Source of the DNA: Blastococcus sp. TF02A-30
Lineage (GTDB): Bacteria > Actinomycetota > Actinomycetes > Mycobacteriales > Geodermatophilaceae
Length of the DNA: 64,000 nucleotides
Direction: 5' to 3'
Assembly: GCF_003319185.1 (NCBI RefSeq)
Contig: NZ_QOHJ01000008.1
Span: 62,001-126,000 of the forward strand
Shown here in pieces: positions 1-64,000 of this stretch; position 1 is the first letter of the stretch; each line of letters opens with the position of its first letter. A model generated the notes under the pieces. It ran no database searches, was not told the origin of the DNA, and was given only the letters and a program-made list of their open reading frames with translations. The position numbers were made by a program, and so were the translations under genes.

Positions 1-1
1 C

Positions 2-349
2 CGCAAGATGGCGATCATCGGGGCGGGCATCGAGCTGGCCGCGATCCGCGGGGTGGAGCACAGCGAGAGCATCGTGTCGGAGCCGTTCCACGAGGGCCGG
101 CCCGGGAAGCTCATGCGGGCGGCGAAGGCGTGCACCTCGGCGGGGCTCGGGCTGGCCGTGCTGGGTGGGCGCAAGCGGTGGGGCGCGGTTGCGTCAGGAA
201 CGCTGCTGGCGGCCGGCTCGCTGCTGACCCGGTTCGGTGTCTTCGAAGGGGGCATCGCTAGCACGAAGGACCCGAAGTACGTGGTGATCCCCCAGCGCGA
301 GCGGCTGGCCAAGGGCGAGCACGACCACGCGTCGACCATCACCCGCTGA
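2..349 (+). CDS. NrfD/PsrC-family membrane anchor subunit, C-terminal end (partial)
   Basis: Only the last 115 codons are present; the frame is open to the left edge, so the gene starts upstream. NrfD-type proteins are multi-spanning quinone-interacting anchors of molybdoenzyme or polysulfide-reductase complexes. The visible part has two small-residue-rich hydrophobic stretches (about residues 40-53 and 60-78 of the fragment) and ends in a charged cytoplasmic tail containing the DPKYVVIPQRERL segment, which I recognise from actinobacterial NrfD proteins. A decayed 4Fe-4S ferredoxin-like relic near 1133-1200 is consistent with this having once been an FdhB-NrfD type cluster. The family call rests on tail similarity only. 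Confidence 0.6.
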   Translation, partial: RKMAIIGAGIELAAIRGVEHSESIVSEPFHEGRPGKLMRAAKACTSAGLGLAVLGGRKRWGAVASGTLLAAGSLLTRFGVFEGGIASTKDPKYVVIPQRERLAKGEHDHASTITR

Positions 350-356
350 GGCTTCG

Positions 357-755
357 TCACCGTTCGACAGCGGCCGTCACATCCGTGTGCGAGAAGTCGT
401 CGCCCCTGAACAGCAGCGGCTCGCCGGTTTCTCTGGCGAGTGCGTAGGCGAAGCAGTCGCCGAAGTTCAAGCCGGCTGGGTGGCCGCTGCCCTTGCCGAA
501 GTCGCGGTACGCCTGACGGGCGATCTCCGCCTGCCGCCTCGTGACCGGTTCGACGGTGATCGGCACCGCGGCCACCAGATCGTCGAATCGGCCGCTGAGC
601 ACGGGGTCACGGTTGGCATCGACGACGATGGCGGCCTCCAGATAGGTCGCGGCCGACGCGCGGGCGCTCCGTGCCGTTGCCAGCGCGCGGATGTAGCGAT
701 CGGCGTCCGGTTCGCCGCGCAGTATCGCGACGATCGCGGAGGTATCGACGATCAC
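357..755 (-). CDS. vapC: VapC-type PIN-domain ribonuclease toxin
   Basis: 132-residue toxin predicted to cleave RNA using a Mg-binding acidic pocket. It opens with [12 protein letters not shown], carrying the first conserved Asp, and near its end has [12 protein letters not shown] and GDDF-x-TD, the usual PIN acidic residues of the Rv0624/VapC30-like group. I chose the GTG start at 755 because it overlaps the stop of the upstream antitoxin gene by four bases (GTGA) and places the first Asp at residue 4, as in the family; a longer frame exists upstream but adds unrelated sequence. Toxicity would be neutralised by the VapB encoded just upstream. All key residues appear present, so it is probably functional. 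Confidence 0.88.
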
Positions 756-1015
756 CGGGGCAGGCCCGCACCGTCGTAGAGGAGATCGCCGTGGTCGGTG
801 CTGCCGTACGGCTGGACCCACCGGCCGGCTGCGTCCTGGCCGATCTCGCGCAGTCGAGCAGCCAGCTCGTCCGCCGGGACCGCATCCTGGCTGCGCAGTC
901 GCTCGAGACGTTCCCGAACCGCGACGGCTACCGCCCGGGTGACGCTCTCACCGGTCGCAGCAGCGAGCTGGCGCGCCAACTCTTCGGCTTCCGGGTTCTT
1001 GATGTTGAGCGCCAT
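752..1015 (-). CDS. vapB: VapB-type antitoxin (PSK/Rv0623-like)
   Basis: 87-residue antitoxin, first gene of the vapBC operon. The N-terminus [18 protein letters not shown] followed by TGES-x-T-x-AV is characteristic of the Rv0623-like 'transcription factor' family (PF07704 type), whose N-terminal half dimerises and binds DNA while the C-terminal half wraps the toxin. The ATG at 1015 is chosen because the conserved domain begins there; longer in-frame starts add residues unlike the family. No clear Shine-Dalgarno sequence precedes it. The stop overlaps the vapC start by four bases, implying translational coupling. The inverted repeats at 1016-1066 are candidate autoregulatory sites. Confidence 0.85.
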
Positions 1016-1066
1016 GGTGGAAACGGTACCGCTGAAGTACACCATTCCACCGATACCGGATATCGG
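1016..1066 (-). promoter_or_regulatory. Candidate vapBC operator/promoter with two inverted repeats
   Basis: Immediately upstream of the vapB start are two inverted repeats: 7-bp arms GGTGGAA/TTCCACC at 1016-1022 and 1045-1051, and 6-bp arms CCGATA/TATCGG at 1050-1055 and 1061-1066. VapB proteins commonly repress their own promoter at such palindromes. The repeats are seen directly; the operator role is inference. Confidence 0.45.
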
Positions 1067-1132
1067 CACTCGCGCGCCGACGAGGGGCGCGGGCGCCGTA
1101 ACGGACCGAGTTGGGGCACCGTCGTCGTGCAG

Positions 1133-1200
1133 GGTGAGATCTACACCGGTTGCGGCCACTGCGTGGCGGCCTGCGCGTAGGGCGTCATCGACCGGCGCTG
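1133..1200 (+). pseudogene. Relic of a 4Fe-4S (FdhB-like) iron-sulfur subunit
   Basis: A short reading frame encodes [12 protein letters not shown], then an in-frame TAG at 1178-1180, then GVIDRR. The CxxCxxxC spacing (Cys codons at 1151, 1160 and 1172) and the downstream GVIDR match the first cluster-binding loop of formate-dehydrogenase beta/NrfC-type ferredoxins, where C-P-(F/Y)-GVIDR follows. The rest of the gene is missing. As NrfD anchors pair with such subunits, this is probably debris of the cluster that contained the gene at the left edge. Confidence 0.5.
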
Positions 1201-1494
1201 CCACTTCGGCAACGGGCGCGCCGTGGCCCGTTCGAAGGGGTCACGGCGATCTACTCCTACGCCCCTTCGGGCGGGACGCTGAACGAGGGCGGCGTCAACC
1301 GTTGATGTCGTGGTGCTGAGGCAGCTCCTGGGCGACGTTGCCCTTCACAACCCACTCGCGGGCTGCGTCACCGTGGTGCGCCACGACCATGCGGGCACCG
1401 CAGTGGCCGCACGCCTCGGTGAGCCGGACGCGGGGATCCCAGGACCGGTTGAACCGGTGCCTGAACGCCCGCGGACGCCTGCCACCACGGGACC

Positions 1495-1905
1495 GGTGGA
1501 ACGCCCCTCGCTCGTCGTGGTCTACGGCGACGTCAACTCCACCATCGCCGCCGCGCTGGTGGCCGCAAGCTGCTCATCCCGCTGGCACACGTGGAGGCTG
1601 GCCTGCGGAGCTTCGACCGGGCGACGCCCGAGGAGGTCAAACGGGTCGTCACTGACCGGCTGTCTGATCGCCTGGTCACCAGTGCCGACGCGATCGACCC
1701 GTACGTGTCGATTTGGAATGCGGCTGAGCACGGTGATCCGGAGCGGCTGATCAAGGGCGAGAGCGGCCTACGTCAGGCGATGGAGGAAGCCGACCTCGTC
1801 GTGCTGCTGCAGGCGCACGACGACTACCTCGGCGGTGCGCTCGACGGTGCGCGGGTGTTCGATACCCGCGGCGTGCTGACCGGTGAGGGCGTCGACCGAC
1901 TCTGA
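1495..1905 (+). pseudogene. Mosaic relic of wecB-like epimerase and wecC-like dehydrogenase
   Basis: The stretch from about 1501 encodes VVVYGDVNSTIAAALVAA, and after a one-base frame change near 1565 continues LAHVEAGLRSFDRATPEEV and VVTDRLSD: the central part of UDP-N-acetylglucosamine 2-epimerase (the D-x-NST and HVEAGLRS motifs). From about 1760 the same frame instead resembles the C-terminus of UDP-N-acetylmannosaminuronate dehydrogenase (ADLVVLLQAHDDY, then a DTRG motif) and stops at 1905. Two pathway-linked enzymes are thus fused as broken pieces, best explained by deletions in a former polysaccharide cluster. No functional product is expected. Confidence 0.6.
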
Positions 1906-2132
1906 CGAGGGCCTGGCCGGACCCGCGGCGCAATGTCGCGGTCTCGGCGCCCGATGGCCCCAGGTGTCGGCGCCGCCGGGCCGTCGGAGCTCGAGCCGCG
2001 CCGCCGACCGAGGCGCAGGTGAGGCCTGGGACTTCTGGGACGGAAGCCGCGGTGCTGCAGGCAGGGTGCCGCAGCTGCTCCCGGGGGGCGTCTAACGTCG
2101 CGGGCTCGGACGTACGAAGAAGCGGGGACCCG

Positions 2133-3221
2133 GTGGGCAGGCACGGAACTGAGGCGTTGACCGACGCTTCGCAGGAGACCGATTCGTACTGGGACGCGGA
2201 TGAGCCGTCGTCAGACAGTCGCAGACCCCGGTGGCGGCGAGCCCTGGTCGTCCTGGGCGCCGGCGTCCTCGTCCTCGTGCTTCTCGTAGCCGGGGGCGCG
2301 TGGTACCTGACGAACCGCTATGCGGGGAATCTCGAGCGGGTCGATGCTTTCGCCGGCCTGGACGAGTCGCAGCGGCCGGCCCAGGCCACCGCGGGTCCGG
2401 CAGGGCAGGCGCCGCTCACCTTCCTCGTCGTCGGCTCCGATACCCGTGCCGATGTGCCCGAGGGTGAGACGCCGGACGGTCGGTCCGACGTGATGATGCT
2501 GGTGCGCTTCACGGGTGACCGGCAGAACGCCCAGGTCATCTCACTGCCACGTGACTCGTGGGTGCCCGTCCCGGGAGCCGGCATGGCCAAGTTGAATGCC
2601 GCCTATGCCTGGGGTGGGCCCAGCCTGCTCATCCAGTCGGTCGAGAGCCTCACCGGCGTGCGCATCGACCACTACGCCGCCATCGATTTCCAGGGCTTCG
2701 TCGAGATGACCGACGCGCTCGGCGGCGTCGACGTCCAGGTGGCCGAGACCACGAGCAACGGCCCCTACACGTACACGGCAGGGCTCAACCACCTCGACGG
2801 CGAGGAAGCGCTCTACTACGTCCGCCAGCGGTACGGCCTCGAGGGCGGCGACTTCGACCGGGTGAAGCGCCAGCAGCAGTACCTGCGTTCGATCTTCACG
2901 AAGCTCTCCGAGCAGAACGTGCTCAGCGACATGGGCGCGCTGGACGGCTTCCTGGTCGCCCTCACCGACGCGATGTCGGTCGACGAGACGCTGGGCAACA
3001 CGGCGCTGCTCGACATGGCCTACGACCTGCGGTCGCTGCGGCCGGGCGCGGTCACGTTCCTCACCGCCCCCGTGGCAGGAACCGGGCGGGAGGGCGCCCA
3101 GAGCGTCGTCTACCTCGACGCGGCCCGGTCCGAGCAGATGTGGGAGTACCTGCGCACCGATTCGCTGACCGAGCACGTGGCCGAGTTCGGCGAGGACACG
3201 TTGCCCGCGGTGCCGAACTAG
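2133..3221 (+). CDS. LytR-CpsA-Psr (LCP) family phosphotransferase, intact copy
   Basis: 362-residue membrane-anchored protein. LCP enzymes transfer lipid-linked polysaccharides or teichoic acids to peptidoglycan outside the membrane. There is a short cytoplasmic N-terminus, one transmembrane helix (about residues 40-60, rich in V/L/G), then the LCP domain with LVVGSDTR, GRSDVMMLV, SLPRDSWV, DHYAAIDF and GGVDV, which include the conserved Arg/Asp residues binding the pyrophosphate. I use the GTG at 2133; a TTG at 2157 is also possible. It is a paralogue of the split LCP gene at 20588-21705. Its stop overlaps the convergent phosphatase stop in a shared CTAG (3218-3221). Probably attaches one of the polymers made in this window to the wall. 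Confidence 0.9.
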   Translation: MGRHGTEALTDASQETDSYWDADEPSSDSRRPRWRRALVVLGAGVLVLVLLVAGGAWYLTNRYAGNLERVDAFAGLDESQRPAQATAGPAGQAPLTFLVVGSDTRADVPEGETPDGRSDVMMLVRFTGDRQNAQVISLPRDSWVPVPGAGMAKLNAAYAWGGPSLLIQSVESLTGVRIDHYAAIDFQGFVEMTDALGGVDVQVAETTSNGPYTYTAGLNHLDGEEALYYVRQRYGLEGGDFDRVKRQQQYLRSIFTKLSEQNVLSDMGALDGFLVALTDAMSVDETLGNTALLDMAYDLRSLRPGAVTFLTAPVAGTGREGAQSVVYLDAARSEQMWEYLRTDSLTEHVAEFGEDTLPAVPN

Positions 3222-3835
3222 CCGGGGACGGGCACCGGCGGCAGCCGGTCGATGCGGACGGTCTCGTGGGCTTCCGGGCGGACCTGCCGGGCGATGCCCA
3301 CGAGCAGGGTGCGCAGCGCGGCGGCGACGTCGTCCACCACGCGTTGATGCACCTGCGCCGGCCCGTCGATGGGATCGTCGATGTCCTGGTCCGGTACGCG
3401 GTGCGCGCCCCGGGCGGCCGCGAGCCGACCGGCCAGCGCGCTGCCGCGCTCGCTGGGCGGAACGGCCGCCAGCCGGTGCGGCGGCAGCCCGCGGCACAGC
3501 TCCGCGGCCTCGCGCAGCGTGAACGTCTTGCGGAGTGCCCGCGGGTCCAGCGTCAGGACCGCCTCCCGGTGCTGAGCGGTCATCGTGAGGACGACGTCCG
3601 CCCAATCGACGTCCGCCGGCGACAAGCGCCGAGCGACGTGGCTGCCGGCATCGAGCCCGCGCAGCTCCAGGGCTGCGGCCGTGAAGGGGTGCGCCGGACG
3701 TCCCGTAGGAGCGTGCGTTCCGGCGGAGCGTGCCTCGATCTCCACGCCCAGGTGCCCGGTCGGCCACGCCTCCGTGAACACGTGAGCGGCTGCCGACCGG
3801 CAGATGTTGCCGGTGCACACGAACAGCAGCCTCAT
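3218..3835 (-). CDS. Low-molecular-weight protein tyrosine phosphatase-like protein
   Basis: 205 residues. The ATG at 3835 puts the P-loop RLLFVCTGNICRS at the very N-terminus, with the catalytic Cys and Arg of the C-x5-R motif intact. Such Wzb-type phosphatases dephosphorylate BY-kinases to control polymer length; here the protein is longer than the classical ~150 residues. The usual DP acid loop is not clear, although DDPIDGP lies near the C-terminal end at a position matching D-RDPIG in the two paralogues. It is divergently oriented from a second phosphatase gene at 3936 (100-bp gap, candidate shared promoter region) and converges with the LCP gene. Regulation of the BY-kinase at 59656-61125 is plausible but inferred. 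Confidence 0.8.
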   Translation of the reverse strand: MRLLFVCTGNICRSAAAHVFTEAWPTGHLGVEIEARSAGTHAPTGRPAHPFTAAALELRGLDAGSHVARRLSPADVDWADVVLTMTAQHREAVLTLDPRALRKTFTLREAAELCRGLPPHRLAAVPPSERGSALAGRLAAARGAHRVPDQDIDDPIDGPAQVHQRVVDDVAAALRTLLVGIARQVRPEAHETVRIDRLPPVPVPG

Positions 3836-3935
3836 GGTGTCCTGTTCGGCATCGGCCGGGCGCAGCTTGAGCCGGTGGACCCGGGCGTCCGGCGATCTTG
3901 ATGCGGGCTGCGGCGGGTGCAGGGAGACTGGAGCC

Positions 3936-4598
3936 GTGCATGCTCCCCTGGCCGCCGGCTCCACGTTCCGCGTGCTGCTGGTGTGCACGGGCAACATCTG
4001 CCGGTCCGCCATGGCCGAACGGTTGGGGCGCGCCTACCTGGAGGAGCGGCTCGGTGGGGGCGCCGGCCAGCTCCGGTTGGAGAGCGCCGGCACGCGTGCG
4101 GTCGTCGGGTCGGCCATGCATGCCGACAGCGCGCTCGTCCTGCAGGGTTACGGCGCCCGGTCCGGGGACTTCCGCGCGCGTCAGCTGGACAGTGCGCTCG
4201 CCGGGGGAGCCGACCTCGTCCTCACCATGACCCGGGCTCACCGCAACGACGTCATCGGGTACGCCCCACGCGCTCTGCAGCGCACGTTCACCCTGCGGGA
4301 GGCAGCCGCGCTGCTGCGGTCGATCCCCGACGACGAGGTGGCAGGGGATGACCTCCCCACCAGGGCTCGCGCCCTGGTGGCCCGGATGGCTGCCGCGCGC
4401 GGACGCCGCCCCGGTGGGGAGAGCGACGACGTGCGCGATCCCATCGGCCGACCGTTGGAGGTCCACGAGGAGGTCGGCGAGCTGGTCGCCGCCACGTTGA
4501 TCCCTGTTCTCGACCGGTTGATCGGCGGCGGGAGCCGGGGACGGGCCGGCGGCCCCAGTCCGGCTCGCTCTCACCAGGCGAGCGGCTCCGCCGCGTGA
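3936..4598 (+). CDS. Low-molecular-weight protein tyrosine phosphatase, intact copy
   Basis: 220 residues; GTG start at 3936 preceded by AGGGAGA at 3921-3927. The N-terminal segment VLLVCTGNICRSAMAERLG carries the complete C-x5-R catalytic loop. A long C-terminal extension with DDVRDPIGRPLEVHEEVGEL is shared with the paralogue at 19985-20580, which has lost both its frame and its catalytic Arg; this copy is therefore the likely functional one. Its stop codon falls exactly where homology to the ugd leader begins (see the ugd relic at 4594), suggesting a recombination joint at the gene end. Predicted cytoplasmic partner of a capsule BY-kinase. Confidence 0.87.
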   Translation: MHAPLAAGSTFRVLLVCTGNICRSAMAERLGRAYLEERLGGGAGQLRLESAGTRAVVGSAMHADSALVLQGYGARSGDFRARQLDSALAGGADLVLTMTRAHRNDVIGYAPRALQRTFTLREAAALLRSIPDDEVAGDDLPTRARALVARMAAARGRRPGGESDDVRDPIGRPLEVHEEVGELVAATLIPVLDRLIGGGSRGRAGGPSPARSHQASGSAA

Positions 4599-5067
4599 TC
4601 CACTTCGGGGACGAAGTGTTCTAAGAGGCCGACCGGAGGGTCCGGGCTCTGTGCGACGGCCGACCCCCTTCTACGAGCCCGACTTCCAGGAGCTGCTCGC
4701 GCAGAGCCTGAGTTCGGGCCGGCGACCTTCAGCACCGATGTGGCCGACGCTGTAGGTGGTCGAACTCGCCCGCGAGGTGCTGGACGCCCGCTGCTCGGCA
4801 AGCGGATCGCGGTGCTCGGCGCGGCCTTCAAGCCGGACAGCGACGATATCCGGGACTCCCCGGCGCTCAACGTCGCAGCCCAGCTGCAGCTGCAGGGCGC
4901 CGTCGTCCGCGTCACCGACCCGGCCGCGATCGAGAACAGCCGCCGCGAGTGGCCGCACTTCGACTACGCCGACACCGCGGGTGCTCGACGGGCGCAACGC
5001 CCTTTCCCGCACCGCGTGGACCGACGCCGGGTGGACCTACCGCGCCCTGGGACGCTGCGTGGGGTAG
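4594..5067 (+). pseudogene. UDP-glucose dehydrogenase relic with internal deletions
   Basis: Near-identical in blocks to the intact ugd at 22187-23506 and its leader. The block GCGTGATCCACTTCG (4594-4608) matches the leader at 22138-22152; then codons ~1-34 are missing, the segment FYEPDFQELLAQSLSSGR follows, then codons ~75-305 are missing (including the catalytic Cys region), then the C-terminal NAD/UDP-binding part (LGAAFKPDSDDIRDSP) and, after another deletion, DGRNALSRTAW to a final TAG at 5065-5067. The frames of the blocks are not continuous. Best read as a decayed duplicate of ugd. Confidence 0.85.
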
Positions 5068-5253
5068 CCGGCGCCCTCCGAGAGATTCCGGCGCATCGGG
5101 GGCCTCGGCGCTGTCGCCCGTACCATCGGCCATCGAGAATGCAGACGGTGCGGTGCTCGATGCACCGCAACCGGGCGCGTCCGGTTGGCTCGCCACGTCG
5201 ATCATCGTGGCGCCGAACGGGTCGCCACTCCCCGGAGTCTGGAGGATCAAGTC

Positions 5254-5737
5254 ATGCGGCATTGGCACCGACGCGGCGCGGCGTGCCGTGCCATGCTCGT
5301 CTACTCACCCGGCGGTCACCGCAGAGAACTCGAGTTGGCCGTCGAGGATCTCGGCATAGGCGATCTGCTGTGCGCCTCCTTCCGGCCGCTGCAAGCAATC
5401 ACGCTGAAGGGAGCGCCATCCCGGACCAAGGTGGTGGCACTGGTGCATCCACGGCGGCGACTCGGTCACCTTCTGGTCAATGCGGCTCAATCTGCCTACT
5501 GGATCCTGCGGTTCCGCCCGTGCGTGATCGCCACGAGCGGCGCGGACGTGGCAGTTCCGAGCATCGTGCAAGCATCTGTTCCGCAGGGCGACCCTCTTCA
5601 TCGAGAGCGCTGGAACACTGGGGCCCACCCTGGCCGGCCGGCTCTGCCGGCGGTCAGCCGATCTCCTTCTGGCGCAATGGCCAGAACAAGCGCGCGCCCA
5701 TCCGCATGCGGTGCTGCTGTCCGAACCTCTGCTGTGA
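5254..5737 (+). pseudogene. Frameshifted PssD-like glycosyltransferase subunit
   Basis: Starts at an ATG with GGAGGATC upstream (5241-5248) and encodes MRHWHRRGAACRAMLVYSPG, closely similar to the intact pssD at 15978 (MRHWHRSGSPCRMMLVYNPG). After VIATSGADVAVPSIV, near 5570-5600, the frame is lost; the conserved C-terminal part (FIESAGTLGPTLAGRL, LLLAQWPEQ) continues in another frame and ends with a TGA at 5735-5737, just as the intact copy ends. PssD-type proteins need PssE as catalytic partner, and no pssE follows here. A decayed duplicate. Confidence 0.82.
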
Positions 5738-6507
5738 GGCAGTACTGATCGTGTTCAGGGAGGCACTGCTCGTGCGCGGGGACGGTTCTCGTGCGCGGTG
5801 CGTTGACTTGTCGAGGACGTGGCTCAGCAGCCCCGGGATGCAGTGGGGCGATCACCGATCGATCACCGCGACCGGCGTTCCACGCCGACCGTCGACGTGT
5901 GAGGAGAGACCAGCTTGTCCCAGAACCCGACGGCCATCGTCATCATCGTGACGTACAACAGTGCAGCGGTCATCGAGGCGGCCCTCGCAAGCCTTCCTGA
6001 CCACGAGGTGAGAGTGGTCGACAACGGCTCCACCGATTCCACGGTGGAGCTTGCCCGGCGGTTCTCGAACGTCCATGTGCACGAGGGCGAACGGAACCTG
6101 GGTTACGGCGCTGCGGTCAACGTCGGCGCCGGGCTCCACCCGGGCAGGGACATCTGCCTGATCAATCCGGATGTCGTCGTGTCTCCGGGCGCAATCCAGG
6201 AGTTGGCGCGACGCTGCACCGGATGGCCGATCGGAGTGGTCGCCCCTCGACTCCTGAATACCGATGGCTCCTTGCAGTTCTCCGCCCGCAACCACCAGAC
6301 CCTGGGCGTCGTCCTGGCGAGCCGCACGCCCCTGGGGCGCACCCGCGTAGGGCAGCGCCTGCAGACGTGGCACCATGCGCCGTCCATCGGTGACGTCGTC
6401 CAGGAGGTGCCTTGGGTGACGGGCGCGGCGATGTACATGAACAGGCGCGCCTACGACGCGGTAGGAGGTTTCGACCCCTCCTACTTCATGTATCACGAGG
6501 ACCAGGA

Positions 6508-6533
6508 GGGACTGCCCAGGGTTCGGTTGACTC
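6508..6533 (+). repeat. Left terminal inverted repeat of the IS element
   Basis: Begins GGGACTGCCCAG and ends GTTGACTC; 23 of 26 positions match the reverse complement of 7760-7785. Confidence 0.88.
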
Positions 6534-6574
6534 CTCACCTGTGAGGCTGCGGCCTCGCTGGAAGGATCAGCATC

Positions 6575-6883
6575 GTGCCCAAGCCGTTCCCCAAGGAGTT
6601 CCGGCGGGACGTGATCGCAGTGGCCCGGCAGGGCGACCAGTCGATCGCGCAAGTAGCCCGGAGCTTCGGGGTCTCTGAGTCCTGCCTGCAACGCTGGCTG
6701 AAGATCGCCGACCGCGAGGACGGCCTTGCCACTGAGACGTCCTCGACGGCCGCTTCGAGCGCCGGCGTCGACTTGGAGGCGGAGAACCGCGAGCTGCGCA
6801 AGCGGGCCAAGCAGCTCGAGCAGGAGAACGAAATCCTGCGCCGGGCGACCGCGTACTTCGCCCGCGACGTGCTCCCAAAATGA
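6575..6883 (+). CDS. IS3-family transposase OrfA (helix-turn-helix)
   Basis: 102 residues. The N-terminal half is a Tnp_1-type HTH (SIAQVARSFGVSESCLQRWL), which binds the terminal repeats. The C-terminal half is a leucine-zipper-like coiled coil (ENRELRKRAKQLEQENEILR) used for multimerisation. GTG start at 6575, ten bases after the AAGGA at 6560-6564. The stop at 6881-6883 overlaps the start of orfB (ATGA), and the slippery heptamer at 6874-6880 lies directly before it, so ribosomes can either terminate or shift -1 to make OrfAB. Confidence 0.92.
   Translation: MPKPFPKEFRRDVIAVARQGDQSIAQVARSFGVSESCLQRWLKIADREDGLATETSSTAASSAGVDLEAENRELRKRAKQLEQENEILRRATAYFARDVLPK
6874..6880 (+). promoter_or_regulatory. 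Programmed -1 ribosomal frameshift site (C CCA AAA)
   Basis: The heptamer CCCAAAA is read as C CCA AAA in the orfA frame, immediately before its TGA. It fits the X XXY YYZ slippery rule, and slipping by -1 (CCC AAA) enters the orfB frame at ATG 6880. IS3-family elements generally use this arrangement to produce the OrfAB transposase. Sequence seen directly; function inferred from family behaviour. Confidence 0.75.
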
Positions 6884-7743
6884 TGTACCCGCTGGTCCAA
6901 GACCTCGCCGCCGAGAAGATCCCCGTCGCGGTGACCTGCCGGGTGCTCGGGTTCTCCAAGCAAGCCTTCTTCAAGTGGCGGGCCAATCCGGTCAGCCAGC
7001 GCGACTGGGACGACGCGCACCTGATCAACGCCGCGATCGACATCCACCACGACGACCCGGAGTTCGGCTACCGGTTCATCGCCGACGAGCTCGCCGATCA
7101 GGGCCTGCGGGCCTCGCGCAACCGGGTCAACAGGCTGTGCTCGTCGCAGCGGCTGTGGTCGGTGCACTCGCGCAAGCGCGGCCTGAACCGCAAGCCCGGC
7201 CCGCCGGTGCACGACGACCTGGTCGAGCGCGACTTCACCGCCGAAGCGCCCAACGAGCTGTGGCTTACCGACATCACCGAGCACCCCACCGCCGAGGGCA
7301 AACTCTACCTCTGCGCGATCAAGGACGCCTGCTCCAAGCGGATCGTCGGCTACTCCATCGGCGCCCGGATGACCTCCGACCTGGCGGTCAACGCGCTGGC
7401 CAACGCCCTGGCGCTGCGCGGTGGCGTCGGCACGATCGTGCATTCCGACCGCGGCAGCCAGTTCCGCTCCCACGCCTACGTCCGGACCCTGCGCGACGCC
7501 CAGCTGCGCGGCTCCATGGGCCGGGTCGGTGCCTGCGCAGACAACGCCGCCATGGAGTCGTTCTTCAGCCTGCTGCAGAAGAACGTCCTCAACCGCCAGC
7601 GCTGGGCCACCCGCGAGCAGCTACGCCTAGCGATCGTCGTCTGGATCGAGAAGACCTACCACCGCCGCCGGCGCCAGGACGCCCTCGGCCGCATGACCCC
7701 CATCGAGTTCGAGACACTGACCCAGACCGCTCACGCGGCCTGA
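6880..7743 (+). CDS. IS3-family transposase OrfB (DDE integrase core)
   Basis: 287 residues, normally made as the C-terminal part of OrfAB by -1 frameshifting. It has the N-terminal HTH_21-like region (FGYRFIADEL) and an rve integrase core with Asp131 (LWLTDIT), Asp190 (IVHSDRGSQF) and Glu226 (NAAMESFFSLLQKN). The 35 residues between the second Asp and the Glu give the classical D,D(35)E signature. The reading frame is complete up to the TGA at 7741-7743, seventeen bases before the right inverted repeat. No sign of decay. Confidence 0.93.
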   Translation: MMYPLVQDLAAEKIPVAVTCRVLGFSKQAFFKWRANPVSQRDWDDAHLINAAIDIHHDDPEFGYRFIADELADQGLRASRNRVNRLCSSQRLWSVHSRKRGLNRKPGPPVHDDLVERDFTAEAPNELWLTDITEHPTAEGKLYLCAIKDACSKRIVGYSIGARMTSDLAVNALANALALRGGVGTIVHSDRGSQFRSHAYVRTLRDAQLRGSMGRVGACADNAAMESFFSLLQKNVLNRQRWATREQLRLAIVVWIEKTYHRRRRQDALGRMTPIEFETLTQTAHAA

Positions 7744-7759
7744 CCGCCCCTACCGATCA

Positions 7760-7785
7760 GAGTCAACTGAAGTCTGGGCAGTCCC
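7760..7785 (-). repeat. Right terminal inverted repeat of the IS element
   Basis: Reverse complement begins GGGACTGCCCAG and ends GTTGACTC, matching the left end with 3 differences in the middle. Confidence 0.88.
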
Positions 7786-8017
7786 GACATCTGCCTTCGA
7801 CTGCGCAAGCAGGGGTGGCGAATCCTCTACGTCCCCACTGTGACGTGCACACATGCTCATGCCCGCGCCAGCGGCTCGAACCTGCGAGCCGCGCGCCGGC
7901 ACCTGGCCAGCACGGTGAAGTTCTACCGGCGACACCCGGAGGCCCTCCACCGCCGTGGTCTCGCAGCAACGAGGTACCGACTAGGCAGGTCGAAGGCGTA
8001 GTCCCTAACCTCGTCGC

Positions 8018-9223
8018 ATGCGCTCGCTCGTTCAGCTGTGTCACGGGGCGGTCGCCACAGTGCTCGCGTTGGCACTGGTCACCGGTTGCGGCGGGTCCGA
8101 CTCCACGGGGTCGTCGGATGCAGGTGTCGATGGCAGAGCGCAGCCGTGTGCCGAGCCGGTGCAGGCCGACCGTCTCCCGACCTGCGCGGCGGACTACGTC
8201 TACCTGCGCGGGGTCAACACCCAGGGCGGAGGCGGATCGCAGCACGACCCGACCCGCATCCCGGGCGTCGTCGACACCGACTATCACTGGAACGGCCAGG
8301 AGTTCTACGACTTCCTGTACTCGAGAGGGCACCGCATCGTGCGCCTCGACTTCCTGTGGGAGCGGGTGCAGCCCGAGCTGGGCGGCGAGTTGGACCCGGA
8401 GGGGCTCGCCGAACTCGAGGCAGCGGTGCAGCGGGCGGCGGACGCAGGTCTGCTCGTGCTGCTGGACATGAAGAACTACGCGCGCTACTGGCTGGAGAAC
8501 GACACGCAGGTGATGTTCGGGGCCGGGATTACTACCAACGATTTCGCCGACGCGTGGGGCAAGCTGGCCGCCGCGTTCGCTGATCAGCCGGCGGTCACGG
8601 GCTTCGGGCTGATGAACGAACCGTGGGGCCTCCCGGACGCTCCTGCCGGCCAGACTTCGGTGTGGAAGGAGTTCAGCCAGGCCGCTGTCGATGCCATCCG
8701 GAGGACAGGTGACACGCGATCGGTTTTCGTCGCCGGCGACGAGTGGGGTGGCGCTTGGGGCTGGGCCGACATCAACGGGGAGCCGTGGATCGACGACCCC
8801 TCCGACAATGTCGTCTACGAAGCACACATCTACTTCGATGCGAACAGGTCGGGCACCTACCAGGAGACCTACGCCAGCACCGAAGCGCAGGCGATCGCAC
8901 AGGGGTGGCCCGACCTGCCCTCCCGTATCAGGGACGAGGTGGACAACTTCACCGACTGGCTCGCTGAACACGGGGAACGCGGGTTCGTCGGGGAGATCGG
9001 CTGGCCGAGCGGGCCAGAGGCCGAGGCGTGGAACGCTCTCGGCGACGTCGCCTATGACGTACTGAACGACGCAGAGGTGGGGGCCACGTACTGGGCGGCC
9101 GGGGAGTGGCTGTCCTCGGACGGCGGTATGTACAACCAGGACGCGTACAACCGGGCTTTCCTGGAGCCGCAGTCGCAGACGGACGTGATCGAGGCCGAGG
9201 AGCACCTGTCCCGCGAGCGATGA
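8018..9223 (+). CDS. Secreted lipoprotein, GH5-type glycoside hydrolase
   Basis: 401 residues. The N-terminus is a lipoprotein signal peptide ending LVTGC (lipidated Cys24) followed by a Ser/Gly/Asp linker. The rest is a (beta/alpha)8 glycosidase of the GH5/clan GH-A kind: GVNTQGG near residue 65, the acid/base Glu201 in LMNEPWG, and the nucleophile Glu326 in GFVGEIGWPS. Family members cleave beta-linked glucans, mannans or glycolipids; the substrate here cannot be told. It stands first in polysaccharide locus 1, so a role in trimming or releasing the polymer outside the membrane is plausible (inference). Preceded by only 16 bp after the broken GT2, so it may have shared that promoter. Confidence 0.85.
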   Translation: MRSLVQLCHGAVATVLALALVTGCGGSDSTGSSDAGVDGRAQPCAEPVQADRLPTCAADYVYLRGVNTQGGGGSQHDPTRIPGVVDTDYHWNGQEFYDFLYSRGHRIVRLDFLWERVQPELGGELDPEGLAELEAAVQRAADAGLLVLLDMKNYARYWLENDTQVMFGAGITTNDFADAWGKLAAAFADQPAVTGFGLMNEPWGLPDAPAGQTSVWKEFSQAAVDAIRRTGDTRSVFVAGDEWGGAWGWADINGEPWIDDPSDNVVYEAHIYFDANRSGTYQETYASTEAQAIAQGWPDLPSRIRDEVDNFTDWLAEHGERGFVGEIGWPSGPEAEAWNALGDVAYDVLNDAEVGATYWAAGEWLSSDGGMYNQDAYNRAFLEPQSQTDVIEAEEHLSRER

Positions 9224-9327
9224 GTCATGTTCGGGTGACAGCGCGTGCTTTCCCCGGACATCTCGTACTGCTTGCCTGCTAGCTTGGGGCGGCGGGACCG
9301 AGGTGCCCGCTCGTTGATCTCAGCAGA

Positions 9328-10818
9328 ATGGACTTCATGTATCGGGATGTTGCGGTGGTTGGCGCCGGAGCCGTGGGGCTCGTCGTCGCTAAACAACTCG
9401 CAGACGCCGGTATGGACGTGGCTCTGGTCGAGGCCGGAACGGCTCATGGGGGTCTGCGGAACCGCGTGATGTCGGGCGTCATCTTCGACAAGGCTCGCCA
9501 CGACGGGGTCTCGAACGGTTGGACGACGGGGCTCGGCGGCACGACCCAGCTGTGGGGCGGGCAACTGTGGGCCTGGGAGGACTACGAGTTCGAGGAGCGC
9601 CCCTACCTCGACGTGCATGCGCCTCGCTGGCCGGTCACGCGCAAGGACCTACAGGAACCGTACGAGACCTTCCTCCGCGTCGTCGGTGCCAGCGCGCGGA
9701 TCAGGCGTGAGCTGCTGTCCACCCCGGTGCTCGAGCCCTCGGACGCAGAAGATTCGGTCTACACGAAGTACTCTGCCTGGCTGCCGTGGCGGAAGCGGAA
9801 CTTCTACCGACATCTGCGGCGAGAGCTGGCCGCCTCGGGGCGCGTGACGGTTCTCGCCGACCGCATCGCGACGCGGATCGAGACCCATGGAGCCGACCGA
9901 GCCATCGTCCTGCTGGAGGGCGCTGGCGCCGACAGGTCCAGTGTCGAGTGCCGCCACGTAGTGCTGGCTGCCGGGACGCTAGGCAACATCGGCCTGCTGC
10001 AGGAATCGCAGGCCTCCGCGTCCCCGTGGCTGGGGCGTGGGTTCATGGACCACGTATCCGGTCGCTACGCGACGCTCACCGTCAAAGACCCGGTCCGCTT
10101 CGTGCGAGCCATGGGCGCGCGGTACTCCGGCACCAGTCTTCTCACCCCTCGCTTCGTCATGCGTCCGGGTTATGCCGAGAAGAACAGGCTGCTCAGCGCC
10201 TTCGCCCACTGGGACGTCGAGCTCCCGAAGGCGAGTTCGTACGCGATCCTGCGCGAAGCGCTGCGCAGTGCTCAGCGCGGAGTTCCTCGCCTGAGCGGTG
10301 TCGATGCCGTGCAACTGTTCCGCCGCGCTCCTCGAGAGCTCGCGTTCGGCGGCTACTGCGCAGCGGTGCTTCGACGTCGCCCCGTACCAGGTAATGCCCT
10401 CGTGCATCTGCAGGTCGAGATGGAGCAACCACCCCGCTTCGACTCGTCCGTCCGGTGGGTTTCGGACGGTGGTGACCGCAGGCTGCACGTGAGCTGGGAC
10501 ATCGGGAAAGAGGAGATGGAAGCCTTCCAGCAGTTCGGGGCCTCGTTCTTGGATTCGTTGGATCTGGATGAGCTCGGTCTCGACCTGGTGGCGCGCCCAG
10601 CGGACCCCGAGTTCCGGGACACCTATCACATGATGGGTGGAACACGCATGGCTGCCCTGGAGGACGAGGGCGTCGTCACGGAGGATCTCACCGTGCACGG
10701 CGCTCCGAACATCCTGGTGACAGGCGCGAGCGTCTTCCCCAGCGGAGGCGTCGCCAATCCCACGATGACGGCGGCCGCCCTTGCCCTCCGGGCGACAGCG
10801 GCGATGAAGGACCGGTGA
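9328..10818 (+). CDS. GMC-type FAD-dependent oxidoreductase
   Basis: 496 residues. A dinucleotide-binding motif VAVVGAGAVGLVVAKQLADAG lies at the N-terminus; WTTGLGGTTQLWGGQ and HVVLAAGTLGNIGLLQ match the FAD-contact regions of GMC/cholesterol-oxidase-like flavoproteins; the C-terminal DTYHMMGGTRM and VFPSGGVANPTMTAAALALR are the hallmark GMC_oxred_C ending with the catalytic His/Asn region. Such enzymes oxidise alcohol groups, including sugar hydroxyls. It is followed after 7 bp by an aldo/keto reductase, suggesting an oxidation-reduction couple acting on one sugar. ATG at 9328 chosen; ATG at 9337 is an alternative. Confidence 0.88.
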   Translation: MDFMYRDVAVVGAGAVGLVVAKQLADAGMDVALVEAGTAHGGLRNRVMSGVIFDKARHDGVSNGWTTGLGGTTQLWGGQLWAWEDYEFEERPYLDVHAPRWPVTRKDLQEPYETFLRVVGASARIRRELLSTPVLEPSDAEDSVYTKYSAWLPWRKRNFYRHLRRELAASGRVTVLADRIATRIETHGADRAIVLLEGAGADRSSVECRHVVLAAGTLGNIGLLQESQASASPWLGRGFMDHVSGRYATLTVKDPVRFVRAMGARYSGTSLLTPRFVMRPGYAEKNRLLSAFAHWDVELPKASSYAILREALRSAQRGVPRLSGVDAVQLFRRAPRELAFGGYCAAVLRRRPVPGNALVHLQVEMEQPPRFDSSVRWVSDGGDRRLHVSWDIGKEEMEAFQQFGASFLDSLDLDELGLDLVARPADPEFRDTYHMMGGTRMAALEDEGVVTEDLTVHGAPNILVTGASVFPSGGVANPTMTAAALALRATAAMKDR

Positions 10819-10825
10819 TGATCGG

Positions 10826-11740
10826 ATGACCGCACTGCCACTCGGTATGGGTGTCGCCACGTTGATGCGCGAACCCTCGGCGAGACAGCGGCGCCGCCTG
10901 CTCGATCACGCCTACGAACTGGGGTACCGCCACTTCGACGTGGCCCCTGTGTACGGCCTCGGAGCCGGGGAGACAGAGCTCGGGAAGTTCGTCGCGGGGC
11001 ACAGCGATGTCGTCGTCACGACGAAGGTCGGACTGGCACCGGGGCGCGGTGCGCGCCTGGTGTCGCACGTCCAAGGTCCACTACGCGCGGCGCTGCGGAC
11101 TTTCCCGGCCCTTCGAGCGGTGGCGAAGAACCGTTCCTCGGCGGCCGCCACCTCCGTGGAGGTGACTGCCGACGCGATGATGTCGAGCGTTCAGCAGAGC
11201 CTCGAGCGGCTGCGCGTGGACGCCATCGACCGCCTCCTCCTGCACGAGGTCCCTGCGACGGACCTGTCCGAGGCCGCCCTGCGGGCTGCGGAGAACCTCG
11301 TGGAGCGTGGTGCGGTACGGCGGTTCGGAGTGTCCGGCCCGCCTGAGGTGATCCGGGCCAGTGACGTGGATAATCACGACCTCGTGACCGTCGTGCAGAC
11401 CTCCGATTCGCTGGCGCCGTCGACCTACTTCAGTCGGCGTGACGTCGCATGGGTGCACTACGGGGTCCTCTCCATGAATTTGCATCGTCTGGCCCCGGTG
11501 CTGGACGACCGGCCACGTCAGGAGTCGCTCGAGCAGCTCCTGGATCGGCCCCTCCGCTCGCTCGAGCACCTGGCGGGTGCACTGGTCCTTCTGTCGGCGG
11601 CGGCTCGCCCGGGGGCCACCGTGCTGGTGGGAACGACCAGTGAGGCACACCTCGCGACCGCGGCGCAGGCCGTGGAGGGCGCCCTCCCGGAGGCGGAGGC
11701 TGTCGCGAGGGCGAGGCGGATCCTGACCGATGGGCGTTGA
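10826..11740 (+). CDS. Aldo/keto reductase family protein
   Basis: 304 residues forming an AKR TIM barrel: HFDVAPVYGLG provides the catalytic Asp and Tyr, TTKVGL the catalytic Lys, and LLLHEV the fourth-position His. Members reduce carbonyls with NADPH. The start is 8 bases after the GMC oxidoreductase stop, so the two are probably co-translated. Taken together, the pair could oxidise and then re-reduce a sugar hydroxyl, giving net epimerisation, in the manner of the unrelated DprE1/DprE2 couple; that is inference from juxtaposition. Part of locus 1 with the Wzz-like gene downstream. Confidence 0.85.
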   Translation: MTALPLGMGVATLMREPSARQRRRLLDHAYELGYRHFDVAPVYGLGAGETELGKFVAGHSDVVVTTKVGLAPGRGARLVSHVQGPLRAALRTFPALRAVAKNRSSAAATSVEVTADAMMSSVQQSLERLRVDAIDRLLLHEVPATDLSEAALRAAENLVERGAVRRFGVSGPPEVIRASDVDNHDLVTVVQTSDSLAPSTYFSRRDVAWVHYGVLSMNLHRLAPVLDDRPRQESLEQLLDRPLRSLEHLAGALVLLSAAARPGATVLVGTTSEAHLATAAQAVEGALPEAEAVARARRILTDGR

Positions 11741-11845
11741 TCTGTTCTCGGGCGCCTGTCGCGTCCGCGCCGGTCATCACGGAAAGCTGTGATCGATGCG
11801 CTTCAAGGTCGATGGTTCGCGACGCGATACGACGAGGGTGGACGC

Positions 11846-12730
11846 GTGACTACAGGCACGTCCCGATCAGCCGATCTGAACGGGAAGCAGTCGGACGACG
11901 TGTCGCCCAGCGACGCTGAGCCCGTCGTGCCTTCGGTGGTCAACGGATCCTGGTCCAGCCGGTCGAGGGCTTGGCGAGGTCGGCTTCCGCTGCTCGCGGC
12001 TGTCGCCGTCCTGCTGATCGTTCCGGCCCTGGTCGGCTATCTGGTAGCGGCGAGCCAGCCGACCGTTTACGGGGCCCGGTCGGAGTTGATCATAGCGGTG
12101 CCGGAGAGTTCCAACACCGCGGAGCAGCAGACAGCCACGCTCGTCAGCATGCTTGACAGCCGAGCGGTCCTCGAGCCGGTGGCGGCCGAGTTCGACGAGG
12201 ACATCCAGGCGCTGCGGGAACGGATCAGCAGAGAGCAGGTCGAGAGCGGAAACGTCATCCGTGTCACCGTCGAGGACTCTGACCGAAATGCGGCGCTGGG
12301 CATGGTCTCGACGTTGACGCAGAACTACGTGGCCTTGGTGACCGGGCTGGCGGCTGACGCCGGCCAGTCCCAGTACCTGACCGATGAGATCGCTCGCCTG
12401 TCGGCGCAACAGGTGGACCTCCGTGGACGGCTGCTGCAGCTGTCCGGGTCGGCGGCGGACGCCGACGTAGAGCTGGCGCGGCAACTGCGGGTGGACAGCG
12501 ATGTCCTCCAGCAGCGGATCGCCGACCTCGAGCAGCAGGCAGTGGAGACGGAAGCGCAGCGGGTGGAAGCCGTCCCCCTCATCCGCCCGCTGGCTGAGCC
12601 CTACCTGCTCGAGGAGGCGGTGGGACCCCAGCCACTTCGCACGGCAGCCGCGGGTCTGCTCGTCGGCATCGTGCTGAGTGCAGGATTGCTCACCGTCGTC
12701 TTGCGCAGGCGGACACTGCATGACGGATGA
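11846..12730 (+). CDS. Wzz/chain-length-determinant-like membrane protein
   Basis: About 294 residues from the GTG at 11846, which follows GAGGGTGGA; a GTG at 11789 would add 19 residues. A cytoplasmic N-terminus is followed by a transmembrane helix (LLAAVAVLLIVPALVGYLVA), a periplasm-type domain with coiled-coil-forming heptads around residues 150-230 of the product (QSQYLTDEIARLSAQQVDLR and onward), and a second helix near the C-terminus (AAAGLLVGIVLSAGLLTVVL). No kinase domain. PCP/Wzz proteins set polymer length. It overlaps the flippase start by 11 bp. Confidence 0.78.
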   Translation: MTTGTSRSADLNGKQSDDVSPSDAEPVVPSVVNGSWSSRSRAWRGRLPLLAAVAVLLIVPALVGYLVAASQPTVYGARSELIIAVPESSNTAEQQTATLVSMLDSRAVLEPVAAEFDEDIQALRERISREQVESGNVIRVTVEDSDRNAALGMVSTLTQNYVALVTGLAADAGQSQYLTDEIARLSAQQVDLRGRLLQLSGSAADADVELARQLRVDSDVLQQRIADLEQQAVETEAQRVEAVPLIRPLAEPYLLEEAVGPQPLRTAAAGLLVGIVLSAGLLTVVLRRRTLHDG

Positions 12731-14420
12731 GTCCCGCAACCGAGCGGCACCACCCGGTGTCGCGCCGACCGAGCCGCTCCCGGCCTCACTCGCGCCGGAG
12801 GGCGGCGACCCTCCGGTCAGTGAGCCCATCCGGAACAGCGTCACGGTCGCGGTCTGGACTCTTCTCAGCCGGCTGACGGGGCTGCTCAAGGTCGCCGTCA
12901 TCGCGGCGGTCCTCGGCCCCACGTACATGGGCAACCTGTTCCAGGCGACGAACCTGCTGCCGAACATCACCTTCGAGCTCCTGACCGGAGCGTTGTTCAC
13001 GTCGCTTCTCGTGCCCGCGCTGATCAAGCATGCCGATCTCGGTGACCGCCGGTCGGTCGAACGCCTGGCCGGTGGCTTTCTCGGGCTCGTTCTGCTCGCA
13101 TTCCTCGTCGTATCCGTCGTCGTGGCGCTGGCTGCCCCCTGGATCATGCAGATGCTGGCCGTGGGTATCCCCGACGAGGCGGTCGTGGAGGCCCAGACCA
13201 GTGCTGGCTCGCTGCTCCTGTGGTTGCTGATCCCGCAGGTGATGCTCTACGGCGTCATCGGTTGTGCCTCAGCGGTCCAGAACGCGTACGGGCGCTTCGC
13301 CTTCACCGCAGCAGCCCCCGCTGTCGAGAACGTCGCGATCATCGGAATCCTCGTGGGCTACGGGGTGACGTTCACTGACGGAACGGACCTCGCAACGGTC
13401 GAGACGCGCCAGATCCTCTGGCTGGGGATCGGGACGACGTCGGCCGTGGCCCTGCACGCGGCCGCACAGTGGTGGGGGGCATGGAGGGCCGGCGCCGTAC
13501 TTCTGCCGACGGTCCGCTGGCGCGATCCCGAGGTGCGTCACCTCCTGAGGCTGGCCATCCCGTCACTCGGCAATGCCGGGATGACCGCATCCCGGACACT
13601 CGGCGTGCTCGTTGTGGCATCCAGCATTCCGGGTGGTGTCGTGGCCTTCCAGCTGGGCTACAACTTCTACACCCTGCCCGAGGCCCTCGTCGCCAGGCCA
13701 TTGGCGCAGGGCATGTTGCCGGATCTCGCCCGCGCTCATCGCAGAGGCGACCGGCGCGCATTCTTCGAGCATCTCCGGAACGCGGGCCGGCTCGCGCTCT
13801 TCGTGGCGGTCCCGGCGGTCGTGGCCTACCTCGTGCTCGCCGAGCCCATGGCACGGGCCGTGGCCGGCGGCAACATGGCAACCGACGAGGGCATCGCCCT
13901 GCTCAGCGGTGCCATCACCGGGTTGGCTCTGGGGGCGCTCGCGCAGTGCGGAGTGCTGTTGTGCACGAACGCCTACTACGCGCGCCGGGACGCCCGCACG
14001 CCGTTCGTCGTCACAGCCATCAGGTCGTTGCTGGCGCTTGCCTGGATGGCGTACTACTTCACAGCAGCGGAGGGCATCTCGCTCCTGACGCTCGGTCTGA
14101 TCATCACCGTGAGCGACGCGCTCGCCCTGCTGATCCTGCTCGTGATGCTCGGCTTCGAGCGTCCAGGAGGCGGACTTGACCTGCCGATCAGCGCGGGCAG
14201 GGCGGTAGCCGCGTCGGCGGTCATGGCGGTCGTCGCGGTGGGCATCGTCCGACTGGTGGAGGGCTGGGCCTCTGACTCGATCGCTCTGCTGGCGGCAGCC
14301 CTGGTCGGTCTGCTGACCTATGTCGGCGCCCAATGGATCACGCGCTCGCCGGACCTCGAATTGTTCCGCAGCCATGTCGGCCGGCGCCCTGTCCCCGAGA
14401 TCGGTAAATCCGCGCCATGA
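12720..14420 (+). CDS. MurJ/Wzx-type lipid-linked oligosaccharide flippase
   Basis: 566 residues with about 14 hydrophobic helices. The opening VAVWTLLSRLTGLLKVAVIAA followed by NITFELLTGALFTSLLVP closely resembles the MVF/MurJ superfamily signature (MOP flippases), which move undecaprenyl-PP-linked glycans across the membrane. In a polysaccharide cluster with Wzz- and polymerase-like genes it is more likely the export flippase for this polymer than the essential lipid II flippase. ATG at 12720 is chosen because it overlaps the upstream gene; the 4-base ATGA overlap at its end couples it to the polymerase gene. Confidence 0.87.
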   Translation: MTDESRNRAAPPGVAPTEPLPASLAPEGGDPPVSEPIRNSVTVAVWTLLSRLTGLLKVAVIAAVLGPTYMGNLFQATNLLPNITFELLTGALFTSLLVPALIKHADLGDRRSVERLAGGFLGLVLLAFLVVSVVVALAAPWIMQMLAVGIPDEAVVEAQTSAGSLLLWLLIPQVMLYGVIGCASAVQNAYGRFAFTAAAPAVENVAIIGILVGYGVTFTDGTDLATVETRQILWLGIGTTSAVALHAAAQWWGAWRAGAVLLPTVRWRDPEVRHLLRLAIPSLGNAGMTASRTLGVLVVASSIPGGVVAFQLGYNFYTLPEALVARPLAQGMLPDLARAHRRGDRRAFFEHLRNAGRLALFVAVPAVVAYLVLAEPMARAVAGGNMATDEGIALLSGAITGLALGALAQCGVLLCTNAYYARRDARTPFVVTAIRSLLALAWMAYYFTAAEGISLLTLGLIITVSDALALLILLVMLGFERPGGGLDLPISAGRAVAASAVMAVVAVGIVRLVEGWASDSIALLAAALVGLLTYVGAQWITRSPDLELFRSHVGRRPVPEIGKSAP

Positions 14421-15937
14421 CAGCACTCGGGACCAGACCCGGTCCGCAGGCCCCGGCACGTTTCCGCCCGGTCATGCCGGTGCACTGGTGGCTCGTCGTC
14501 CTCGCCGCAGCGGCCTGCGGCGGAGCGGCAGTCGCGATCTCTCCGCTCATGGCCGGCGCCGCCACAGGGGCAGCGGCCGTGGTGGTCCTCGTGATCCACC
14601 GCCCGGAGTGGGCCGGCTACATCTATCTCGGACTCACGCCGCTCATCGTCGGTTTACAGCGAGGCATGCTCATCCCGGTCATCCGCCTGAACGAAGCCCT
14701 GCTCGGCCTGCTGTGCCTCGCCGTGGTCCTCGGATCGGTGCGGCGGTGGGCGCTGGCGGGGTTCCCCCGCCTCGACGTCCGAGTCGTGGACCTGGCAGTC
14801 CTGGGGCTGGCCCTCTTCAGCTCGGTCACCAGCCTGCTCTGGATGTACGCACGGGCCGTCGACATCACCGCTGATGACATCCTCTTCGCACTCACGTTGT
14901 GGAAGTACGGCGCGCTCTACCTCCTGTTCCGGATCACCATCCGGTCCGAAGCGCAGGTGCGCCGGGCGATCCTCGTCGCCCTCCTGGCGTGCGTCCCTGT
15001 CGCGGTCCTCGGAGTTCTCCAGGCGGTGGGCGTGGGCCCTGTGCTCGCGTTCCTCGTTCCCTTCGCCACGGACGAGGGCCCGGCGGCGCTGGCGAACAAT
15101 CGTGCGTCCTCGACGATCGGCGCCCCGATCCCGTTCGGTGACGTCATGGTCATGGTGTTCGCCCTCGCGCTCGGCTGGCTGACGCATGTACGGGCCCACC
15201 GTCTCCCGATGGCGGCGATCGCTGCCCTGTTCGGCATCAGTGCGGTCGCGTCCGGACAGGTGTCTAGTTGGCTGGGTCTCCTCGTCGCGGGACTGGTCAT
15301 CGGGTGGGCGATGGGCCGCTTGCGCCATGCCGTCGCAGGTATCGCGGTCCTGGGGGCGGCATCGGCGATCGCGCTCCAGCCCGTCATCTCCGCCCGGGTG
15401 CCAACCGGTGGAGGGGTTCCGACCGCATGGACCGGCGAGGATGGCCGGATCGGGAATCTCTCGGAGTTCATCTGGCCGCGGATCGGCGAGGGGGTCAACT
15501 GGCTCTTCGGCGTCCGCACCTCGGCTCGCATCCCCGCTCCGGAAGTCTGGCGTGAGTGGGTGTGGATCGAGAGTGGCTACACGTGGCTGATGTGGAACGG
15601 GGGGCTGCCACTGACCGCGGCCTTCGTCGTGTTCGCCGTGTCGGCGCTGAAGGTCGCTCAACGCGTCGTGAGGGACGGCACTCCAGCATTCCGGGCTGTG
15701 GGTCTGGCCGCGCTGGGTGTCCTGGCGATGGAGGTGGTCCTGATGGTCGTGGATCCCCACCTCACGATGCGGGGTGCCGCCGACCTGCTGTTCCCGATGA
15801 TCGCGCTGTGCGTCAACTGGCATCTCGGGTTCTCGCGCACGGCGACGTCGGCCGCAGGCTCCGGCGCGCCACCCCCGTTCCCTGGTCCAGGCGTCGGTGG
15901 ATCGGTGAACGCGGCGGGAGCGCAGTCACGTGCGTAA
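14417..15937 (+). CDS. Wzy/O-antigen ligase-like polytopic membrane protein
   Basis: 506 residues, about 10-12 predicted transmembrane helices with a large extracytoplasmic loop around residues 325-385 (from PVISARVPTGG to WIESGYTWLMWNGG). This topology and the gene neighbourhood (flippase upstream, Wzz nearby) fit an O-antigen polymerase/ligase of the Wzy_C type, which joins undecaprenyl-linked repeats. The C-terminal tail is Gly/Pro/Ala-rich. No catalytic motif can be named with certainty, so polymerase versus ligase is open. Confidence 0.75.
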   Translation: MTALGTRPGPQAPARFRPVMPVHWWLVVLAAAACGGAAVAISPLMAGAATGAAAVVVLVIHRPEWAGYIYLGLTPLIVGLQRGMLIPVIRLNEALLGLLCLAVVLGSVRRWALAGFPRLDVRVVDLAVLGLALFSSVTSLLWMYARAVDITADDILFALTLWKYGALYLLFRITIRSEAQVRRAILVALLACVPVAVLGVLQAVGVGPVLAFLVPFATDEGPAALANNRASSTIGAPIPFGDVMVMVFALALGWLTHVRAHRLPMAAIAALFGISAVASGQVSSWLGLLVAGLVIGWAMGRLRHAVAGIAVLGAASAIALQPVISARVPTGGGVPTAWTGEDGRIGNLSEFIWPRIGEGVNWLFGVRTSARIPAPEVWREWVWIESGYTWLMWNGGLPLTAAFVVFAVSALKVAQRVVRDGTPAFRAVGLAALGVLAMEVVLMVVDPHLTMRGAADLLFPMIALCVNWHLGFSRTATSAAGSGAPPPFPGPGVGGSVNAAGAQSRA

Positions 15938-15977
15938 CGGGTGACCGGCAGTGCCGGCGAGGAAGAGGAGCCAACTG

Positions 15978-16466
15978 ATGAGGCACTGGCACAGATCCGG
16001 CTCGCCGTGCCGGATGATGCTCGTCTACAACCCCGGCGGACACCGGCGGGAACTGGAAGTAGCGATCAAAGACCTGAGCCCAGAAGTGGTCCTGTGCGCG
16101 ACTTTCCCTCCGCTGCAGGGGATTTCTTTCGCGCGGGTGCCGCAGTCCGAGAGGACGGTCGCGGTGATGCACCCACGAAGGCGGGCCGGGCGCCTGATGG
16201 TCAATGCGTTCCAGTCCCTCGTCCACATCTTGCGCTTCCGGCCCTGCGTCATCATCACCAGTGGGGCGGATGCCGCGGTGGCCAGCATGGTCATCGGCAG
16301 AACCGTCTTCCGACGCCGGACGGTCTTCATCGAGAGCGCCGGAACTCTCGGCCCCACCCTTGCCGGACGGCTGTGCCATCGTTTCGCCGATCTCATGCTG
16401 GTGCAGTGGCCCGAGCAGTCGCAGATCTACCCGCGCTCCGTCCGATTGGAGGCACCGCTGCTGTGA
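15978..16466 (+). CDS. pssD: PssD-like (Alg14-type) glycosyltransferase membrane subunit
   Basis: 162 residues; ATG at 15978 with GAGGAG seven bases upstream. Shows the PssD/Alg14 signatures: MLVYNPGGHRRELE, CVIITSGADAAVASMV, FIESAGTLGPTLAGRL and LMLVQWPEQ. In this two-subunit enzyme PssD/Alg14 is the membrane anchor and acceptor-side half, while PssE/Alg13 carries the nucleotide-sugar site; the pair typically adds the second sugar (often glucuronic acid) to a lipid-linked glucose. The GTGA overlap with pssE supports a tight 1:1 complex. A frameshifted paralogue lies at 5254-5737. Confidence 0.88.
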   Translation: MRHWHRSGSPCRMMLVYNPGGHRRELEVAIKDLSPEVVLCATFPPLQGISFARVPQSERTVAVMHPRRRAGRLMVNAFQSLVHILRFRPCVIITSGADAAVASMVIGRTVFRRRTVFIESAGTLGPTLAGRLCHRFADLMLVQWPEQSQIYPRSVRLEAPLL

Positions 16467-16972
16467 ATCTCTGCCTCGTGGTGGGCACCACTCCTTACGG
16501 GTGGGACGACCTCGTCCGTGCCGTCGATGATGCCGCCCAGACGCATGGGCTGACCGGCTGGGCGCAGATCGGTAACGGGTCCTACGAGCCCAGCGCTCTG
16601 TCCCATGATCGGTTTCTGCCGCACGCGGCCATCCTGGAGCGGATGAAGTCGGCGGATGTCGCCGTGATCCACGGCGGACTCGGCAGCATCGGGGACGGCT
16701 TGCGCCACGCGCAGCGGCTGGTGGTCGCTCCTCGCTCGCTCGGAGTCGGCCGGCACGGGCGGCAGGAAGCGCCCAACGATCAGTGGCCCGTGGCGCTCCG
16801 CCTCGCCGAGATGTACGGCTTCGCATGCGTCTCTTTGACAGAGCTCGGTCCCGCCATCGCATCCCAGCTCGAGGCGCCGCCCCAACGATGGACCGTGGCG
16901 CCGACCAACGCGCCGCGGATCATCGAGGAGTGGCTGGAGTCCGAAGGCGTTCGCGTCCGCGAGCAACGTTGA
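16463..16972 (+). CDS. pssE: PssE-like (Alg13-type) glycosyltransferase catalytic subunit
   Basis: 169 residues of the Glyco_tran_28_C kind. N-terminal LCLVVGTTPYGWDDLVRAVD, central VAVIHGGLGSIGDGL (nucleotide-sugar-binding glycine loop) and PRSLGVGRHGRQEAPNDQ (UDP-sugar contacts) match PssE. It works with the PssD encoded immediately upstream (GTG start at 16463 overlapping the pssD stop). UDP-glucuronate supplied by the ugd genes in this window would be a natural donor, as in rhizobial exopolysaccharide synthesis; the donor is inferred. Confidence 0.88.
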   Translation: MNLCLVVGTTPYGWDDLVRAVDDAAQTHGLTGWAQIGNGSYEPSALSHDRFLPHAAILERMKSADVAVIHGGLGSIGDGLRHAQRLVVAPRSLGVGRHGRQEAPNDQWPVALRLAEMYGFACVSLTELGPAIASQLEAPPQRWTVAPTNAPRIIEEWLESEGVRVREQR

Positions 16973-17060
16973 TCCGGTGGCGCCGTTCCGCCGTCCTCCG
17001 TGCGGGGGACGTCTGCCCTCCTAGGTCAGTCGTCGAACTCGTCCCGGCTATCCTCGTGCG

Positions 17061-17657
17061 GTGACCCGACGGCCTCCGCTGCGAGACCTCTATGCAACCG
17101 ATTTCGCGGCAGCCTGTGCGGAGATGGCCGAGGCCGTAGCGCAATTTGAGCCGGATCTCGTCGTCGGCATCGAGACCGGTGGGGCCCGTGTAGCGGAGGC
17201 CATGGTCGATGGATTGGGTTCGCCGCAACTCGTGGGAGTCCGTGTCCAGCGCCCTGCCACCAAGCTGAAGTCTCGGATGTCCCTCGGCCGCCTTTTCAGC
17301 AGATTGCCGCGCGGTGTGGTGGACCTTCTTCGTTGGGCCGAGGTCGAGATGCGTGAGGCAACGCTGCGCAGCCAGGGTTCGTCGGTGGAGTCGGGGGCCC
17401 GCGCGTTGCTCGCAACGTCCGCATTGCAGGATGCCGCCACCGGGGCCCGGCGCGTTCTCATCGTCGACGACACCATCGATTCCGGTCGCACGCTATCCGT
17501 CGTCAAGCGCGCGGTAGAGCTGGCCGAACCGGCGGCGGAGATCCGGACCGCGGTTCTCGCCTCTACATGGCGGCGACCGCCCGTTCAGCCGGATTACTGC
17601 CTCTACGGTCGCTGCCTACTCCGCATGCCTTGGAGCTTCGATGCTGAGCGGCCCTGA
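17061..17657 (+). CDS. Type I phosphoribosyltransferase, probable polysaccharide ribosylation enzyme
   Basis: 198 residues. It has the PRPP-binding loop RVLIVDDTIDSGRTLS and an N-terminal pyrophosphate loop VVGIETGGARVAEAMV, the two hallmarks of type I PRTases (ComF/purine-salvage fold). The protein is not close to hypoxanthine, orotate or adenine PRTases by any motif I can see. The downstream HAD phosphatase gene overlaps it by 17 bp, and both sit in a polysaccharide locus. A PRPP-dependent transferase followed by a HAD phosphatase is the two-step route now known to install ribofuranose in some Gram-negative O antigens and capsules, so I infer transfer of 5-phosphoribosyl to the glycan. Confidence 0.8.
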   Translation: MTRRPPLRDLYATDFAAACAEMAEAVAQFEPDLVVGIETGGARVAEAMVDGLGSPQLVGVRVQRPATKLKSRMSLGRLFSRLPRGVVDLLRWAEVEMREATLRSQGSSVESGARALLATSALQDAATGARRVLIVDDTIDSGRTLSVVKRAVELAEPAAEIRTAVLASTWRRPPVQPDYCLYGRCLLRMPWSFDAERP

Positions 17658-18240
17658 GGTTCCGGTGCTCGCGTGCGATCTGGACGAGACTCTGCTGCGC
17701 GTCAACACCTTCCCCGCGTTCGTGCGTTTCGCTCTCCGGCAGTCGCTCGTCGAGCGGGACGTTGTGGCGTGGACGACGCTCGTCTCCGCCGTCATCAAGC
17801 GAAAGTTGCTGCGTGGTTCGCACGTGGCATTCAAGGCCACCGTTCATGGCGTCGGCCGTCGCCTGGCGCTCACCGCCGTCGCGGAATGGGCGGACGGCAT
17901 GGTGCAGTCGCACCTCAATGCCGACGTGCACCGCCTGGTGAGGAGCTGGCGGGGCGATACCGTGCTGGTCACTGCGGCACCGAGCATCTATGCCGATCTG
18001 ATCGGCGCCCAGGTTGGATTCACCCTGGTGCAGGCCAGCGATCACCGTGCCGGGGAGTACGTGGAGAACGTGCATGCCCGAAAGGCGGATTGCCTGAAGC
18101 AGGTGCTGACCGGGCCGCTGCAGTGTGCGATCACCGACGATCCCCGGTTGGACGGTCCGCTGCTGGCATTGGCCGTCGAGCCTCTGATCGTGGACGAGGC
18201 TGGAGCGGTGAATCCCTACGTCGGTCCGGTGCGGGCGTAG
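17641..18240 (+). CDS. HAD-superfamily phosphatase paired with the phosphoribosyltransferase
   Basis: 199 residues. Motif I LACDLDETLL (nucleophile Asp and acid/base Asp), motif II VLVTAAPS, the motif III Lys in ARKADCLKQ and motif IV CAITDDPRLDGPLL are all present, so catalysis should be intact. The helical cap between motifs I and II (about residues 20-100) is of the C1/phosphoserine-phosphatase kind. It overlaps the phosphoribosyltransferase gene by 17 bp and is probably co-translated; I infer that it removes the 5-phosphate from a newly added ribofuranose. It could instead act on a soluble metabolite. Confidence 0.82.
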   Translation: MLSGPEVPVLACDLDETLLRVNTFPAFVRFALRQSLVERDVVAWTTLVSAVIKRKLLRGSHVAFKATVHGVGRRLALTAVAEWADGMVQSHLNADVHRLVRSWRGDTVLVTAAPSIYADLIGAQVGFTLVQASDHRAGEYVENVHARKADCLKQVLTGPLQCAITDDPRLDGPLLALAVEPLIVDEAGAVNPYVGPVRA

Positions 18241-18345
18241 CTCACGACCGGCTGCTTGGAGTCCGATCCCGACGAGGTCAGTGAGTCTCGTTACAGGCAC
18301 GCTTGAGTCTGGGCCTGTCGTCACAGAAAGTAGTTATCCGACAGC

Positions 18346-18377
18346 CCGGAACCTCTTCCGCGGTGCATAGGTTCCGG
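18346..18377. promoter_or_regulatory. Inverted repeat in the leader of the initiating transferase gene
   Basis: Perfect 9-bp arms CCGGAACCT (18346-18354) and AGGTTCCGG (18369-18377) with a 14-base spacer, about 90 bp before the start at 18465, in the 224-bp gap after the HAD gene. It could be an operator for a dimeric regulator or an RNA hairpin terminating upstream transcription; it lacks a T-rich tail. Confidence 0.4.
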
Positions 18378-18464
18378 TACGGTCAGCCCGCTGCCTCGAT
18401 CGCTTCGTCACCAAAGTTACGGTGAGTCACCTGCAGGGCGGCCACGGGGAGGGTAGGGATCGCC

Positions 18465-19967
18465 ATGTTCGGGATAGACCTGGTCAGCAGCCGTACTTCA
18501 CGTGCTGAGCCGTCGGTGCGCTCGTCCGAGAGCGAGGCGCATGGGGAGGGGGCGGGCACACACCGCGGTTGGCGGAAGGCCTACGTCAAGAGTCTCATGG
18601 TGGCCGACATCCTCTGTGCGGTCGTAGCCGGCTTGGCGGCCTACCTCATCCGCTTCGGAGCGAATGCTGGAACCCCGGTCAGGACCTCCCTCCTGCCCGT
18701 TCTCCTGCTCCCTTTGGTGTGGGGTGCGGCCATGCTCGTCAGTCGCGCCTACGAGCAGCGGTACCTCTGGTTGGGCCCCGAGGAGTTCCGGCGTGTCTTC
18801 AACGCCGCGGCGATGTTGCTCGCTGCGTTGGGAACCATCTCGTGGGCGTTCAAGCTCGAGTTGGCCCGTGGTTTTGTCGTGGTCGCCGTTCCGCTCGCGG
18901 CGTTGCTCACCCTGCTCCAGCGCTATGGGCAGCGGCGATTGCTGCATGCAGGGCGTCGGCGTGGCAATTTCCAGCAGACGATGATGATCGTGGGACACCG
19001 AAGCGCCGTCGCCGCGCTCCGGGAGCAGATCGATCGAGAAGCGCATCACGGCTATCGGGTCGTTGGCTGCTGCTTGCCGGATGGCCATGCCCTGGACAAC
19101 GCGGAGGCGTTCGATGGCATCCCGGTGCTCGGATCCCTCGACGATGTGGCTGCCATGGTTCGCGAGCACCAGGTCGACGCTGTGGCTGTGATGCCATGTC
19201 CCGAGTTGGACGGGCCCACGCTTCGGCGGCTCGGTTGGGACCTCGAGAAAACGCGTGCGGAGTTGCTTCTTGCCCCCGCTGTGACGGATGTCGTCGGCTC
19301 ACGGGTCAGCATCCGTCCAGTGTGCGGCCTGCCCTTGCTGCACATGGAGCGGCCGGAATTGACCGGTGTACGCCGGCTGACGAAGGAACTCTTCGATCGT
19401 TCGGCTGCATTCGCGGGAATTCTCCTGCTGATGCCCGTTCTCCTCGGCTTGGCCGTCGCGGTCAAGAGCACCAGCCGAGGCCCGGTGCTTTACAAGCAGG
19501 AGCGTGTCGGGCGCGACGGCCGGACGTTCTCGATGCTGAAGTTCCGCAGCATGGTGGTCGACGCCGATCGCATGGTCGGCTCTCTGGTCGCCGAGAGCGA
19601 GGGGAACGAAGTCCTCTTCAAGATGAAAGCCGACCCGCGCGTCACGCGTGTCGGCAAGGTTCTCCGGCGCTACTCACTCGATGAACTTCCCCAGCTGATC
19701 AACGTGCTGCGCGGCGAGATGTCGCTCGTGGGGCCGCGGCCGCCGTTGCCTACGGAGGTCGAACGCTATGGGTTCGACATGCACCGGCGTTTCCTGGTGA
19801 AGCCGGGGCTCACCGGCCTGTGGCAGGTGAGCGGGCGGTCGGACCTGTCCTGGGACGACTCCGTGCGCATCGACGTCCGCTACGTCGAGAACTGGTCCCT
19901 GACCTTCGATTTCATGATCCTGTGGAAGACGCTGGGGGCTGTGCTCCGAGGCTCGGGTGCCTACTGA
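18465..19967 (+). CDS. Polyprenyl glycosylphosphotransferase (WbaP/CpsE type)
   Basis: 500 residues; ATG after GGGAGGGTAGGG. This integral membrane enzyme starts repeat-unit synthesis by moving a sugar-1-phosphate from a UDP-sugar to undecaprenyl phosphate. Four transmembrane helices lie at about residues 45-63, 78-92, 113-127 and 135-152, then a CoA-binding-like Rossmann domain, a membrane re-entrant helix (AAFAGILLLMPVLLGLAVAV) and the catalytic PGT domain: KSTSRGPVLYKQERVGR, SMLKFRSM, and RRYSLDELPQL with the Asp406-Glu407 dyad, then SLVGPRPPLP. Complete and apparently active; it begins locus-1 synthesis, probably with glucose or galactose. Confidence 0.92.
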   Translation: MFGIDLVSSRTSRAEPSVRSSESEAHGEGAGTHRGWRKAYVKSLMVADILCAVVAGLAAYLIRFGANAGTPVRTSLLPVLLLPLVWGAAMLVSRAYEQRYLWLGPEEFRRVFNAAAMLLAALGTISWAFKLELARGFVVVAVPLAALLTLLQRYGQRRLLHAGRRRGNFQQTMMIVGHRSAVAALREQIDREAHHGYRVVGCCLPDGHALDNAEAFDGIPVLGSLDDVAAMVREHQVDAVAVMPCPELDGPTLRRLGWDLEKTRAELLLAPAVTDVVGSRVSIRPVCGLPLLHMERPELTGVRRLTKELFDRSAAFAGILLLMPVLLGLAVAVKSTSRGPVLYKQERVGRDGRTFSMLKFRSMVVDADRMVGSLVAESEGNEVLFKMKADPRVTRVGKVLRRYSLDELPQLINVLRGEMSLVGPRPPLPTEVERYGFDMHRRFLVKPGLTGLWQVSGRSDLSWDDSVRIDVRYVENWSLTFDFMILWKTLGAVLRGSGAY

Positions 19968-19984
19968 CGGCACCATGCCTGCCG

Positions 19985-20580
19985 ATGGCAAGTCCTGAGC
20001 CGACGTCGTCGGCGTTCACCCTCCTGTGCGTCTGCACGGGCAGCATCTGCCCCTCTGCCTTCGCCGAGCGCCTGACCCGGGCCGTCCTGCAGGAGCTGAT
20101 GGGGAAGCGGGCGGCGACGGTTCGCGTCGCGAGTGCCGGCTGCCGCGCGGTGGTGAACGCGCCGATGCACGAGGACACCGCGGTGGTGCTCAAGGGCTAC
20201 GGCGCCGAGGCCGGCGACTTCCGTGCCCGTCCGCTCGACGAGCCGATCGCCGGCAGCACCGACCTGATGCTCACCATGACCCGCGCCCACCGCCGGCAGG
20301 TGCTCGAGCGCCCTCTCCGGGCTCTGCAGCGCACCTTCACCCTGCGGAGGCGGCCGACCTGCTGGCGTCCGTCCCCGAGCGGCCACCGGGCCCGGGCGCC
20401 GAGAACATGCGCCGGCTGGTCGCCGACCTGGCCGCCGCTCGGTCGCAACGGCAAGGCGGTGTGGACGACGACATCCGCGACCCCATCGGCGAGCCGTTGG
20501 AGGTGCACGAGGAGGTCGGCGAGCTGATCACGACGTCGCTGATCCCCCTGCTCCAGCGGCTCGCCGCGACCGTGAGCTGA
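19985..20580 (+). pseudogene. Tyrosine phosphatase paralogue: frameshifted and catalytically altered
   Basis: Paralogue of the phosphatase at 3936-4598. The catalytic loop reads CVCTGSICPS instead of CTGNICRS, so the essential Arg of C-x5-R is Pro. Around 20345 the sequence ACCCTGCGGAGG lacks one G relative to the intact copy (ACCCTGCGGGAGG), moving the rest (LASVPERPPG, DDDIRDPIGEPLEVHEEV) into another frame up to TGA 20578-20580. Two independent lesions indicate a genuine pseudogene rather than a single sequencing error. Confidence 0.85.
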
Positions 20581-20587
20581 GGTCCGC

Positions 20588-21705
20588 TCAGCGAGGGACG
20601 TCGGGAAGCGCCTGGTCGCCGAACTGCTCGGCGTTCTGCGTCAGCGAGTCGTTGCGCAGGTACTCCCACATCCGCTCGCCGGCGGTCGCGTCCAGGTAGA
20701 CGACGCTGGACGCACCCTCCCGGCCGGTGCCGAGCACGGGGGCCGGGAAGTACTCCACCTCGCTCGGCCGCACGTTGCGCATCGAGACGGCCAGCCCGAG
20801 CAGATCGGTGTTGCTCAGGGAGTCGTCCACCGTGACCGCGTCCGTGACGGCCCGCAGCGTCGAGTCCAGCCGGCCGGGGTTGCTGAAGGTGTTCGAGCTG
20901 AACAGTTTGCCGAACATCGCCTTGAGATACTGCTGCTGCCGCTTGACCCGGTCGAAGTCACCGCCCGGCAAGTCGTATCGCTGGCCGAAGTACCAGCGGG
21001 CCTGCTCGCCGTTCAGATGGTTGATGCCGGCCTTGGAGGTGTACGGCCCGTTCTGCGTGGTCTCGGCGACGACGACGTCGACGCCGCCCAGGTCATCGGT
21101 CATCTGGATCAAACCGTCGAAGTCGATGGCCATGTAGTGGTCGATGCGCACCTGGGTGAGCTGCTCGACAGTCTGGATGAGCAGCGTCGGCCCGCCGAAG
21201 GCGTAGGCAGCATTGATCTTGTTCATGCCGTGGCCGGGGATGTCGACCCACGAGTCGCGGGGGATCGAGATCAGCTGCGCGTGCTGCCGGTCGCCGGTGA
21301 ACCGGGCGATCATGATCGCGTCCGACCGTCCGCCCCGGTCTTCTCCTTCTCCGGCAGCGACGCGAGTGTCCGAGCCGACGAGCAGAAAGGTCACCGGGTC
21401 GTTGCGGCGGCCTGGGCAGGCGTGGTCGGGACGGGCCGGACGTCCTCGTCCAGCCCGTCGAAGACGTCGGCGACCCGGTCGACGTTGCCGACGTAGCGCT
21501 CGGTCAGGTACCAGAGCCCGCCACCGACGGCGAGGGCCAGCACGAGGGTGAGCACGCCGAGACCGGCGAGGACCCGGCGCAGCCGTCGCCGGTTGTCGCG
21601 CGGTGTCTCGTCGTCCGAGAAGGGGGAACCCTCGTCATCGGCGAGGAGCGGGCGGTAGCCCTCGGTGCCCTGCTGCGTGCCTGCGCGCTCGTCGGTGTTC
21701 ACCAC
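20588..21705 (-). pseudogene. LCP-family gene split by a one-base frameshift
   Basis: The 5' part (GTG at 21705 to TGA at 21391) encodes 104 residues: an acidic N-terminus and one transmembrane helix (VLAGLGVLTLVLALAVGGGL). The catalytic LCP domain continues in another frame from about 21394 (VTFLLVGSDTR, SDAIMIARF, SIPRDSWVDIPGHGMNK) to 20588. The intact paralogue at 2133 reads straight through the matching point. The downstream frame has its own GTG overlapping the upstream stop (GTGA), so reinitiation could still yield an unanchored catalytic domain, but loss of function is likelier. Convergent with the dead phosphatase gene, 7 bp away. Confidence 0.8.
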
Positions 21706-21800
21706 GACCCCCGTCTGCCGAACATCCGGGCCGAGGGTACGGGGAGGCCAGGCGGGCGACGGTGATCGTCACCCCGGCGGCGGAGACGTCAGCAGGCGCC

Positions 21801-21968
21801 TCAGCAGAGTGGGGCGGGAGCCTGGTCGCGCAAGTAGCGCTCCACATCCGACGTCCAGGCTGCCGGCCGGTCGGCCGCGTCAGCCAAGCGGATCCCCCTG
21901 CTCACGACCACCGCGAGACCGACGGCGAGCACAGCCCAGATCAGTCCGGTGATCAGCAACCAAGTCAT
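21801..21968 (-). CDS. Small single-span membrane protein (55 residues)
   Basis: ATG at 21968 preceded by GGAAGGGATC, a good ribosome site. The product begins MTWLLITGLIWAVLAVGLAV, a single transmembrane helix, followed by VVSRGIRLADAADRP and a short polar tail ending APLC. The helix-plus-GIRLAD segment closely resembles the first 30 residues of the membrane protein at 28144 and, more loosely, the small proteins at 32419-32769 and 43011-43211. The function is unknown. It lies divergent from ugd and upstream of the split LCP gene on the same strand. Confidence 0.65.
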   Translation of the reverse strand: MTWLLITGLIWAVLAVGLAVVVSRGIRLADAADRPAAWTSDVERYLRDQAPAPLC

Positions 21969-22186
21969 GATCCCTTCCTACGGGTCGTGTCGTGATCCTC
22001 AGTGATCCGACGCGGGCAGAAAGTGACGAACTCGTCCGGGCGCTCTGACATGCCGGATGTGCCGCAGAGTGGCGCTACAGAAACCGGTCCGCTACATCGC
22101 ACGCCGGAGGAGGCTTCCGGAGGCGCGACCACGCTGTGCGTGATCCACTTCGAGGGCGAAGTGGTGCCGAGTGCCCGGAGGGTGAC

Positions 22187-23506
22187 ATGCGGATCTCCGT
22201 CATCGGCTGCGGCTACCTCGGAGCCGTGCACGCGGCCTCGCTGGTGGAGCTGGGGCACGAGGTCGTCGGCATCGACGTCGACGACCGGAAGGTCCGGGCC
22301 CTGTGCGACGGCCGGGCGCCCTTCTACGAGCCCGACTTCCAGGAGCTGCTCGCGCAGAGCCTGATTTCGGGCCGGCTGACCTTCAGCACCGATGTGGCCG
22401 ACGCTGCAGGTGCGCGGGTCCACTTCGTCTGCGTGGGAACCCCGCAGAAGCACGGCGAGTACGCCGCGGATCTCCGCTTCGTCCAGGCGGCCGCCGAGTC
22501 GCTGCTCGAGGTCGTCGAGCCCGGCGACCTCGTCGTGGGGAAGTCGACCGTCCCGGTGGGAACGGCGGCCGGGCTGTCGCAGATGTTCGGGGAGAAGGTC
22601 CCGGGCACGCTCGTCGCCTGGAACCCCGAGTTCCTCCGCGAAGGATTCGCGGTGCGCGACACCCTCTACCCCGACCGTCTCGTCTACGGCGTCCCCGACG
22701 GTGCGGACGGAGAGCGGATCACCGGGGTCCTCGATGAGGTCTACGCCCGGATCGTCGGACGCGGAGTGCCGAAGGTGGTCACCGACTACGCCACGGCCGA
22801 GATGGTCAAGACGGCCGCCAACTCCTTCCTCGCCACGAAGATCTCCTTCATCAACGCGATGGCCGAGCTGTGCGAGGCGACGGGCGCGGACGTGAAGCAG
22901 CTCGCCGACGCGATCGGCTACGACGATCGCATTGGCCGGAAGTTCCTCAACGCCGGGCTCGGCTTCGGCGGCGGCTGCCTACCCAAGGACATCCGCGCAT
23001 TCATGGCGCGGGCCGGGGAGCTGGGGGCTGACCAGGCGCTGACGTTCCTGCGCGAGGTGGACAACATCAACATGCGCCGCCGGATCCGGATGGTGGAGCT
23101 GGCCCGGGAGGTCTGCGACGGGTCGCTGCTGGGCAAGCGGGTCGCCGTCCTGGGGGCGGCGTTCAAGCCCGATAGCGACGACATCCGCGACTCCCCGGCG
23201 CTCAACGTCGCCGCGCAGCTGCAGCTGCAGGGCGCCGTCGTCCGCGTCACCGACCCGGCGGCGATCGAGAACAGCCGCCGCGAGTGGCCGCACCTCGACT
23301 TCGCCGAGACTCCCGAAGAAGCCGCCGAGCGGGCCGACGCCGTTCTGGTGCTCACCGAGTGGAAGCAGTACCGGGCGCTCGACCCGGTCGAGTTCGGCAA
23401 ACACGTCGCCCAGAAGCGGGTGCTCGACGGCCGCAACGCGCTCTCGCGCACCGCGTGGACCGAGGCAGGCTGGACCTACCGGGCCCTGGGCCGCCGCGCC
23501 GGCTGA
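22187..23506 (+). CDS. ugd: UDP-glucose 6-dehydrogenase, copy B
   Basis: 439 residues, oxidising UDP-glucose to UDP-glucuronate with two NAD+. ATG at 22187 with GGAGGG upstream. N-terminal NAD-binding RISVIGCGYLGAVHA; central helix with Lys208 (TAEMVKTAANSFLATK); the catalytic Cys264 in GFGGGCLPKDI; and the C-terminal UDP-binding part LGAAFKPDSDDIRDSP. Same length as, and highly similar to, copy C at 57718; a deleted copy A remains at 4594-5067, with which it shares even its leader sequence. A broken ydcF-type gene follows at 23961, mirroring the ugd-ydcF pair at 57718-59635. Provides UDP-glucuronate for locus 1, possibly through PssDE. Confidence 0.95.
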   Translation: MRISVIGCGYLGAVHAASLVELGHEVVGIDVDDRKVRALCDGRAPFYEPDFQELLAQSLISGRLTFSTDVADAAGARVHFVCVGTPQKHGEYAADLRFVQAAAESLLEVVEPGDLVVGKSTVPVGTAAGLSQMFGEKVPGTLVAWNPEFLREGFAVRDTLYPDRLVYGVPDGADGERITGVLDEVYARIVGRGVPKVVTDYATAEMVKTAANSFLATKISFINAMAELCEATGADVKQLADAIGYDDRIGRKFLNAGLGFGGGCLPKDIRAFMARAGELGADQALTFLREVDNINMRRRIRMVELAREVCDGSLLGKRVAVLGAAFKPDSDDIRDSPALNVAAQLQLQGAVVRVTDPAAIENSRREWPHLDFAETPEEAAERADAVLVLTEWKQYRALDPVEFGKHVAQKRVLDGRNALSRTAWTEAGWTYRALGRRAG

Positions 23507-23515
23507 GCAGGGAGC

Positions 23516-23674
23516 TCAGAGCCCCGGCCGCGCCTGCCCGCAGCGGCACGAGTAGATGCCTGCGTTCCCGAGCAGGTCCTCCCTGGCCCAGCGGAACCAG
23601 TGGACGTGATGGCTCCGGACCGGTCGCAGCAGCACGCCGACAACGGTTCGAGGGCGGGCCAACCGCATCCGCAT
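23516..23674 (-). CDS. Possible small basic protein with a C-terminal CRCG motif (52 residues)
   Basis: An open frame on the minus strand from ATG 23674 (AGGA nine bases upstream) to TGA 23516-23518. The N-terminal half is basic with a short hydrophobic stretch (TVVGVLLRPV); the C-terminal half reads HHVHWFRWAREDLLGNAG then IYSCRCGQARPGL. The ordered, tryptophan-rich composition and Cys-x-Cys end do not look like random antisense sequence, and the stop is 10 bp from the convergent ugd stop. I do not recognise a function. It lies in the 454-bp gap between ugd and the broken ydcF-type gene. Confidence 0.4.
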   Translation of the reverse strand: MRMRLARPRTVVGVLLRPVRSHHVHWFRWAREDLLGNAGIYSCRCGQARPGL

Positions 23675-23960
23675 CGCACGCCATCCTTCGGGAGCCCGTG
23701 TTGCCGTACGAGGCTGCTACCCCGCATCCGACAGCAGGCAGCGTCGCGGCGGTAGACATTTCGGCTCGGCGGTCGGCGCTGGGACTGCTGCGCGGCCCGG
23801 GGGGCGTGGGACGGGACGGCACCACCGGGCCGCCGAGGTTCCGCTCGCTGTGCGCGCCGCCCGTCCCGTGTCTTCGCAGCCACACTGTGACGTTGCGGTC
23901 ACGAAGGGTGCCGAGCGTCTCCAGCTGGCGCCCTCGACCCTGCCGCGTCCCCGGCCGGCC

Positions 23961-26546
<2,586 letters not shown>

Positions 26547-26683
26547 CCTGCGCGGTTGTACCCCCGGTGAGGCACACCGCGGGGGCTGCGCCCGGTAGTT
26601 CCGGACCCATACGTTCCACTCGCTGCACCACGGTCCGCCCGCTCCCGGGCGGACCCGGCTCCGGGCGGCAGAACGGGGACGAC

Positions 26684-26812
26684 ATGGCGGTGCAGGACGA
26701 GGTCGCGGCGGTCGAGTTCTACGAGGAGACCGGGCTCTCCGCCGACGAGATCCGCGCGGCCCGCCGGGCCCTCGACGCCGAACGTCGCGCGCGGTCCACC
26801 GACCGGCAGTAG
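26684..26812 (+). CDS. Small acidic helical protein (42 residues)
   Basis: ATG at 26684 after ACGGGGACGAC. Encodes MAVQDEVAAVEFYEETGLSA followed by DEIRAARRALDAERRARSTD, i.e. two charged amphipathic helices with no membrane segment. The second half resembles short actinobacterial proteins of unknown role. The gene ends 3 bases before the strong hairpin at 26816-26860, the normal position for a terminator, which supports expression. I do not recognise a function. Confidence 0.55.
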   Translation: MAVQDEVAAVEFYEETGLSADEIRAARRALDAERRARSTDRQ

Positions 26813-26815
26813 CCC

Positions 26816-26860
26816 GGACCGGGACCGGCCGGCCCTGACCCCGCCGGCCGGTCCCGGTCC
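26816..26860. terminator. Strong bidirectional hairpin terminator
   Basis: Perfect 17-bp stem (26816-26832 paired with 26844-26860) with an 11-base loop, between the plus-strand small gene (stop at 26812) and the convergent minus-strand regulator (stop at 26861). No T-tract, as is usual in high-GC actinomycetes. Confidence 0.8.
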
Positions 26861-27427
26861 TCACCCCCAGGCGCCCTCCGACGGCGGGGCGAGCAGCCCG
26901 TCCTCCACCGCCCGCACGTAGAGATCGCGGCGCGTGGGGGCCGGGCGCCCGGCCTGGGCGTACTTCGCCCGCACCCGCCGCAGGTGGGTCTTGACCGTCT
27001 CGGCGTCCAAGCCCAGCCGCCGGGCGATCGTCGGCACCAGGTCGCTGCCCGACACGTAGGCGAGCAGCACCTCCCGCTGGCGCGGTGCGAGCCTCGGCCG
27101 CACCGGCGCCGGGGTCGGCTCCCCGGCGGCCGCCGTCCGCACGACGGCGACCGGGTCCCCGCCCGGCGGCAGCACCGCCACCGCGCAGCCCCGCTCCCGC
27201 AGCCGCGCCGCGATCGCGGGGGGCGGCGGCTCGGCGCACAGGCAGACGTCGACCCGTGTGCCGAGCACGGCGAGCAGCTCGGCGGACTCCGCCCAGGCGA
27301 CCGCGTCGGCACCGTCCAGGGCGCGCAGGGCCGTGGCCAGGGAACGGCGGCGCCCCTCGTCGGCGGCCACGACGGCGATGCGCAGCCGCGCGCCGCCGTC
27401 CCCTTCCGGCCCCCGCCCGTGCCTCAT
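26861..27427 (-). CDS. LuxR-type transcriptional regulator with a pseudo-receiver domain
   Basis: 188 residues. The N-terminal ~100 residues look like a response-regulator receiver (LRIAVVAADEGRRRSLATAL) but the phosphoacceptor region is VDVCLCAEPP, without an Asp at the usual position after the third strand, so phosphorylation is unlikely. Residues ~112-165 are a LuxR/NarL helix-turn-helix (LAPRQREVLLAYVSGSDLVP, then IARRLGLDAETVKTHLRRVR). ATG at 27427 is preferred over a longer frame. Divergent from the gene at 27490 (62-bp gap), which it may control. Confidence 0.8.
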   Translation of the reverse strand: MRHGRGPEGDGGARLRIAVVAADEGRRRSLATALRALDGADAVAWAESAELLAVLGTRVDVCLCAEPPPPAIAARLRERGCAVAVLPPGGDPVAVVRTAAAGEPTPAPVRPRLAPRQREVLLAYVSGSDLVPTIARRLGLDAETVKTHLRRVRAKYAQAGRPAPTRRDLYVRAVEDGLLAPPSEGAWG

Positions 27428-27489
27428 CCCCGGTACCGTGCCACCGCGAACCCGGGCATGCACCCCGCTCTTCCCAGGACGGAGGCGTC

Positions 27490-28059
27490 ATGACCACCGC
27501 CGAGCCGGCGCACCGCACCGTCTCCCTGCACGAATGGCACGTGCTCGGCCCCGATGGGCTGCCGAGCCGGCACCGCACCGTCCACGTCCTGCGCGCGCTG
27601 CGGCCCGGACTGCGGGCCTACACCTTCCGGTTCGACAGCCGGGAGGCGCGGGTGACGGCGATCCGCGGCGCCCGAGCCGCCACCCCGCGCACCGAGCCCG
27701 ACGGGCTGACCGCCGTCGACCTGGTCTTCCCGCAGCCCATCGCCGCAGGGGAGACGGCCTCCCTCGAGTACGAGACCGTCTTCGAGTGGCGCTCGCCGCC
27801 CGCGCCCCAGGTGCGGCGGGCCGCGCGATCCCGCGTCGAGCGGCTGGAGATGCGGGTGCAGTTCTCGCCCGAGCGGCTGCCGGAGGAGCTGCGGTGGGCC
27901 GTCTGGGACGGGTACGGCCCGGACGCTCGGGTCCGCGCCGCGGAGGTGGTGGCGCTCGACCACGACTGCGCCGCGCACCGCTTCGTCGACGAGATGCAGG
28001 GCGTCACCGTGGGCTTCACCTGGACCTGGCCTCCCGGGAGGGGATCCGCAGCGGAGTGA
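27490..28059 (+). CDS. Hypothetical soluble protein (189 residues)
   Basis: ATG at 27490 with GGACGGAGG just upstream. No signal peptide or membrane helix. The sequence looks like an all-beta fold: alternating hydrophobic strands such as GLRAYTFRFDSREARVTAI and ETASLEYETVFEWRSPP, and a Trp-rich end VTVGFTWTWPPG. I do not recognise the family. It is divergently paired with the pseudo-receiver LuxR regulator at 26861-27427, so it may be its target. Confidence 0.7.
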   Translation: MTTAEPAHRTVSLHEWHVLGPDGLPSRHRTVHVLRALRPGLRAYTFRFDSREARVTAIRGARAATPRTEPDGLTAVDLVFPQPIAAGETASLEYETVFEWRSPPAPQVRRAARSRVERLEMRVQFSPERLPEELRWAVWDGYGPDARVRAAEVVALDHDCAAHRFVDEMQGVTVGFTWTWPPGRGSAAE

Positions 28060-28143
28060 CGCGGGGGTCGGTTGGGGCGCGACACGGGCCCGTCGTGACG
28101 GAGTGGTCTCAGGTTCGGGCCCCTGCCTGCCGATGATCAGGAC

Positions 28144-29019
28144 GTGGTGTGGGCATGGGTGGTCGGCGGGCTGGCGGTGTGGCTGGTCCTCGCCGTGACG
28201 TTCGGCGTCGTCCTGGGCCGTGGGATCCGGCTCGCCGACCGCCGCGAGCTGCGCTCGGACACCCAGCTCACCACCGCCGACGTGCCCGGCCTGGCCGCCG
28301 CCCCGGCACCCGCCCCGGTCGCCGCCCGGGTCCGCCGCCGCGCCGTTCCGCTGCCGCCCGTCGGCATCGCGCTGGCCGGGCTCGCCGTCGCGCTCATGAC
28401 CGTCGGCTACGCCGTCCGGCTCGGCGAGTTCGACGGGCCCTTCGCCCGCGCCCTCGACATGGACGCGCCCTTCGCCCTGCCCCGCATGTTCGTGGCGTCG
28501 GTCTTCGCCGCCGCCGCGCTCGCCGCCGTCGCCGGTGCGGGCCGGCTGTCCGGCCGCCGCGGGTGGTGGCTGGGCGTCGCCCTCGTCGGCGGGCTCATCG
28601 CCTCGGTCAAGGCCGGTGGCACGGTGCACGCCGACGGGATGCAGGCCCTCCGCGACGCCGTGGGCGAGGCCGGCGCGTTCGCCGTCAGCGCCGCCCTCGC
28701 GCTCGGCGCCGTCGCCGGGCTCTGGTTCCTCAGCCGCACCGAGCGCCGTGACCGCCGCCGCGTCCTCGGCACCCTCGCGCTCTACGCCGTCGCCTCGGTC
28801 GGGCTGTCCGCCGTCTCCGGTGCCGTGCCCTCCGGGCTGGCCGCGACCGCCACCTACCTCGAGGAGTCCGGCGAGGCCCTGGCCGCCGTCTCGTTCCTCA
28901 TGGCCGTGCTCATCGGCGTCGCCCCGCGCCTGGTGCTGCCGGCCGACTGGGCGCTGCGCCGCGCCGCGGACGCCGAGACCCTCGACGTCCCCGCCGCCGT
29001 CCGGCCCCTCTCCCGCTGA
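28144..29019 (+). CDS. Polytopic membrane protein of unknown function
   Basis: 291 residues. GTG at 28144 (or the adjacent GTG at 28147). The first helix MVWAWVVGGLAVWLVLAVTF is followed by GVVLGRGIRLADRRELRSDT, matching the small protein at 21801-21968. A Pro/Ala linker (residues ~50-70) leads to about six further helices (GIALAGLAVALMTVGYAV, ASVFAAAALAAVAGAG, WWLGVALVGGLIASVKAGG, FAVSAALALGAVAGLWFL, LGTLALYAVASVGLSA, AVSFLMAVLIGVAPRL), the layout of DUF998-like proteins. Precedes cysQ by 50 bp on the same strand. Confidence 0.75.
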   Translation: MVWAWVVGGLAVWLVLAVTFGVVLGRGIRLADRRELRSDTQLTTADVPGLAAAPAPAPVAARVRRRAVPLPPVGIALAGLAVALMTVGYAVRLGEFDGPFARALDMDAPFALPRMFVASVFAAAALAAVAGAGRLSGRRGWWLGVALVGGLIASVKAGGTVHADGMQALRDAVGEAGAFAVSAALALGAVAGLWFLSRTERRDRRRVLGTLALYAVASVGLSAVSGAVPSGLAATATYLEESGEALAAVSFLMAVLIGVAPRLVLPADWALRRAADAETLDVPAAVRPLSR

Positions 29020-29069
29020 CGGCATCCCGGTTCAGGAGGATGAGCGCCTCCGACCCGGACGGACGTGCC

Positions 29070-29825
29070 ATGACCCAGACCGATTCCGACACCGCCGCCG
29101 CCCTGGCGCGCGCGGCCGGCGAGCTGCTCCTCGTCGTGCGCCGCCGTGCCGACCTGCCCGACGCGGCGGCCCGCAAGGCCGCGGGGGACGCCGAGTCGCA
29201 CCGGTTCCTGGTCGACCAGCTCGCCCTCCTGCGCCCCGGCGACGCCGTCCTCTCCGAGGAGGGGGCCGACGACGCCGCCCGCCTGACCGCGGAGCGGGTG
29301 TGGATCGTCGACCCGCTCGACGGCACCCGCGAGTTCTCCGAGCCCGGCCGCAGCGACTGGGCGGTGCACGTGGCGCTGTGGGCCGACGGCGAGCTGGCCG
29401 CCGGTGCCGTCGCGCTGCCGGCCGAGGGCGTGGTGCTCAGCACCGGTGAGCCCCCGGTGCTGCCCGGCGCCGTCGAGGGGCCGATCCGGCTGGCGGTCAG
29501 CCGCAGCCGGCCGCCGGCGCTGGTCGAGGACCTCGCCGCCCGGCTCGACGGCACGCTGGTGCCGATGGGTTCGGCCGGCGTCAAGGCGATGGCCGTCGTG
29601 CGCGGCACGGCGGACGCCTACGTGCACGGCGGCGGCCAGTACGAGTGGGACTCCGCCGCTCCGGTCGCCGTCGCCCGCGCCGCGGGGCTGCACACCAGCC
29701 GGCTGGACGGCTCCCCGCTGCGCTACAACCAACCGGACCCGTGGCTGCCCGACCTGCTGATCTGCCGGCCCGAGCTGGCCGACCGGCTGCTGGCCGAGCT
29801 GGCGGGCCTGGGACCGCCGCGGTGA
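29070..29825 (+). CDS. cysQ: 3'(2'),5'-bisphosphate nucleotidase, inositol-monophosphatase family
   Basis: 251 residues. Predicted to dephosphorylate PAP/PAPS in sulfur metabolism. Metal-binding IMPase motifs: LSEEGADD (Glu), VWIVDPLDGTREF (the DPLDGT signature) and QYEWDSAAPVAVA (the WD-x-AAP signature). I chose the ATG at 29070, where family similarity starts (MTQTDSDTAAALARAAGELL); an ATG at 29040 fits badly because the AGGAGG there abuts it. The stop overlaps the VanZ start (GTGA). The APS kinase at 30275-31276 makes the substrate precursor, so a PAPS cycle is encoded here. Confidence 0.88.
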   Translation: MTQTDSDTAAALARAAGELLLVVRRRADLPDAAARKAAGDAESHRFLVDQLALLRPGDAVLSEEGADDAARLTAERVWIVDPLDGTREFSEPGRSDWAVHVALWADGELAAGAVALPAEGVVLSTGEPPVLPGAVEGPIRLAVSRSRPPALVEDLAARLDGTLVPMGSAGVKAMAVVRGTADAYVHGGGQYEWDSAAPVAVARAAGLHTSRLDGSPLRYNQPDPWLPDLLICRPELADRLLAELAGLGPPR

Positions 29826-30247
29826 CGCCCCGCCGCGCCGGGGTGCTCCTCGCCGGCTACCTCGTCGTCGTCGCGGTCCTCGCCTTCTCCCCGCTGCAGC
29901 GCAGGCTGGCCGACGGGGCGAGGTCGCTGCTCGCCGAGACGGTCCCGGCCACGTGGAGCGGCCGCGGCGTGGGCGAACCGCTGGCCAACGTGGTCTTCTT
30001 CGTGCCGCTCGCGCTGCTGCTGTGCCTGGCCCTCCCGCGGGTTCACCCGCTGGCCGTCCTCGTGGGCTGCGTCCTCGCCTCGGTCGGCATCGAGGTGACC
30101 CAGGCGGTGTTCCTCCCGGCGCGGACGCCGTCGGCCCTCGACGTCACGGCCAACTCGGCGGGTGCCCTGCTGGGGGTCGTCCTCCACCAGGTGCTCCTCG
30201 CCGTCCGACGTTCCCGCGACCGGGACGGCGGGGTCCCTGACGCCTAG
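29822..30247 (+). CDS. VanZ-like family membrane protein
   Basis: 141 residues; GTG start overlapping the cysQ stop. Four helices (VLLAGYLVVVAVLAFSP; PLANVVFFVPLALLLCLAL; LAVLVGCVLASVGIEVTQ; ANSAGALLGVVLHQVLLAV) with the conserved N-VVFF-PL, GIE-TQ and D-x-N-x-x-GALLG motifs that define VanZ/phosphotransbutyrylase-like membrane proteins. VanZ lowers teicoplanin susceptibility by an unclear route; other members occur in envelope contexts. Expression is coupled to cysQ. Confidence 0.85.
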   Translation: MTPRRAGVLLAGYLVVVAVLAFSPLQRRLADGARSLLAETVPATWSGRGVGEPLANVVFFVPLALLLCLALPRVHPLAVLVGCVLASVGIEVTQAVFLPARTPSALDVTANSAGALLGVVLHQVLLAVRRSRDRDGGVPDA

Positions 30248-30274
30248 CCCGACGTCCGGAGCGCGGCGCCCCGC

Positions 30275-31276
30275 TCAGCTGAGGGCGGCCAGGACCTGGC
30301 GGGCGCACTCGTCGACGCTCCGCCCCGCCGTCTCCACGGTGACCTCGGCGTCGGTCGGCGTCTCGTACGGGTCGCTGATCCCGGTGAACTGCGGGATCTC
30401 ACCGGCCCGCGCCCTGGCGTACAGGCCCTTGCGGTCGCGGGCCTCGCAGTCGGCCAGCGACGTCGCCACGTGCACGAGAACGAAGCTGCCGGGCCCGGCC
30501 TGCGCCTCCACCTCGCGGCGGACGTCGGCCCGCACGTCGGCGTAGGGAGCGATCGGCGCGCACACCGCGATGCCACCGTGCTTGGCGATCTGCGCGGCCA
30601 CCCAGCCGATCCGGCGCACATTGGTGTCCCGGTCCTGCTTGGAGAAGCCGAGGCCGGCCGACAGGTGGGTGCGCACCTCGTCGCCGTCCAGCAGGGTCAC
30701 CGTGCGGCCGTCCTCGACCAGCAGCTCCACCAGGCGGGCCGCGACCGTCGACTTCCCGGCGCCCGAGAGCCCGGTGCAGAAGACCACCCGGCCGCCGGTG
30801 CGGGCGCCGCTGCCCTCGACCCGGCTGCCGATCAGCCTGGCCCCGTAGGCGGCGGCGAGCTCCTCGGCCGGCACCTCCGGAGCACCCGGCGTCACCGGCA
30901 CGTGGACGACGACGACGTCGCGGCCGGTCCGCTGCCAGGCGGCGGCCTGCGCCGCGAGGCTCCCGGAGTCGGCGGAGAGGCCCGCGGCCGGGAGCAGCGC
31001 GAGCACCCGGTCAGGGAGAGCGGCGTGGTCGTCCGGCGGCGTGCCGACCCACGCGGCGGGGGAGGTGCCCCCGAGCTGGTCGCGCACCGCACCCGGGCTG
31101 CGCCAGCGGGGGAGCTCGACGACGGCGAGGTCGCCGCCTTCCGTGGTGGCGACCAGCACGCCCTGCGCGTCCTCGTACTCCTCCGCCTCGGGCAGGCGGG
31201 GGCGCCCGGCCAGGCCGAACCCGTAGCGGGCAACCGCGGCGACCGCGGCGTCGTCGAGCCGTGCGCGCGATGCCAT
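30275..31276 (-). CDS. cysC: Adenylylsulfate (APS) kinase with an extra N-terminal domain
   Basis: 333 residues, about 150 longer than ordinary APS kinase. Residues ~160-333 form the kinase: P-loop FCTGLSGAGKST (169-176), LLDGDEVRTHLSAGLGFSKQ, DRDTNVRRIGWVA and ARAGEIPQFTGISDPYE, phosphorylating APS to PAPS. Residues 1-150 (GVLVATTEGGDLAVVELPRW, then VVVVHVPVTPG) are not a CysN-type GTPase; they may be a worn ATP-sulfurylase/PUA-like region but I cannot assign them. With cysQ nearby this implies PAPS use, perhaps for sulfation, although no sulfotransferase is visible. Convergent with VanZ. Confidence 0.9.
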   Translation of the reverse strand: MASRARLDDAAVAAVARYGFGLAGRPRLPEAEEYEDAQGVLVATTEGGDLAVVELPRWRSPGAVRDQLGGTSPAAWVGTPPDDHAALPDRVLALLPAAGLSADSGSLAAQAAAWQRTGRDVVVVHVPVTPGAPEVPAEELAAAYGARLIGSRVEGSGARTGGRVVFCTGLSGAGKSTVAARLVELLVEDGRTVTLLDGDEVRTHLSAGLGFSKQDRDTNVRRIGWVAAQIAKHGGIAVCAPIAPYADVRADVRREVEAQAGPGSFVLVHVATSLADCEARDRKGLYARARAGEIPQFTGISDPYETPTDAEVTVETAGRSVDECARQVLAALS

Positions 31277-31375
31277 GCGCCCATCTTGCAAGGTGGGCTC
31301 CGGAGCCGTTGCCACACCGGTGCGGGTGCGACAGCCTGGCACCGGCAACCCCGTGCACCGGAGCGGAGGTTCTCC

Positions 31376-31762
31376 GTGCCCCAGCTCGACCCGCCCCCGG
31401 CCCTGTGGCCGGTCGAGGCCGGCCTCCTGCGGCGGGCGCACGCGCCGGACGTCACGATCGACACCGAGGCCGGGCCGCCGGTGCACCTCCTGCTGGTCAC
31501 CGAGTGGCTGGAGAGCATCGCCTTCCACCTCTCCTGGCCGTGGACCAGCGGGGACCCGGTCTGCAGCGCGCGGCAGGCCTACCGGCTGGAGGACGCCGCG
31601 GGGCACGCCCTGCCGCTGATCGACTCGCGGGTGATGCCCCTGGCCGGCCGCATGAACGAGGTGACGTTCTTCGACACCACGTCGCTGGACGGTCCGCAGA
31701 CCCTGGCCCTGCGGCTGCGCTGCCGCCTGGCCGTGCCGCTCGACATCCCCGTCGGCGGCTGA
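31376..31762 (+). CDS. Hypothetical soluble protein (128 residues)
   Basis: GTG at 31376 with GCGGAGG eight bases upstream. No signal peptide or membrane helix. Mixed alpha/beta-looking sequence with VHLLLVTEWLESIAFHLSWP, a segment RQAYRLEDAAGHALPLIDSR and a beta-rich end LALRLRCRLAVPLDIPVGG. I recognise no family. Divergent from the APS kinase gene, 99 bp apart. Confidence 0.6.
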   Translation: MPQLDPPPALWPVEAGLLRRAHAPDVTIDTEAGPPVHLLLVTEWLESIAFHLSWPWTSGDPVCSARQAYRLEDAAGHALPLIDSRVMPLAGRMNEVTFFDTTSLDGPQTLALRLRCRLAVPLDIPVGG

Positions 31763-31837
31763 GCCGCTGCCGCTGCCCGGCCGCCGCCGCGCGCGGAGGC
31801 GTTGGCCGGGCGGCGGCCGCCACCGATACTCGGCGGC

Positions 31838-32389
31838 GTGGGTTGGGACCTGGACGTGCTGGAAGCGATCGATGCCCACCGCACCGCATGGGCGGATGCT
31901 CTCGCCACGGGCCTGATGGACGCCGGCCAGCCGACCGCCACCTACGTGGCCGCCTTCGTGGTCGCGCTGCTCTTCGCCGGCATCTTCCGGGCCTGGGGCG
32001 CGGTGGCCGCGGCGCTGGTGGCGACCGTCGCGGCCACCGCGATCGCGGAGTGGGCCAAGGAGGTCGTCGGCCGGCCGCGCCCACCCGGCGACCTCGCCCT
32101 GGTGCCCACCGACGGCACCGCCATGCCCTCGTCGATCGCTGCGCTCACGGCCGGCGCGGCCGTCCCCATCGTGCTCTGGGGGTTGCGCCGGTCGGACGTC
32201 GTCGGGCGGGTGATCGCCGGGGTCCTCGTCGCGGGGACGCTGCTGGTCGGCGCCAGCATGGTGTACCTGGGGGCGCACTGGCTGAGCGACGTGCTGGTCG
32301 GCTGGGTGCTGGGCGCGGCCCTCGGGATTCTCGCCTCACGCCTGCTCGACCGCCGCTCCACCCTCCCGGACCGGGCCGCCCGGACGTAG
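31838..32389 (+). CDS. PAP2-superfamily membrane protein with degenerate active site
   Basis: 183 residues from the GTG at 31838 (a TTG at 31802 would add 12). Five to six helices. PAP2 motif 1 is kept (KEVVGRPRP), but motif 2, normally PSGH, reads PSSIAAL and lacks the catalytic His, and in motif 3, normally SR-x5-H-x3-D, the Arg is replaced (ASMVYLGAHWLSD) while His and Asp remain. Phosphatase activity is therefore doubtful. It may be a lipid-binding relic or use a different chemistry. Compare the fully conserved PAP2 domain in the protein at 37806-39239. Confidence 0.75.
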   Translation: MGWDLDVLEAIDAHRTAWADALATGLMDAGQPTATYVAAFVVALLFAGIFRAWGAVAAALVATVAATAIAEWAKEVVGRPRPPGDLALVPTDGTAMPSSIAALTAGAAVPIVLWGLRRSDVVGRVIAGVLVAGTLLVGASMVYLGAHWLSDVLVGWVLGAALGILASRLLDRRSTLPDRAART

Positions 32390-32418
32390 GGCACCCGCGC
32401 GGCCGGCGGCGGAACGAC

Positions 32419-32769
32419 TCAGCGGTGCCGGTGCAGGGGCGACCGCTTCCGGGGTTCGGGTGCGGTGGCCGCACCGGCGTGGTCGTCGGTCGTCGGGTGA
32501 TCGGACCGGCTGGTGCCGGCCGGTGGGTGGACGGCACGGCGCAGCGGGCCACCGGAGCCCCGGCCCCTGCGAGCGCGGGGCGGCGGCGCGGCGCGGGGCG
32601 GCGGCGCGGCGCGGAGCGGTGGCGCGGCACGGACCGGTGGCGCGGCCATCGTCGTGGGCCGGGGGCGTTCCTCGCGCGCGTCGGAGCGGCGGAGGTACCA
32701 CCCCGTCAGGAGGGCTAGCGGGAGGGCGAGCGCCATCCACGCCAGGGCCGCGATCCACACCCAATCCAT
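32419..32769 (-). CDS. Small membrane protein with a proline/arginine-rich tail (116 residues)
   Basis: ATG at 32769. Begins MDWVWIAALAWMALALPLAL, one transmembrane helix, then LLTGWYLRRSDAREERPR and a low-complexity Ala/Pro/Arg tail containing several APP(P)RA-like repeats (residues ~40-75). The N-terminus belongs to the M-x-W helix group seen also at 21801-21968, 28144-29019 and 43011-43211. Function unknown. The tail repeats produce matching low-complexity sequence on the other strand, which I do not regard as coding. Confidence 0.6.
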   Translation of the reverse strand: MDWVWIAALAWMALALPLALLTGWYLRRSDAREERPRPTTMAAPPVRAAPPLRAAPPPRAAPPPRARRGRGSGGPLRRAVHPPAGTSRSDHPTTDDHAGAATAPEPRKRSPLHRHR

Positions 32770-32984
32770 TGAGGCCGCCCGATCACATCAGCGTCCCTAC
32801 GGTGCAGCCAGAGTCGCATGCTGCCGGATGGCCAGTGTGCGGCGTCCGCCCGCGCGGCGACAACGCGAGCGCGGCCGGCATCCCGTCCCGCTGGGCGGCA
32901 GCGGAGCGTCGGAGCCGCCTCGTCGTCGGCTCGTCGCCCTCCGCCAGCGTTTCCCCGCCGGCTGGGCCGGACGCCGCCGGGTGG

Positions 32985-33629
32985 TCAACCCCGCCGGGGC
33001 CGCAGGAACGGGACCTCCCCCCGCGCCGCGTCCAGCAGCCGGGGCAGCCCGTCGAGGCCGGAGCGGCGCAGGAACTCCCCGAACGCAGTGGTGCCCGGGC
33101 CTGCCGCCACCGGACCGTGACGCCCGTTCCCGGGGCCGGTGCGGAAGCGTGAGCGCAGGACGACCTCGCCGTCGCGGCCCCGGTGAGCCAGGCGGACGAC
33201 CGCCGGGCCCCGGCTGGTCACCTTCACCGCCGCGGCGATCGCGACCAGCGCGGGGAGCAGCAGCAGGGCGACCAGGACGGCGATCGCGCGGTCGAGGGCG
33301 CCGACCGCGTCCCGTCCGCGTCCGGGTGCCCGCCCGACCCGCGCCAGCGCGAGAGCGACGGCGGCCGTGAGCAGGACGAGCAGCGCTGCCAGCGGGAGCC
33401 CGCTCCAGGCGAGCGCGCCCGCCGTTGCGACGGCCGCGACGGCACCGACCAGCGTGCGGGACCGCCTGGGGTTGCGGCGTCCCGCGGGGTCGGTCGGCGG
33501 TTCCGGCTGCGGCGGCGGCGTGCCGCCGGAAGAGGTGCCGGTCAGTTCCCCGGCGCGGATCCGGACGCGCGGAGCCGGCGCGCCCGCCCCGTGGCCGAGC
33601 GCGCGGTGCAGGGACGTGGAATGCCTCAT
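32985..33629 (-). CDS. Degenerate phosphoglycosyltransferase-like membrane protein
   Basis: 214 residues. The N-terminal half is a Pro/Arg-rich tail and two helices (TLVGAVAAVATAGALAWSGL; AALLVLLTAAVALALARVG). The C-terminal half clearly follows the bacterial sugar transferase pattern: DRAIAVLVALLLLPALVAIA, VKVTSRGPAVVRLAHRGRDG, then FGEFLRRSGLDGLPRLLDAA. However, the catalytic Asp-Glu of SLDELP has become LDGLP, the FR-M region is eroded and the final SLVGPRP is FLRPRRG. The frame is open, so it may be a maintained pseudo-enzyme rather than a fresh pseudogene. The active versions are at 18465 and 49965. Confidence 0.65.
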   Translation of the reverse strand: MRHSTSLHRALGHGAGAPAPRVRIRAGELTGTSSGGTPPPQPEPPTDPAGRRNPRRSRTLVGAVAAVATAGALAWSGLPLAALLVLLTAAVALALARVGRAPGRGRDAVGALDRAIAVLVALLLLPALVAIAAAVKVTSRGPAVVRLAHRGRDGEVVLRSRFRTGPGNGRHGPVAAGPGTTAFGEFLRRSGLDGLPRLLDAARGEVPFLRPRRG

Positions 33630-33753
33630 CACGATCAAGTCCTCGAAGGTGCGGGGGATGCACACGGGCTGACGGAGCCGGCCGCACCGGCCGGGCAGCG
33701 ACGTGTGCGCTGGCGGAGGTGGCGCGCGCAGGGCTGCGCGACGCGACCGGCCG

Positions 33754-35199
33754 TCAGTCGGGCCGGGTCCCCGGCTGGTGGTCGCAGCTCAGGGCCGGAC
33801 CGGAGAGCAGCCCGAGCATTCGCGCCTGCGCGCGGGTGAGCGTGGCGTTCAGGGTTCCCGCGGTGACGGCGAGCTCGTGGTCCACGCCGCCGCCCTGACC
33901 GGAGGCGCCGGCAGCGGAGCCGGTGCACCCGCCGCCGGGCGCGTTCGGCGAGTGCGCCGGGGCCACCGGTGCGGCCGGGCCAGAGCCTGCCGGCGGGGGA
34001 GGCGGTGGTGGGGGCAGCGGGAGCGGAGGCGGGGCCGATGCCGGAGCGGCGGTTGCGGCCGGGTGCGTCGTGGCACGGACGGGAGCGGCACCGGGGAGGG
34101 CTGCCCCCGTGCGCCGGTCCGGGCCGTCGACCGGTGGGGGGCCGTGCGGCGACGTGCTCATCGGCCGGTCCACCGTCGGGCCGCCCACCGGGGTCGCGTT
34201 GACCGCAGCGGCCGGGACGCCGGATCCGGCCGCTGGGGCGGTGGGCCCGGCTGCGGCGGCGGTGGACCCGGTCGCGGCCGCGGTCGACTCGGCCGCAGCG
34301 GTGGAGCCGGTCGTGGTGGCGGTGGAGTCGGTGGCCGGGGCGGTGGAGTCGGTGGCGGGCGCGGTGGGGTCGGTGGCGGGCGCGGTGGGGTCGGTGGCGG
34401 TGCCCTCCGCCGGTGCCGTCGTCGTCGCCGGTGCGGTCCCGTTCCCCGTCGGTGCGTCCGCCCCGGTCGTCGTCGTGGCCGGGGTCGTGGTCCCCGTCGT
34501 GCTGCCCGTCGTGCTGCCCGAAGCGGGAGCGGGCGCCTCGTCAGCCGGCCGGGGGTCGCTGGTCGGCGGGCTCGGGCGCGGGCTCGGGCGCGGGCCGGGT
34601 GCTGAGCCGGCCCCCGGATCGGGGGAGCTCGTCCCGGCGCCGTCGGCCGGGGGTGGTGCGGGGACGGGATCCGGGGTGTGCGGGACCGGCGCCGGCGGGG
34701 GCGGGGGTGCGGACTGCGCCGCCCCGGCGGGCCGGTCCGTCGCCGCCGGCGGTCGGGGAGCGGGCGTCGCGCTGCTCGGCGGAGGCGGGGCGGCCGTCTC
34801 CGCGGCCCAGGGCTCGGCCCGCTCCTGGCCGGACTGCGACGCGGAGGCCGGCTGCGCGGCGGGGGTGCCGGACGGCGCCCCGGCCTGGCCGGGGGCGGTG
34901 GCCTGGCCGGGGGCGGTGGCCTGGCCGGGGGCGGTGGCCTGGCCGGGGGCGGTGGCCTGGCCGGGGGCGGTGGCCTGGCCGGGGGCGGTGGCCTGGCCGG
35001 GGGCGGTGGCCTGGCCCGGCGCGGTGGTGAGGCCGGGCGGGGCGGCCGCCGAGCCGCCGCCGGTCTCCGCGCGGGCGTTGCCGGACAGCGCACCGAGCAG
35101 AAGCCAGGCGCAGGTCAGGAGCAGGAGCACCAGGGGCACGCGGAGGGGGAGCCCGCGCAGCGCGACGGCACGGTCCGCCCCGCCGTCGTCACCCGCCAT
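33754..35199 (-). CDS. Secreted proline/alanine/threonine-rich protein with hexapeptide repeats
   Basis: 481 residues; ATG at 35199 preceded by GGAGG. Signal peptide: positive N-terminus, LPLRVPLVLLLLTCAWLLLG, and a possible cleavage after NARA. Residues ~55-105 are tandem APGQAT hexapeptides encoded by the 18-bp minisatellite at 34883-35026. The middle is unstructured, rich in P, A, T, S with DPTAPAT/DSTAPAT-like and poly-Pro runs, typical of a wall-spanning stalk. The last ~70 residues are different (GGGVDHELAVTAGTLNATLT, then ARMLGLLSGPALSCDH) with two Cys, perhaps a small folded or disulfide-bonded head. Function unknown; a cell-surface role is likely. Confidence 0.7.
   Translation of the reverse strand: MAGDDGGADRAVALRGLPLRVPLVLLLLTCAWLLLGALSGNARAETGGGSAAAPPGLTTAPGQATAPGQATAPGQATAPGQATAPGQATAPGQATAPGQATAPGQAGAPSGTPAAQPASASQSGQERAEPWAAETAAPPPPSSATPAPRPPAATDRPAGAAQSAPPPPPAPVPHTPDPVPAPPPADGAGTSSPDPGAGSAPGPRPSPRPSPPTSDPRPADEAPAPASGSTTGSTTGTTTPATTTTGADAPTGNGTAPATTTAPAEGTATDPTAPATDPTAPATDSTAPATDSTATTTGSTAAAESTAAATGSTAAAAGPTAPAAGSGVPAAAVNATPVGGPTVDRPMSTSPHGPPPVDGPDRRTGAALPGAAPVRATTHPAATAAPASAPPPLPLPPPPPPPPAGSGPAAPVAPAHSPNAPGGGCTGSAAGASGQGGGVDHELAVTAGTLNATLTRAQARMLGLLSGPALSCDHQPGTRPD
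34883..35026. repeat. 18-bp minisatellite, eight tandem units
   Basis: Seven identical copies of GCCTGGCCGGGGGCGGTG from 34883 to 35008 plus one variant unit to 35026. The unit is a multiple of three, so copy changes keep the frame and would lengthen or shorten the APGQAT repeats of the secreted protein encoded on the minus strand. Confidence 0.95.
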
Positions 35200-35328
35200 C
35201 GTGGAGGTCCTCCCCGGGCGCACTGCTGCGCCCTGCTAGCGCACGCTGGACCACACGGGTGGGACGGGGCAACCACTACGCGCCTCGCGGAGCCGGCTCC
35301 CGGCCTGCTGTCACGCTGAGTAGTCGCG

Positions 35329-35355
35329 CACCACCGCGGTTCCGGAATGGTGGTG
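35329..35355 (-). terminator. Possible hairpin terminator after the PHP-domain gene
   Basis: Arms CACCACC (35329-35335) and GGTGGTG (35349-35355) with a 13-base loop, 13 bases past the minus-strand stop at 35369. The position fits a terminator for the doxX-PHP operon; the stem is short and lacks a T-tract. Confidence 0.4.
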
Positions 35356-35368
35356 CCGGGTGGAGCGG

Positions 35369-36418
35369 CTAAGCGCCGGTCCAGCCGAGCAGGTCGTCGG
35401 CGGTCCGGGTGTTGATCACGCGATCGGGATCCACGCCGCACTCGACCGCCCGCTCGCAGCCGTTGCCCTGCCAGTCCAGCTGGCCGGGGGCGTGCGCGTC
35501 GGTGTCGATGGCGAACTCGCAGCCCAGCTCCACGGCCAGGCGGAGCAGCCGGCGCGGCGGGTCCAGCCGCTCGGGGCGGGAGTTGATCTCCACCGCCGTC
35601 CCGAACTCGACGCAGGCGGCGAACACCGCCTCGGCGTCGAAGACGCTCTCCGGCCGCGGCTTCTGCGTGCCGTTGCGCTGCCGGCGGCCGATGACCAGCC
35701 GGCCGGTGCAGTGCCCGAGGACGTCGGTGTGCGGGTTGGCCACCGCGCGCAGCATCCGCTCGGTCATGGCCGTCGCGTCCGCGCGCAGGTCGGAGTGCAC
35801 GCTGGCGACGACGACGTCGAGCCGGCCGAGCAGCTCGTCGGTCTGGTCGAGACTGCCGTCGACGTTGATGTCGCACTCGATGCCGGTGAGGATCCGGAAC
35901 GGGGCCAGCTCCTCGTTCAGCGCGGCGACGACGTCGAGCTGCTCCTCCAGCCGCTGGGGGCTCAGCCCGTTCGCGACGGTGAGCCGGGGCGAGTGGTCGG
36001 TGAGCGCCATGTACTCGTGGCCGAGCGCCATCGCCGACTCCGCCATCTCGCGGATCGGGCTGCCGCCGTCGGACCAGTCCGAGTGCACGTGCAGGTCGCC
36101 CCTGAGGGCGGCCCGGAACTCGGCGACGTCGTCGGCGGCGGGCACCAGCTCGGCGAGGTCCTGCTCGAGCGTGGCGAGGTACTCGGGGACCCGGCCCTGG
36201 TGCGCCTGCACGATGACGGCGGCGGTCTTGGGGCCCACGCCCTTGAGGTCCTTGAGCGTGTTGGTGCGGATCTTCAGGTCGAGTTGGCCCTCGTCGAGGC
36301 CGTCGACGACCGCCGCCGCGGTGCGGAAGGCCTGCACCCGGTAACTGGGCTCGCGGGCGCGCTCCAGGAGGAAGGCGATCCTCCGGAGCGCGGCCGCGGG
36401 CGGCAGCGGTGTGCTCAG
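35369..36418 (-). CDS. PHP-domain phosphoesterase with PolX-like N-terminal region
   Basis: 349 residues. Residues ~1-105 resemble the helix-hairpin-helix region of PolX-type polymerases (RIAFLLERAREPSYRVQAFR, DLKGVGPKTAAVIVQAHQG) but no nucleotidyltransferase active site follows. Residues ~110-349 are a PHP metal-dependent phosphoesterase: GDLHVHSDWSDG, EYMALTDHS, GIECDINVDG, VVVASVHSDL, VLGHCTGR and FAIDTDAHAP supply the metal ligands. Probable DNA-repair or nucleotide phosphoesterase. No ATG/GTG/TTG precedes the conserved region; a CTG at 36418 overlapping the upstream stop by four bases is my best start, so it is uncertain. Confidence 0.82.
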   Translation of the reverse strand: MSTPLPPAAALRRIAFLLERAREPSYRVQAFRTAAAVVDGLDEGQLDLKIRTNTLKDLKGVGPKTAAVIVQAHQGRVPEYLATLEQDLAELVPAADDVAEFRAALRGDLHVHSDWSDGGSPIREMAESAMALGHEYMALTDHSPRLTVANGLSPQRLEEQLDVVAALNEELAPFRILTGIECDINVDGSLDQTDELLGRLDVVVASVHSDLRADATAMTERMLRAVANPHTDVLGHCTGRLVIGRRQRNGTQKPRPESVFDAEAVFAACVEFGTAVEINSRPERLDPPRRLLRLAVELGCEFAIDTDAHAPGQLDWQGNGCERAVECGVDPDRVINTRTADDLLGWTGA

Positions 36419-36963
36419 CTGCGGGCCTTCTTGATCCGCTTCTCGGCCTGCTTCTGCGCCTTGGCGGCGCGCTTCTGGGCCTTCGCGAAGCTCTTCTCGG
36501 TGCCGTCGGCGGCCTTGCGCGCCGCGCGCCGGGCGCGGTAGCCGACCGACGGCTTGCCCTCGGTGTCGACGGCGGCCAGCAGCAGGCCGCCGAGCAGACC
36601 GGCGTTCTTCAGGAAGTTCGAGATCTGGCCGAAGCGCTCGGTCGGGTCGTCGTGCTCCCAGAACCGGTGCCCGGCCAGCGTCGTCGGCACGACCGAGGCC
36701 GAGAGGACGAGCGCGGTGAGGCGGGGCAGCTTGTTGAGCGCGAAGAGCGAGCCGGCCGCGACCTTGATGGCGGCGTCGGCCTGCACCCACTGCTGGACGT
36801 CCTTGGGCACCTGCACGGGCAACTGCTTGTCCGCCGTGTCGGCGATCTTCTCCACCACGGGGCGCGCGCCCGGGACGCGGTCCTGCGGCTTGCGCAGGGT
36901 GCTGATGCCGCCGTAGACGAACGGGGCGGCGAGCAGGGGCCGGGCGATCCGGCGTACCAGCAT
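36415..36963 (-). CDS. DoxX-family membrane protein with a basic coiled-coil tail
   Basis: 182 residues from ATG 36963 (GGGAAAGAGG upstream). The first ~140 residues form the DoxX four-helix membrane domain (MLVRRIARPLLAAPFVYGGI, AAIKVAAGSLFALNKLPRLT, LVLSASVVPTTLAGHRFWE, FLKNAGLLGGLLLAAVDTEG). The tail (~145-182) is Lys/Ala-rich (KAQKRAAKAQKQAEKRIKKA), probably a cytoplasmic helix binding nucleic acid or lipid. DoxX proteins are linked to redox homeostasis. It is followed directly by the PHP gene. Confidence 0.85.
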   Translation of the reverse strand: MLVRRIARPLLAAPFVYGGISTLRKPQDRVPGARPVVEKIADTADKQLPVQVPKDVQQWVQADAAIKVAAGSLFALNKLPRLTALVLSASVVPTTLAGHRFWEHDDPTERFGQISNFLKNAGLLGGLLLAAVDTEGKPSVGYRARRAARKAADGTEKSFAKAQKRAAKAQKQAEKRIKKARS

Positions 36964-37120
36964 GGTGACCTCTTTCCCTCTGGACCTCGGTGGGCGTCGG
37001 GTCGTGCACTGCCCGGAAGATCGTCCGGGCAATCCCCGCCGCCGACCGTAGTGATCACCGGGCGGCTCCGCTCCCCGGCGGTGCGGGACGGGTCCGCCCC
37101 CGCGCGCTCCGGGGACGGGG

Positions 37121-37684
37121 CTACTCGTCGCGCGCCCGGTGGGCCGAGGGCTGGGCCACCAGCCAGTCGACCAGGTGCTCGCCGGCGACGTAGGACACGC
37201 CCGCGCAGACGGTCACCTGCTCCGGGAAGACGGCCCAGACGACGACGACCGGACGGGGCGGGGGCAGGTGACCGCCGGTGGTGGTGGACAGCGCCCGCAC
37301 GACGGTGGAGGCGGTGGCCGGGAGGGACCGGTGCGCGCCCCGGGCGGTCCACGCCGCCGCGGGATCGTGCACCGGGGTGATCGTGGCGCCCTTGTGGTCG
37401 ACCGTCACGACTCCCTGCCACGCCCTGCTGGCCAGCAGGAAGAGGCCGCTGGGCCCGGCGACCAGGTGGTCGATGCGCTGGCCGCCCGGCAGCCGCACGT
37501 CGTGGTCGACGTCCCAGCCGGTCCGGGCCACGTCCCGGAGCGCGTGCGCGGTGCGGCGCCGCGCCTCGTTGCCCGCCGCCCACGCGTGGACGCGGGCCGC
37601 CGCTGCCGCGATCGCGCGCAGGGAGCTCGACGCCCCCGCGTCCACCCGGTCGTCGGTCAGGGCCCTCACGGTTGTCTGCGTCAT
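37121..37684 (-). CDS. NERD-domain (nuclease-related) protein
   Basis: 187 residues. The core DHDVRLPGGQRIDHLVAGPS then GLFLLASRAWQGVV follows the NERD pattern (I-D-H-hydrophobic-GP-G, then a strand with K/R-x-W-x-G), related to restriction-endonuclease-like nucleases; the canonical Lys is Arg here, so activity is uncertain. The N-terminal ~45 residues are helical. The C-terminal part (RPVVVVWAVFPEQVTVCAGV) is conserved in actinobacterial members. A stand-alone gene with unknown substrate. Confidence 0.75.
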   Translation of the reverse strand: MTQTTVRALTDDRVDAGASSSLRAIAAAAARVHAWAAGNEARRRTAHALRDVARTGWDVDHDVRLPGGQRIDHLVAGPSGLFLLASRAWQGVVTVDHKGATITPVHDPAAAWTARGAHRSLPATASTVVRALSTTTGGHLPPPRPVVVVWAVFPEQVTVCAGVSYVAGEHLVDWLVAQPSAHRARDE

Positions 37685-37805
37685 GGTCCAGCCATTCGAC
37701 GAGCCGGTGCGATGCCCGGGAAGCTAGCGCCGTCCCGGACCCGGTCACCACGGGTTCGCGCCGCTACGTTCGGTGACGGCCGGGCGTCGAGCGGCCCGGG
37801 TCGCC

Positions 37806-39239
37806 TCAGGCCGACCGGCAGCAGTACACGGTGAGCGGCGGGCGCTTGCGGAAGAGGAACTCGGTGGCCGCGGCGCCCATCTCGCCGTCGAAGGCGACCC
37901 GCTGCGGACCGGAGCCGGACCGCACCCGCAGCTCGCGCGCGGTGAACTTGCCGTAGCTGCGGCTGTGCTCGCTCACCCCGAGGAGCGTGGCCAGCACCGC
38001 GCGGGTGCGGCCGAAGCGGAGGTCCGCGCGCAGGTACTGGACGTCGAGCAGGCCGTCCTCCAGCCGCGGCCGCCAGGCGGGGGAGAGCCCGCGCGGGGTG
38101 TAGAGGCAGTTGCCGACGAAGAGGATCCACACCCGCAGCGGCCGGCCGTCGACCTCCAGCTGCAGCGGGGTGCCGGTGCGCAGCACCTGGGCGGCGGCCA
38201 CGGTCAGCGCCAGCCACTTGCCCAGCCGGCCGCTGAGCCGGTCGCGGCGGCGGACCATGTCGGGGTAGGCGCCGATGCTCGACGTGTTGAGGAACGGCGT
38301 GCCGTTGACCTCGGCGACGTCGACGGTCACCGCCTCCCCGGCGAGCACCGCGTCGACCGCGTCCTGCGGGGTGATCAGCCCGACGTCGCGGGCGAAGTGG
38401 TTGAGCGTGCCGGCGGGGATGACCGCCAGCGGCAGGCCGTGCTCCAGGGCGACGGCGGCCGCGGCGGCGACGCTGCCGTCGCCACCGGCCACACCGAGCG
38501 CCCGTGCGCCGTCCCGCGCCGCCGCTCCCAGCAGCTCGGCGACGCCGGCCTGCTCGGTCAGCTCCAGCACGCGGGCGCGGGGGAGGAGGCGGCGGATGTC
38601 CTCGGCGGGGTCGTAGTCGTCGGGGCCGGAGCGCGGGTTCACCGCGACCGCCAGCCCCTCGCCCTCGGGGAGCGCGGGGGCCTCGTGCGCCTGCCGCACC
38701 CGCGCCGGCTCCGTGGGCCGCACCCGCCACCAGTGCTGGGTGGCCGCCGCCACGCCGGCACCGACGGCGAGGCCCGCGACGACGTCGCCCGGGTAGTGGA
38801 CGCCCACGTGCACGCGGGAGTAGCCGACGGTCAGCGCGAGCGGGGCCAGCGCGGCGCCGGCGAGCGGGACCTCCATCGCCAGGCCGGTGGCGAACGCGGC
38901 GGCCGAGGCGGAGTGCCCGCTGGGGAACGACGTCGACGTCGGCGGGCGGCGCAGCAGCCGGTCGGCGCTGATCCCCCCGGTCTGCGGCCGGCCGCGCCGG
39001 AAGACGGGCTTGAGGACGGCGTTGACGACCGCGCTGGTGATCGCCATCGAGCCGGCGCCCCGGACGGCACCCCGGCGGAGGGCCCCGCGGCGGGTGGCGA
39101 GCAGCGCGGCCACGACCACCCACAGCTTGCCCTTGTCGGCGGCGCGGGAGAGCCGGCGCAGCCACCGGTCGGCCGGCGAGGTGGGCAGACCTCCGACGAG
39201 CGCGTGCAGGCGCGCGTCGAGGTCACGGGGGAGGGCCAC
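37806..39239 (-). CDS. Fused PAP2 phosphatase / diacylglycerol-kinase-family protein
   Basis: 477 residues. Residues ~1-170 are a PAP2 lipid phosphatase with complete motifs: KPVFRRGRP, SFPSGHSASA and GYSRVHVGVHYPGDV. Residues ~185-477 are a DAGK catalytic domain: AVNPRSG, GVAGGDGSVAAAAAVAL (nucleotide-binding GGDGT-like loop), VIPAGTLNHFARDVGL, FVGNCLYTPRG, and FDGE near the end. The fusion suggests sequential dephosphorylation and phosphorylation of a lipid such as undecaprenyl phosphate or phosphatidic acid. GTG at 39239 is the first usable start before the conserved region. The fusion is known in actinobacteria. Confidence 0.88.
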   Translation of the reverse strand: MALPRDLDARLHALVGGLPTSPADRWLRRLSRAADKGKLWVVVAALLATRRGALRRGAVRGAGSMAITSAVVNAVLKPVFRRGRPQTGGISADRLLRRPPTSTSFPSGHSASAAAFATGLAMEVPLAGAALAPLALTVGYSRVHVGVHYPGDVVAGLAVGAGVAAATQHWWRVRPTEPARVRQAHEAPALPEGEGLAVAVNPRSGPDDYDPAEDIRRLLPRARVLELTEQAGVAELLGAAARDGARALGVAGGDGSVAAAAAVALEHGLPLAVIPAGTLNHFARDVGLITPQDAVDAVLAGEAVTVDVAEVNGTPFLNTSSIGAYPDMVRRRDRLSGRLGKWLALTVAAAQVLRTGTPLQLEVDGRPLRVWILFVGNCLYTPRGLSPAWRPRLEDGLLDVQYLRADLRFGRTRAVLATLLGVSEHSRSYGKFTARELRVRSGSGPQRVAFDGEMGAAATEFLFRKRPPLTVYCCRSA

Positions 39240-39410
39240 GGCGCGGACGGTAACGCGAGCCGGCGCCCGCCCGCCGTGCCGCGCACCCGTTCCGGGGAAC
39301 CCTGCGGGCGGGCGTCGTCCGCGCGGGATCGCAGCCGGCCTCGCGGTCGACCGCGCGCTCGGCTGCCGCACCGCGAGGTCGAGTGCGTCCGGCGGGCCGA
39401 CGTCTGCGGC

Positions 39411-39941
39411 TCAGGCCTTCTGGCGGGCCCGGTAGGCGGCGACGGTCGATCGGCTGGCGCAGGTGTTCGAGCAGTACCGGCGGCTGGCGTTGCGCGAGGT
39501 GTCCACGTAGACGTCGTCGCACCCCTCGGCCGAGCAGACGCCCAGCCGCTGCCACCCGTGCTGGACCACGACCTGCGACAGCCCCATCGCGACCGTCGTC
39601 GTCAGCTGCTCGAGCGCCGGTGCGTCGGGGCGCGCGTAGTGCAGGTGCAGCGGACCGTCGTGGTCGGTGGCGTACGGCCGCGGCCGGGCCAGCGCCAGCA
39701 GCTCGTTGAGCCGGGTCAGGACGTCGGGCTGCGACTCGGCCAGCGCGACGGCGCGGATCAGGTCGGCGGCGACGGCGGCCCTGTGCGCCTCACCGGGCGA
39801 CAGCTCGAACGACGTCCCCGGCGTGAACCACTCGTCGTGGGAGCCCAGGAAGGCACGAGCCCACTCCGGGTCCTCGCGATCGGTGTTCGCCAGCTCGATG
39901 GCCAGCTCGACCGCAGTTGACCCGTAGGTGTCGTAGTCCAT
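39411..39941 (-). CDS. CGNR zinc-finger family probable regulator
   Basis: 176 residues. The N-terminal ABATE-like domain (residues 1-130, STAVELAIELANT) precedes a C-terminal zinc-ribbon: LGVCSAEGCDDVYVD, then RRYCSNTCASRSTVAAYRAR, where CASR replaces the CGNR tetrad but both Cys pairs are kept. Members act as transcriptional regulators. It is transcribed divergently from an MFS transporter at 40049 with a 107-bp gap, the usual regulator/efflux arrangement. Confidence 0.88.
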   Translation of the reverse strand: MDYDTYGSTAVELAIELANTDREDPEWARAFLGSHDEWFTPGTSFELSPGEAHRAAVAADLIRAVALAESQPDVLTRLNELLALARPRPYATDHDGPLHLHYARPDAPALEQLTTTVAMGLSQVVVQHGWQRLGVCSAEGCDDVYVDTSRNASRRYCSNTCASRSTVAAYRARQKA

Positions 39942-40048
39942 GTGACTCCCTACTGATCCGTGCTAGCGTCGGAATACGTAGGGGGTCAACGAGCCTTGAC
40001 CGCCTACCGATTCCCTTCCCCGCAAGTGTGTGTGAAACGAGCTCGTCC

Positions 40049-41257
40049 GTGCGTGCGTACCTGTCTGTCTGGCGGCTTCCGTCCGCTCCCGTCCTGCTGA
40101 TCGCCGGGTTCGCCGGTCGCCTGCCCTCGTCCATGGTGCCGCTCGCGCTGCTGCTCATGGTGCAGCAGCAGACCGGTTCCTACGCGATCGCCGGGCTCGC
40201 GGCGGCCACCCTGGGCATCGCGTCGGCGGTCATGGCCCCAGTCCTGGGCCGGGTGGCCGACCGCCGTGGCCCGCGCCCGGTGCTCCTGGCGCAGGCCGCC
40301 GCCTACCCGGTGCTGCTCGCCCTGCTGATCGCCGTCGTCCTCGGTGGCGCCCCGACCGGCGCCGTCGTCGCCGCCTCGGCCGCCGCCGGTGCCGCCACGC
40401 CGCTGGTCTCCGGCACCGTGCGCGCCCTGTGGTCGCGGGTCGACGCCCGCATCCGGCCGACCGCCTACGCGCTGGACGCCACGGCGACCGAGCTGGTCTT
40501 CGTCGTCGGCCCGTCGCTGGTCGCCGTCCTCGCCGTGGCCACCGCGCCCGCCGTGGCGGTGGCCCTCGCCGGCGGCCTCGCCGTCGCCGGCACCATCGGC
40601 ATCGCCGCCTCGGCGGCCACCCGCGCCTACGTGCCGTCGGTCGGCGTGAGCAGCCGCATGTTCTCGACCGTGCTCGCCCCCGGCATGCCGCGGGTGCTGG
40701 TCAGCGGCTCGGCTCTGATGCTGGGCTTCGGGGCGCTGGAGGTCGCCGTCCCGGCCTTCGCCGACCAGATCGGCGCGCCCGGCATGTCGGGGCTGCTGCT
40801 CGCGGTGTGGGCGCTGGGCTCGACGATCGGCGGCCTGTGGTTCGGGGCCCGGGTGCTCAGCATCTCGCTGCCCCGCCAGTACCGGCTGCTGCTGCTCGGC
40901 GTCACGATCGGCCTGGCCCCGCTGGCCTGGGTCTCCAGCCCGTGGGCGCTCGGCGCGCTGCTCTTCCTCGGCGGGACGGCGATCGCGCCGACCCTCACCG
41001 TGCAGAACACCCTGGTGGGCTCCATCGCCCCGCAGCACGCGACCACCGAGGCGTTCACCTGGCTGTCCACCATCACCGTCGGCGCCTCGGCGGTGGGTGC
41101 GGCGGTCGGTGGCGCGCTCATCGAGAGCCCGGCCGGGGTCAGCGGCAGCCTGGCCCTGGCGGCCCTGGGTGCGGCCGCGGCCGTGGCCATCACCCTCGTG
41201 CCCGGCCGTCGCGCCGCCGTCGGGCGGGCCGAGCGGCGGGATCCGGTCGCGGCGTGA
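40049..41257 (+). CDS. MFS-family transporter
   Basis: 402 residues with about 12 helices. Conserved loop 2-3 motif GRVADRRGPRPVLL after helix 2, and a duplicate half after residue ~205 (GVSSRMFSTVLAPGMPRVLV). Related to sugar/drug exporters of the MFS_1 group. GTG at 40049 is the last start before the first helix (APVLLIAGFAGRLPSSMVPL). Divergent from the CGNR regulator, which probably controls it; substrate unknown. Confidence 0.85.
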   Translation: MRAYLSVWRLPSAPVLLIAGFAGRLPSSMVPLALLLMVQQQTGSYAIAGLAAATLGIASAVMAPVLGRVADRRGPRPVLLAQAAAYPVLLALLIAVVLGGAPTGAVVAASAAAGAATPLVSGTVRALWSRVDARIRPTAYALDATATELVFVVGPSLVAVLAVATAPAVAVALAGGLAVAGTIGIAASAATRAYVPSVGVSSRMFSTVLAPGMPRVLVSGSALMLGFGALEVAVPAFADQIGAPGMSGLLLAVWALGSTIGGLWFGARVLSISLPRQYRLLLLGVTIGLAPLAWVSSPWALGALLFLGGTAIAPTLTVQNTLVGSIAPQHATTEAFTWLSTITVGASAVGAAVGGALIESPAGVSGSLALAALGAAAAVAITLVPGRRAAVGRAERRDPVAA

Positions 41258-41336
41258 CCACAGGCCCCCCGGGCGGAACCCGCCCGGGGGCGCTGGTAGT
41301 CTCTCCGTCGGCGGTTACGAGGGAACTCGGACCCCG

Positions 41337-41425
41337 GGAGGCTTCGCCTAGTCCGGTCTATGGCGCCGCACTGCTAATGCGGTTTGGGTTAATCCCCATC
41401 CCGGGTTCAAATCCCGGAGCCTCCG
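41337..41425 (+). tRNA. tRNA-Ser (GCT)
   Basis: Type II tRNA with acceptor stem GGAGGCT/AGCCTCC, discriminator G, anticodon loop CTGCTAA between CCGCA/TGCGG (anticodon GCT, reading AGC/AGU), a variable arm, and a T-arm CCGGGTTCAAATCCCGG. The CCA end is not encoded. Confidence 0.95.
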
Positions 41426-41445
41426 CGCAGGACAACTGAACACAG

Positions 41446-41518
41446 GCACCCGTAGCTCAACGGATAGAGCATCTGACTACGGATCAGAAGGTTAGGGGTT
41501 CGAATCCCTTCGGGTGCA
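41446..41518 (+). tRNA. tRNA-Arg (ACG)
   Basis: Acceptor stem GCACCCG/CGGGTGC with discriminator A; anticodon stem TCTGA/TCAGA with loop CTACGGA (anticodon ACG, wobble A read as inosine for CGU/CGC/CGA); T-arm GGGGTTCGAATCCC. Lies 20 bp after the tRNA-Ser, so the two are probably co-transcribed. Confidence 0.95.
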
Positions 41519-41536
41519 CGTCTGGTTGAGACACCG

Positions 41537-41572
41537 AGCGGCCCCGCACTTCGACGGAAGTGCGGGGCCGCT
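41537..41572 (+). terminator. Strong hairpin terminator after the tRNA pair
   Basis: Perfect 16-bp stem (41537-41552 with 41557-41572) closed by a GACG tetraloop, 18 bases past the tRNA-Arg end. T-poor tail, as expected at this GC content. Confidence 0.9.
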
Positions 41573-41709
41573 TCGTCGTCCCGGCCGGCCGGCACGTCAT
41601 CCGGATCCACGCGGAGACGGAACCGGTAGGCAGAGCGGAGTCTTCTGGTTACGGTCCACGCTGGAAGTGTGCGTGCGTGTTCACGGGGGAGGGGCTCGCC
41701 GGAGTCCCC

Positions 41710-41717
41710 AGGAGGTG
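41710..41717 (+). promoter_or_regulatory. Strong Shine-Dalgarno site setting a TTG start
   Basis: AGGAGGTG, a near-perfect anti-16S match, four bases before TTG 41722. It settles the start of the lipoprotein gene, for which no ATG or GTG is suitably placed. Confidence 0.8.
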
Positions 41718-41721
41718 TCCG

Positions 41722-42897
41722 TTGGGCCGGTTCACCAGGCTGCGCCGAGCCGCAGCCGCCGTGGTCCCAGCTCTGCTCGTCGCCGGCCTGTCCGGCTGCG
41801 GGGGTGATGCCACCGCCGACACGACCGTCCCGCGTGACGTAGCCGGCGGCGCGCTCGCCGTGGTGGTCGGCGCGCACGCCGCCGCGCCGGCCGCCGACCT
41901 CACCGGGCCCGCCGCCGCCGCGCGTGACCAGGCGGTCTCCCAGCAGTCGGCGTTCTCCGTCGTCGTCGCCGACGGCGCGCCGTACGTGGCTGCCAGCGGG
42001 GTGCTGGCGGTGAGCGGGGACGACGCGACGGAGCAGCGGGCCGGCAACCGGCAGCAGCTCGAGGAGGCGGTCACCGCCGCACGACCCCGGACGCCGGAGA
42101 CCGATCTCCTGGGGGCGCTCCGGGTGGCGGCCGACAGCATCCGGCAGGAGCCGGGGCACCGCCGGATCCTGGTCCTCGACCCAGGGCTGTCCACCGCGGG
42201 AGCGCTGGACTTCCGGCGAGCCGACCTGCTCGACGCCGTGCCGCAGGAGGTCGCCGACGCGCTGGGCAAGACCGATCAGCTGCCCAACCTCAGCGGCTTG
42301 TCCGTCCAGTTCGTCGGGCTGGGTGTAACCGCCGAGCCGCAGCCGGCGCTCACCCCGATCCGCCGCGCCCAGCTCCAGGAGCTGTGGACCACGATCGCGA
42401 CGACGGCGGGCGCCACCCACGTCGCGGCCGAGCCCGGGGCGGGGGACGGACCGCCCGCGGGCGACCTGCCGCCGGTGAGCTCCGTGGCGGTGCCGCCGGG
42501 GTACAGCTGCACGGGCACGACGATGACCATCACCGGCGGCGAGCTGGCGTTCCACCACGACACCGACAGCTGGTTCGACCCGGAGACGGCCGAGCGCATC
42601 CTGAAGCCGATCGCCGACCAGATGCTGGCCGGTCAGCTGTCGGCCGTGCTGCGCGGGACGACGGCGGCGCTGCGCGATCCCGCCGAGCAGATGATGCTCA
42701 GCTACCTCCAGGCGCAGGCGGTGGCGAACCTGTGGCTGGAGTTCAAGGTGCCGCAGCAGCAGCTCACCGTCGTCGGGCTGGGCAGCGAGTTCCCCGGGCG
42801 GATCGAGGAACGCACCGCGACGGGCGACCTCGACCCGATCGCGGCCGCGGCGAACCGCACCATCACGATCACCTTCTCGGCCCCGGTGACCTGCTGA
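41722..42897 (+). CDS. Lipoprotein with C-terminal OmpA-like domain
   Basis: 391 residues from a TTG start. Signal peptide with twin Arg-rich N-terminus, hydrophobic AAAAVVPALLVAGLSGC and lipidated Cys26. Residues ~40-260 look like a VWA-type alpha/beta domain (GGALAVVVGAHAAA, RRILVLDPGLSTAGALDFR, LSVQFVGLGVT) but without a clear MIDAS. Residues ~290-391 resemble an OmpA/MotB peptidoglycan-binding domain (DSWFDPETAERILKPIADQM, LSYLQAQAVANLWLEF, VVGLGSEFPG). It probably links membrane and peptidoglycan; role otherwise unknown. Confidence 0.75.
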   Translation: MGRFTRLRRAAAAVVPALLVAGLSGCGGDATADTTVPRDVAGGALAVVVGAHAAAPAADLTGPAAAARDQAVSQQSAFSVVVADGAPYVAASGVLAVSGDDATEQRAGNRQQLEEAVTAARPRTPETDLLGALRVAADSIRQEPGHRRILVLDPGLSTAGALDFRRADLLDAVPQEVADALGKTDQLPNLSGLSVQFVGLGVTAEPQPALTPIRRAQLQELWTTIATTAGATHVAAEPGAGDGPPAGDLPPVSSVAVPPGYSCTGTTMTITGGELAFHHDTDSWFDPETAERILKPIADQMLAGQLSAVLRGTTAALRDPAEQMMLSYLQAQAVANLWLEFKVPQQQLTVVGLGSEFPGRIEERTATGDLDPIAAAANRTITITFSAPVTC

Positions 42898-43010
42898 GCG
42901 GACGCCTCACCCGCACGGGCGGACGGGGCGGGACCCGAGGGTGATCGCGCGGCTGCGCTGGGTAGGCTCCCTCGCCACGGCCCTCCGGGGCCGGACGACG
43001 AGGGGGCGCC

Positions 43011-43211
43011 GTGAACTGGATCCTCTGGCTGGCGATCGCGTGGCCGGCCGTCGTCCTGCTGGCCGCCTTCCTGCTCGGGCGCGCCCTGCGGGCGGCTGAT
43101 CGAGCCGACGAGCGGCGCCGCCGCCCCGCCTGGCCGACCTGGCGGGTGCGGCCCGGCGCGGGCGAGACCTCCCGCCGTCGGACGCCCGCGGGCCCGCGCA
43201 GCGGCGGCTGA
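43011..43211 (+). CDS. Small single-span membrane protein (66 residues)
   Basis: GTG at 43011, shortly after GACGAGGGGGC. Sequence MNWILWLAIAWPAVVLLAAF, then LLGRALRAADRADERRRRP and a basic Arg/Pro/Gly-rich tail. Topology: one helix, cytoplasmic basic tail likely. Member of the M-x-W helix group in this window (see 21801, 28144, 32419). It precedes the glycosyltransferase at 43317 by 105 bp on the same strand. Function unknown. Confidence 0.6.
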   Translation: MNWILWLAIAWPAVVLLAAFLLGRALRAADRADERRRRPAWPTWRVRPGAGETSRRRTPAGPRSGG

Positions 43212-43316
43212 TCCGCGGCCGGACGAGGCCCGATCCGGCAGGCGCGGAACCGTCCACCAGCGCCCGGGTCGCCCCTACAGTGACCGCGTGCGCAGGCGAT
43301 CCCCGGCAGGTGGCCG

Positions 43317-44411
43317 ATGACGGGGCTGGTCGTGGCGTCGTCCTACGGGCCCACCGGGGCGAGCAGCCGGGTGCGGGTCCTCGAGTGGCTCTCGGTCCTC
43401 GGCCTGCAGGCCGAGGTGCTGGACTACATCGGGACGGCGAACGTCCGGCCGGGCACCCTCCTCCGCCGCCCCCGGGAGGTGCTCCGGGCCGAGCGGCGGT
43501 TGCGACGTCTCCGATCGGGCCCGCCGCCCGAGCGGTTGCTGGTGTCGCGCTCGATGGGCCCGTTCACCGGAGGTCGCCTCGAGGCCGCGCTGCTGCGCCG
43601 GGCCGGCTGGGGCGTCTACGACTTCGACGACGCCCTGCACGCCGACGACCGCGGCGGCATCCACCGGTTCTTCGGCGAGGGCGCCGGTTGGGCGCCGGCC
43701 GTGCGCGCCGCCGACCTGGTCATCGCCGGGAACCAGCACCTGGCCGACGCCGCGGCCGGGCTGGCGCGCGAGGTGCAGGTCATCCCCAGCTGCGTCCACC
43801 CGGACGCCTACCCGATGAAGCAGGAGTACGCGGTCGGGCCCGAGCCCCGGCTGATCTGGGTGGGCTCCCCGTCGACGGAGCGGTACCTGGAGGCGGTGGC
43901 ACCGGCCCTGCTCGAGGTGCACCGGCGCACCGGCGCACGGCTCACCGTGGTGAGCGCCGGCGACCGCCCCCTGGGCGAGCTCGACACCATCACCGACCGC
44001 GTGCAGTGGGACGGCCCGCGCACCGACGCGCTGCTGGCGCAGGCCGACTGCGGTCTCATGCCGCTGCCGGACACCCCGTTCACCCGCGGCAAGTGCGCGT
44101 ACAAGCTGCTGCAGTACGGCGCCGCCGGGCTGCCGGCGGTCGCCTCACCGGTCGGCGTGAACGCCGAGGTGGTGCGCCAGCTCGACGGGTGGGCCGCCTC
44201 GGAGGCCGACGACTGGGTCGACGCGCTCGTCGAGGTGCTGACCGCTCCGGAGGCGGCCCGCCGGGCCCGCGGCCGCGCTGCCCGGCGGGCGGTAGAGGAG
44301 CACTACAGCTACGCGGCGTGGGCGCCCGCCTTCCGCCGCGCGCTGCGGCTGCCGGAGGAGCCGACGGCGTGGACGCCGGATCAGGAGGCCCCGGCCGAAC
44401 CCCTGAGGTAG
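43317..44411 (+). CDS. GT-B glycosyltransferase (GT4-like)
   Basis: 364 residues. The N-terminal domain starts LVVASSYGPTGASSRVRVLE, a common opening of GT4-like proteins that bind acceptors near a glycine-rich loop. The C-terminal nucleotide-sugar domain has LIWVGSPSTERYLE, LMPLPDTPFTRGKCAYKLLQ and YGAAGLPAVASPVGVNAEVV, where the usual E-x7-E is reduced to K-x-x-Y-K-x-LQYGAAGLP. Adds one sugar to the locus-2 glycan, presumably. Convergent with the GT4 gene at 44381, overlapping it by 31 bp at the 3' ends. Confidence 0.82.
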   Translation: MTGLVVASSYGPTGASSRVRVLEWLSVLGLQAEVLDYIGTANVRPGTLLRRPREVLRAERRLRRLRSGPPPERLLVSRSMGPFTGGRLEAALLRRAGWGVYDFDDALHADDRGGIHRFFGEGAGWAPAVRAADLVIAGNQHLADAAAGLAREVQVIPSCVHPDAYPMKQEYAVGPEPRLIWVGSPSTERYLEAVAPALLEVHRRTGARLTVVSAGDRPLGELDTITDRVQWDGPRTDALLAQADCGLMPLPDTPFTRGKCAYKLLQYGAAGLPAVASPVGVNAEVVRQLDGWAASEADDWVDALVEVLTAPEAARRARGRAARRAVEEHYSYAAWAPAFRRALRLPEEPTAWTPDQEAPAEPLR

Positions 44412-45568
44412 ATGTCCTGCAGCCCCGACCAGATGGTGGTGGGTCGGAAGTCGCGCAGGGCCCGTTCCCGGGCCGCCTTGCCGGCCGCGCGGACGCCCTC
44501 CCGGTCCCGCTCGCACGCCCGGATGGCCGCGACGAGTTGCGGCACGTCGCCGGTCTCGACGAGCCAGCCGGTCTCCCCGGGGACCACCGAGTCGCGCGCC
44601 CCGGTCGCCGTGGTGGTGATGGTCGGCACCTGGGCGAGCGCGGCCTCGAGCACCACGTTGGGGAACCCTTCGCGCCGGGTGGGCAGGCAGAACACGTCCA
44701 TGCCGGCGTAGGCCTCGTACGGGTCGAACGTCCAGGCGTCGACCCGGATCGCGTTGGTCCCCAGGTCCGCCAGCGCGGCGCCCAGTTCCTCGTCCTCCAC
44801 CGGGCCGAGCAGCATCAGCTTGACGGGGACGTCGTCGAGCGAGCGGAAGGCCGCCAGGAGGTCCTGCACGCCCTTGTCGAAGGAGATCCGCCCGACGAAG
44901 CCGACGACGAGGTCGTCGGGAGCCACCTTCCACTCCTCGCGCACCGCCTCGCGGTCGACGGCGGCCAGCCCGGGGTCCCAGCGCTCGGGGTTGACGCCGT
45001 TGCTGCTGCCCTGGGCGATGACCACCGGCACGTCCCGGCGCCCGAACAGCCGCCAGCGGGCCGCCTCGTCGCGCAGGCTGTGGCTGACGCAGACGACGTC
45101 GGTCGCGAGCAGCACCGTCAGCCGCTCGGCGAGCCAGAGCACGGCCAGCTGCAGCCGGGACCGGGTGCTCTCCAGCCGCAGCCCGCGCATGATGTAGACC
45201 CGCCGGGGCACCCGGGTCACCCACCCGGCGATGCTGCCCAGCAGGCCGGCCTTCGGCGTCCCCACGTTGAGCACGTCCGGCCGCAGCCGGCGCAGCAGCC
45301 GGATCCACCGGACGAGCGCCAGCGGGTCCTGGCGCAGGTCGATGTCGCGGGCCATGGGCAGCGGGTGCACCGTCACCTGCTCCCGCTCCCGCACGGTCTC
45401 GAGCGGGCCGCCGGGGGAGGTGACCAGGTGCACGTCCCAGCCCTGCTCCCGGAACCAGCCCAGCTGGCCCCGCAGCAGCGTCGCCGACGACTCCGGCACG
45501 GTGATGCCGTACACGATGCGGCCCGGGCGGCCGGTGCTCCGCTCCCGGGACCTGCGCAGACCCGTCAT
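44381..45568 (-). CDS. GT4-family glycosyltransferase (PglA-like)
   Basis: 395 residues. N-terminal Rossmann domain RIVYGITVPESSATLLRGQL and DVLNVGTPKAGLLGSIAGW; C-terminal nucleotide-sugar domain with VVGFVGRISFDKGVQDLLAA, VFCLPTRREGFPNVVLEAAL (the E-x7-E signature) and TGWLVETGD. Closest in feel to enzymes that add the second sugar to UndPP-diacetamido-sugar in Pgl-type pathways. The ATG at 45568 shares one base with the asnB stop (TGATG), and it is the last gene of the minus-strand operon beginning at 53640. Confidence 0.88.
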   Translation of the reverse strand: MTGLRRSRERSTGRPGRIVYGITVPESSATLLRGQLGWFREQGWDVHLVTSPGGPLETVREREQVTVHPLPMARDIDLRQDPLALVRWIRLLRRLRPDVLNVGTPKAGLLGSIAGWVTRVPRRVYIMRGLRLESTRSRLQLAVLWLAERLTVLLATDVVCVSHSLRDEAARWRLFGRRDVPVVIAQGSSNGVNPERWDPGLAAVDREAVREEWKVAPDDLVVGFVGRISFDKGVQDLLAAFRSLDDVPVKLMLLGPVEDEELGAALADLGTNAIRVDAWTFDPYEAYAGMDVFCLPTRREGFPNVVLEAALAQVPTITTTATGARDSVVPGETGWLVETGDVPQLVAAIRACERDREGVRAAGKAARERALRDFRPTTIWSGLQDIYLRGSAGAS

Positions 45569-47502
45569 CAGGCTCCTCGCCACTGCGTCAGCCAGCCCTG
45601 GAAGACCAGCAGGTTCCACAGCTCGTTCGTGTGGTCGCGCCGCCCGCTGCGGTGCCGCTCCCACGTCGCCCGCACCGCGTCGGCGTCCAGGAGGCCCTGC
45701 CGCCGCAGCGTCGCGGGCGTCAGCAGGTCGTCGGCCCAGGCGCGCAGCGGCCCGCGCAGCCAGTCGCCGAGCGGGGGGCCGAACCCCATCTTGGGCCGGT
45801 CCACCAGCTCGGCGGGCAGGACGGTGCCCAGCAGCCGCCGGAGCACCAGCTTGCCGACCCCGCCGGCCAGCTTGTGCTCCAGCGGCAGCGACCAGGCCAG
45901 CCGGTAGACCGAGGGGTCCAGCATCGGGATCCGCGTCTCCAGCGAGACGGCCATGGCCGCCCGGTCGACCTTCACGAGGATGTCGTCGGTCAGGTAGCCG
46001 ATCGCGTCGGCCAGCATGAAGGACTCGGCCGGGGTGCCGAGCGAGGGCAGCCGCGGCGGCTGCGGCGGGACCCCGCCCAGCACGTAGCGGCGGGGCGTGA
46101 CCGAGGTCAGCTTGTCGTAGAGGTCGCGGGCGTCGGTGAAGCCGGCGATCGCCCCGAGCTTGTGCACCCGGGGACCGAGGCCCCCGGTGGGCCCGCGCCG
46201 CAGACCCGCCCGGCCCACGGCGTCCCAGGCGGCGGGGCTGAGCCCCAGCGCGGCGCGGCCCGCCGCACCGCGCACCCCGCGCGGCACCCGGGTCAGCGGA
46301 CCGTAGAGCCGCTGGGAAGTGATGTGCCGGTTGTACCCGCCGAAGAGCTCGTCGCCCGCGTCGCCGGACAGGGCCACCGTGACGTCGGCCTGGGCCACGC
46401 GGGCGACCAGGTGGGTGGGCAGCTGCGAGGGGTCCGCGAAGGGCTCGTCGTACATGGTCGGCAGCTGCGGGACGACGTCGAGGACGTCCTGGGCGGACAG
46501 GGACACCGTCGTCTGCTTGGTGCCCAGCGCCGAGGCGACCGCCGCCGCGTAGGACGACTCGTCGACGTCGGGGTCGTCGAAGCCGATCGTGAAGGTGCGG
46601 ACCGGCTGGTCGGACACCTCCTGCATCAGCGCGGTCACCACGGTGGAGTCGATCCCGCCGGAGAGGAACGCCCCGACCGGCCGGTCGCTGACCGTCGACC
46701 GGTGCACGCTCTCGCGCAGCCGCTCGTGCACGGCGGCGACCGCGTCGTCCAGCGAGCCGCGGAAGGGCTCCATCCGGGCGCGCACCGCCTCGCCCACCGC
46801 GTCCCAGTGCACCTGCAGGCCGATGTCCTCCGCGCCGATCCGCTCACCGAGCTCGACGCACAGCGCCGCCCCGGCGGGCACCTGCCGCACGTCCTCGTAG
46901 ATCGTCGCCGGCTGCGGCACGGCGCTGCGGGCGAGGAAACCGGCCAGCGCGGCGTGGTCGAGGGCGGGGCGGTGCCCGGTCACCGCCACGAGGGCCTTCA
47001 GCTCGCTGGCGAAGACGACCGACCCCTCGTGGTGGGTCCAGTACAGCGGCTTCTCGCCGAAGCGGTCGCGGACCAGCCACATCCGGCGGCGCGGACCGTC
47101 GACGTAGGCGAAGGCGAACATGCCGCGGGCCCGCCGGGCCGTCTCCACCGGGCCCCAGGCCCGGCAGGCCAGCAGCAGCACCTCGGTGTCGGAGCTGGTC
47201 GTGAAGCGCTCGCCCCGCTGCTCGAGCCGGGCGCGCAGCTCCCGGTAGTTGTAGATCTCGCCGTTGAACGAGACCGCGTGCCGGCCGTCCTCGGTCGCCA
47301 TCGGCTGGGCCGCGTGGGTGGAGAGGTCGATGATGGCCAGCCGTCGGTGCCCGAGCGCGACACCGAGCCCGGCATCGGCCCACCTGCCCTCACCGTCGGG
47401 GCCGCGGTGCCGCAGGGCAGCCAGGCCCGCGCTGATCCGGTGGTCCAGGGCCTCGGCGGAGCCCTGCACCAGGGCTCCCGCCACCCCCGCTATCCCGCAC
47501 AC
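45568..47502 (-). CDS. asnB: Asparagine synthetase (glutamine-hydrolysing)
   Basis: 644 residues. GTG at 47502 gives the mature N-terminal Cys nucleophile (V-CGIAGVAGAL). The glutaminase domain shows LRHRGPDGEG, GHRRLAIIDLS, VSFNGEIYNYREL and SSDTEVLL; the synthetase domain shows the PP-loop VGAFLSGGIDSTVVTALM and VALSGDAGDELFGGY. Members in polysaccharide loci often amidate a carboxyl group (for example a uronic acid) instead of making free asparagine. Here it is in an operon between a FemAB-like transferase and a GT4, and UDP-glucuronate producers are nearby, so sugar amidation is a fair inference. Confidence 0.92.
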   Translation of the reverse strand: MCGIAGVAGALVQGSAEALDHRISAGLAALRHRGPDGEGRWADAGLGVALGHRRLAIIDLSTHAAQPMATEDGRHAVSFNGEIYNYRELRARLEQRGERFTTSSDTEVLLLACRAWGPVETARRARGMFAFAYVDGPRRRMWLVRDRFGEKPLYWTHHEGSVVFASELKALVAVTGHRPALDHAALAGFLARSAVPQPATIYEDVRQVPAGAALCVELGERIGAEDIGLQVHWDAVGEAVRARMEPFRGSLDDAVAAVHERLRESVHRSTVSDRPVGAFLSGGIDSTVVTALMQEVSDQPVRTFTIGFDDPDVDESSYAAAVASALGTKQTTVSLSAQDVLDVVPQLPTMYDEPFADPSQLPTHLVARVAQADVTVALSGDAGDELFGGYNRHITSQRLYGPLTRVPRGVRGAAGRAALGLSPAAWDAVGRAGLRRGPTGGLGPRVHKLGAIAGFTDARDLYDKLTSVTPRRYVLGGVPPQPPRLPSLGTPAESFMLADAIGYLTDDILVKVDRAAMAVSLETRIPMLDPSVYRLAWSLPLEHKLAGGVGKLVLRRLLGTVLPAELVDRPKMGFGPPLGDWLRGPLRAWADDLLTPATLRRQGLLDADAVRATWERHRSGRRDHTNELWNLLVFQGWLTQWRGA

Positions 47503-48614
47503 GACGCGGACCGTAACGAGGTCGTCGGGATCGCGGAACGGTTCCGCTCGCGGTCGTCGCCGGCGGGGCGGGGGGTGTTCGCGGAGGCCCGCCAGGGCGG
47601 GAAGAAGCCGTCGGTGGAGACGGTGCCGGTCAGCTCCCGGTAGCGGTCCGGGTCGTGCACGAGCTTGGCGACGTGGAAGGTCCGCAGCGCGCCGTCGGGC
47701 TCGAAGCGCCGCTTGAAGACGAACAGCGAGGACTCCGACCGTCCCCCCACGCCGCCCCCCAGGTGGAAGCCGGTGAACCCGTGCGCCTGCGCCCACTCCG
47801 CACCCGCGAGGAAGCAGGCGTTGGAGGCCCCGATGGTGCGGGCGATGTCGGCCGATCCGCCGAGGTGGTAGTGCAGCCACGGGCCGTGCGTGAAGCAGAG
47901 GAGGGCCGCGACCAGCTCGCCGTCCAGCCGGCCCTCCACGAGCACGGTCCCGAGGTCGGCCTCGTGCTGCTGTAGGCGGGTCCAGTACTCGTCGGGGAAG
48001 AAGAAGAACGGCGCGGCCTCCTGGCGGCGCATGGTGGTGTCGTACAGCTTCCGGAACTCCTCCAGCGGGCCCGGGGCGGTGCGCACCGCGAGGTCGAGAC
48101 CTGCCCGCTCCGCCTTGCGGGCCGCCCGCCGGTGGTGCGGGTGCATGTGCTGCCGCAGGTCGCGTCCGCGCGAGACGTCCCACGCCACCGTGGAGCCCAG
48201 CTCCACCAGGTCGGCGGTGGGCGGGACCAGCTGGGTGTTCTCCAGCAGCGGGTGCAGCCGGAGGAAGGTCGTGACCACCCCGTTGGCCCGGGCCCACCGG
48301 TCCAGCGCCGGCCCCCACCCCGCCACACGGTGCGGGGACACGGGACCGCCGTAGCCGTAGGGGGTGGTGGCGTCCCACCCGCCGCCGCCGGGCAGGGGGC
48401 GCAGCAGCAGGGGGAGCGCCAGGTCACCCCCGGCCGTCCGGACGCGGAGCAGGACCGGGTGGGTGCCCGGCGGCTCCAGCGCGGCCGACGCATCGTGGTA
48501 GGCGGCCAGCAGGTACGTGTCCCGCCCCCCGAGCTCCGCCACCACCTCGTCCCACCGGCTCGCCGGGACGACGGTCACGTCGCCGACGCTCCGCACGACG
48601 GTCGCCGCCGTCAT
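47490..48614 (-). CDS. FemAB/GNAT-fold transferase (BioF2-like)
   Basis: 374 residues. The pattern is that of the FemAB-like acyltransferase_6 family: TYLLAAYHDASAALEPPGTH, PLLLRPLPGG, YGYGGPVS, MHPHHRRAARKAERAGLDLA, RRQEAAPFFFFPDEYW, ALLCFTHGPWLHYHLGGS and FHLGGGVGGRSESSLFVFKR. These two-GNAT-domain proteins transfer aminoacyl or acyl groups, often in surface-polysaccharide or PEP-CTERM type loci. The start overlaps the flippase stop by four bases and its end overlaps asnB by 13 bp. The coupling to asnB suggests amino-acid or amide decoration of the glycan (inference). Confidence 0.82.
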   Translation of the reverse strand: MTAATVVRSVGDVTVVPASRWDEVVAELGGRDTYLLAAYHDASAALEPPGTHPVLLRVRTAGGDLALPLLLRPLPGGGGWDATTPYGYGGPVSPHRVAGWGPALDRWARANGVVTTFLRLHPLLENTQLVPPTADLVELGSTVAWDVSRGRDLRQHMHPHHRRAARKAERAGLDLAVRTAPGPLEEFRKLYDTTMRRQEAAPFFFFPDEYWTRLQQHEADLGTVLVEGRLDGELVAALLCFTHGPWLHYHLGGSADIARTIGASNACFLAGAEWAQAHGFTGFHLGGGVGGRSESSLFVFKRRFEPDGALRTFHVAKLVHDPDRYRELTGTVSTDGFFPPWRASANTPRPAGDDRERNRSAIPTTSLRSASCAG

Positions 48615-49936
48615 GGCAGATCCCTTCCCTGCAGCGCACCCGCGGTGCGGTCCCGGAGGCGGAGAGTGCGCCAGCGCACGATCGCCGCCATCACGACGTA
48701 GGTGACGAGCACGCCCCACGCGATCCCGGCCGTCCCGAGCAGCTGGTAGCCCCCGGTCGCGGTCGCCACCAGGACGAGGCAGCCGGCCAGGGCGCCCACC
48801 GCCCCCGCGCGCAGGTCCCGCAGACCGGCGCACGCCGCGGAGTCCACGTGGTAGCTGGCATAGGGCAGCGCCGCCGCGCAGAGCACCGGCAGGACGTCGC
48901 GCGCCGGCGTGAACGTGTCGCCGAGCAGGAACGGGATCGCCACCCAGCCCGCGCCGGCCACCGCCACGGCCAGGACGGCGGTGAGCGCCATGACCCGCAG
49001 GTACAGGTGGCGCCACGGATCGAGCGTGCCGGCCTCCGCCACCCGGCGGGTCAGCATGGGGGCGAGCGCGACCGGGGCCACCCAGGAGATCTGGGCGAGG
49101 GAGGAGGCCGCCGCGTAGATGCCCACCTCCGCCGGGGAGCCGGCCGCGCCCAGCACCAGCCGGTCGCCGATGACGACGAACGACTGACCGGCGGCGGCCA
49201 CCAGCGCCACCCGGCTCAGGCGCAGGTAGCCGCGCGCCTCGGACCACCACTCCCCGGCGGCCAGCGGTGCCCGTCCCCGCGCGAGGGGATCGGCGGCGTA
49301 CCCGACCAGCACCTGCGCCGTGATGGCGCCGGCGTAGCAGGCCGCCCCGGCGTACAGCGCCGACCCCGGGGTGAGCTGCCCGGTGGCGTGCAGGCCGGCG
49401 ATCGCCAGCAGCTGGAGGGCCGCGGCGGAGACGTCGATGGCCATCGTCGTGCGGTGCCGGCCCAGGCCGTGCAGGCCCTCGCGCAGGAGGTGGGCGCTCA
49501 GCGCGGTGGCCGAGTAGACGACGAAGGGCACCGCCAGGGCGGTGTCACCGGTGGACAACCGCAGCAGGACGGCGAGCGCCACCGTCGCGCTCAGCAGCAC
49601 GTGCGGCACGGTCAGCAGGGCGGCCAGCCGCAGGTAGCGGGACCACGTCCACCACCGCCCGGGCTCGGCCAGCACCACGTGCGACGCCTGACCGGCACCG
49701 AGGCTGCTGACCAGCAGCATGAGGGTCGCGACGGTCGTGGCCAGGACCAGGTCGCCGCGGTCCCCGGGCCCGAGCCAGCGGGCCGAGAGCAGGGCCACCC
49801 CCATCTGCACGGCCATCTGCACGGCCGACCACGCCGGGAGCTGCAGGCCGCGCAGGAGCGGGCGCAGCCGCTGCCCGCGGCGCGGTGGGGGTGAGGGCGC
49901 GGTCTGGCGGACGGCCTCGTCGGACACCGACGTCAC
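48611..49936 (-). CDS. Wzx-type polysaccharide flippase
   Basis: 441 residues and about 12 helices of the MOP/PST family. It opens with a Pro/Arg-rich tail, then VQMAVQMGVALLSARWLGPG and DRGDLVLATTVATLMLLVSS, the usual first two helices of O-antigen flippases; SFVVIGDRLVLGAAGSPAEV and GIYAAASSLAQISWVAPVAL are the mid-protein repeat. Exports the lipid-linked repeat of locus 2. GTG at 49936 chosen, 28 bp after the preceding gene; a longer frame would overlap that gene by 65 bp. Confidence 0.88.
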   Translation of the reverse strand: MTSVSDEAVRQTAPSPPPRRGQRLRPLLRGLQLPAWSAVQMAVQMGVALLSARWLGPGDRGDLVLATTVATLMLLVSSLGAGQASHVVLAEPGRWWTWSRYLRLAALLTVPHVLLSATVALAVLLRLSTGDTALAVPFVVYSATALSAHLLREGLHGLGRHRTTMAIDVSAAALQLLAIAGLHATGQLTPGSALYAGAACYAGAITAQVLVGYAADPLARGRAPLAAGEWWSEARGYLRLSRVALVAAAGQSFVVIGDRLVLGAAGSPAEVGIYAAASSLAQISWVAPVALAPMLTRRVAEAGTLDPWRHLYLRVMALTAVLAVAVAGAGWVAIPFLLGDTFTPARDVLPVLCAAALPYASYHVDSAACAGLRDLRAGAVGALAGCLVLVATATGGYQLLGTAGIAWGVLVTYVVMAAIVRWRTLRLRDRTAGALQGRDLP

Positions 49937-49964
49937 GGCGCCACCCCGCGCCGGGGACCTCGGC

Positions 49965-50644
<680 letters not shown>

Positions 50645-50648
<4 letters not shown>

Positions 50649-51802
50649 CGGTGCCGTCCCAGGAAACCGCGCAGGCTGCCCTCGACCGCGTCGACCTGGT
50701 CGTCGGTGAGCGCCGAGCCGCTCGGCAGCGTCAGTCCGGTGGCGAACAACCGGTCCGACGTCCCGTCGAGGAAGCTGCGGGCACCGGCGAACACCGGCTG
50801 CTGGTGCATCGGCTTCCACAGCGGGCGGGACTCGATGTCGTCCGCGTCGAGCGCCGCCCGCAGGTCCTCGGCGGACCACCCGGCCTCCGCCGGGTCGACG
50901 AGGACCGCGGTGAGCCAGCAGTTGTCGGCGTCGTCACCCGCCCGCTGGAACACCCGCACCCCGGGGACCGCGTCGACGAGCGCGGCGTACCGTTCCCGCA
51001 GCCGGCGACGGCGGGCGATCATCTCGTCCAGCCGGGACAGCTGGGCCAGGCCCAGGGCGGCCAGGACATTGCTGAGCCGGTAGTTGTAGCCGACCTCGGT
51101 GTGCTCGTAGTGCACGGCCGGCTGCCGGGCCTGGGTGCTCAGGTACCGCGCCCGCTGGGCGAGGGCCGCGTCGTCGGTCAGCAGCATCCCGCCGCCGCTG
51201 GTGGTCATGATCTTGTTGCCGTTGAAGGAGACCGCGGCAGCGAGACCGTGGGCACCCGCCGGCCGGGACCCGCGGCGGGCACCGAGCGACTCGGCGGCGT
51301 CGGAGACGACCGGCACGCCGTAGCGCTCGCACACCGGCAGCAGGCGTTCGTAGTCCGCGCACCGGCCCAGCAGGTCGACGGGCACGACGGCGGCCACCCG
51401 CTCGCCGTTGCGCCGGAGGGTCGCCAGGGCCTGCTCCAGCAGCTCGGGGTCCAGGTTGCCGGAGCCTGCGTCGCAGTCGACGAAGACGGGCTCGGCGCCG
51501 GTGTACACGGCCGCGTTCGCGGTCGCGGCGAACGTCAGCGTCGGGACGACGACGACGCTGCCCGGGCCGGCCCCCACCTCGAGCAGCGCCAGGTGGAGGG
51601 CGGCGGTGCCCGAGGAGAGCGCCACCGCGTGGCGGCGCCCGCAGCGCTCGGCCACCCGCTCCTCGAAGGCATCGACGAACGGGCCGAGCGGGGCGACCCA
51701 GCCCGACCGCACCGCGTCGGCGACCGCGCGCTCCTCCAGGGGGCCGACGTCCGGGGTGGAGAGGAGGATCCGCTCGCGCTGCGCCGTGGTGGTCGCGGTC
51801 AC
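50645..51802 (-). CDS. PLP-dependent sugar aminotransferase (DegT/PglE-like)
   Basis: 385 residues. PLP Lys197 in VSFNGNKIMTTSGGG; cofactor phosphate site ALSSGTAALHLAL; VSDAAESLGA; and YNYRLSNVLAALGLAQL. The NGNKIMTTSGGG form is the one found in PglE/LegC-type enzymes that make UDP-4-amino sugars from the 4-keto-6-deoxy product of PglF/CapD. GTG at 51802 overlaps the CapD stop. Product then acetylated by the PglD-like protein at 56670-57380. Confidence 0.92.
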
Positions 51803-53640
51803 CGGGACACCGCCCGGACGGCGCGCCGCTCCTCGTCGGCGAGCTGCCTGGCGGGCACCCTCCGTTCGTCCCCCCAGATCTGGTCCACCAGGTGCGGCGA
51901 GCGCAGCTCGGCCAGCTCGGCGGCGTCCAGCACGGGCACCCGGACGTGGCTGATCATCGGGTGGACGGGGCGCTCGCCCTGCTCCGTGGCCGCGAACAGG
52001 TCCTCGTGCAGCTTCTCGCCCGGCCGCAGCCCGGTGAACAGGATGTTGATGGGCCGGCCCTCCATGCTGATCAGCTGCGAGGCGACGTCGGCGATCCGCA
52101 CCGGTTCCCCCATGTCCAGGACGAGCGCCTCGCCGCCGTGCCCGATGGCGCCGGCCTGGATCACCAGCTGCACGGCCTCGGGGATGGTCATGAAGTAGCG
52201 GGTGACGTCGGGGTGGGTCACGGTCACCGGGCCGCCGCGGGCGATCTGCGCGGCGAAGGTCTCGAGGACCGAGCCGCGGCTGCCCAGGACGTTGCCGAAC
52301 CGGACCGAGAGGTACTGCCCCTTGCTGCCGACGGCGTACGTGGCGGTCAGCCGCTCGGCCATGCGCTTGGTGCGGCCCAGGACGTTGACCGGGTCGGCGG
52401 CCTTGTCGGTGGAGACGTTGATGAAGTGGCTGACCTGCACCGAGGCAGCGGCGTCCAGCACGTTCCGGGTGCCCAGGACGTTGGTCTTCCAGCCCTCGCC
52501 CGGGTACTGCTCGAGCATGTTGACGTGCTTGAGGGCCGCGGCGTGGAAGACCACGTCGGGCCGGCGCTCGGCGAAGAGCTGGCGGAGCGCCTCGCCGTCG
52601 CGGATGTCGGCCAGGATGGCCTGCGGGAGGTCCAGCCGGGCCTCGCCGAACATCGTCAGCTGCAGGGCGTGCAGCGCCGACTCGTCGCGGTCCAGCATCA
52701 TCAGCTCGGCCGGGCCGAAGCCGGCGATCTGACGGCAGAGCTCCGAGCCGATCGAACCGCCGGCCCCGGTGACCAGGACCCGCTTGCCCTCCAGGTACCC
52801 GGCGATCTCGTGCACGTTCGTGTCGATCTGCCGGCGACCCAGCAGGTCGGTCACCTTGATGTCCCGGACGTCGCGGATGCCGACCCGGCCGTTGAGCAGG
52901 TCGGAGAACCGGGGGAGCACCTTCACCGTCAGGCCGGCTTCGGTCGCCGGGATGGAGATGTCGCGCACCAGCGCCGCGTCGGCCGAGGGGAGCGCGATGA
53001 CCAGCACCTCCGCGCCGGTCGCGGCGACCGCGGCGGCGATGCGCTCCCGGCCGCCGAGCATCCGGACGCCGCGGATGCGGGCGTGCCGCTTGTCCGGGTC
53101 GTCGTCGAGGAGGCCGACCGGGAGGTACGGGCTGGCCGGGTCGCCGAGCATGGAGCGGATCAGCTGCTCGCCGGCGTCGCCGGCCCCGAAGACCAGCGTC
53201 GGCTGCCCGGTCCGGGGCCGGACGGCACCTTCGCGCTGGCTGCGGATGACCAGGCGGACCGCCAGCATGAGGACGAAGGCGAGCGCCGCCCCGACGGGAG
53301 GCACGCTCAACGGCAGCAGGCGCGGCGTCCCCGCGGCGACGTCGACGGCGAGCAGGACGAGGGCCGTCATCCCCACCGCCAGGCCCAGTGCCTTGAGCTC
53401 GTCCGCGCTGCCCACGCCGTAGCGGCCCTGGTGCAGGCGCAGCGCCCCCGCCGCGGCGGGGAAGGCGACGGTGGCCACGAGCAGGCCGGTCAGCAACCCG
53501 CGACCGCTGGTCTGCGTCAGCGACCCCTCGTACCGCGCCGCGGTGGCGAGCACCAGCCCGGCGTGCAGCGTGAGGACGTCCACGACGAGGATGGCGCCGC
53601 GGACGAGCCGCCAGCGAGTCGCCGGCATCGCCTGAGCCAT
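51799..53640 (-). CDS. CapD/PglF-type UDP-GlcNAc 4,6-dehydratase (membrane)
   Basis: 613 residues. N-terminal membrane part of about four helices (AILVVDVLTLHAGLVLATAA, LLVATVAFPAAAGALRL, LGLAVGMTALVLLAVDVAAG, PVGAALAFVLMLAVRLVI), a CoA-binding-like Rossmann domain with LVFGAGDAGEQLI, then the SDR domain: VLVTGAGGSIGSELCRQI, MLDRDESALH, FHAAALKHVNMLE, NVSTDKAADPVNVLGRTKRM and MTIPEAVQLVIQAGA. Family members dehydrate UDP-GlcNAc to the 4-keto-6-deoxy sugar. First gene of a seven-gene operon with 4-bp overlaps down to 44381. Confidence 0.93.
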   Translation of the reverse strand: MAQAMPATRWRLVRGAILVVDVLTLHAGLVLATAARYEGSLTQTSGRGLLTGLLVATVAFPAAAGALRLHQGRYGVGSADELKALGLAVGMTALVLLAVDVAAGTPRLLPLSVPPVGAALAFVLMLAVRLVIRSQREGAVRPRTGQPTLVFGAGDAGEQLIRSMLGDPASPYLPVGLLDDDPDKRHARIRGVRMLGGRERIAAAVAATGAEVLVIALPSADAALVRDISIPATEAGLTVKVLPRFSDLLNGRVGIRDVRDIKVTDLLGRRQIDTNVHEIAGYLEGKRVLVTGAGGSIGSELCRQIAGFGPAELMMLDRDESALHALQLTMFGEARLDLPQAILADIRDGEALRQLFAERRPDVVFHAAALKHVNMLEQYPGEGWKTNVLGTRNVLDAAASVQVSHFINVSTDKAADPVNVLGRTKRMAERLTATYAVGSKGQYLSVRFGNVLGSRGSVLETFAAQIARGGPVTVTHPDVTRYFMTIPEAVQLVIQAGAIGHGGEALVLDMGEPVRIADVASQLISMEGRPINILFTGLRPGEKLHEDLFAATEQGERPVHPMISHVRVPVLDAAELAELRSPHLVDQIWGDERRVPARQLADEERRAVRAVSR

Positions 53641-54093
53641 GTCTTCGCCCCCGATTCGACTAGGTGGGCCGTGGTCTGCGGTGGAACCGCACCCCGGCTG
53701 CCGATCGACACGGAAAGTAGTGCTGAACGAGGACGTGTCGACCACTTCGCGTCGCGGCTTCTGAGCCGGACCGGAGCCGTTCCCGGCCCGTGGAGGTGAA
53801 AGCGCAGGTCAGGCCGCGATTTCTCGTACCGTCCGCTGCTGATCACCCTCCGTGGGCACGGCCTGTCGATGCAGCACGGCGAGGGGCCGTTCACCCACCG
53901 TCACCATCGGGCCGCAGGGAGCGCTCGTCCGCTCATCACGCTCGGTGACGACTGGGTGGCTCCGGGCGGTGCGGCTCGCCGATCCGCGCGTGACGCTCCG
54001 TCACCCCTACTGCCGGGGGCGGGACGCCGTTAGCGTCGCGGCCCGCAGGCGCCGGCGTACCGCGCCGCGGCGCTCGACGACGAGGAGTGCAGC
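53641..54093. other. 453-bp divergent intergenic region
   Basis: Between the CapD-led operon (minus) and the epimerase gene (plus). I see no convincing gene. It should hold both promoters. Of note is the small palindrome GTGACG-CTC-CGTCAC at 53990-54004, about 90 bp before the epimerase start, with a similar CCGTGA-TCGG-TCACGG in the region upstream of ugd copy C (57549-57564), possibly a shared operator. Confidence 0.5.
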
Positions 54094-55035
54094 GTGACCG
54101 TCCTGATCACCGGCGTCGCAGGGTTCGTGGGCAGCGCGCTCGCCCGGCGCCTCCTGGCCGCGGGCGAGAGCGTCGTCGGCGTGGACTCGCTGACCGACTA
54201 CTACGACCCGGGGCTGAAGAAGGAGAACCTCGCGACGATCCCGGGCGAGGGGTTCACCTTCGTGGGCCAGGACCTCAACACCGCCGACCTCGACGCGCTG
54301 CTGGCGGGGGTGCAGGTCGTCTTCCACGAGGCCGGCCAGCCCGGCGTCCGGAAGTCGTGGGGGGAGGACTTCGCCACCTACGTCGACGCCAACGTGCTGG
54401 CCACCCAGCGCCTGCTCGAGGCCGCGCGCCGAGCGCCCGATCTGCGGCGCCTGGTGTACGCGTCGTCGTCGTCGGTGTACGGCAACGCGCAGGTCTACCC
54501 GACCAGCGAGGACGACGTCCCCAGCCCGCACAGCCCCTACGGCGTCACCAAGCTCGCCGCCGAGCACCTCTGCACCCTGTACGCGCGCAACTTCGACGTG
54601 CCGACGGTCTCCCTGCGGTACTTCACCGTCTACGGGCCCGGCCAGCGCCCGGACATGGCCTTCAACCGCTTCATCCGGGCGGCGCTGGCCGGCCGGCCGA
54701 TCGAGGTCTACGGCTCGGGGGAGCAGATCCGCGACTTCACCTTCGTCGACGACGTGGTCACGGCGAACCTGCTCGCCGCGACGAACCCGGTGCCACCCGG
54801 CGCGGTCTTCAACGTCTCGGGTGGCACGAGCATCAGCGTCAACGAGGTGCTCGACGTGCTCTCCGGCATCGCGGGCCGCCGGCTCGACGTGCGGCGCACG
54901 GAGGCGGTGGCCGGCGACGTCGTCCGGACCGGGGGCTCGGCGGACCGGATCAGGCGGCAGCTGGGCTGGGAGCCGACCGTGGACGTCGAGAGCGGCCTGC
55001 GGGCCCAGTGGCGTTCCCTGGGCGGCGACGCCTGA
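54094..55035 (+). CDS. NAD-dependent nucleotide-sugar epimerase (GalE/uronate-epimerase-like)
   Basis: 313-residue extended SDR. TVLITGVAGFVGSALARRLL (NAD loop), VFHEAGQPGVRKSWGEDF, VYASSSSVYGNAQVYPTSED, SPYGVTKLAAEHLC (catalytic Tyr and Lys), RYFTVYGPGQRPDMAFNRFI and QIRDFTFVDDVV. The GQPGVRKSWG and GPGQRPDMA motifs favour UDP-glucuronate 4-epimerase-like proteins, which would use the product of the ugd genes, but UDP-glucose epimerase activity cannot be excluded. GTG at 54094 with GAGGAGTG ten bases upstream. Confidence 0.87.
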   Translation: MTVLITGVAGFVGSALARRLLAAGESVVGVDSLTDYYDPGLKKENLATIPGEGFTFVGQDLNTADLDALLAGVQVVFHEAGQPGVRKSWGEDFATYVDANVLATQRLLEAARRAPDLRRLVYASSSSVYGNAQVYPTSEDDVPSPHSPYGVTKLAAEHLCTLYARNFDVPTVSLRYFTVYGPGQRPDMAFNRFIRAALAGRPIEVYGSGEQIRDFTFVDDVVTANLLAATNPVPPGAVFNVSGGTSISVNEVLDVLSGIAGRRLDVRRTEAVAGDVVRTGGSADRIRRQLGWEPTVDVESGLRAQWRSLGGDA

Positions 55036-55042
55036 CCCGGAA

Positions 55043-55073
55043 CGGTCCGTCCCGGCCCGGCCGGGACGGACCG
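55043..55073. terminator. Bidirectional hairpin terminator
   Basis: Perfect 14-bp stem (55043-55056 with 55060-55073) with a 3-base loop between the convergent epimerase (stop 55035) and FAD-protein (stop 55081) genes. Confidence 0.8.
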
Positions 55074-55080
55074 CGGGGCC

Positions 55081-56673
55081 TCAGGCCCCGACGGGCTCGA
55101 GCGCCCCGGCCAGCTCGGCCCCCAGGGTGGCCCCGAAGGCGCTGATCCGGCCGCAGTGCTCCATGTGCCAGACGGGCCGTCCCGCGACGACGTTCCCCGC
55201 CAGCAGCGGGCCCATGACGTAGAAGCCCGGTGCCGCGGCCAGGTCGGGGCCCACGTGCACCCCTCCGCCGGAGGGGGTCAGCCGGCACACCCCGTCGGCG
55301 ACCAGCCGCTCCAGCAGCGGCGGGGCGGCGAGGCGCAGGCTGCCGGACGGGCCGGCGCAGTTGACGACCACGTCGGCCGGCGGATCGACCACGTGCTCGC
55401 CGCCGTCGGCGCCGTACCGGACCCGCGTGCGGCCGTCGGGACCGTCGACCAGGTCGACGAACGAGCCGGCGACGAGTTGCAGCCGTCCCCCTGCGGCCAG
55501 GTGCTCCACGACCTCGCAGTACTCCCACCCGGCGCGTCGCTGGTGCCGGCCGAGGGCCACCCCCCACCGGTCGGCGAACTCGACGGTCTGGTCCTCCGCG
55601 AGCAGGGGCAGCACCCGGCCGACCGCCTGCGAGATCGGCCCGAGGGTGTCCGCGACCGACAGGCCGGCGGAGCGGCCGCGGGCGATGTCGGCGAGCGCGG
55701 CCTCGTAGACCGAGACGGCGGCCGCGGTCCCGGCCCGCTCCAGCGCCTCCAGGCGCTCGGCGCGGAACGGCCGGGGCTCGTGCTGCTCGTCGAGCCGCTC
55801 CGGCAGCTGGCCGCTGGGGGAGACGACGGTGAAGGTCGCCTCGTCCGCACCGAGGCGGTCGTTGATCTGGAACAGCATGTCCATGGTCCCGGCGTTGGCC
55901 CCGAGGACCACGACGTGGGCGGGGCGGTCCCGCACCCCGCGCACGGCGGCGGCGATGCGCGTGACCGCCTCGCCCATGTCGTCGAAGGGGTCGTCGACCA
56001 GCAGGGGCCCCGGGAGCCCGGTGTCGCGCCGCAGCCGTGACCGGACGGGGGCGGAACCGACGGCGAGCACGGCGTGCGACGTGTCGACGACGCGGCCGGC
56101 GCAGCGCACCCGGTAGCCGTGAGCGGCCTTCTCGACGGCGACGACGTCGTCCCGCAGGACCTCGGTGGTCGCCAGGCCCCGTGCGGCTGCCTGGTCGATG
56201 GCGGCCCGGGTGCGCCGGCCGAGGTACTCGCCGAAGGTGTACCGCGGCAGGTAGAGGTCGTCGAAGTCGTCGCGCTCGACGGCGGCCCGGTGGCGCTCCC
56301 ACCAGCGCGTGGAGAACGGCCCCCCGGCGGCCCGGAACTCGTCGAACACCCAGCCCTTGTTCTCGCTCAGCCAGCGCACGAACAGGCCGCGTTCCGGTTC
56401 CGGCAGGAAGTCCCGCAGCGGCGTGATGAGCAGCGCCGTGGGAGCTGCCCGGGACCCGTAGGGGACACCGGTGAACGGGTCGGGGGCCCGCTCCACCACG
56501 GCGATGCGCACGGGCCGGTCGCGGGGAGGCCCGTCCAGCGACCCCAGCAGGCTCAGCACGACGTAGGACGTCGAGGCGCCGGCCCCGACGAAGAGGAGGT
56601 CGAACATCTGCGGGTCCACGGGCTGCCTCTCCGCCGGGAAGGTGGTCGGTCGGGGTGCGGGGATGCGGGTCAC
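55081..56673 (-). CDS. FAD/NAD(P)-binding protein (NAD_binding_9 type)
   Basis: 530 residues. N-terminal FAD motif FDLLFVGAGASTSYVVLSLL; a second nucleotide-binding motif VVVLGANAGTMDMLF near residue 240; HAVLAVGSAP and VVVNCAGPSGSLRL. Matches the family annotated as FAD-NAD(P)-binding / hydroxyacylglutathione-like oxidoreductases related to SidA-like monooxygenases, whose substrates are mostly unknown. GTG at 56673 overlaps the acetyltransferase stop (GTGA), so the two are co-translated and may modify the same sugar. Confidence 0.78.
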   Translation of the reverse strand: MTRIPAPRPTTFPAERQPVDPQMFDLLFVGAGASTSYVVLSLLGSLDGPPRDRPVRIAVVERAPDPFTGVPYGSRAAPTALLITPLRDFLPEPERGLFVRWLSENKGWVFDEFRAAGGPFSTRWWERHRAAVERDDFDDLYLPRYTFGEYLGRRTRAAIDQAAARGLATTEVLRDDVVAVEKAAHGYRVRCAGRVVDTSHAVLAVGSAPVRSRLRRDTGLPGPLLVDDPFDDMGEAVTRIAAAVRGVRDRPAHVVVLGANAGTMDMLFQINDRLGADEATFTVVSPSGQLPERLDEQHEPRPFRAERLEALERAGTAAAVSVYEAALADIARGRSAGLSVADTLGPISQAVGRVLPLLAEDQTVEFADRWGVALGRHQRRAGWEYCEVVEHLAAGGRLQLVAGSFVDLVDGPDGRTRVRYGADGGEHVVDPPADVVVNCAGPSGSLRLAAPPLLERLVADGVCRLTPSGGGVHVGPDLAAAPGFYVMGPLLAGNVVAGRPVWHMEHCGRISAFGATLGAELAGALEPVGA

Positions 56674-57380
56674 GGGACGACGAGCCCGTGCTCGGCGTGA
56701 CCGGGCCGGACCAGCGTCCAGTCCGGTGGGGGTTCGCCGGTGCGGTCGAGCAGGATGCGCGCGGGGTTGCCGACGGCGGTGCAGTGGTCGGGGATGTCCT
56801 GCACGACGACCGCACCGGCCCCCACGCGGCACCACCGGCCGATGCGGACCTTCGGGATCACCACCGCCCCGGCCCCGATGTGCGTCCCCTCGCCGACGTG
56901 CACGTGCCCGCAGAGGGTGGCGTGCGGGCTCACGTGCGCGTAGTCCTCGACGACGCAGTCGTGGTCGACGCTGGCGGCCGTGTTGACGAGCACCTGCCGT
57001 CCCAGGCGGGCGTTGGCCTGGACGACCGCGCCGTGGAGCACCACCGTCCCCTCCCCGACCCGGGCGGTGGGCGCGATGATCGCGGAGGGGTGGATCGCCT
57101 GCGCGAAACGGGCGTCGAGCATGCGGTCGAGCTCGGCCCGCTCGCCGTTGATGCCGACGGCCAGCACGACCGGGACGTCGACCGGCGGGAAGGTGCCGAG
57201 GCCGACCCGCCGGATGCCGGGGTGCACGTTGACGCTCGCCGGGTGCTGGTTCTCCGGCCGGTCGTTGTACTGCCGGCGGACGCCGATGCCGCGCGCCCGC
57301 AGCACGTCGATGACCACCTGCGCGTGCCCGCCGCAGCCGTAGACGTCGTGCACCGACCGCTGACCGAAGCTCACCGTCAC
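56670..57380 (-). CDS. NeuD/PglD-type sugar O/N-acetyltransferase
   Basis: 236 residues. N-terminal Rossmann-like PglD domain (VYGCGGHAQVVIDVLRARG) and C-terminal left-handed beta-helix of hexapeptide repeats (ARVGEGTVVLHGAVVQANAR, NTAASVDHDCVVEDYAHVSP, VHVGEGTHIGAGAVVIPKVR, AVGNPARIL). The His in VDHD corresponds to the catalytic base of PglD, which acetylates UDP-4-amino-trideoxy sugar. Completes the PglF-PglE-PglD-PglC set although it is in a separate operon. GTG at 57380 (or 57374). Confidence 0.85.
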   Translation of the reverse strand: MTVSFGQRSVHDVYGCGGHAQVVIDVLRARGIGVRRQYNDRPENQHPASVNVHPGIRRVGLGTFPPVDVPVVLAVGINGERAELDRMLDARFAQAIHPSAIIAPTARVGEGTVVLHGAVVQANARLGRQVLVNTAASVDHDCVVEDYAHVSPHATLCGHVHVGEGTHIGAGAVVIPKVRIGRWCRVGAGAVVVQDIPDHCTAVGNPARILLDRTGEPPPDWTLVRPGHAEHGLVVP

Positions 57381-57717
57381 CTCGTTCCCGGGCGCCGAAG
57401 CCCCCTCCGGACCGATCCGGCGCCCCCCGCTGGAGCGAACCGACGGGGACGTTAAGGGCAACCGGGCCCTTGGCAACCGTCTCCGATCGCGGCACGGCGC
57501 CGTTCCGCCGTGTCGTGCCTCCGGCCCCGGCATTCCCGCACCCACCGTCCGTGATCGGTCACGGAGCGGTGAAGCGGGGCGGGGAGGAGTGGTCCGCGTC
57601 GGGTCGATCGGTGGTGGCGGTGCGCCAACACCTGTCGTGTGCCGCAGCCGGCCCCTACGGTCCGCAGCCATCCCGACCGCCCCCGCGGGCCGGGGCGGCT
57701 CACGGAGCGGAGGAACT
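57381..57717. other. 337-bp divergent intergenic region with a palindrome
   Basis: Between the PglD-like gene (minus) and ugd copy C (plus). No gene is seen. CCGTGA-TCGG-TCACGG (57549-57564) is an inverted repeat similar to that at 53990-54004, and may be an operator. The start of ugd is preceded by GGAGGAACT. Confidence 0.45.
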
Positions 57718-59037
57718 GTGCGCATCTCGGTCGTCGGTTGTGGCTATCTGGGTGCCGTCCACGCGGCGGCGATGGCCGAGTTGGGTCACGAGGTCGTCGG
57801 CGTCGACGTGGACGAGCGCAAGGTCGACGGGCTGTCCCGTCGCCGGCCGCCGTTCTACGAACCGGGTTTCGACGAGCTGCTGAGCCGCTCGCTGGAGTCC
57901 GGCCGGCTGCGCTTCAGCACCGACGTCGGCGAGGCGGCCGGTGCGCAGGTGCACTTCGTCTGCGTCGGCACGCCGCAGCGCCGGGGCGAGTACGCGGCGG
58001 ACATGCGCTACGTGGACGCGGCGGCGGAGTCGCTGCTGGAGATCCTCGAGCCGGGTCAGCTGGTGGTCGGCAAGTCCACCGTGCCGGTGGGCACGGCGGC
58101 CCGCCTCGGCGAGATGGTGACCGGCAAGGTGCCGGGCGCCCTGCTGGCGTGGAACCCGGAGTTCCTGCGGGAGGGCTTCGCCGTCCAGGACACGCTGCAC
58201 CCCGACCGGCTGGTGTACGGGCTGCCGGCCGGTGCCGACGGCGAGACGGCCCGGGCGCTGCTGGACGAGGTGTACGCGCCGATCGTCGAGCGGGGCACTC
58301 CGCAGGTGGTCACCGACTACGCCACCGCGGAGATGGTGAAGACGGCGGCGAACTCGTTCCTGGCCACGAAGATCTCCTTCATCAACGCGATGGCGGAGCT
58401 GTGCGAGGCCACCGGCGCGGACGTGAAGCTGCTCGCCGACGCGATCGGCTACGACGACCGGATCGGGAGGAAGTTCCTCAACGCCGGCCTCGGCTTCGGT
58501 GGCGGGTGCCTGCCCAAGGACATCCGCGCGTTCATGGCGCGGGCCGGGGAGCTGGGCGCCGACCAGGCGCTCACGTTCCTCAAGGAGGTCGACAACATCA
58601 ACATGCGGCGGCGGATCCGCATGGTGGAGCTGGCCCGGGAGGTGCTGGACGGGTCGCTGCTGGGCAAGCGGGTGGCGGTGCTGGGTGCGGCGTTCAAGCC
58701 CGACAGCGACGACATCCGCGACTCCCCGGCGCTCAACGTGGCCGCGCAGCTGCAGCTGCAGGGCGCCGTCGTGTGCGTCACCGATCCCGCGGCGCTGGAC
58801 AACGCCCGGCGGGAGTGGCCGCACCTGGACTTCTGCCCCACCGCGGAGGAGGCGGCGGAGCGCGCCGACGCCGTGCTGGTGCTGACGGAGTGGAAGCAGT
58901 ACCGCGAGCTGGACCCGGTCACGTTCGGCCGCGTCGTCAGGCAGAAGCGGGTGCTCGACGGCCGCAACGCCCTCGACCGCGAGGCCTGGACGGCCGCCGG
59001 CTGGACCTACCGCGCCCTCGGCCGCCGCGCCGGCTGA
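57718..59037 (+). CDS. ugd: UDP-glucose 6-dehydrogenase, copy C
   Basis: 439 residues, the same length as copy B at 22187 and alike over the whole length. GTG at 57718 with GGAGGAACT upstream. NAD loop RISVVGCGYLGAVHAA; GTPQRRGEYAADM; KTAANSFLATKISFINAMAE; catalytic Cys264 in GFGGGCLPKDIRAF; AAFKPDSDDIRDSPALN. It makes UDP-glucuronate for locus 2 (and possibly for the 54094 epimerase). ydcF follows after one base, so the two form one transcription unit, as do the copy-B genes before decay. Confidence 0.95.
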   Translation: MRISVVGCGYLGAVHAAAMAELGHEVVGVDVDERKVDGLSRRRPPFYEPGFDELLSRSLESGRLRFSTDVGEAAGAQVHFVCVGTPQRRGEYAADMRYVDAAAESLLEILEPGQLVVGKSTVPVGTAARLGEMVTGKVPGALLAWNPEFLREGFAVQDTLHPDRLVYGLPAGADGETARALLDEVYAPIVERGTPQVVTDYATAEMVKTAANSFLATKISFINAMAELCEATGADVKLLADAIGYDDRIGRKFLNAGLGFGGGCLPKDIRAFMARAGELGADQALTFLKEVDNINMRRRIRMVELAREVLDGSLLGKRVAVLGAAFKPDSDDIRDSPALNVAAQLQLQGAVVCVTDPAALDNARREWPHLDFCPTAEEAAERADAVLVLTEWKQYRELDPVTFGRVVRQKRVLDGRNALDREAWTAAGWTYRALGRRAG

Positions 59038-59038
59038 G

Positions 59039-59635
59039 GTGCCGTCCCGGGGGGAGGGCGGCGCCGCTCCGCGGGTGCGACCGCGGTGGGCGGTGCTGCG
59101 CCGGCGACGCACGTGGGTGGCCGCGGCCGCCGGGGGTGCCGTGCTGGTCACCGGCGCGGCGCTGCACTACCTGGTGTTCCCCTCGAGCGATCCCGGGCTG
59201 CCGGCGGACGCCGTCGTCGTGCTCGCCGGCGACCCGGAGGTGCGGCTCCCGGTCGCGCTGCAGCTGGCCGGCGCGGGACCGGGCCTGCTCGTGGTCTCCG
59301 CCGCCGACGGGGAGGTGAACGCCCCGGCCCGCGCGCTGTGCGAGGCGCCACCCCGCGACGTCGTCGTCCTCTGCTTCGAGCCGGAGGCCCCGCAGAGCAC
59401 CCGCACCGAGGCGCAGGCCATCGGGGAGCTGGTCGAGGAGCGCGGCTGGACCCACGTCACCGTGGTGACCAGCACCTTCCACATGGCGCGGGCCGACCTG
59501 CTGGTCGGCCGGTGCACCGACGCCGAGGTCGCCGTCGTCGAGGCGCGCCCGAGGCTGTCCGGGGTGCAGTGGGCGCGGCAGGTGGCCGCCGAGGTCGGCG
59601 GCCTCGGAGGTGCCCTCTTCTCCGATCCCTGCTGA
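59039..59635 (+). CDS. YdcF/DUF218-family membrane-anchored protein, intact copy
   Basis: 198 residues; GTG at 59039, one base after the ugd stop. Basic N-terminus, one transmembrane helix (WVAAAAGGAVLVTGAALHYL), then an extracytoplasmic DUF218 domain: DAVVVLAGDPEVRLPVAL, EPEAPQSTRTEAQAIGELVE, HVTVVTSTFHMARADLLVGR. The STRTEA and TFHMAR motifs are typical of SanA/ElyC/YdcF proteins, which affect envelope glycan metabolism. Homologue of the nonsense-broken gene at 23961. Confidence 0.87.
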   Translation: MPSRGEGGAAPRVRPRWAVLRRRRTWVAAAAGGAVLVTGAALHYLVFPSSDPGLPADAVVVLAGDPEVRLPVALQLAGAGPGLLVVSAADGEVNAPARALCEAPPRDVVVLCFEPEAPQSTRTEAQAIGELVEERGWTHVTVVTSTFHMARADLLVGRCTDAEVAVVEARPRLSGVQWARQVAAEVGGLGGALFSDPC

Positions 59636-59651
59636 CGGCCGGCCGTCAGCA
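59630..59651. terminator. Perfect 22-bp palindrome, probable bidirectional terminator
   Basis: TGCTGACGGCC followed at once by GGCCGTCAGCA; it contains the YdcF stop codon (59633-59635) and ends 4 bases before the convergent BY-kinase stop (59656). A second small hairpin CAGGCG/CGCCTG at 59650-59664 overlaps the kinase stop. Confidence 0.7.
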
Positions 59652-59655
59652 GGCG

Positions 59656-61125
59656 TTACGCCTGCCCGGATCCGGCCGCGGGGACGACGTCGGCGTCGGG
59701 GTCCTCGTCGGGCGGGGACTGCTCCGCGGTGCCGGGCCGGGGGATGAGCGGGCCGGCCCCCCGGCGTCCGGTGTCGGGCGCGTACGGCTGCCGCTCGGTC
59801 GTGGTGGCCGCGGAGCGGGGGACGCGGTTGAGCACCACGCCCAGCAGCCTGGCCCCGACGGCGGTCAGGGCCGACGCCGCCTCGGCGAGGTCGGTCCGCG
59901 TCGTCCTGCCGTGCCGGGTGACGAGGAGGACCCCGTCCGACGACGCGGCCAGCGCGGCGGCGTCCACGACCGGGAGCAGCGCCGGCGCATCCACCACGAC
60001 GTGGTCGTAGGACGCGCGCGCGGCGGCCAGGAACGCCTGCATCTCCGGCGAGCCCAGCAGCCGGCCGGGATCCTCGGGCATCGGCCCGGCGGGGAGCACC
60101 TCCGGCCCGCCGGCGTCGGCGCGCTGCACCAGGTCGTGCCAGTCGGCGGCCCCCGACAGCGCCGAGGTGAGCCCGAGATCGCCGTCCGGCAGCCCCAGGT
60201 AGCGGGGCAGTCGCGGCCGCCAGAGGTTGGCGTCGACCAGCAGCACGCGGCGCCCCGACCGGGCGAGGGAGACCGCCAGACCTGCCGCGACCGTCGACTT
60301 CCCCTCGTCGGGCGCGGGGCTGGTCACGACGACGACGCGGGGAGCGGTCGTCCGACCACCGTGCCCGACGGCCTGGGCGGCGAGCCGGAACGCCCGGTCG
60401 GCCGGGGAGGCCGTGTCCATGGCGCCCGACACGGGCGGGCGCCGCAGGCTCCGCTGCTCCGGCAGGCGGACGACCGGCGCGCCGCCGCTCGCGTCCCGCA
60501 CGGCGTCGACGCCGCGCACGGTCCGGTCGGCGCGCTGGCGGGCGACGGCCAGACCCAGGCCGACCAGGAGGCCCAGCACCACGCCGACGACGAGGTAGCG
60601 GGGCACCGACGGGCTCACGGGGGTGGCGTCGAACGTGGCGGGCTCGATGACCTGCACCGCGATGGTGGGCCCGAGGGTGGCGGTGGGGTTCTCCAGCGCG
60701 GTCACCTGGGCGGTGAACTGGCGGCCGAGGGAGTCGGCGATCGCCTGGGCCCGCTCGGGCGAGGTGTCGGTGACCGTCACCTCGAGGATGTCGGTGTCCG
60801 GCACCGGCACCGCGGTCACCTTGCCGAGCACCTGGTCGGCGGTCAGCGGCACGCCCAGGTCGTCGACGACGAGCTGGGCCGTCGGTGACGTGGACAGCAG
60901 ACGGGCGTAGGAGTCCATCCGCTCCTGGGTGAAGAGCGACCCCTGATAGGCCGACGGGGCGTCGGTCGTCCCCGCCATGGTGACGAACAGCTGGGTGGAG
61001 GACACGTAGGTCCGCACGGCGGTGGCGCTGAGCAGGTAGGCCGCGCCCAGCCCGGCCAGGACGGCCAGGACCAGGATCCACCGTCCGGCCCGGATGGCCT
61101 TGAGTACGTCGTTCAGCCGGAACAC
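59656..61125 (-). CDS. Wzz/BY-kinase fusion (capsular polysaccharide tyrosine autokinase)
   Basis: 489 residues. Wzz domain with helices at ~16-33 and ~178-196 (WILVLAVLAGLGAAYLLSAT; YLVVGVVLGLLVGLGLAVAR), then a cytoplasmic BY-kinase: Walker A VVVVTSPAPDEGKST (about 264-278), Walker A' RVLLVDANLWRP (294-303), Walker B HVVVDAPALLPVVDA. Autophosphorylates and controls polymer length. The C-terminal tail carries only one obvious Tyr (RQPYAP), not the usual tyrosine cluster. The tyrosine phosphatases at 3218 and 3936 are possible counterparts. Divergent from the pseudokinase gene at 61566. Confidence 0.9.
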   Translation of the reverse strand: MFRLNDVLKAIRAGRWILVLAVLAGLGAAYLLSATAVRTYVSSTQLFVTMAGTTDAPSAYQGSLFTQERMDSYARLLSTSPTAQLVVDDLGVPLTADQVLGKVTAVPVPDTDILEVTVTDTSPERAQAIADSLGRQFTAQVTALENPTATLGPTIAVQVIEPATFDATPVSPSVPRYLVVGVVLGLLVGLGLAVARQRADRTVRGVDAVRDASGGAPVVRLPEQRSLRRPPVSGAMDTASPADRAFRLAAQAVGHGGRTTAPRVVVVTSPAPDEGKSTVAAGLAVSLARSGRRVLLVDANLWRPRLPRYLGLPDGDLGLTSALSGAADWHDLVQRADAGGPEVLPAGPMPEDPGRLLGSPEMQAFLAAARASYDHVVVDAPALLPVVDAAALAASSDGVLLVTRHGRTTRTDLAEAASALTAVGARLLGVVLNRVPRSAATTTERQPYAPDTGRRGAGPLIPRPGTAEQSPPDEDPDADVVPAAGSGQA

Positions 61126-61565
61126 CCCGTTTCGTCGGTGGGCCCTGGCGGGTCTCCCCGTAGCCGCGGTCGGCCGACGGCCGACCAGACGGCTCGGGAC
61201 ACTAATCAGCGATCCGGCCGCTGAGACCTACTTCTCGCGCGGCGCACGGCCGATCGGGGGGCGCGGATCCGCCGGACCGGCTCCCGGAGCCTGGACGACC
61301 GCGTTTCGGTTCGGAGCGTGATCAGGCGGTGACGCTCGCAGATCCACCTTCCGATTGCGGAGCGTGGTCGTATCACCGCTGACAGCCACCGGATCCGCCG
61401 CCGGCGCCGGATCGCGGGATCCGCTGCGTCACCGACCTCGTCCGGGGCGTCCGGAACCCCTGGACGAGGCCGTTCCGGCAGGTACCGTGCCGGTGCTCCT
61501 GCTCCCGGCGACGGGGTCGGGGCACCCGCGGACCCGTCGGGGGTCCGCTCGGTGGCGGGGACGGT
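61126..61565. other. 440-bp divergent intergenic region with perfect palindrome and repeats
   Basis: Between the BY-kinase (minus) and pseudokinase (plus) genes. It contains GGTCGGCCG-A-CGGCCGACC (61168-61186), a perfect 9-bp-arm palindrome, and a direct repeat CGGAGCGTG(A/G)TC at 61312-61323 and 61358-61369, 46 bp apart. No gene recognised. These are candidate regulator sites for both polymer-length genes. Confidence 0.5.
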
Positions 61566-62990
61566 ATGGACCTCGGGGACGTGCTGCACGCAGTCCGGCG
61601 CGGGTGGGTGCTGCTGCTCGGCGGCGTCCTGCTCGGGCTGGCGCTCGCCGCTGCGCTGACCGCGGCGGCCACCCCCCGCTACGCCACGACGCTGCACCTC
61701 TTCGTCGCCTCGACGGACCGCCCGGTCCCCGTCGCGGCCGGCGACGCGAACGACGGGCTGGACGCCGACGAGTCCGACGCCGTCTACCAGGCGGCGCTGC
61801 AGGCCCGGGAGCGGGCCGCCTCCTACGCCGAAGCGCTGGAGAGCGAGCAGCTGGCGGCCCGGGTCGTCGACCGGCTCGGGCTCGGGCTGCCCGCGAGCGA
61901 GCTCGCCGACGGCGTCCGGGCCACGGTGGAGCCGGGCACGGTCGTCGTCGAGCTGACGGTGACCGATCCGTCCGCCGCCCGCGCGCAGGACGTCGCGGCG
62001 GCGCTCGCGGAGGGCGCGGTCACCTGGGTGGAGGGGACTGAGGACCCCGTCGGCCTCGCGCAGGCGCGCACCGAGCTCGTCCCCGTGTCGGCGGCACCGG
62101 CCGAACCCCGCCAGGTCAGCCCGGACCTCGAGCTCGGCCTCGGGCTGGGCGGAGCGCTGGGCTTCCTGCTGGGTCTGGGGCTGGCCGTCTGGTACGACCG
62201 GGCGCGCGCCACCGTCGCGACCGAGGCCGACGTCACCGAGCTCACCGGCGCCCCCCTCGTGGGTGCGCTGGGCGAGCCGGACCGGCACGCGGAGGACGCG
62301 GGAGGCACCGGGGGCGCGGCCCTGCTGAGCAACCTGGCACTGCGCGACGCCGCCGGGTTGCCGCCGGTCGTGGTGGTGACGGGCACCGACCGCCGCGACG
62401 GGGTGGCGGCGGTGGTCCGCGCGCTCACCGAGGCGCTGGTCGCCGACGGACGCCGGGTCGCGGTCGTGGTCGCCGACCCCCGGCCGGGCAGCGGCGGCAC
62501 GGCGACCGGCATCGACGGGCTCGGCGAGGTGCTGACCGGCGCCGCCACGCTCTCCGCGGTGTCGCGCCGGATGGCGGAGGGGCGGGTGGTGGTCGTCCCA
62601 CCGGGCAACCTGTCCGGTGACCACGGCGGCCTGCTGCGGTCGCCCGCCGCGCGGGCCGTGCTCGACGCGCTGGCCGCCGGGCACGACCACGTGCTCGTGC
62701 AGAGCGCGCCGGTGCGCGGGCCTGCGGATGCGCTCCCCCTCGCCGGGCCCGGGGACGGCTGCCTGCTCGCCGCCCGGTACCGCGGCGCACGGAAGGGCCG
62801 GCTGGCGGCCGCGGCACGCGTGGTGCCCGCGAGCGGTGCGGCGCTGCTCGGTGTCGTCCTCACCGACGTGCCACCGACGGCGGACGTCGTCGACCCCAGC
62901 CACAGGTACCGGGCCGACGCCGAGCGCGGCGGGGCCGTCGCGACGCGTCGGGCGGTGCTGGCGACGGCGGGCGGGGGTGACCGGTCCTGA
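61566..62990 (+). CDS. Wzz-like protein with degenerate BY-kinase domain (pseudokinase)
   Basis: 474 residues. Helices at ~14-35 and ~190-209 enclose the Wzz-type extracytoplasmic domain. The cytoplasmic domain aligns with BY-kinases in layout (VVVVTGTDRRDGVAAVVRAL at the Walker A place; RRVAVVVADPRPG at Walker A'; HDHVLVQSAPVRGPADALPL at Walker B), but the P-loop lacks GKS/T, and the Walker A' and B aspartate contexts are changed. It should not bind ATP normally, so it may be a regulatory or structural partner of the active kinase encoded divergently. Confidence 0.8.
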   Translation: MDLGDVLHAVRRGWVLLLGGVLLGLALAAALTAAATPRYATTLHLFVASTDRPVPVAAGDANDGLDADESDAVYQAALQARERAASYAEALESEQLAARVVDRLGLGLPASELADGVRATVEPGTVVVELTVTDPSAARAQDVAAALAEGAVTWVEGTEDPVGLAQARTELVPVSAAPAEPRQVSPDLELGLGLGGALGFLLGLGLAVWYDRARATVATEADVTELTGAPLVGALGEPDRHAEDAGGTGGAALLSNLALRDAAGLPPVVVVTGTDRRDGVAAVVRALTEALVADGRRVAVVVADPRPGSGGTATGIDGLGEVLTGAATLSAVSRRMAEGRVVVVPPGNLSGDHGGLLRSPAARAVLDALAAGHDHVLVQSAPVRGPADALPLAGPGDGCLLAARYRGARKGRLAAAARVVPASGAALLGVVLTDVPPTADVVDPSHRYRADAERGGAVATRRAVLATAGGGDRS

Positions 62991-63023
62991 CCCGGCTCGC
63001 GCGCGGCGGCCGGGGGTGGCGCC

Positions 63024-64000
63024 GTGTCTGACACCTACGCGTCGATCCTCTCGGTCGTGCTCACCGCGTGGACGGTGGTGGCGTACTCCCTGGACCGGCG
63101 GTTGTTCCTCGCCGTGGTCCCGCACAACGCGGCGTGGGCCGCGGCCTGCGCCGTCCTCGGCTCGGGGGTCATGAACTTCGACCCGCTGTCGGCGTTCGCC
63201 TGGGCGGTCGTCACCGGCGCGATCGTCGCGTTCAACATGGGCGTCGTCCTGACCCGCGGTCGCCGCGACCAGGACCCGGCTCCCCGCGCGGCGGCCGGCC
63301 CCCTGACCACCTACCGCGTCTACCTCCTGCTCCTGCTCGCCTTCTCCGCCGGCTTCGCCGTCTACCTGCGGACGGTGGACTCCGCCTTCGGGCTCGACGT
63401 GCTGCTCACCGATCCGAGCTCGATCCGGGCCTGGTCGGAGGACGGGCCGGGGTACCTGGAGCAGTTCCCGCTGTACGGCAAGGTCCTCTTCTACCTGGGC
63501 CCGCTCTGCTTCGCGCTGACGGTCGTGCCGGACCTCGTGCAGGGGCTGCGCAGCCGGCCGCTGGTGCTGCGCCTCGCCATCGCGGCCTACCTGCTGCTGG
63601 CGCAGGCGGCGACGCTGCAGCGGACCAACATCTTCGTCGCGGTCGCGATGGTGCTGGGGATCCTGCTGCTGCGGGCGGGCTCCGGTGCGGCGCCCGCGCG
63701 CCGGACGCCGCCCGGCCGGCGGCTGGCCGGGCTCCTCGCCCTCGCCGTGGTGGGCGTGGTGACCTTCCAGGGCATCGCGGTGGCGCTGGGCAAGACGGGG
63801 GCGGAGGACGCCGCCGTGGTCGCCTCCGTGGACCCGGCGATCCGGGACACCCCGCTCGTCGGCGTCTTCCACTACGCCACCTCCGGCATCCCCGCGTTCG
63901 GCAAGCTCGTCGAGAGCCGGGACGAGCGGTGGCCGGACCCCAACGACCTCGGCAACGCGTACGGGGACTTCAACCCGCAGACCTGGGGGCGGGCGACCTT
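63024..64000 (+). CDS. O-antigen polymerase-like membrane protein (3' end beyond window)
   Basis: Open frame from GTG 63024 (GGGGGTGG before it) to the right edge, at least 325 residues and incomplete. About seven helices are visible, e.g. ASILSVVLTAWTVVAYSL, YLLLLLAFSAGFAVYL, FYLGPLCFALTVVPDLV, IAAYLLLAQAATLQRTN and LLALAVVGVVTFQGIAVAL, followed by a large hydrophilic loop (DPAIRDTPLVGVFHYATSGI, then RDERWPDPNDLGNAYGD). This resembles Wzy/O-antigen polymerases. It is 33 bp past the pseudokinase gene and would polymerise the locus-2 repeat. Confidence 0.75.
   Translation, partial: MSDTYASILSVVLTAWTVVAYSLDRRLFLAVVPHNAAWAAACAVLGSGVMNFDPLSAFAWAVVTGAIVAFNMGVVLTRGRRDQDPAPRAAAGPLTTYRVYLLLLLAFSAGFAVYLRTVDSAFGLDVLLTDPSSIRAWSEDGPGYLEQFPLYGKVLFYLGPLCFALTVVPDLVQGLRSRPLVLRLAIAAYLLLAQAATLQRTNIFVAVAMVLGILLLRAGSGAAPARRTPPGRRLAGLLALAVVGVVTFQGIAVALGKTGAEDAAVVASVDPAIRDTPLVGVFHYATSGIPAFGKLVESRDERWPDPNDLGNAYGDFNPQTWGRAT

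Follow-up and report, generated by a model that had tools for sequence, protein, structure and literature searches.

Glycan-bound ribofuranose can be made from PRPP: as excerpts of three papers (PMC11127046, PMC11231755, PMC10299916) describe the route, ribofuranose 5-phosphate is transferred onto the glycan and a HAD phosphatase then strips the phosphate to leave beta-ribofuranose. The gPRT-PRP systems, represented by ORF5/ORF7 of Klebsiella O4/O7, Thermobacillus composti, and CriT/CrpP of Haemophilus type b Bcs3, share with the gene pair described here a polysaccharide context and the combination of a transferase with a HAD phosphatase, and the PRPP donor is common to both, although for our pair it is only expected. 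The pair differs from them in that its transferase (hereafter PRT) belongs to another lineage, a small PRTase of type I with some 180-220 aa, in that PRT and its phosphatase partner (hereafter HAD) are usually encoded by separate overlapping genes with PRT first, and in that the DD motif, which an excerpt of PMC10299916 describes as split over two loops in CriT (D680/E818), is contiguous in PRT (D136 D137). Polyprenyl-phosphoribose donors occur in other systems, and the substrate of DprE1/2 is a lipid-linked donor, according to passages of PMC11127046. A three-component pentofuranose system (a UbiA-type PPPRS with a PRP domain, a MATE flippase and GT136) and the mycobacterial DPPR synthase likewise lead from PRPP to a pentofuranose with a phosphatase step, but PRT has no UbiA domain, giving only PF00156 and a sub-threshold PF15609 at E<=1, and its predicted fold is that of a PRTase. 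By description only, the pair may also be likened to BtrL/BtrP of butirosin/ribostamycin, which we take to O-ribosylate a sugar from PRPP and then to remove the phosphate; their product is presumably an antibiotic, in contrast to the polysaccharide context of PRT and HAD. In the literature searched at title and abstract level, which extended to papers other than the 2022 founding gPRT paper (10.1038/s41589-022-01006-6), the compact PRT-HAD module is unnamed.

The window analysed here is a stretch of 64,000 nucleotides from Blastococcus sp. TF02A-30 (NZ_QOHJ01000008.1, positions 62,001 to 126,000), and the pair and its neighbours are listed in Table 1. The first-pass annotation of this DNA had recognised a type I PRTase with PRPP and pyrophosphate loops next to a HAD phosphatase with four motifs, and both assignments are confirmed. 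PRT scores 53.6 bits against PF00156 (cut-off 26.3), which places it in the type I phosphoribosyltransferase superfamily, and its pyrophosphate loop (G36-I-E-T-G40-G41) and its PRPP loop (VLIVDDTIDSGRTL), with the vicinal acidic pair, can be read directly in a protein of predicted PRTase core fold. HAD scores 32.7 bits against PF12710 (cut-off 27) and carries all four motifs in the alignment (D13xD15xT17, T111, K148 and D166/D171), as expected for subfamily IB, its score against TIGR01490 being 28.4 bits, under the cut-off of 98.3. With 55 PRT and 26 HAD matches in the protein database (E<=0.001, those of the window itself included), both similarities are far beyond chance. The database entry of the window PRT (P0001) has 177 aa and thus a later start than the ORF in Table 1, and the alignment of relatives such as P0003 begins at residue 1 of the longer reading. 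The two genes had been called fused; they do overlap, but as separate genes, and the overlap is such that they would be translationally coupled.

Table 1. The PRT-HAD pair and neighbouring polysaccharide genes in the window
Feature	Position	Strand	Remarks
MurJ-family flippase, candidate repeat-unit flippase	12678..14420	+	PF03023 6.2e-50
Polymerase candidate, 506 aa, by position only	14417..15937	+	No Pfam/NCBIfam match at E<=1
PssD-like (Alg14-type) glycosyltransferase subunit	15951..16466	+	PF08660 31.1 bits (cut-off 27); PssD NF041549 1e-16, below cut-off
PssE-like glycosyltransferase subunit (start inferred)	16463..16972	+	NF041548 3.5e-14, below cut-off
PRT, compact type I phosphoribosyltransferase, 198 aa	17061..17657	+	GTG start; candidate PRPP:glycan 5-phosphoribosyltransferase
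PRT/HAD gene overlap, 17 bp	17641..17657	+	Direct sequence reading; 67/74 relatives' ORF pairs overlap
HAD, HAD-IB-type phosphatase, 199 aa	17641..18240	+	ATG start; candidate 5-phosphoribosyl phosphatase
Polyprenyl-phosphate sugar-1-phosphate transferase (initiating PGT)	18465..19967	+	PF02397 2.2e-69; TIGR03025 430 bits (cut-off 295.6)
UDP-glucose dehydrogenase	22136-23506		Named from its sequence

The pair was said to lie in a cluster with PGT, PssDE, flippase and polymerase-like genes, and this holds for the PGT, the flippase and PssDE-like genes (the latter with NCBIfam scores below cut-off), whereas the polymerase role is assigned by position alone, since its product matches no family model. 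That product has matches in 13 of the 112 genomes of the window's family, its own included, and another protein of the cluster resembles Wzz very weakly (E 0.16). Parts of the cluster seem to recur in broken form at 2261-5688, where stretches are similar in DNA to the LCP-like region 20616-21559 (71%) and to the phosphatase region 20030-20559 (69%), together with fragments of UGD (88-94%) and a PssD-like stretch that is split (67%); an IS3-type transposase, named from sequence, lies nearby at 6880-7743, and no second PRT or HAD match was found within the window. A further UDP-glucose dehydrogenase-like stretch at 57719-59038 is 81.5% identical in DNA to 22188-23507, and the low-molecular-weight phosphatase-like reading at 19820-20580 seems frame-shifted midway (ORFs 19820-20527 and 20026-20580), which appears to be a sequencing error or decay.

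In sequence and in predicted fold, PRT is a purine-salvage-type PRTase. In structure comparisons covering 50 entries each, those for the PRT model are type I PRTases, the nearest being purine PRTases; no gPRT or PRP chain is among the entries for PRT or for HAD, to which no weight is given. A search of PDB sequences with PRT profile A6 (E<=10) returned PRTases, a PRPP synthetase and a hypothetical protein among the best 60 of 104 matches, which reach down to E 0.034; no gPRT or CriT chain is among these 60, from a library that may lack gPRT entries, and no PRP chain is among all 20 matches of the HAD profile. Within this scope, a sequence relation of PRT to the known glycan PRTs (gPRT/CriT) was not detected. 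With the archaeal purine PRTases 1vdm and 4z1o PRT shares the fold, both loops and a C-terminal PW, its C-terminal motif aligning with KWIVFPW of 1vdm and with the counterparts in 4z1o and 7kl6, but it differs from them in having Leu for the aligned Trp, the conserved T169, R188 and D194, and a HAD partner. Several relatives are named 'hypoxanthine phosphoribosyltransferase' in their source databases, and no name pointing to glycans was found among the best 120 of 151 proteins (E<=1e-15) in a wide-alignment protein-database search whose scoring was confined to the 7995 candidates with most words in common. In a quick tree that includes six purine-PRTase-like rows as outgroup, a branch with a support of 99 sets the PRT family apart; the tree serves only for this separation, as it carries a long-branch warning where outgroup and family join and 18 of its 83 inner branches are starred. 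Identity with a UbiA-type synthase was set aside, given the lack of a UbiA match and the PRTase-fold model, and so was identity with ComF, no ComF model being among the 20 NCBIfam families that match PRT at E<=1. The first-pass annotation had staked its reading on PRT not resembling salvage enzymes far more than glycan PRTs; in sequence and predicted fold it does so, and it is evidence from the family that upholds the proposed function.

That evidence begins with the residues. In the alignment with 79 relatives of the collection, D136, D137, D140, S141 and G142 of the PRPP loop are present in 79/79, as are R64, P83, R91, T169, W191 and D194 outside it, and R188 is present in 78. The Trp of 1vdm, 4z1o and 7kl6, the three closest aligned salvage structures, which stands before the C-terminal PW and which we assume stacks on the purine, aligns with L186 of PRT, a position held by Leu in 73 rows, Ile in 4, Met in 2 and an aromatic residue in none. 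The Lys after the last core strand of salvage PRTases, presumably the base-recognition residue, has its place taken by T169 in all 79 rows, with a register uncertain by one residue, and Lys occurs at 168, 170 and 171 in 0, 1 and 8 of the 79. Between the pyrophosphate and PRPP loops PRT is about 40 residues longer than 1vdm (1vdm 46-82, profile 49-126), and this longer, family-specific stretch (residues about 61-128), helical in the model, holds the further invariants R64, P83 and R91. Therefore, despite its kinship with purine PRTases, PRT does not look like a salvage enzyme and probably is not one either, and the loss of Trp together with the newly conserved Arg, Asp and Thr would fit a sugar acceptor.

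Pairing of PRT with HAD was then assessed across phyla. When genome contigs were scanned with an alignment of PRT, 110 relatives were confirmed, and the analysis went on with the best 80 of the loci; these are mostly from Bacteroidota and Pseudomonadota, and also from Actinomycetota, Bacillota, Spirochaetota and Verrucomicrobiota, many of the records being MAGs whose organism names may be wrong. With profile A2, built solely from relatives of the window's HAD (E<1e-3), a HAD gene was found near PRT at 74 of the 80 loci. With each ORF taken automatically from its first start codon, the two overlap or lie at most 6 bp apart in 72 of the 74 pairs, the remaining two having gaps of 136 and 903 bp, and the order is PRT-HAD on the same strand in 69, HAD-PRT in three, with one opposite-strand match and one natural PRT-HAD fusion (L064), the sole one among the 74. 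Among the six loci without a HAD at this threshold, L027 and L060 have a weak adjacent match, L047 and L054 lie near a contig edge, and L052 and L063 have no partner detectable with profile A2. As in the gPRT-PRP systems, the partner has its catalytic Asp, D13 and D15 being present in 74/74 rows together with K148, D166 and D171, and T17 is present in 73, with Ser in one row. The pair is spread over several phyla and is not specific to the kind of actinomycete for which the first-pass annotation had remarked on it.

The tie of the pair to glycans is strong where seen, but not universal. An iterated GT2 profile gave 40 matches in the 2 kb directly upstream of PRT (26.6 per 100 kb) and 0-3.3 per 100 kb in each of nine other 2-kb bins, and a same-strand GT2 gene lies within 2.5 kb of PRT at 42 of the 80 loci. 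The seeds of this profile were genes lying upstream of six PRTs, which biases it towards the upstream bin; a control profile was therefore made from four GT2 proteins of other positions (E<=1e-5), and it gave the same picture, with 37 matches at 36 loci in the upstream bin and 0-4 in every other bin. Since 26 of the 44 upstream genes of 230-420 aa fall in one homologous cluster, the GT2 signal reflects in part common descent of a GT2-PRT-HAD operon; contexts outside that cluster occur at L012, L016, L020/L079, L073 and L078 and, with PssDE, in actinobacteria. PGT genes lie near the pair at L016, L040 and L075, and a pyruvyltransferase-like gene follows it in four alphaproteobacterial loci (L029 and L031 by Pfam, L044 and L062 by phmmer with L029/L031 seeds). 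In a Pfam tally of 164 neighbouring genes (86 + 78), covering the best 25 of 117 and 25 of 101 families, most others occurring once, GT2 (PF00535) was counted in 8 and 11, GT1 (PF00534) in 2 and 4, and PGT (PF02397) in 2 and 2. With a small marker set, a glycan marker was found within 4 kb at 51 of the 80 loci and none at 29, of which some are at contig ends and some next to housekeeping genes such as Thy1 (L050) or Hsp33 (L069). A GidA-family gene adjoins the pair at L017, and the upstream neighbour at L052 is an LD-carboxypeptidase. At L011, L013, L024, L030, L039 and other Bacteroidota loci, GT2-PRT-HAD groups often stand without a further marker nearby, and such stand-alone groups may act on a conserved envelope glycan. 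No annotated named plasmid context was found, the one plasmid record matched having no annotated gene beneath the match. An order-wide search around Moritella, with at most eight candidates scored per genome, found PRT in 3 of 394 genomes, Moritella's own included, and tied no enterobacterial O antigen of known structure to the pair; among the loci examined, none is linked to a polysaccharide of known ribofuranose content.

Within the window's own family, Geodermatophilaceae, PRT was found in 4 of 112 genomes (E<=1e-20, first-look candidates being partly scored), an accessory distribution of the kind expected for a variable polysaccharide gene. The pair lies in the window, in L096 (the L009 contig), in L097 (the L010 contig, Modestobacter sp. 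VKM Ac-2977) and in L098, and in all four a PssDE/WelK-type glycosyltransferase adjoins PRT. It is bipartite in the window and in L096, and fused and divergently transcribed in L097 and L098, where the fused proteins (342 or 326 aa) match WelK (4e-47 and 1e-46, below cut-off) as well as PssD and PssE; with the orientation altered in this way, simple sharing of one segment becomes a less likely explanation. In addition, L097 carries a GT2 gene and a MOP-type flippase. The record of L009/L096, SPQJ01000035.1, is titled 'UNVERIFIED_ORG: Bacillus sp. AZ43', a label that looks wrong, as a genome search leads to the window's own family (G029).

Other readings of the pair have to be weighed against this evidence. 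It is rather unlikely that PRT and HAD make another phosphoribosylated product, either a polyprenyl-phosphate ribose donor or a small nucleoside-like metabolite finished by the phosphatase, which the glycan neighbours use or accompany. The stand-alone GT2-PRT-HAD groups and the pairs beside housekeeping genes speak for it, as do the polyprenyl-phosphoribose donors known elsewhere (excerpt of PMC11127046); however, the known polyprenyl-phosphoribosyl synthases are UbiA membrane proteins, which PRT neither matches nor resembles in its model, and no metabolite gene recurs among the neighbours named singly or among the best 25 of 117 and 25 of 101 families tallied. The weak likeness of PRT to PF15609 PRTase_2 (E 0.012, below cut-off), which we take to be a family of tellurite-associated clusters, also points towards another product. 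Less probable still is a nucleobase-salvage PRTase that came into the cluster by chance with a 5'-nucleotidase-like HAD. The sequence and fold neighbours of PRT (HGPRT, XPRT and purine PRTases) and the database names of its relatives agree with such a role, but the NCBIfam salvage models stay far under their cut-off (best 28 bits against 140), the aligned Trp and Lys are replaced, the HAD pairing and the glycosyltransferase neighbours would be left aside, and a gene so sparse in the family coexists in the window's genome with a separate HGPRT, ten PF00156 matches being found there, of which four were scanned, with HGPRT at 214 bits (cut-off 150) and PyrR at 280 (cut-off 230).

The first-pass annotation had further suggested, more speculatively, that the GMC oxidoreductase and aldo/keto reductase (AKR) genes at 9328-11740 could epimerise the pentose by a logic like that of DprE1/DprE2 in arabinose formation. 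We find it very improbable that ribose is turned into arabinofuranose in this manner and do not retain the proposal, which has no support beyond adjacency in two loci. These genes share the cluster with the pair in the window and in L096, but neither was found in L097 or L098, about 10 kb either side of the pair (tblastn, E<=1e-5, 20-kb loci), and because these two of the four loci carry the pair alone, the two gene sets are separable. At E<=1e-60, GMC matches occur in 3 of the 112 family genomes, namely the window's, G029, which has the pair, and G100 (37% identity), in which no PRT match was found. The GMC fold presumably differs from the DprE1-type flavin fold, and two ALO-domain matches occur elsewhere in the window's genome. 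A DPPR synthase was not recognised in that genome, where one of the three UbiA proteins is a heme O synthase, another a MenA and the third has no family name. DprE1/2 act on a lipid-linked donor (excerpt of PMC11127046), which the PRT-HAD route would not make. It is hardly probable at all that PRT and HAD are divergent members of the gPRT-PRP family already known: the same two chemical steps are expected and both have a HAD phosphatase, but no gPRT, CriT or PRP chain appeared among the PDB-sequence matches given above, and the contiguous DD of PRT contrasts with the split motif described for CriT.

We consider it somewhat more probable than not, by analogy with the known systems, that PRT and HAD form a two-step ribofuranosyltransferase for a glycan, which transfers ribofuranose 5-phosphate and then removes the phosphate. 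This reading is upheld by the HAD pairing across phyla, the glycosyltransferase neighbours, the sparse accessory distribution and the replacement of Trp; the PRPP-dependent transfer and dephosphorylation first proposed is therefore the best-supported reading, on different grounds, with the family evidence carrying the claim. The data show the genes, their pairing, the predicted fold, the residue pattern and the neighbourhood, and from these we infer the substrate, order, linkage and product of the route. With PRPP-Mg bound, PRT would place the 5-phosphoribosyl group on a hydroxyl of a sugar in the repeat unit while this is lipid-linked and faces the cytoplasm. The candidate general base, which could activate the acceptor hydroxyl, is D140 of the PRPP loop, a conserved acidic residue whose equivalent in HGPRT we take to be the base. 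The helical stretch (about 61-128) with R64, P83 and R91, together with R188, W191 and D194, may shape a site for the acceptor and not for a nucleobase. The coupled HAD would then remove the 5-phosphate to give ribofuranose, the linkage being presumably beta by analogy with the inverting known enzymes. The acceptor, or else the next sugar, is likely to be the residue added by the adjacent PssDE in the window and by GT2 in Bacteroidota and other groups, and the resemblance of PssDE/WelK to GlcA-transferases and the UDP-glucose dehydrogenase of Table 1 suggest a uronic acid near the PRT acceptor.

The pair probably descends from purine-recycling enzymes, and it is best read as a third, compact, independently evolved PRPP-dependent path to ribofuranose. 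Broader still, and with about an even chance of being right, we postulate a widespread, uncharacterised glycosyltransferase family of small type I PRTases that arose out of purine salvage and gained a helical stretch for acceptor binding as well as a HAD partner coupled to them, which would ribofuranosylate envelope glycans of Bacteroidota, Pseudomonadota, Actinomycetota and other phyla and whose origin would be independent of gPRT/CriT and of the UbiA-type synthases. Should this hold, bacteria would have evolved enzymes for glycan ribofuranose at least three separate times, in one case directly from those of nucleotide salvage. Present annotation misses the pair, under names such as 'hypoxanthine phosphoribosyltransferase'. 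With about 200 residues each, PRT and HAD would be simple to express and assay and of use in glycan synthesis, and the pair would, if the reading is true, be a sequence marker from which ribose in a glycan could be predicted for environmental bacteria and for many gut Bacteroidota that are uncultured.
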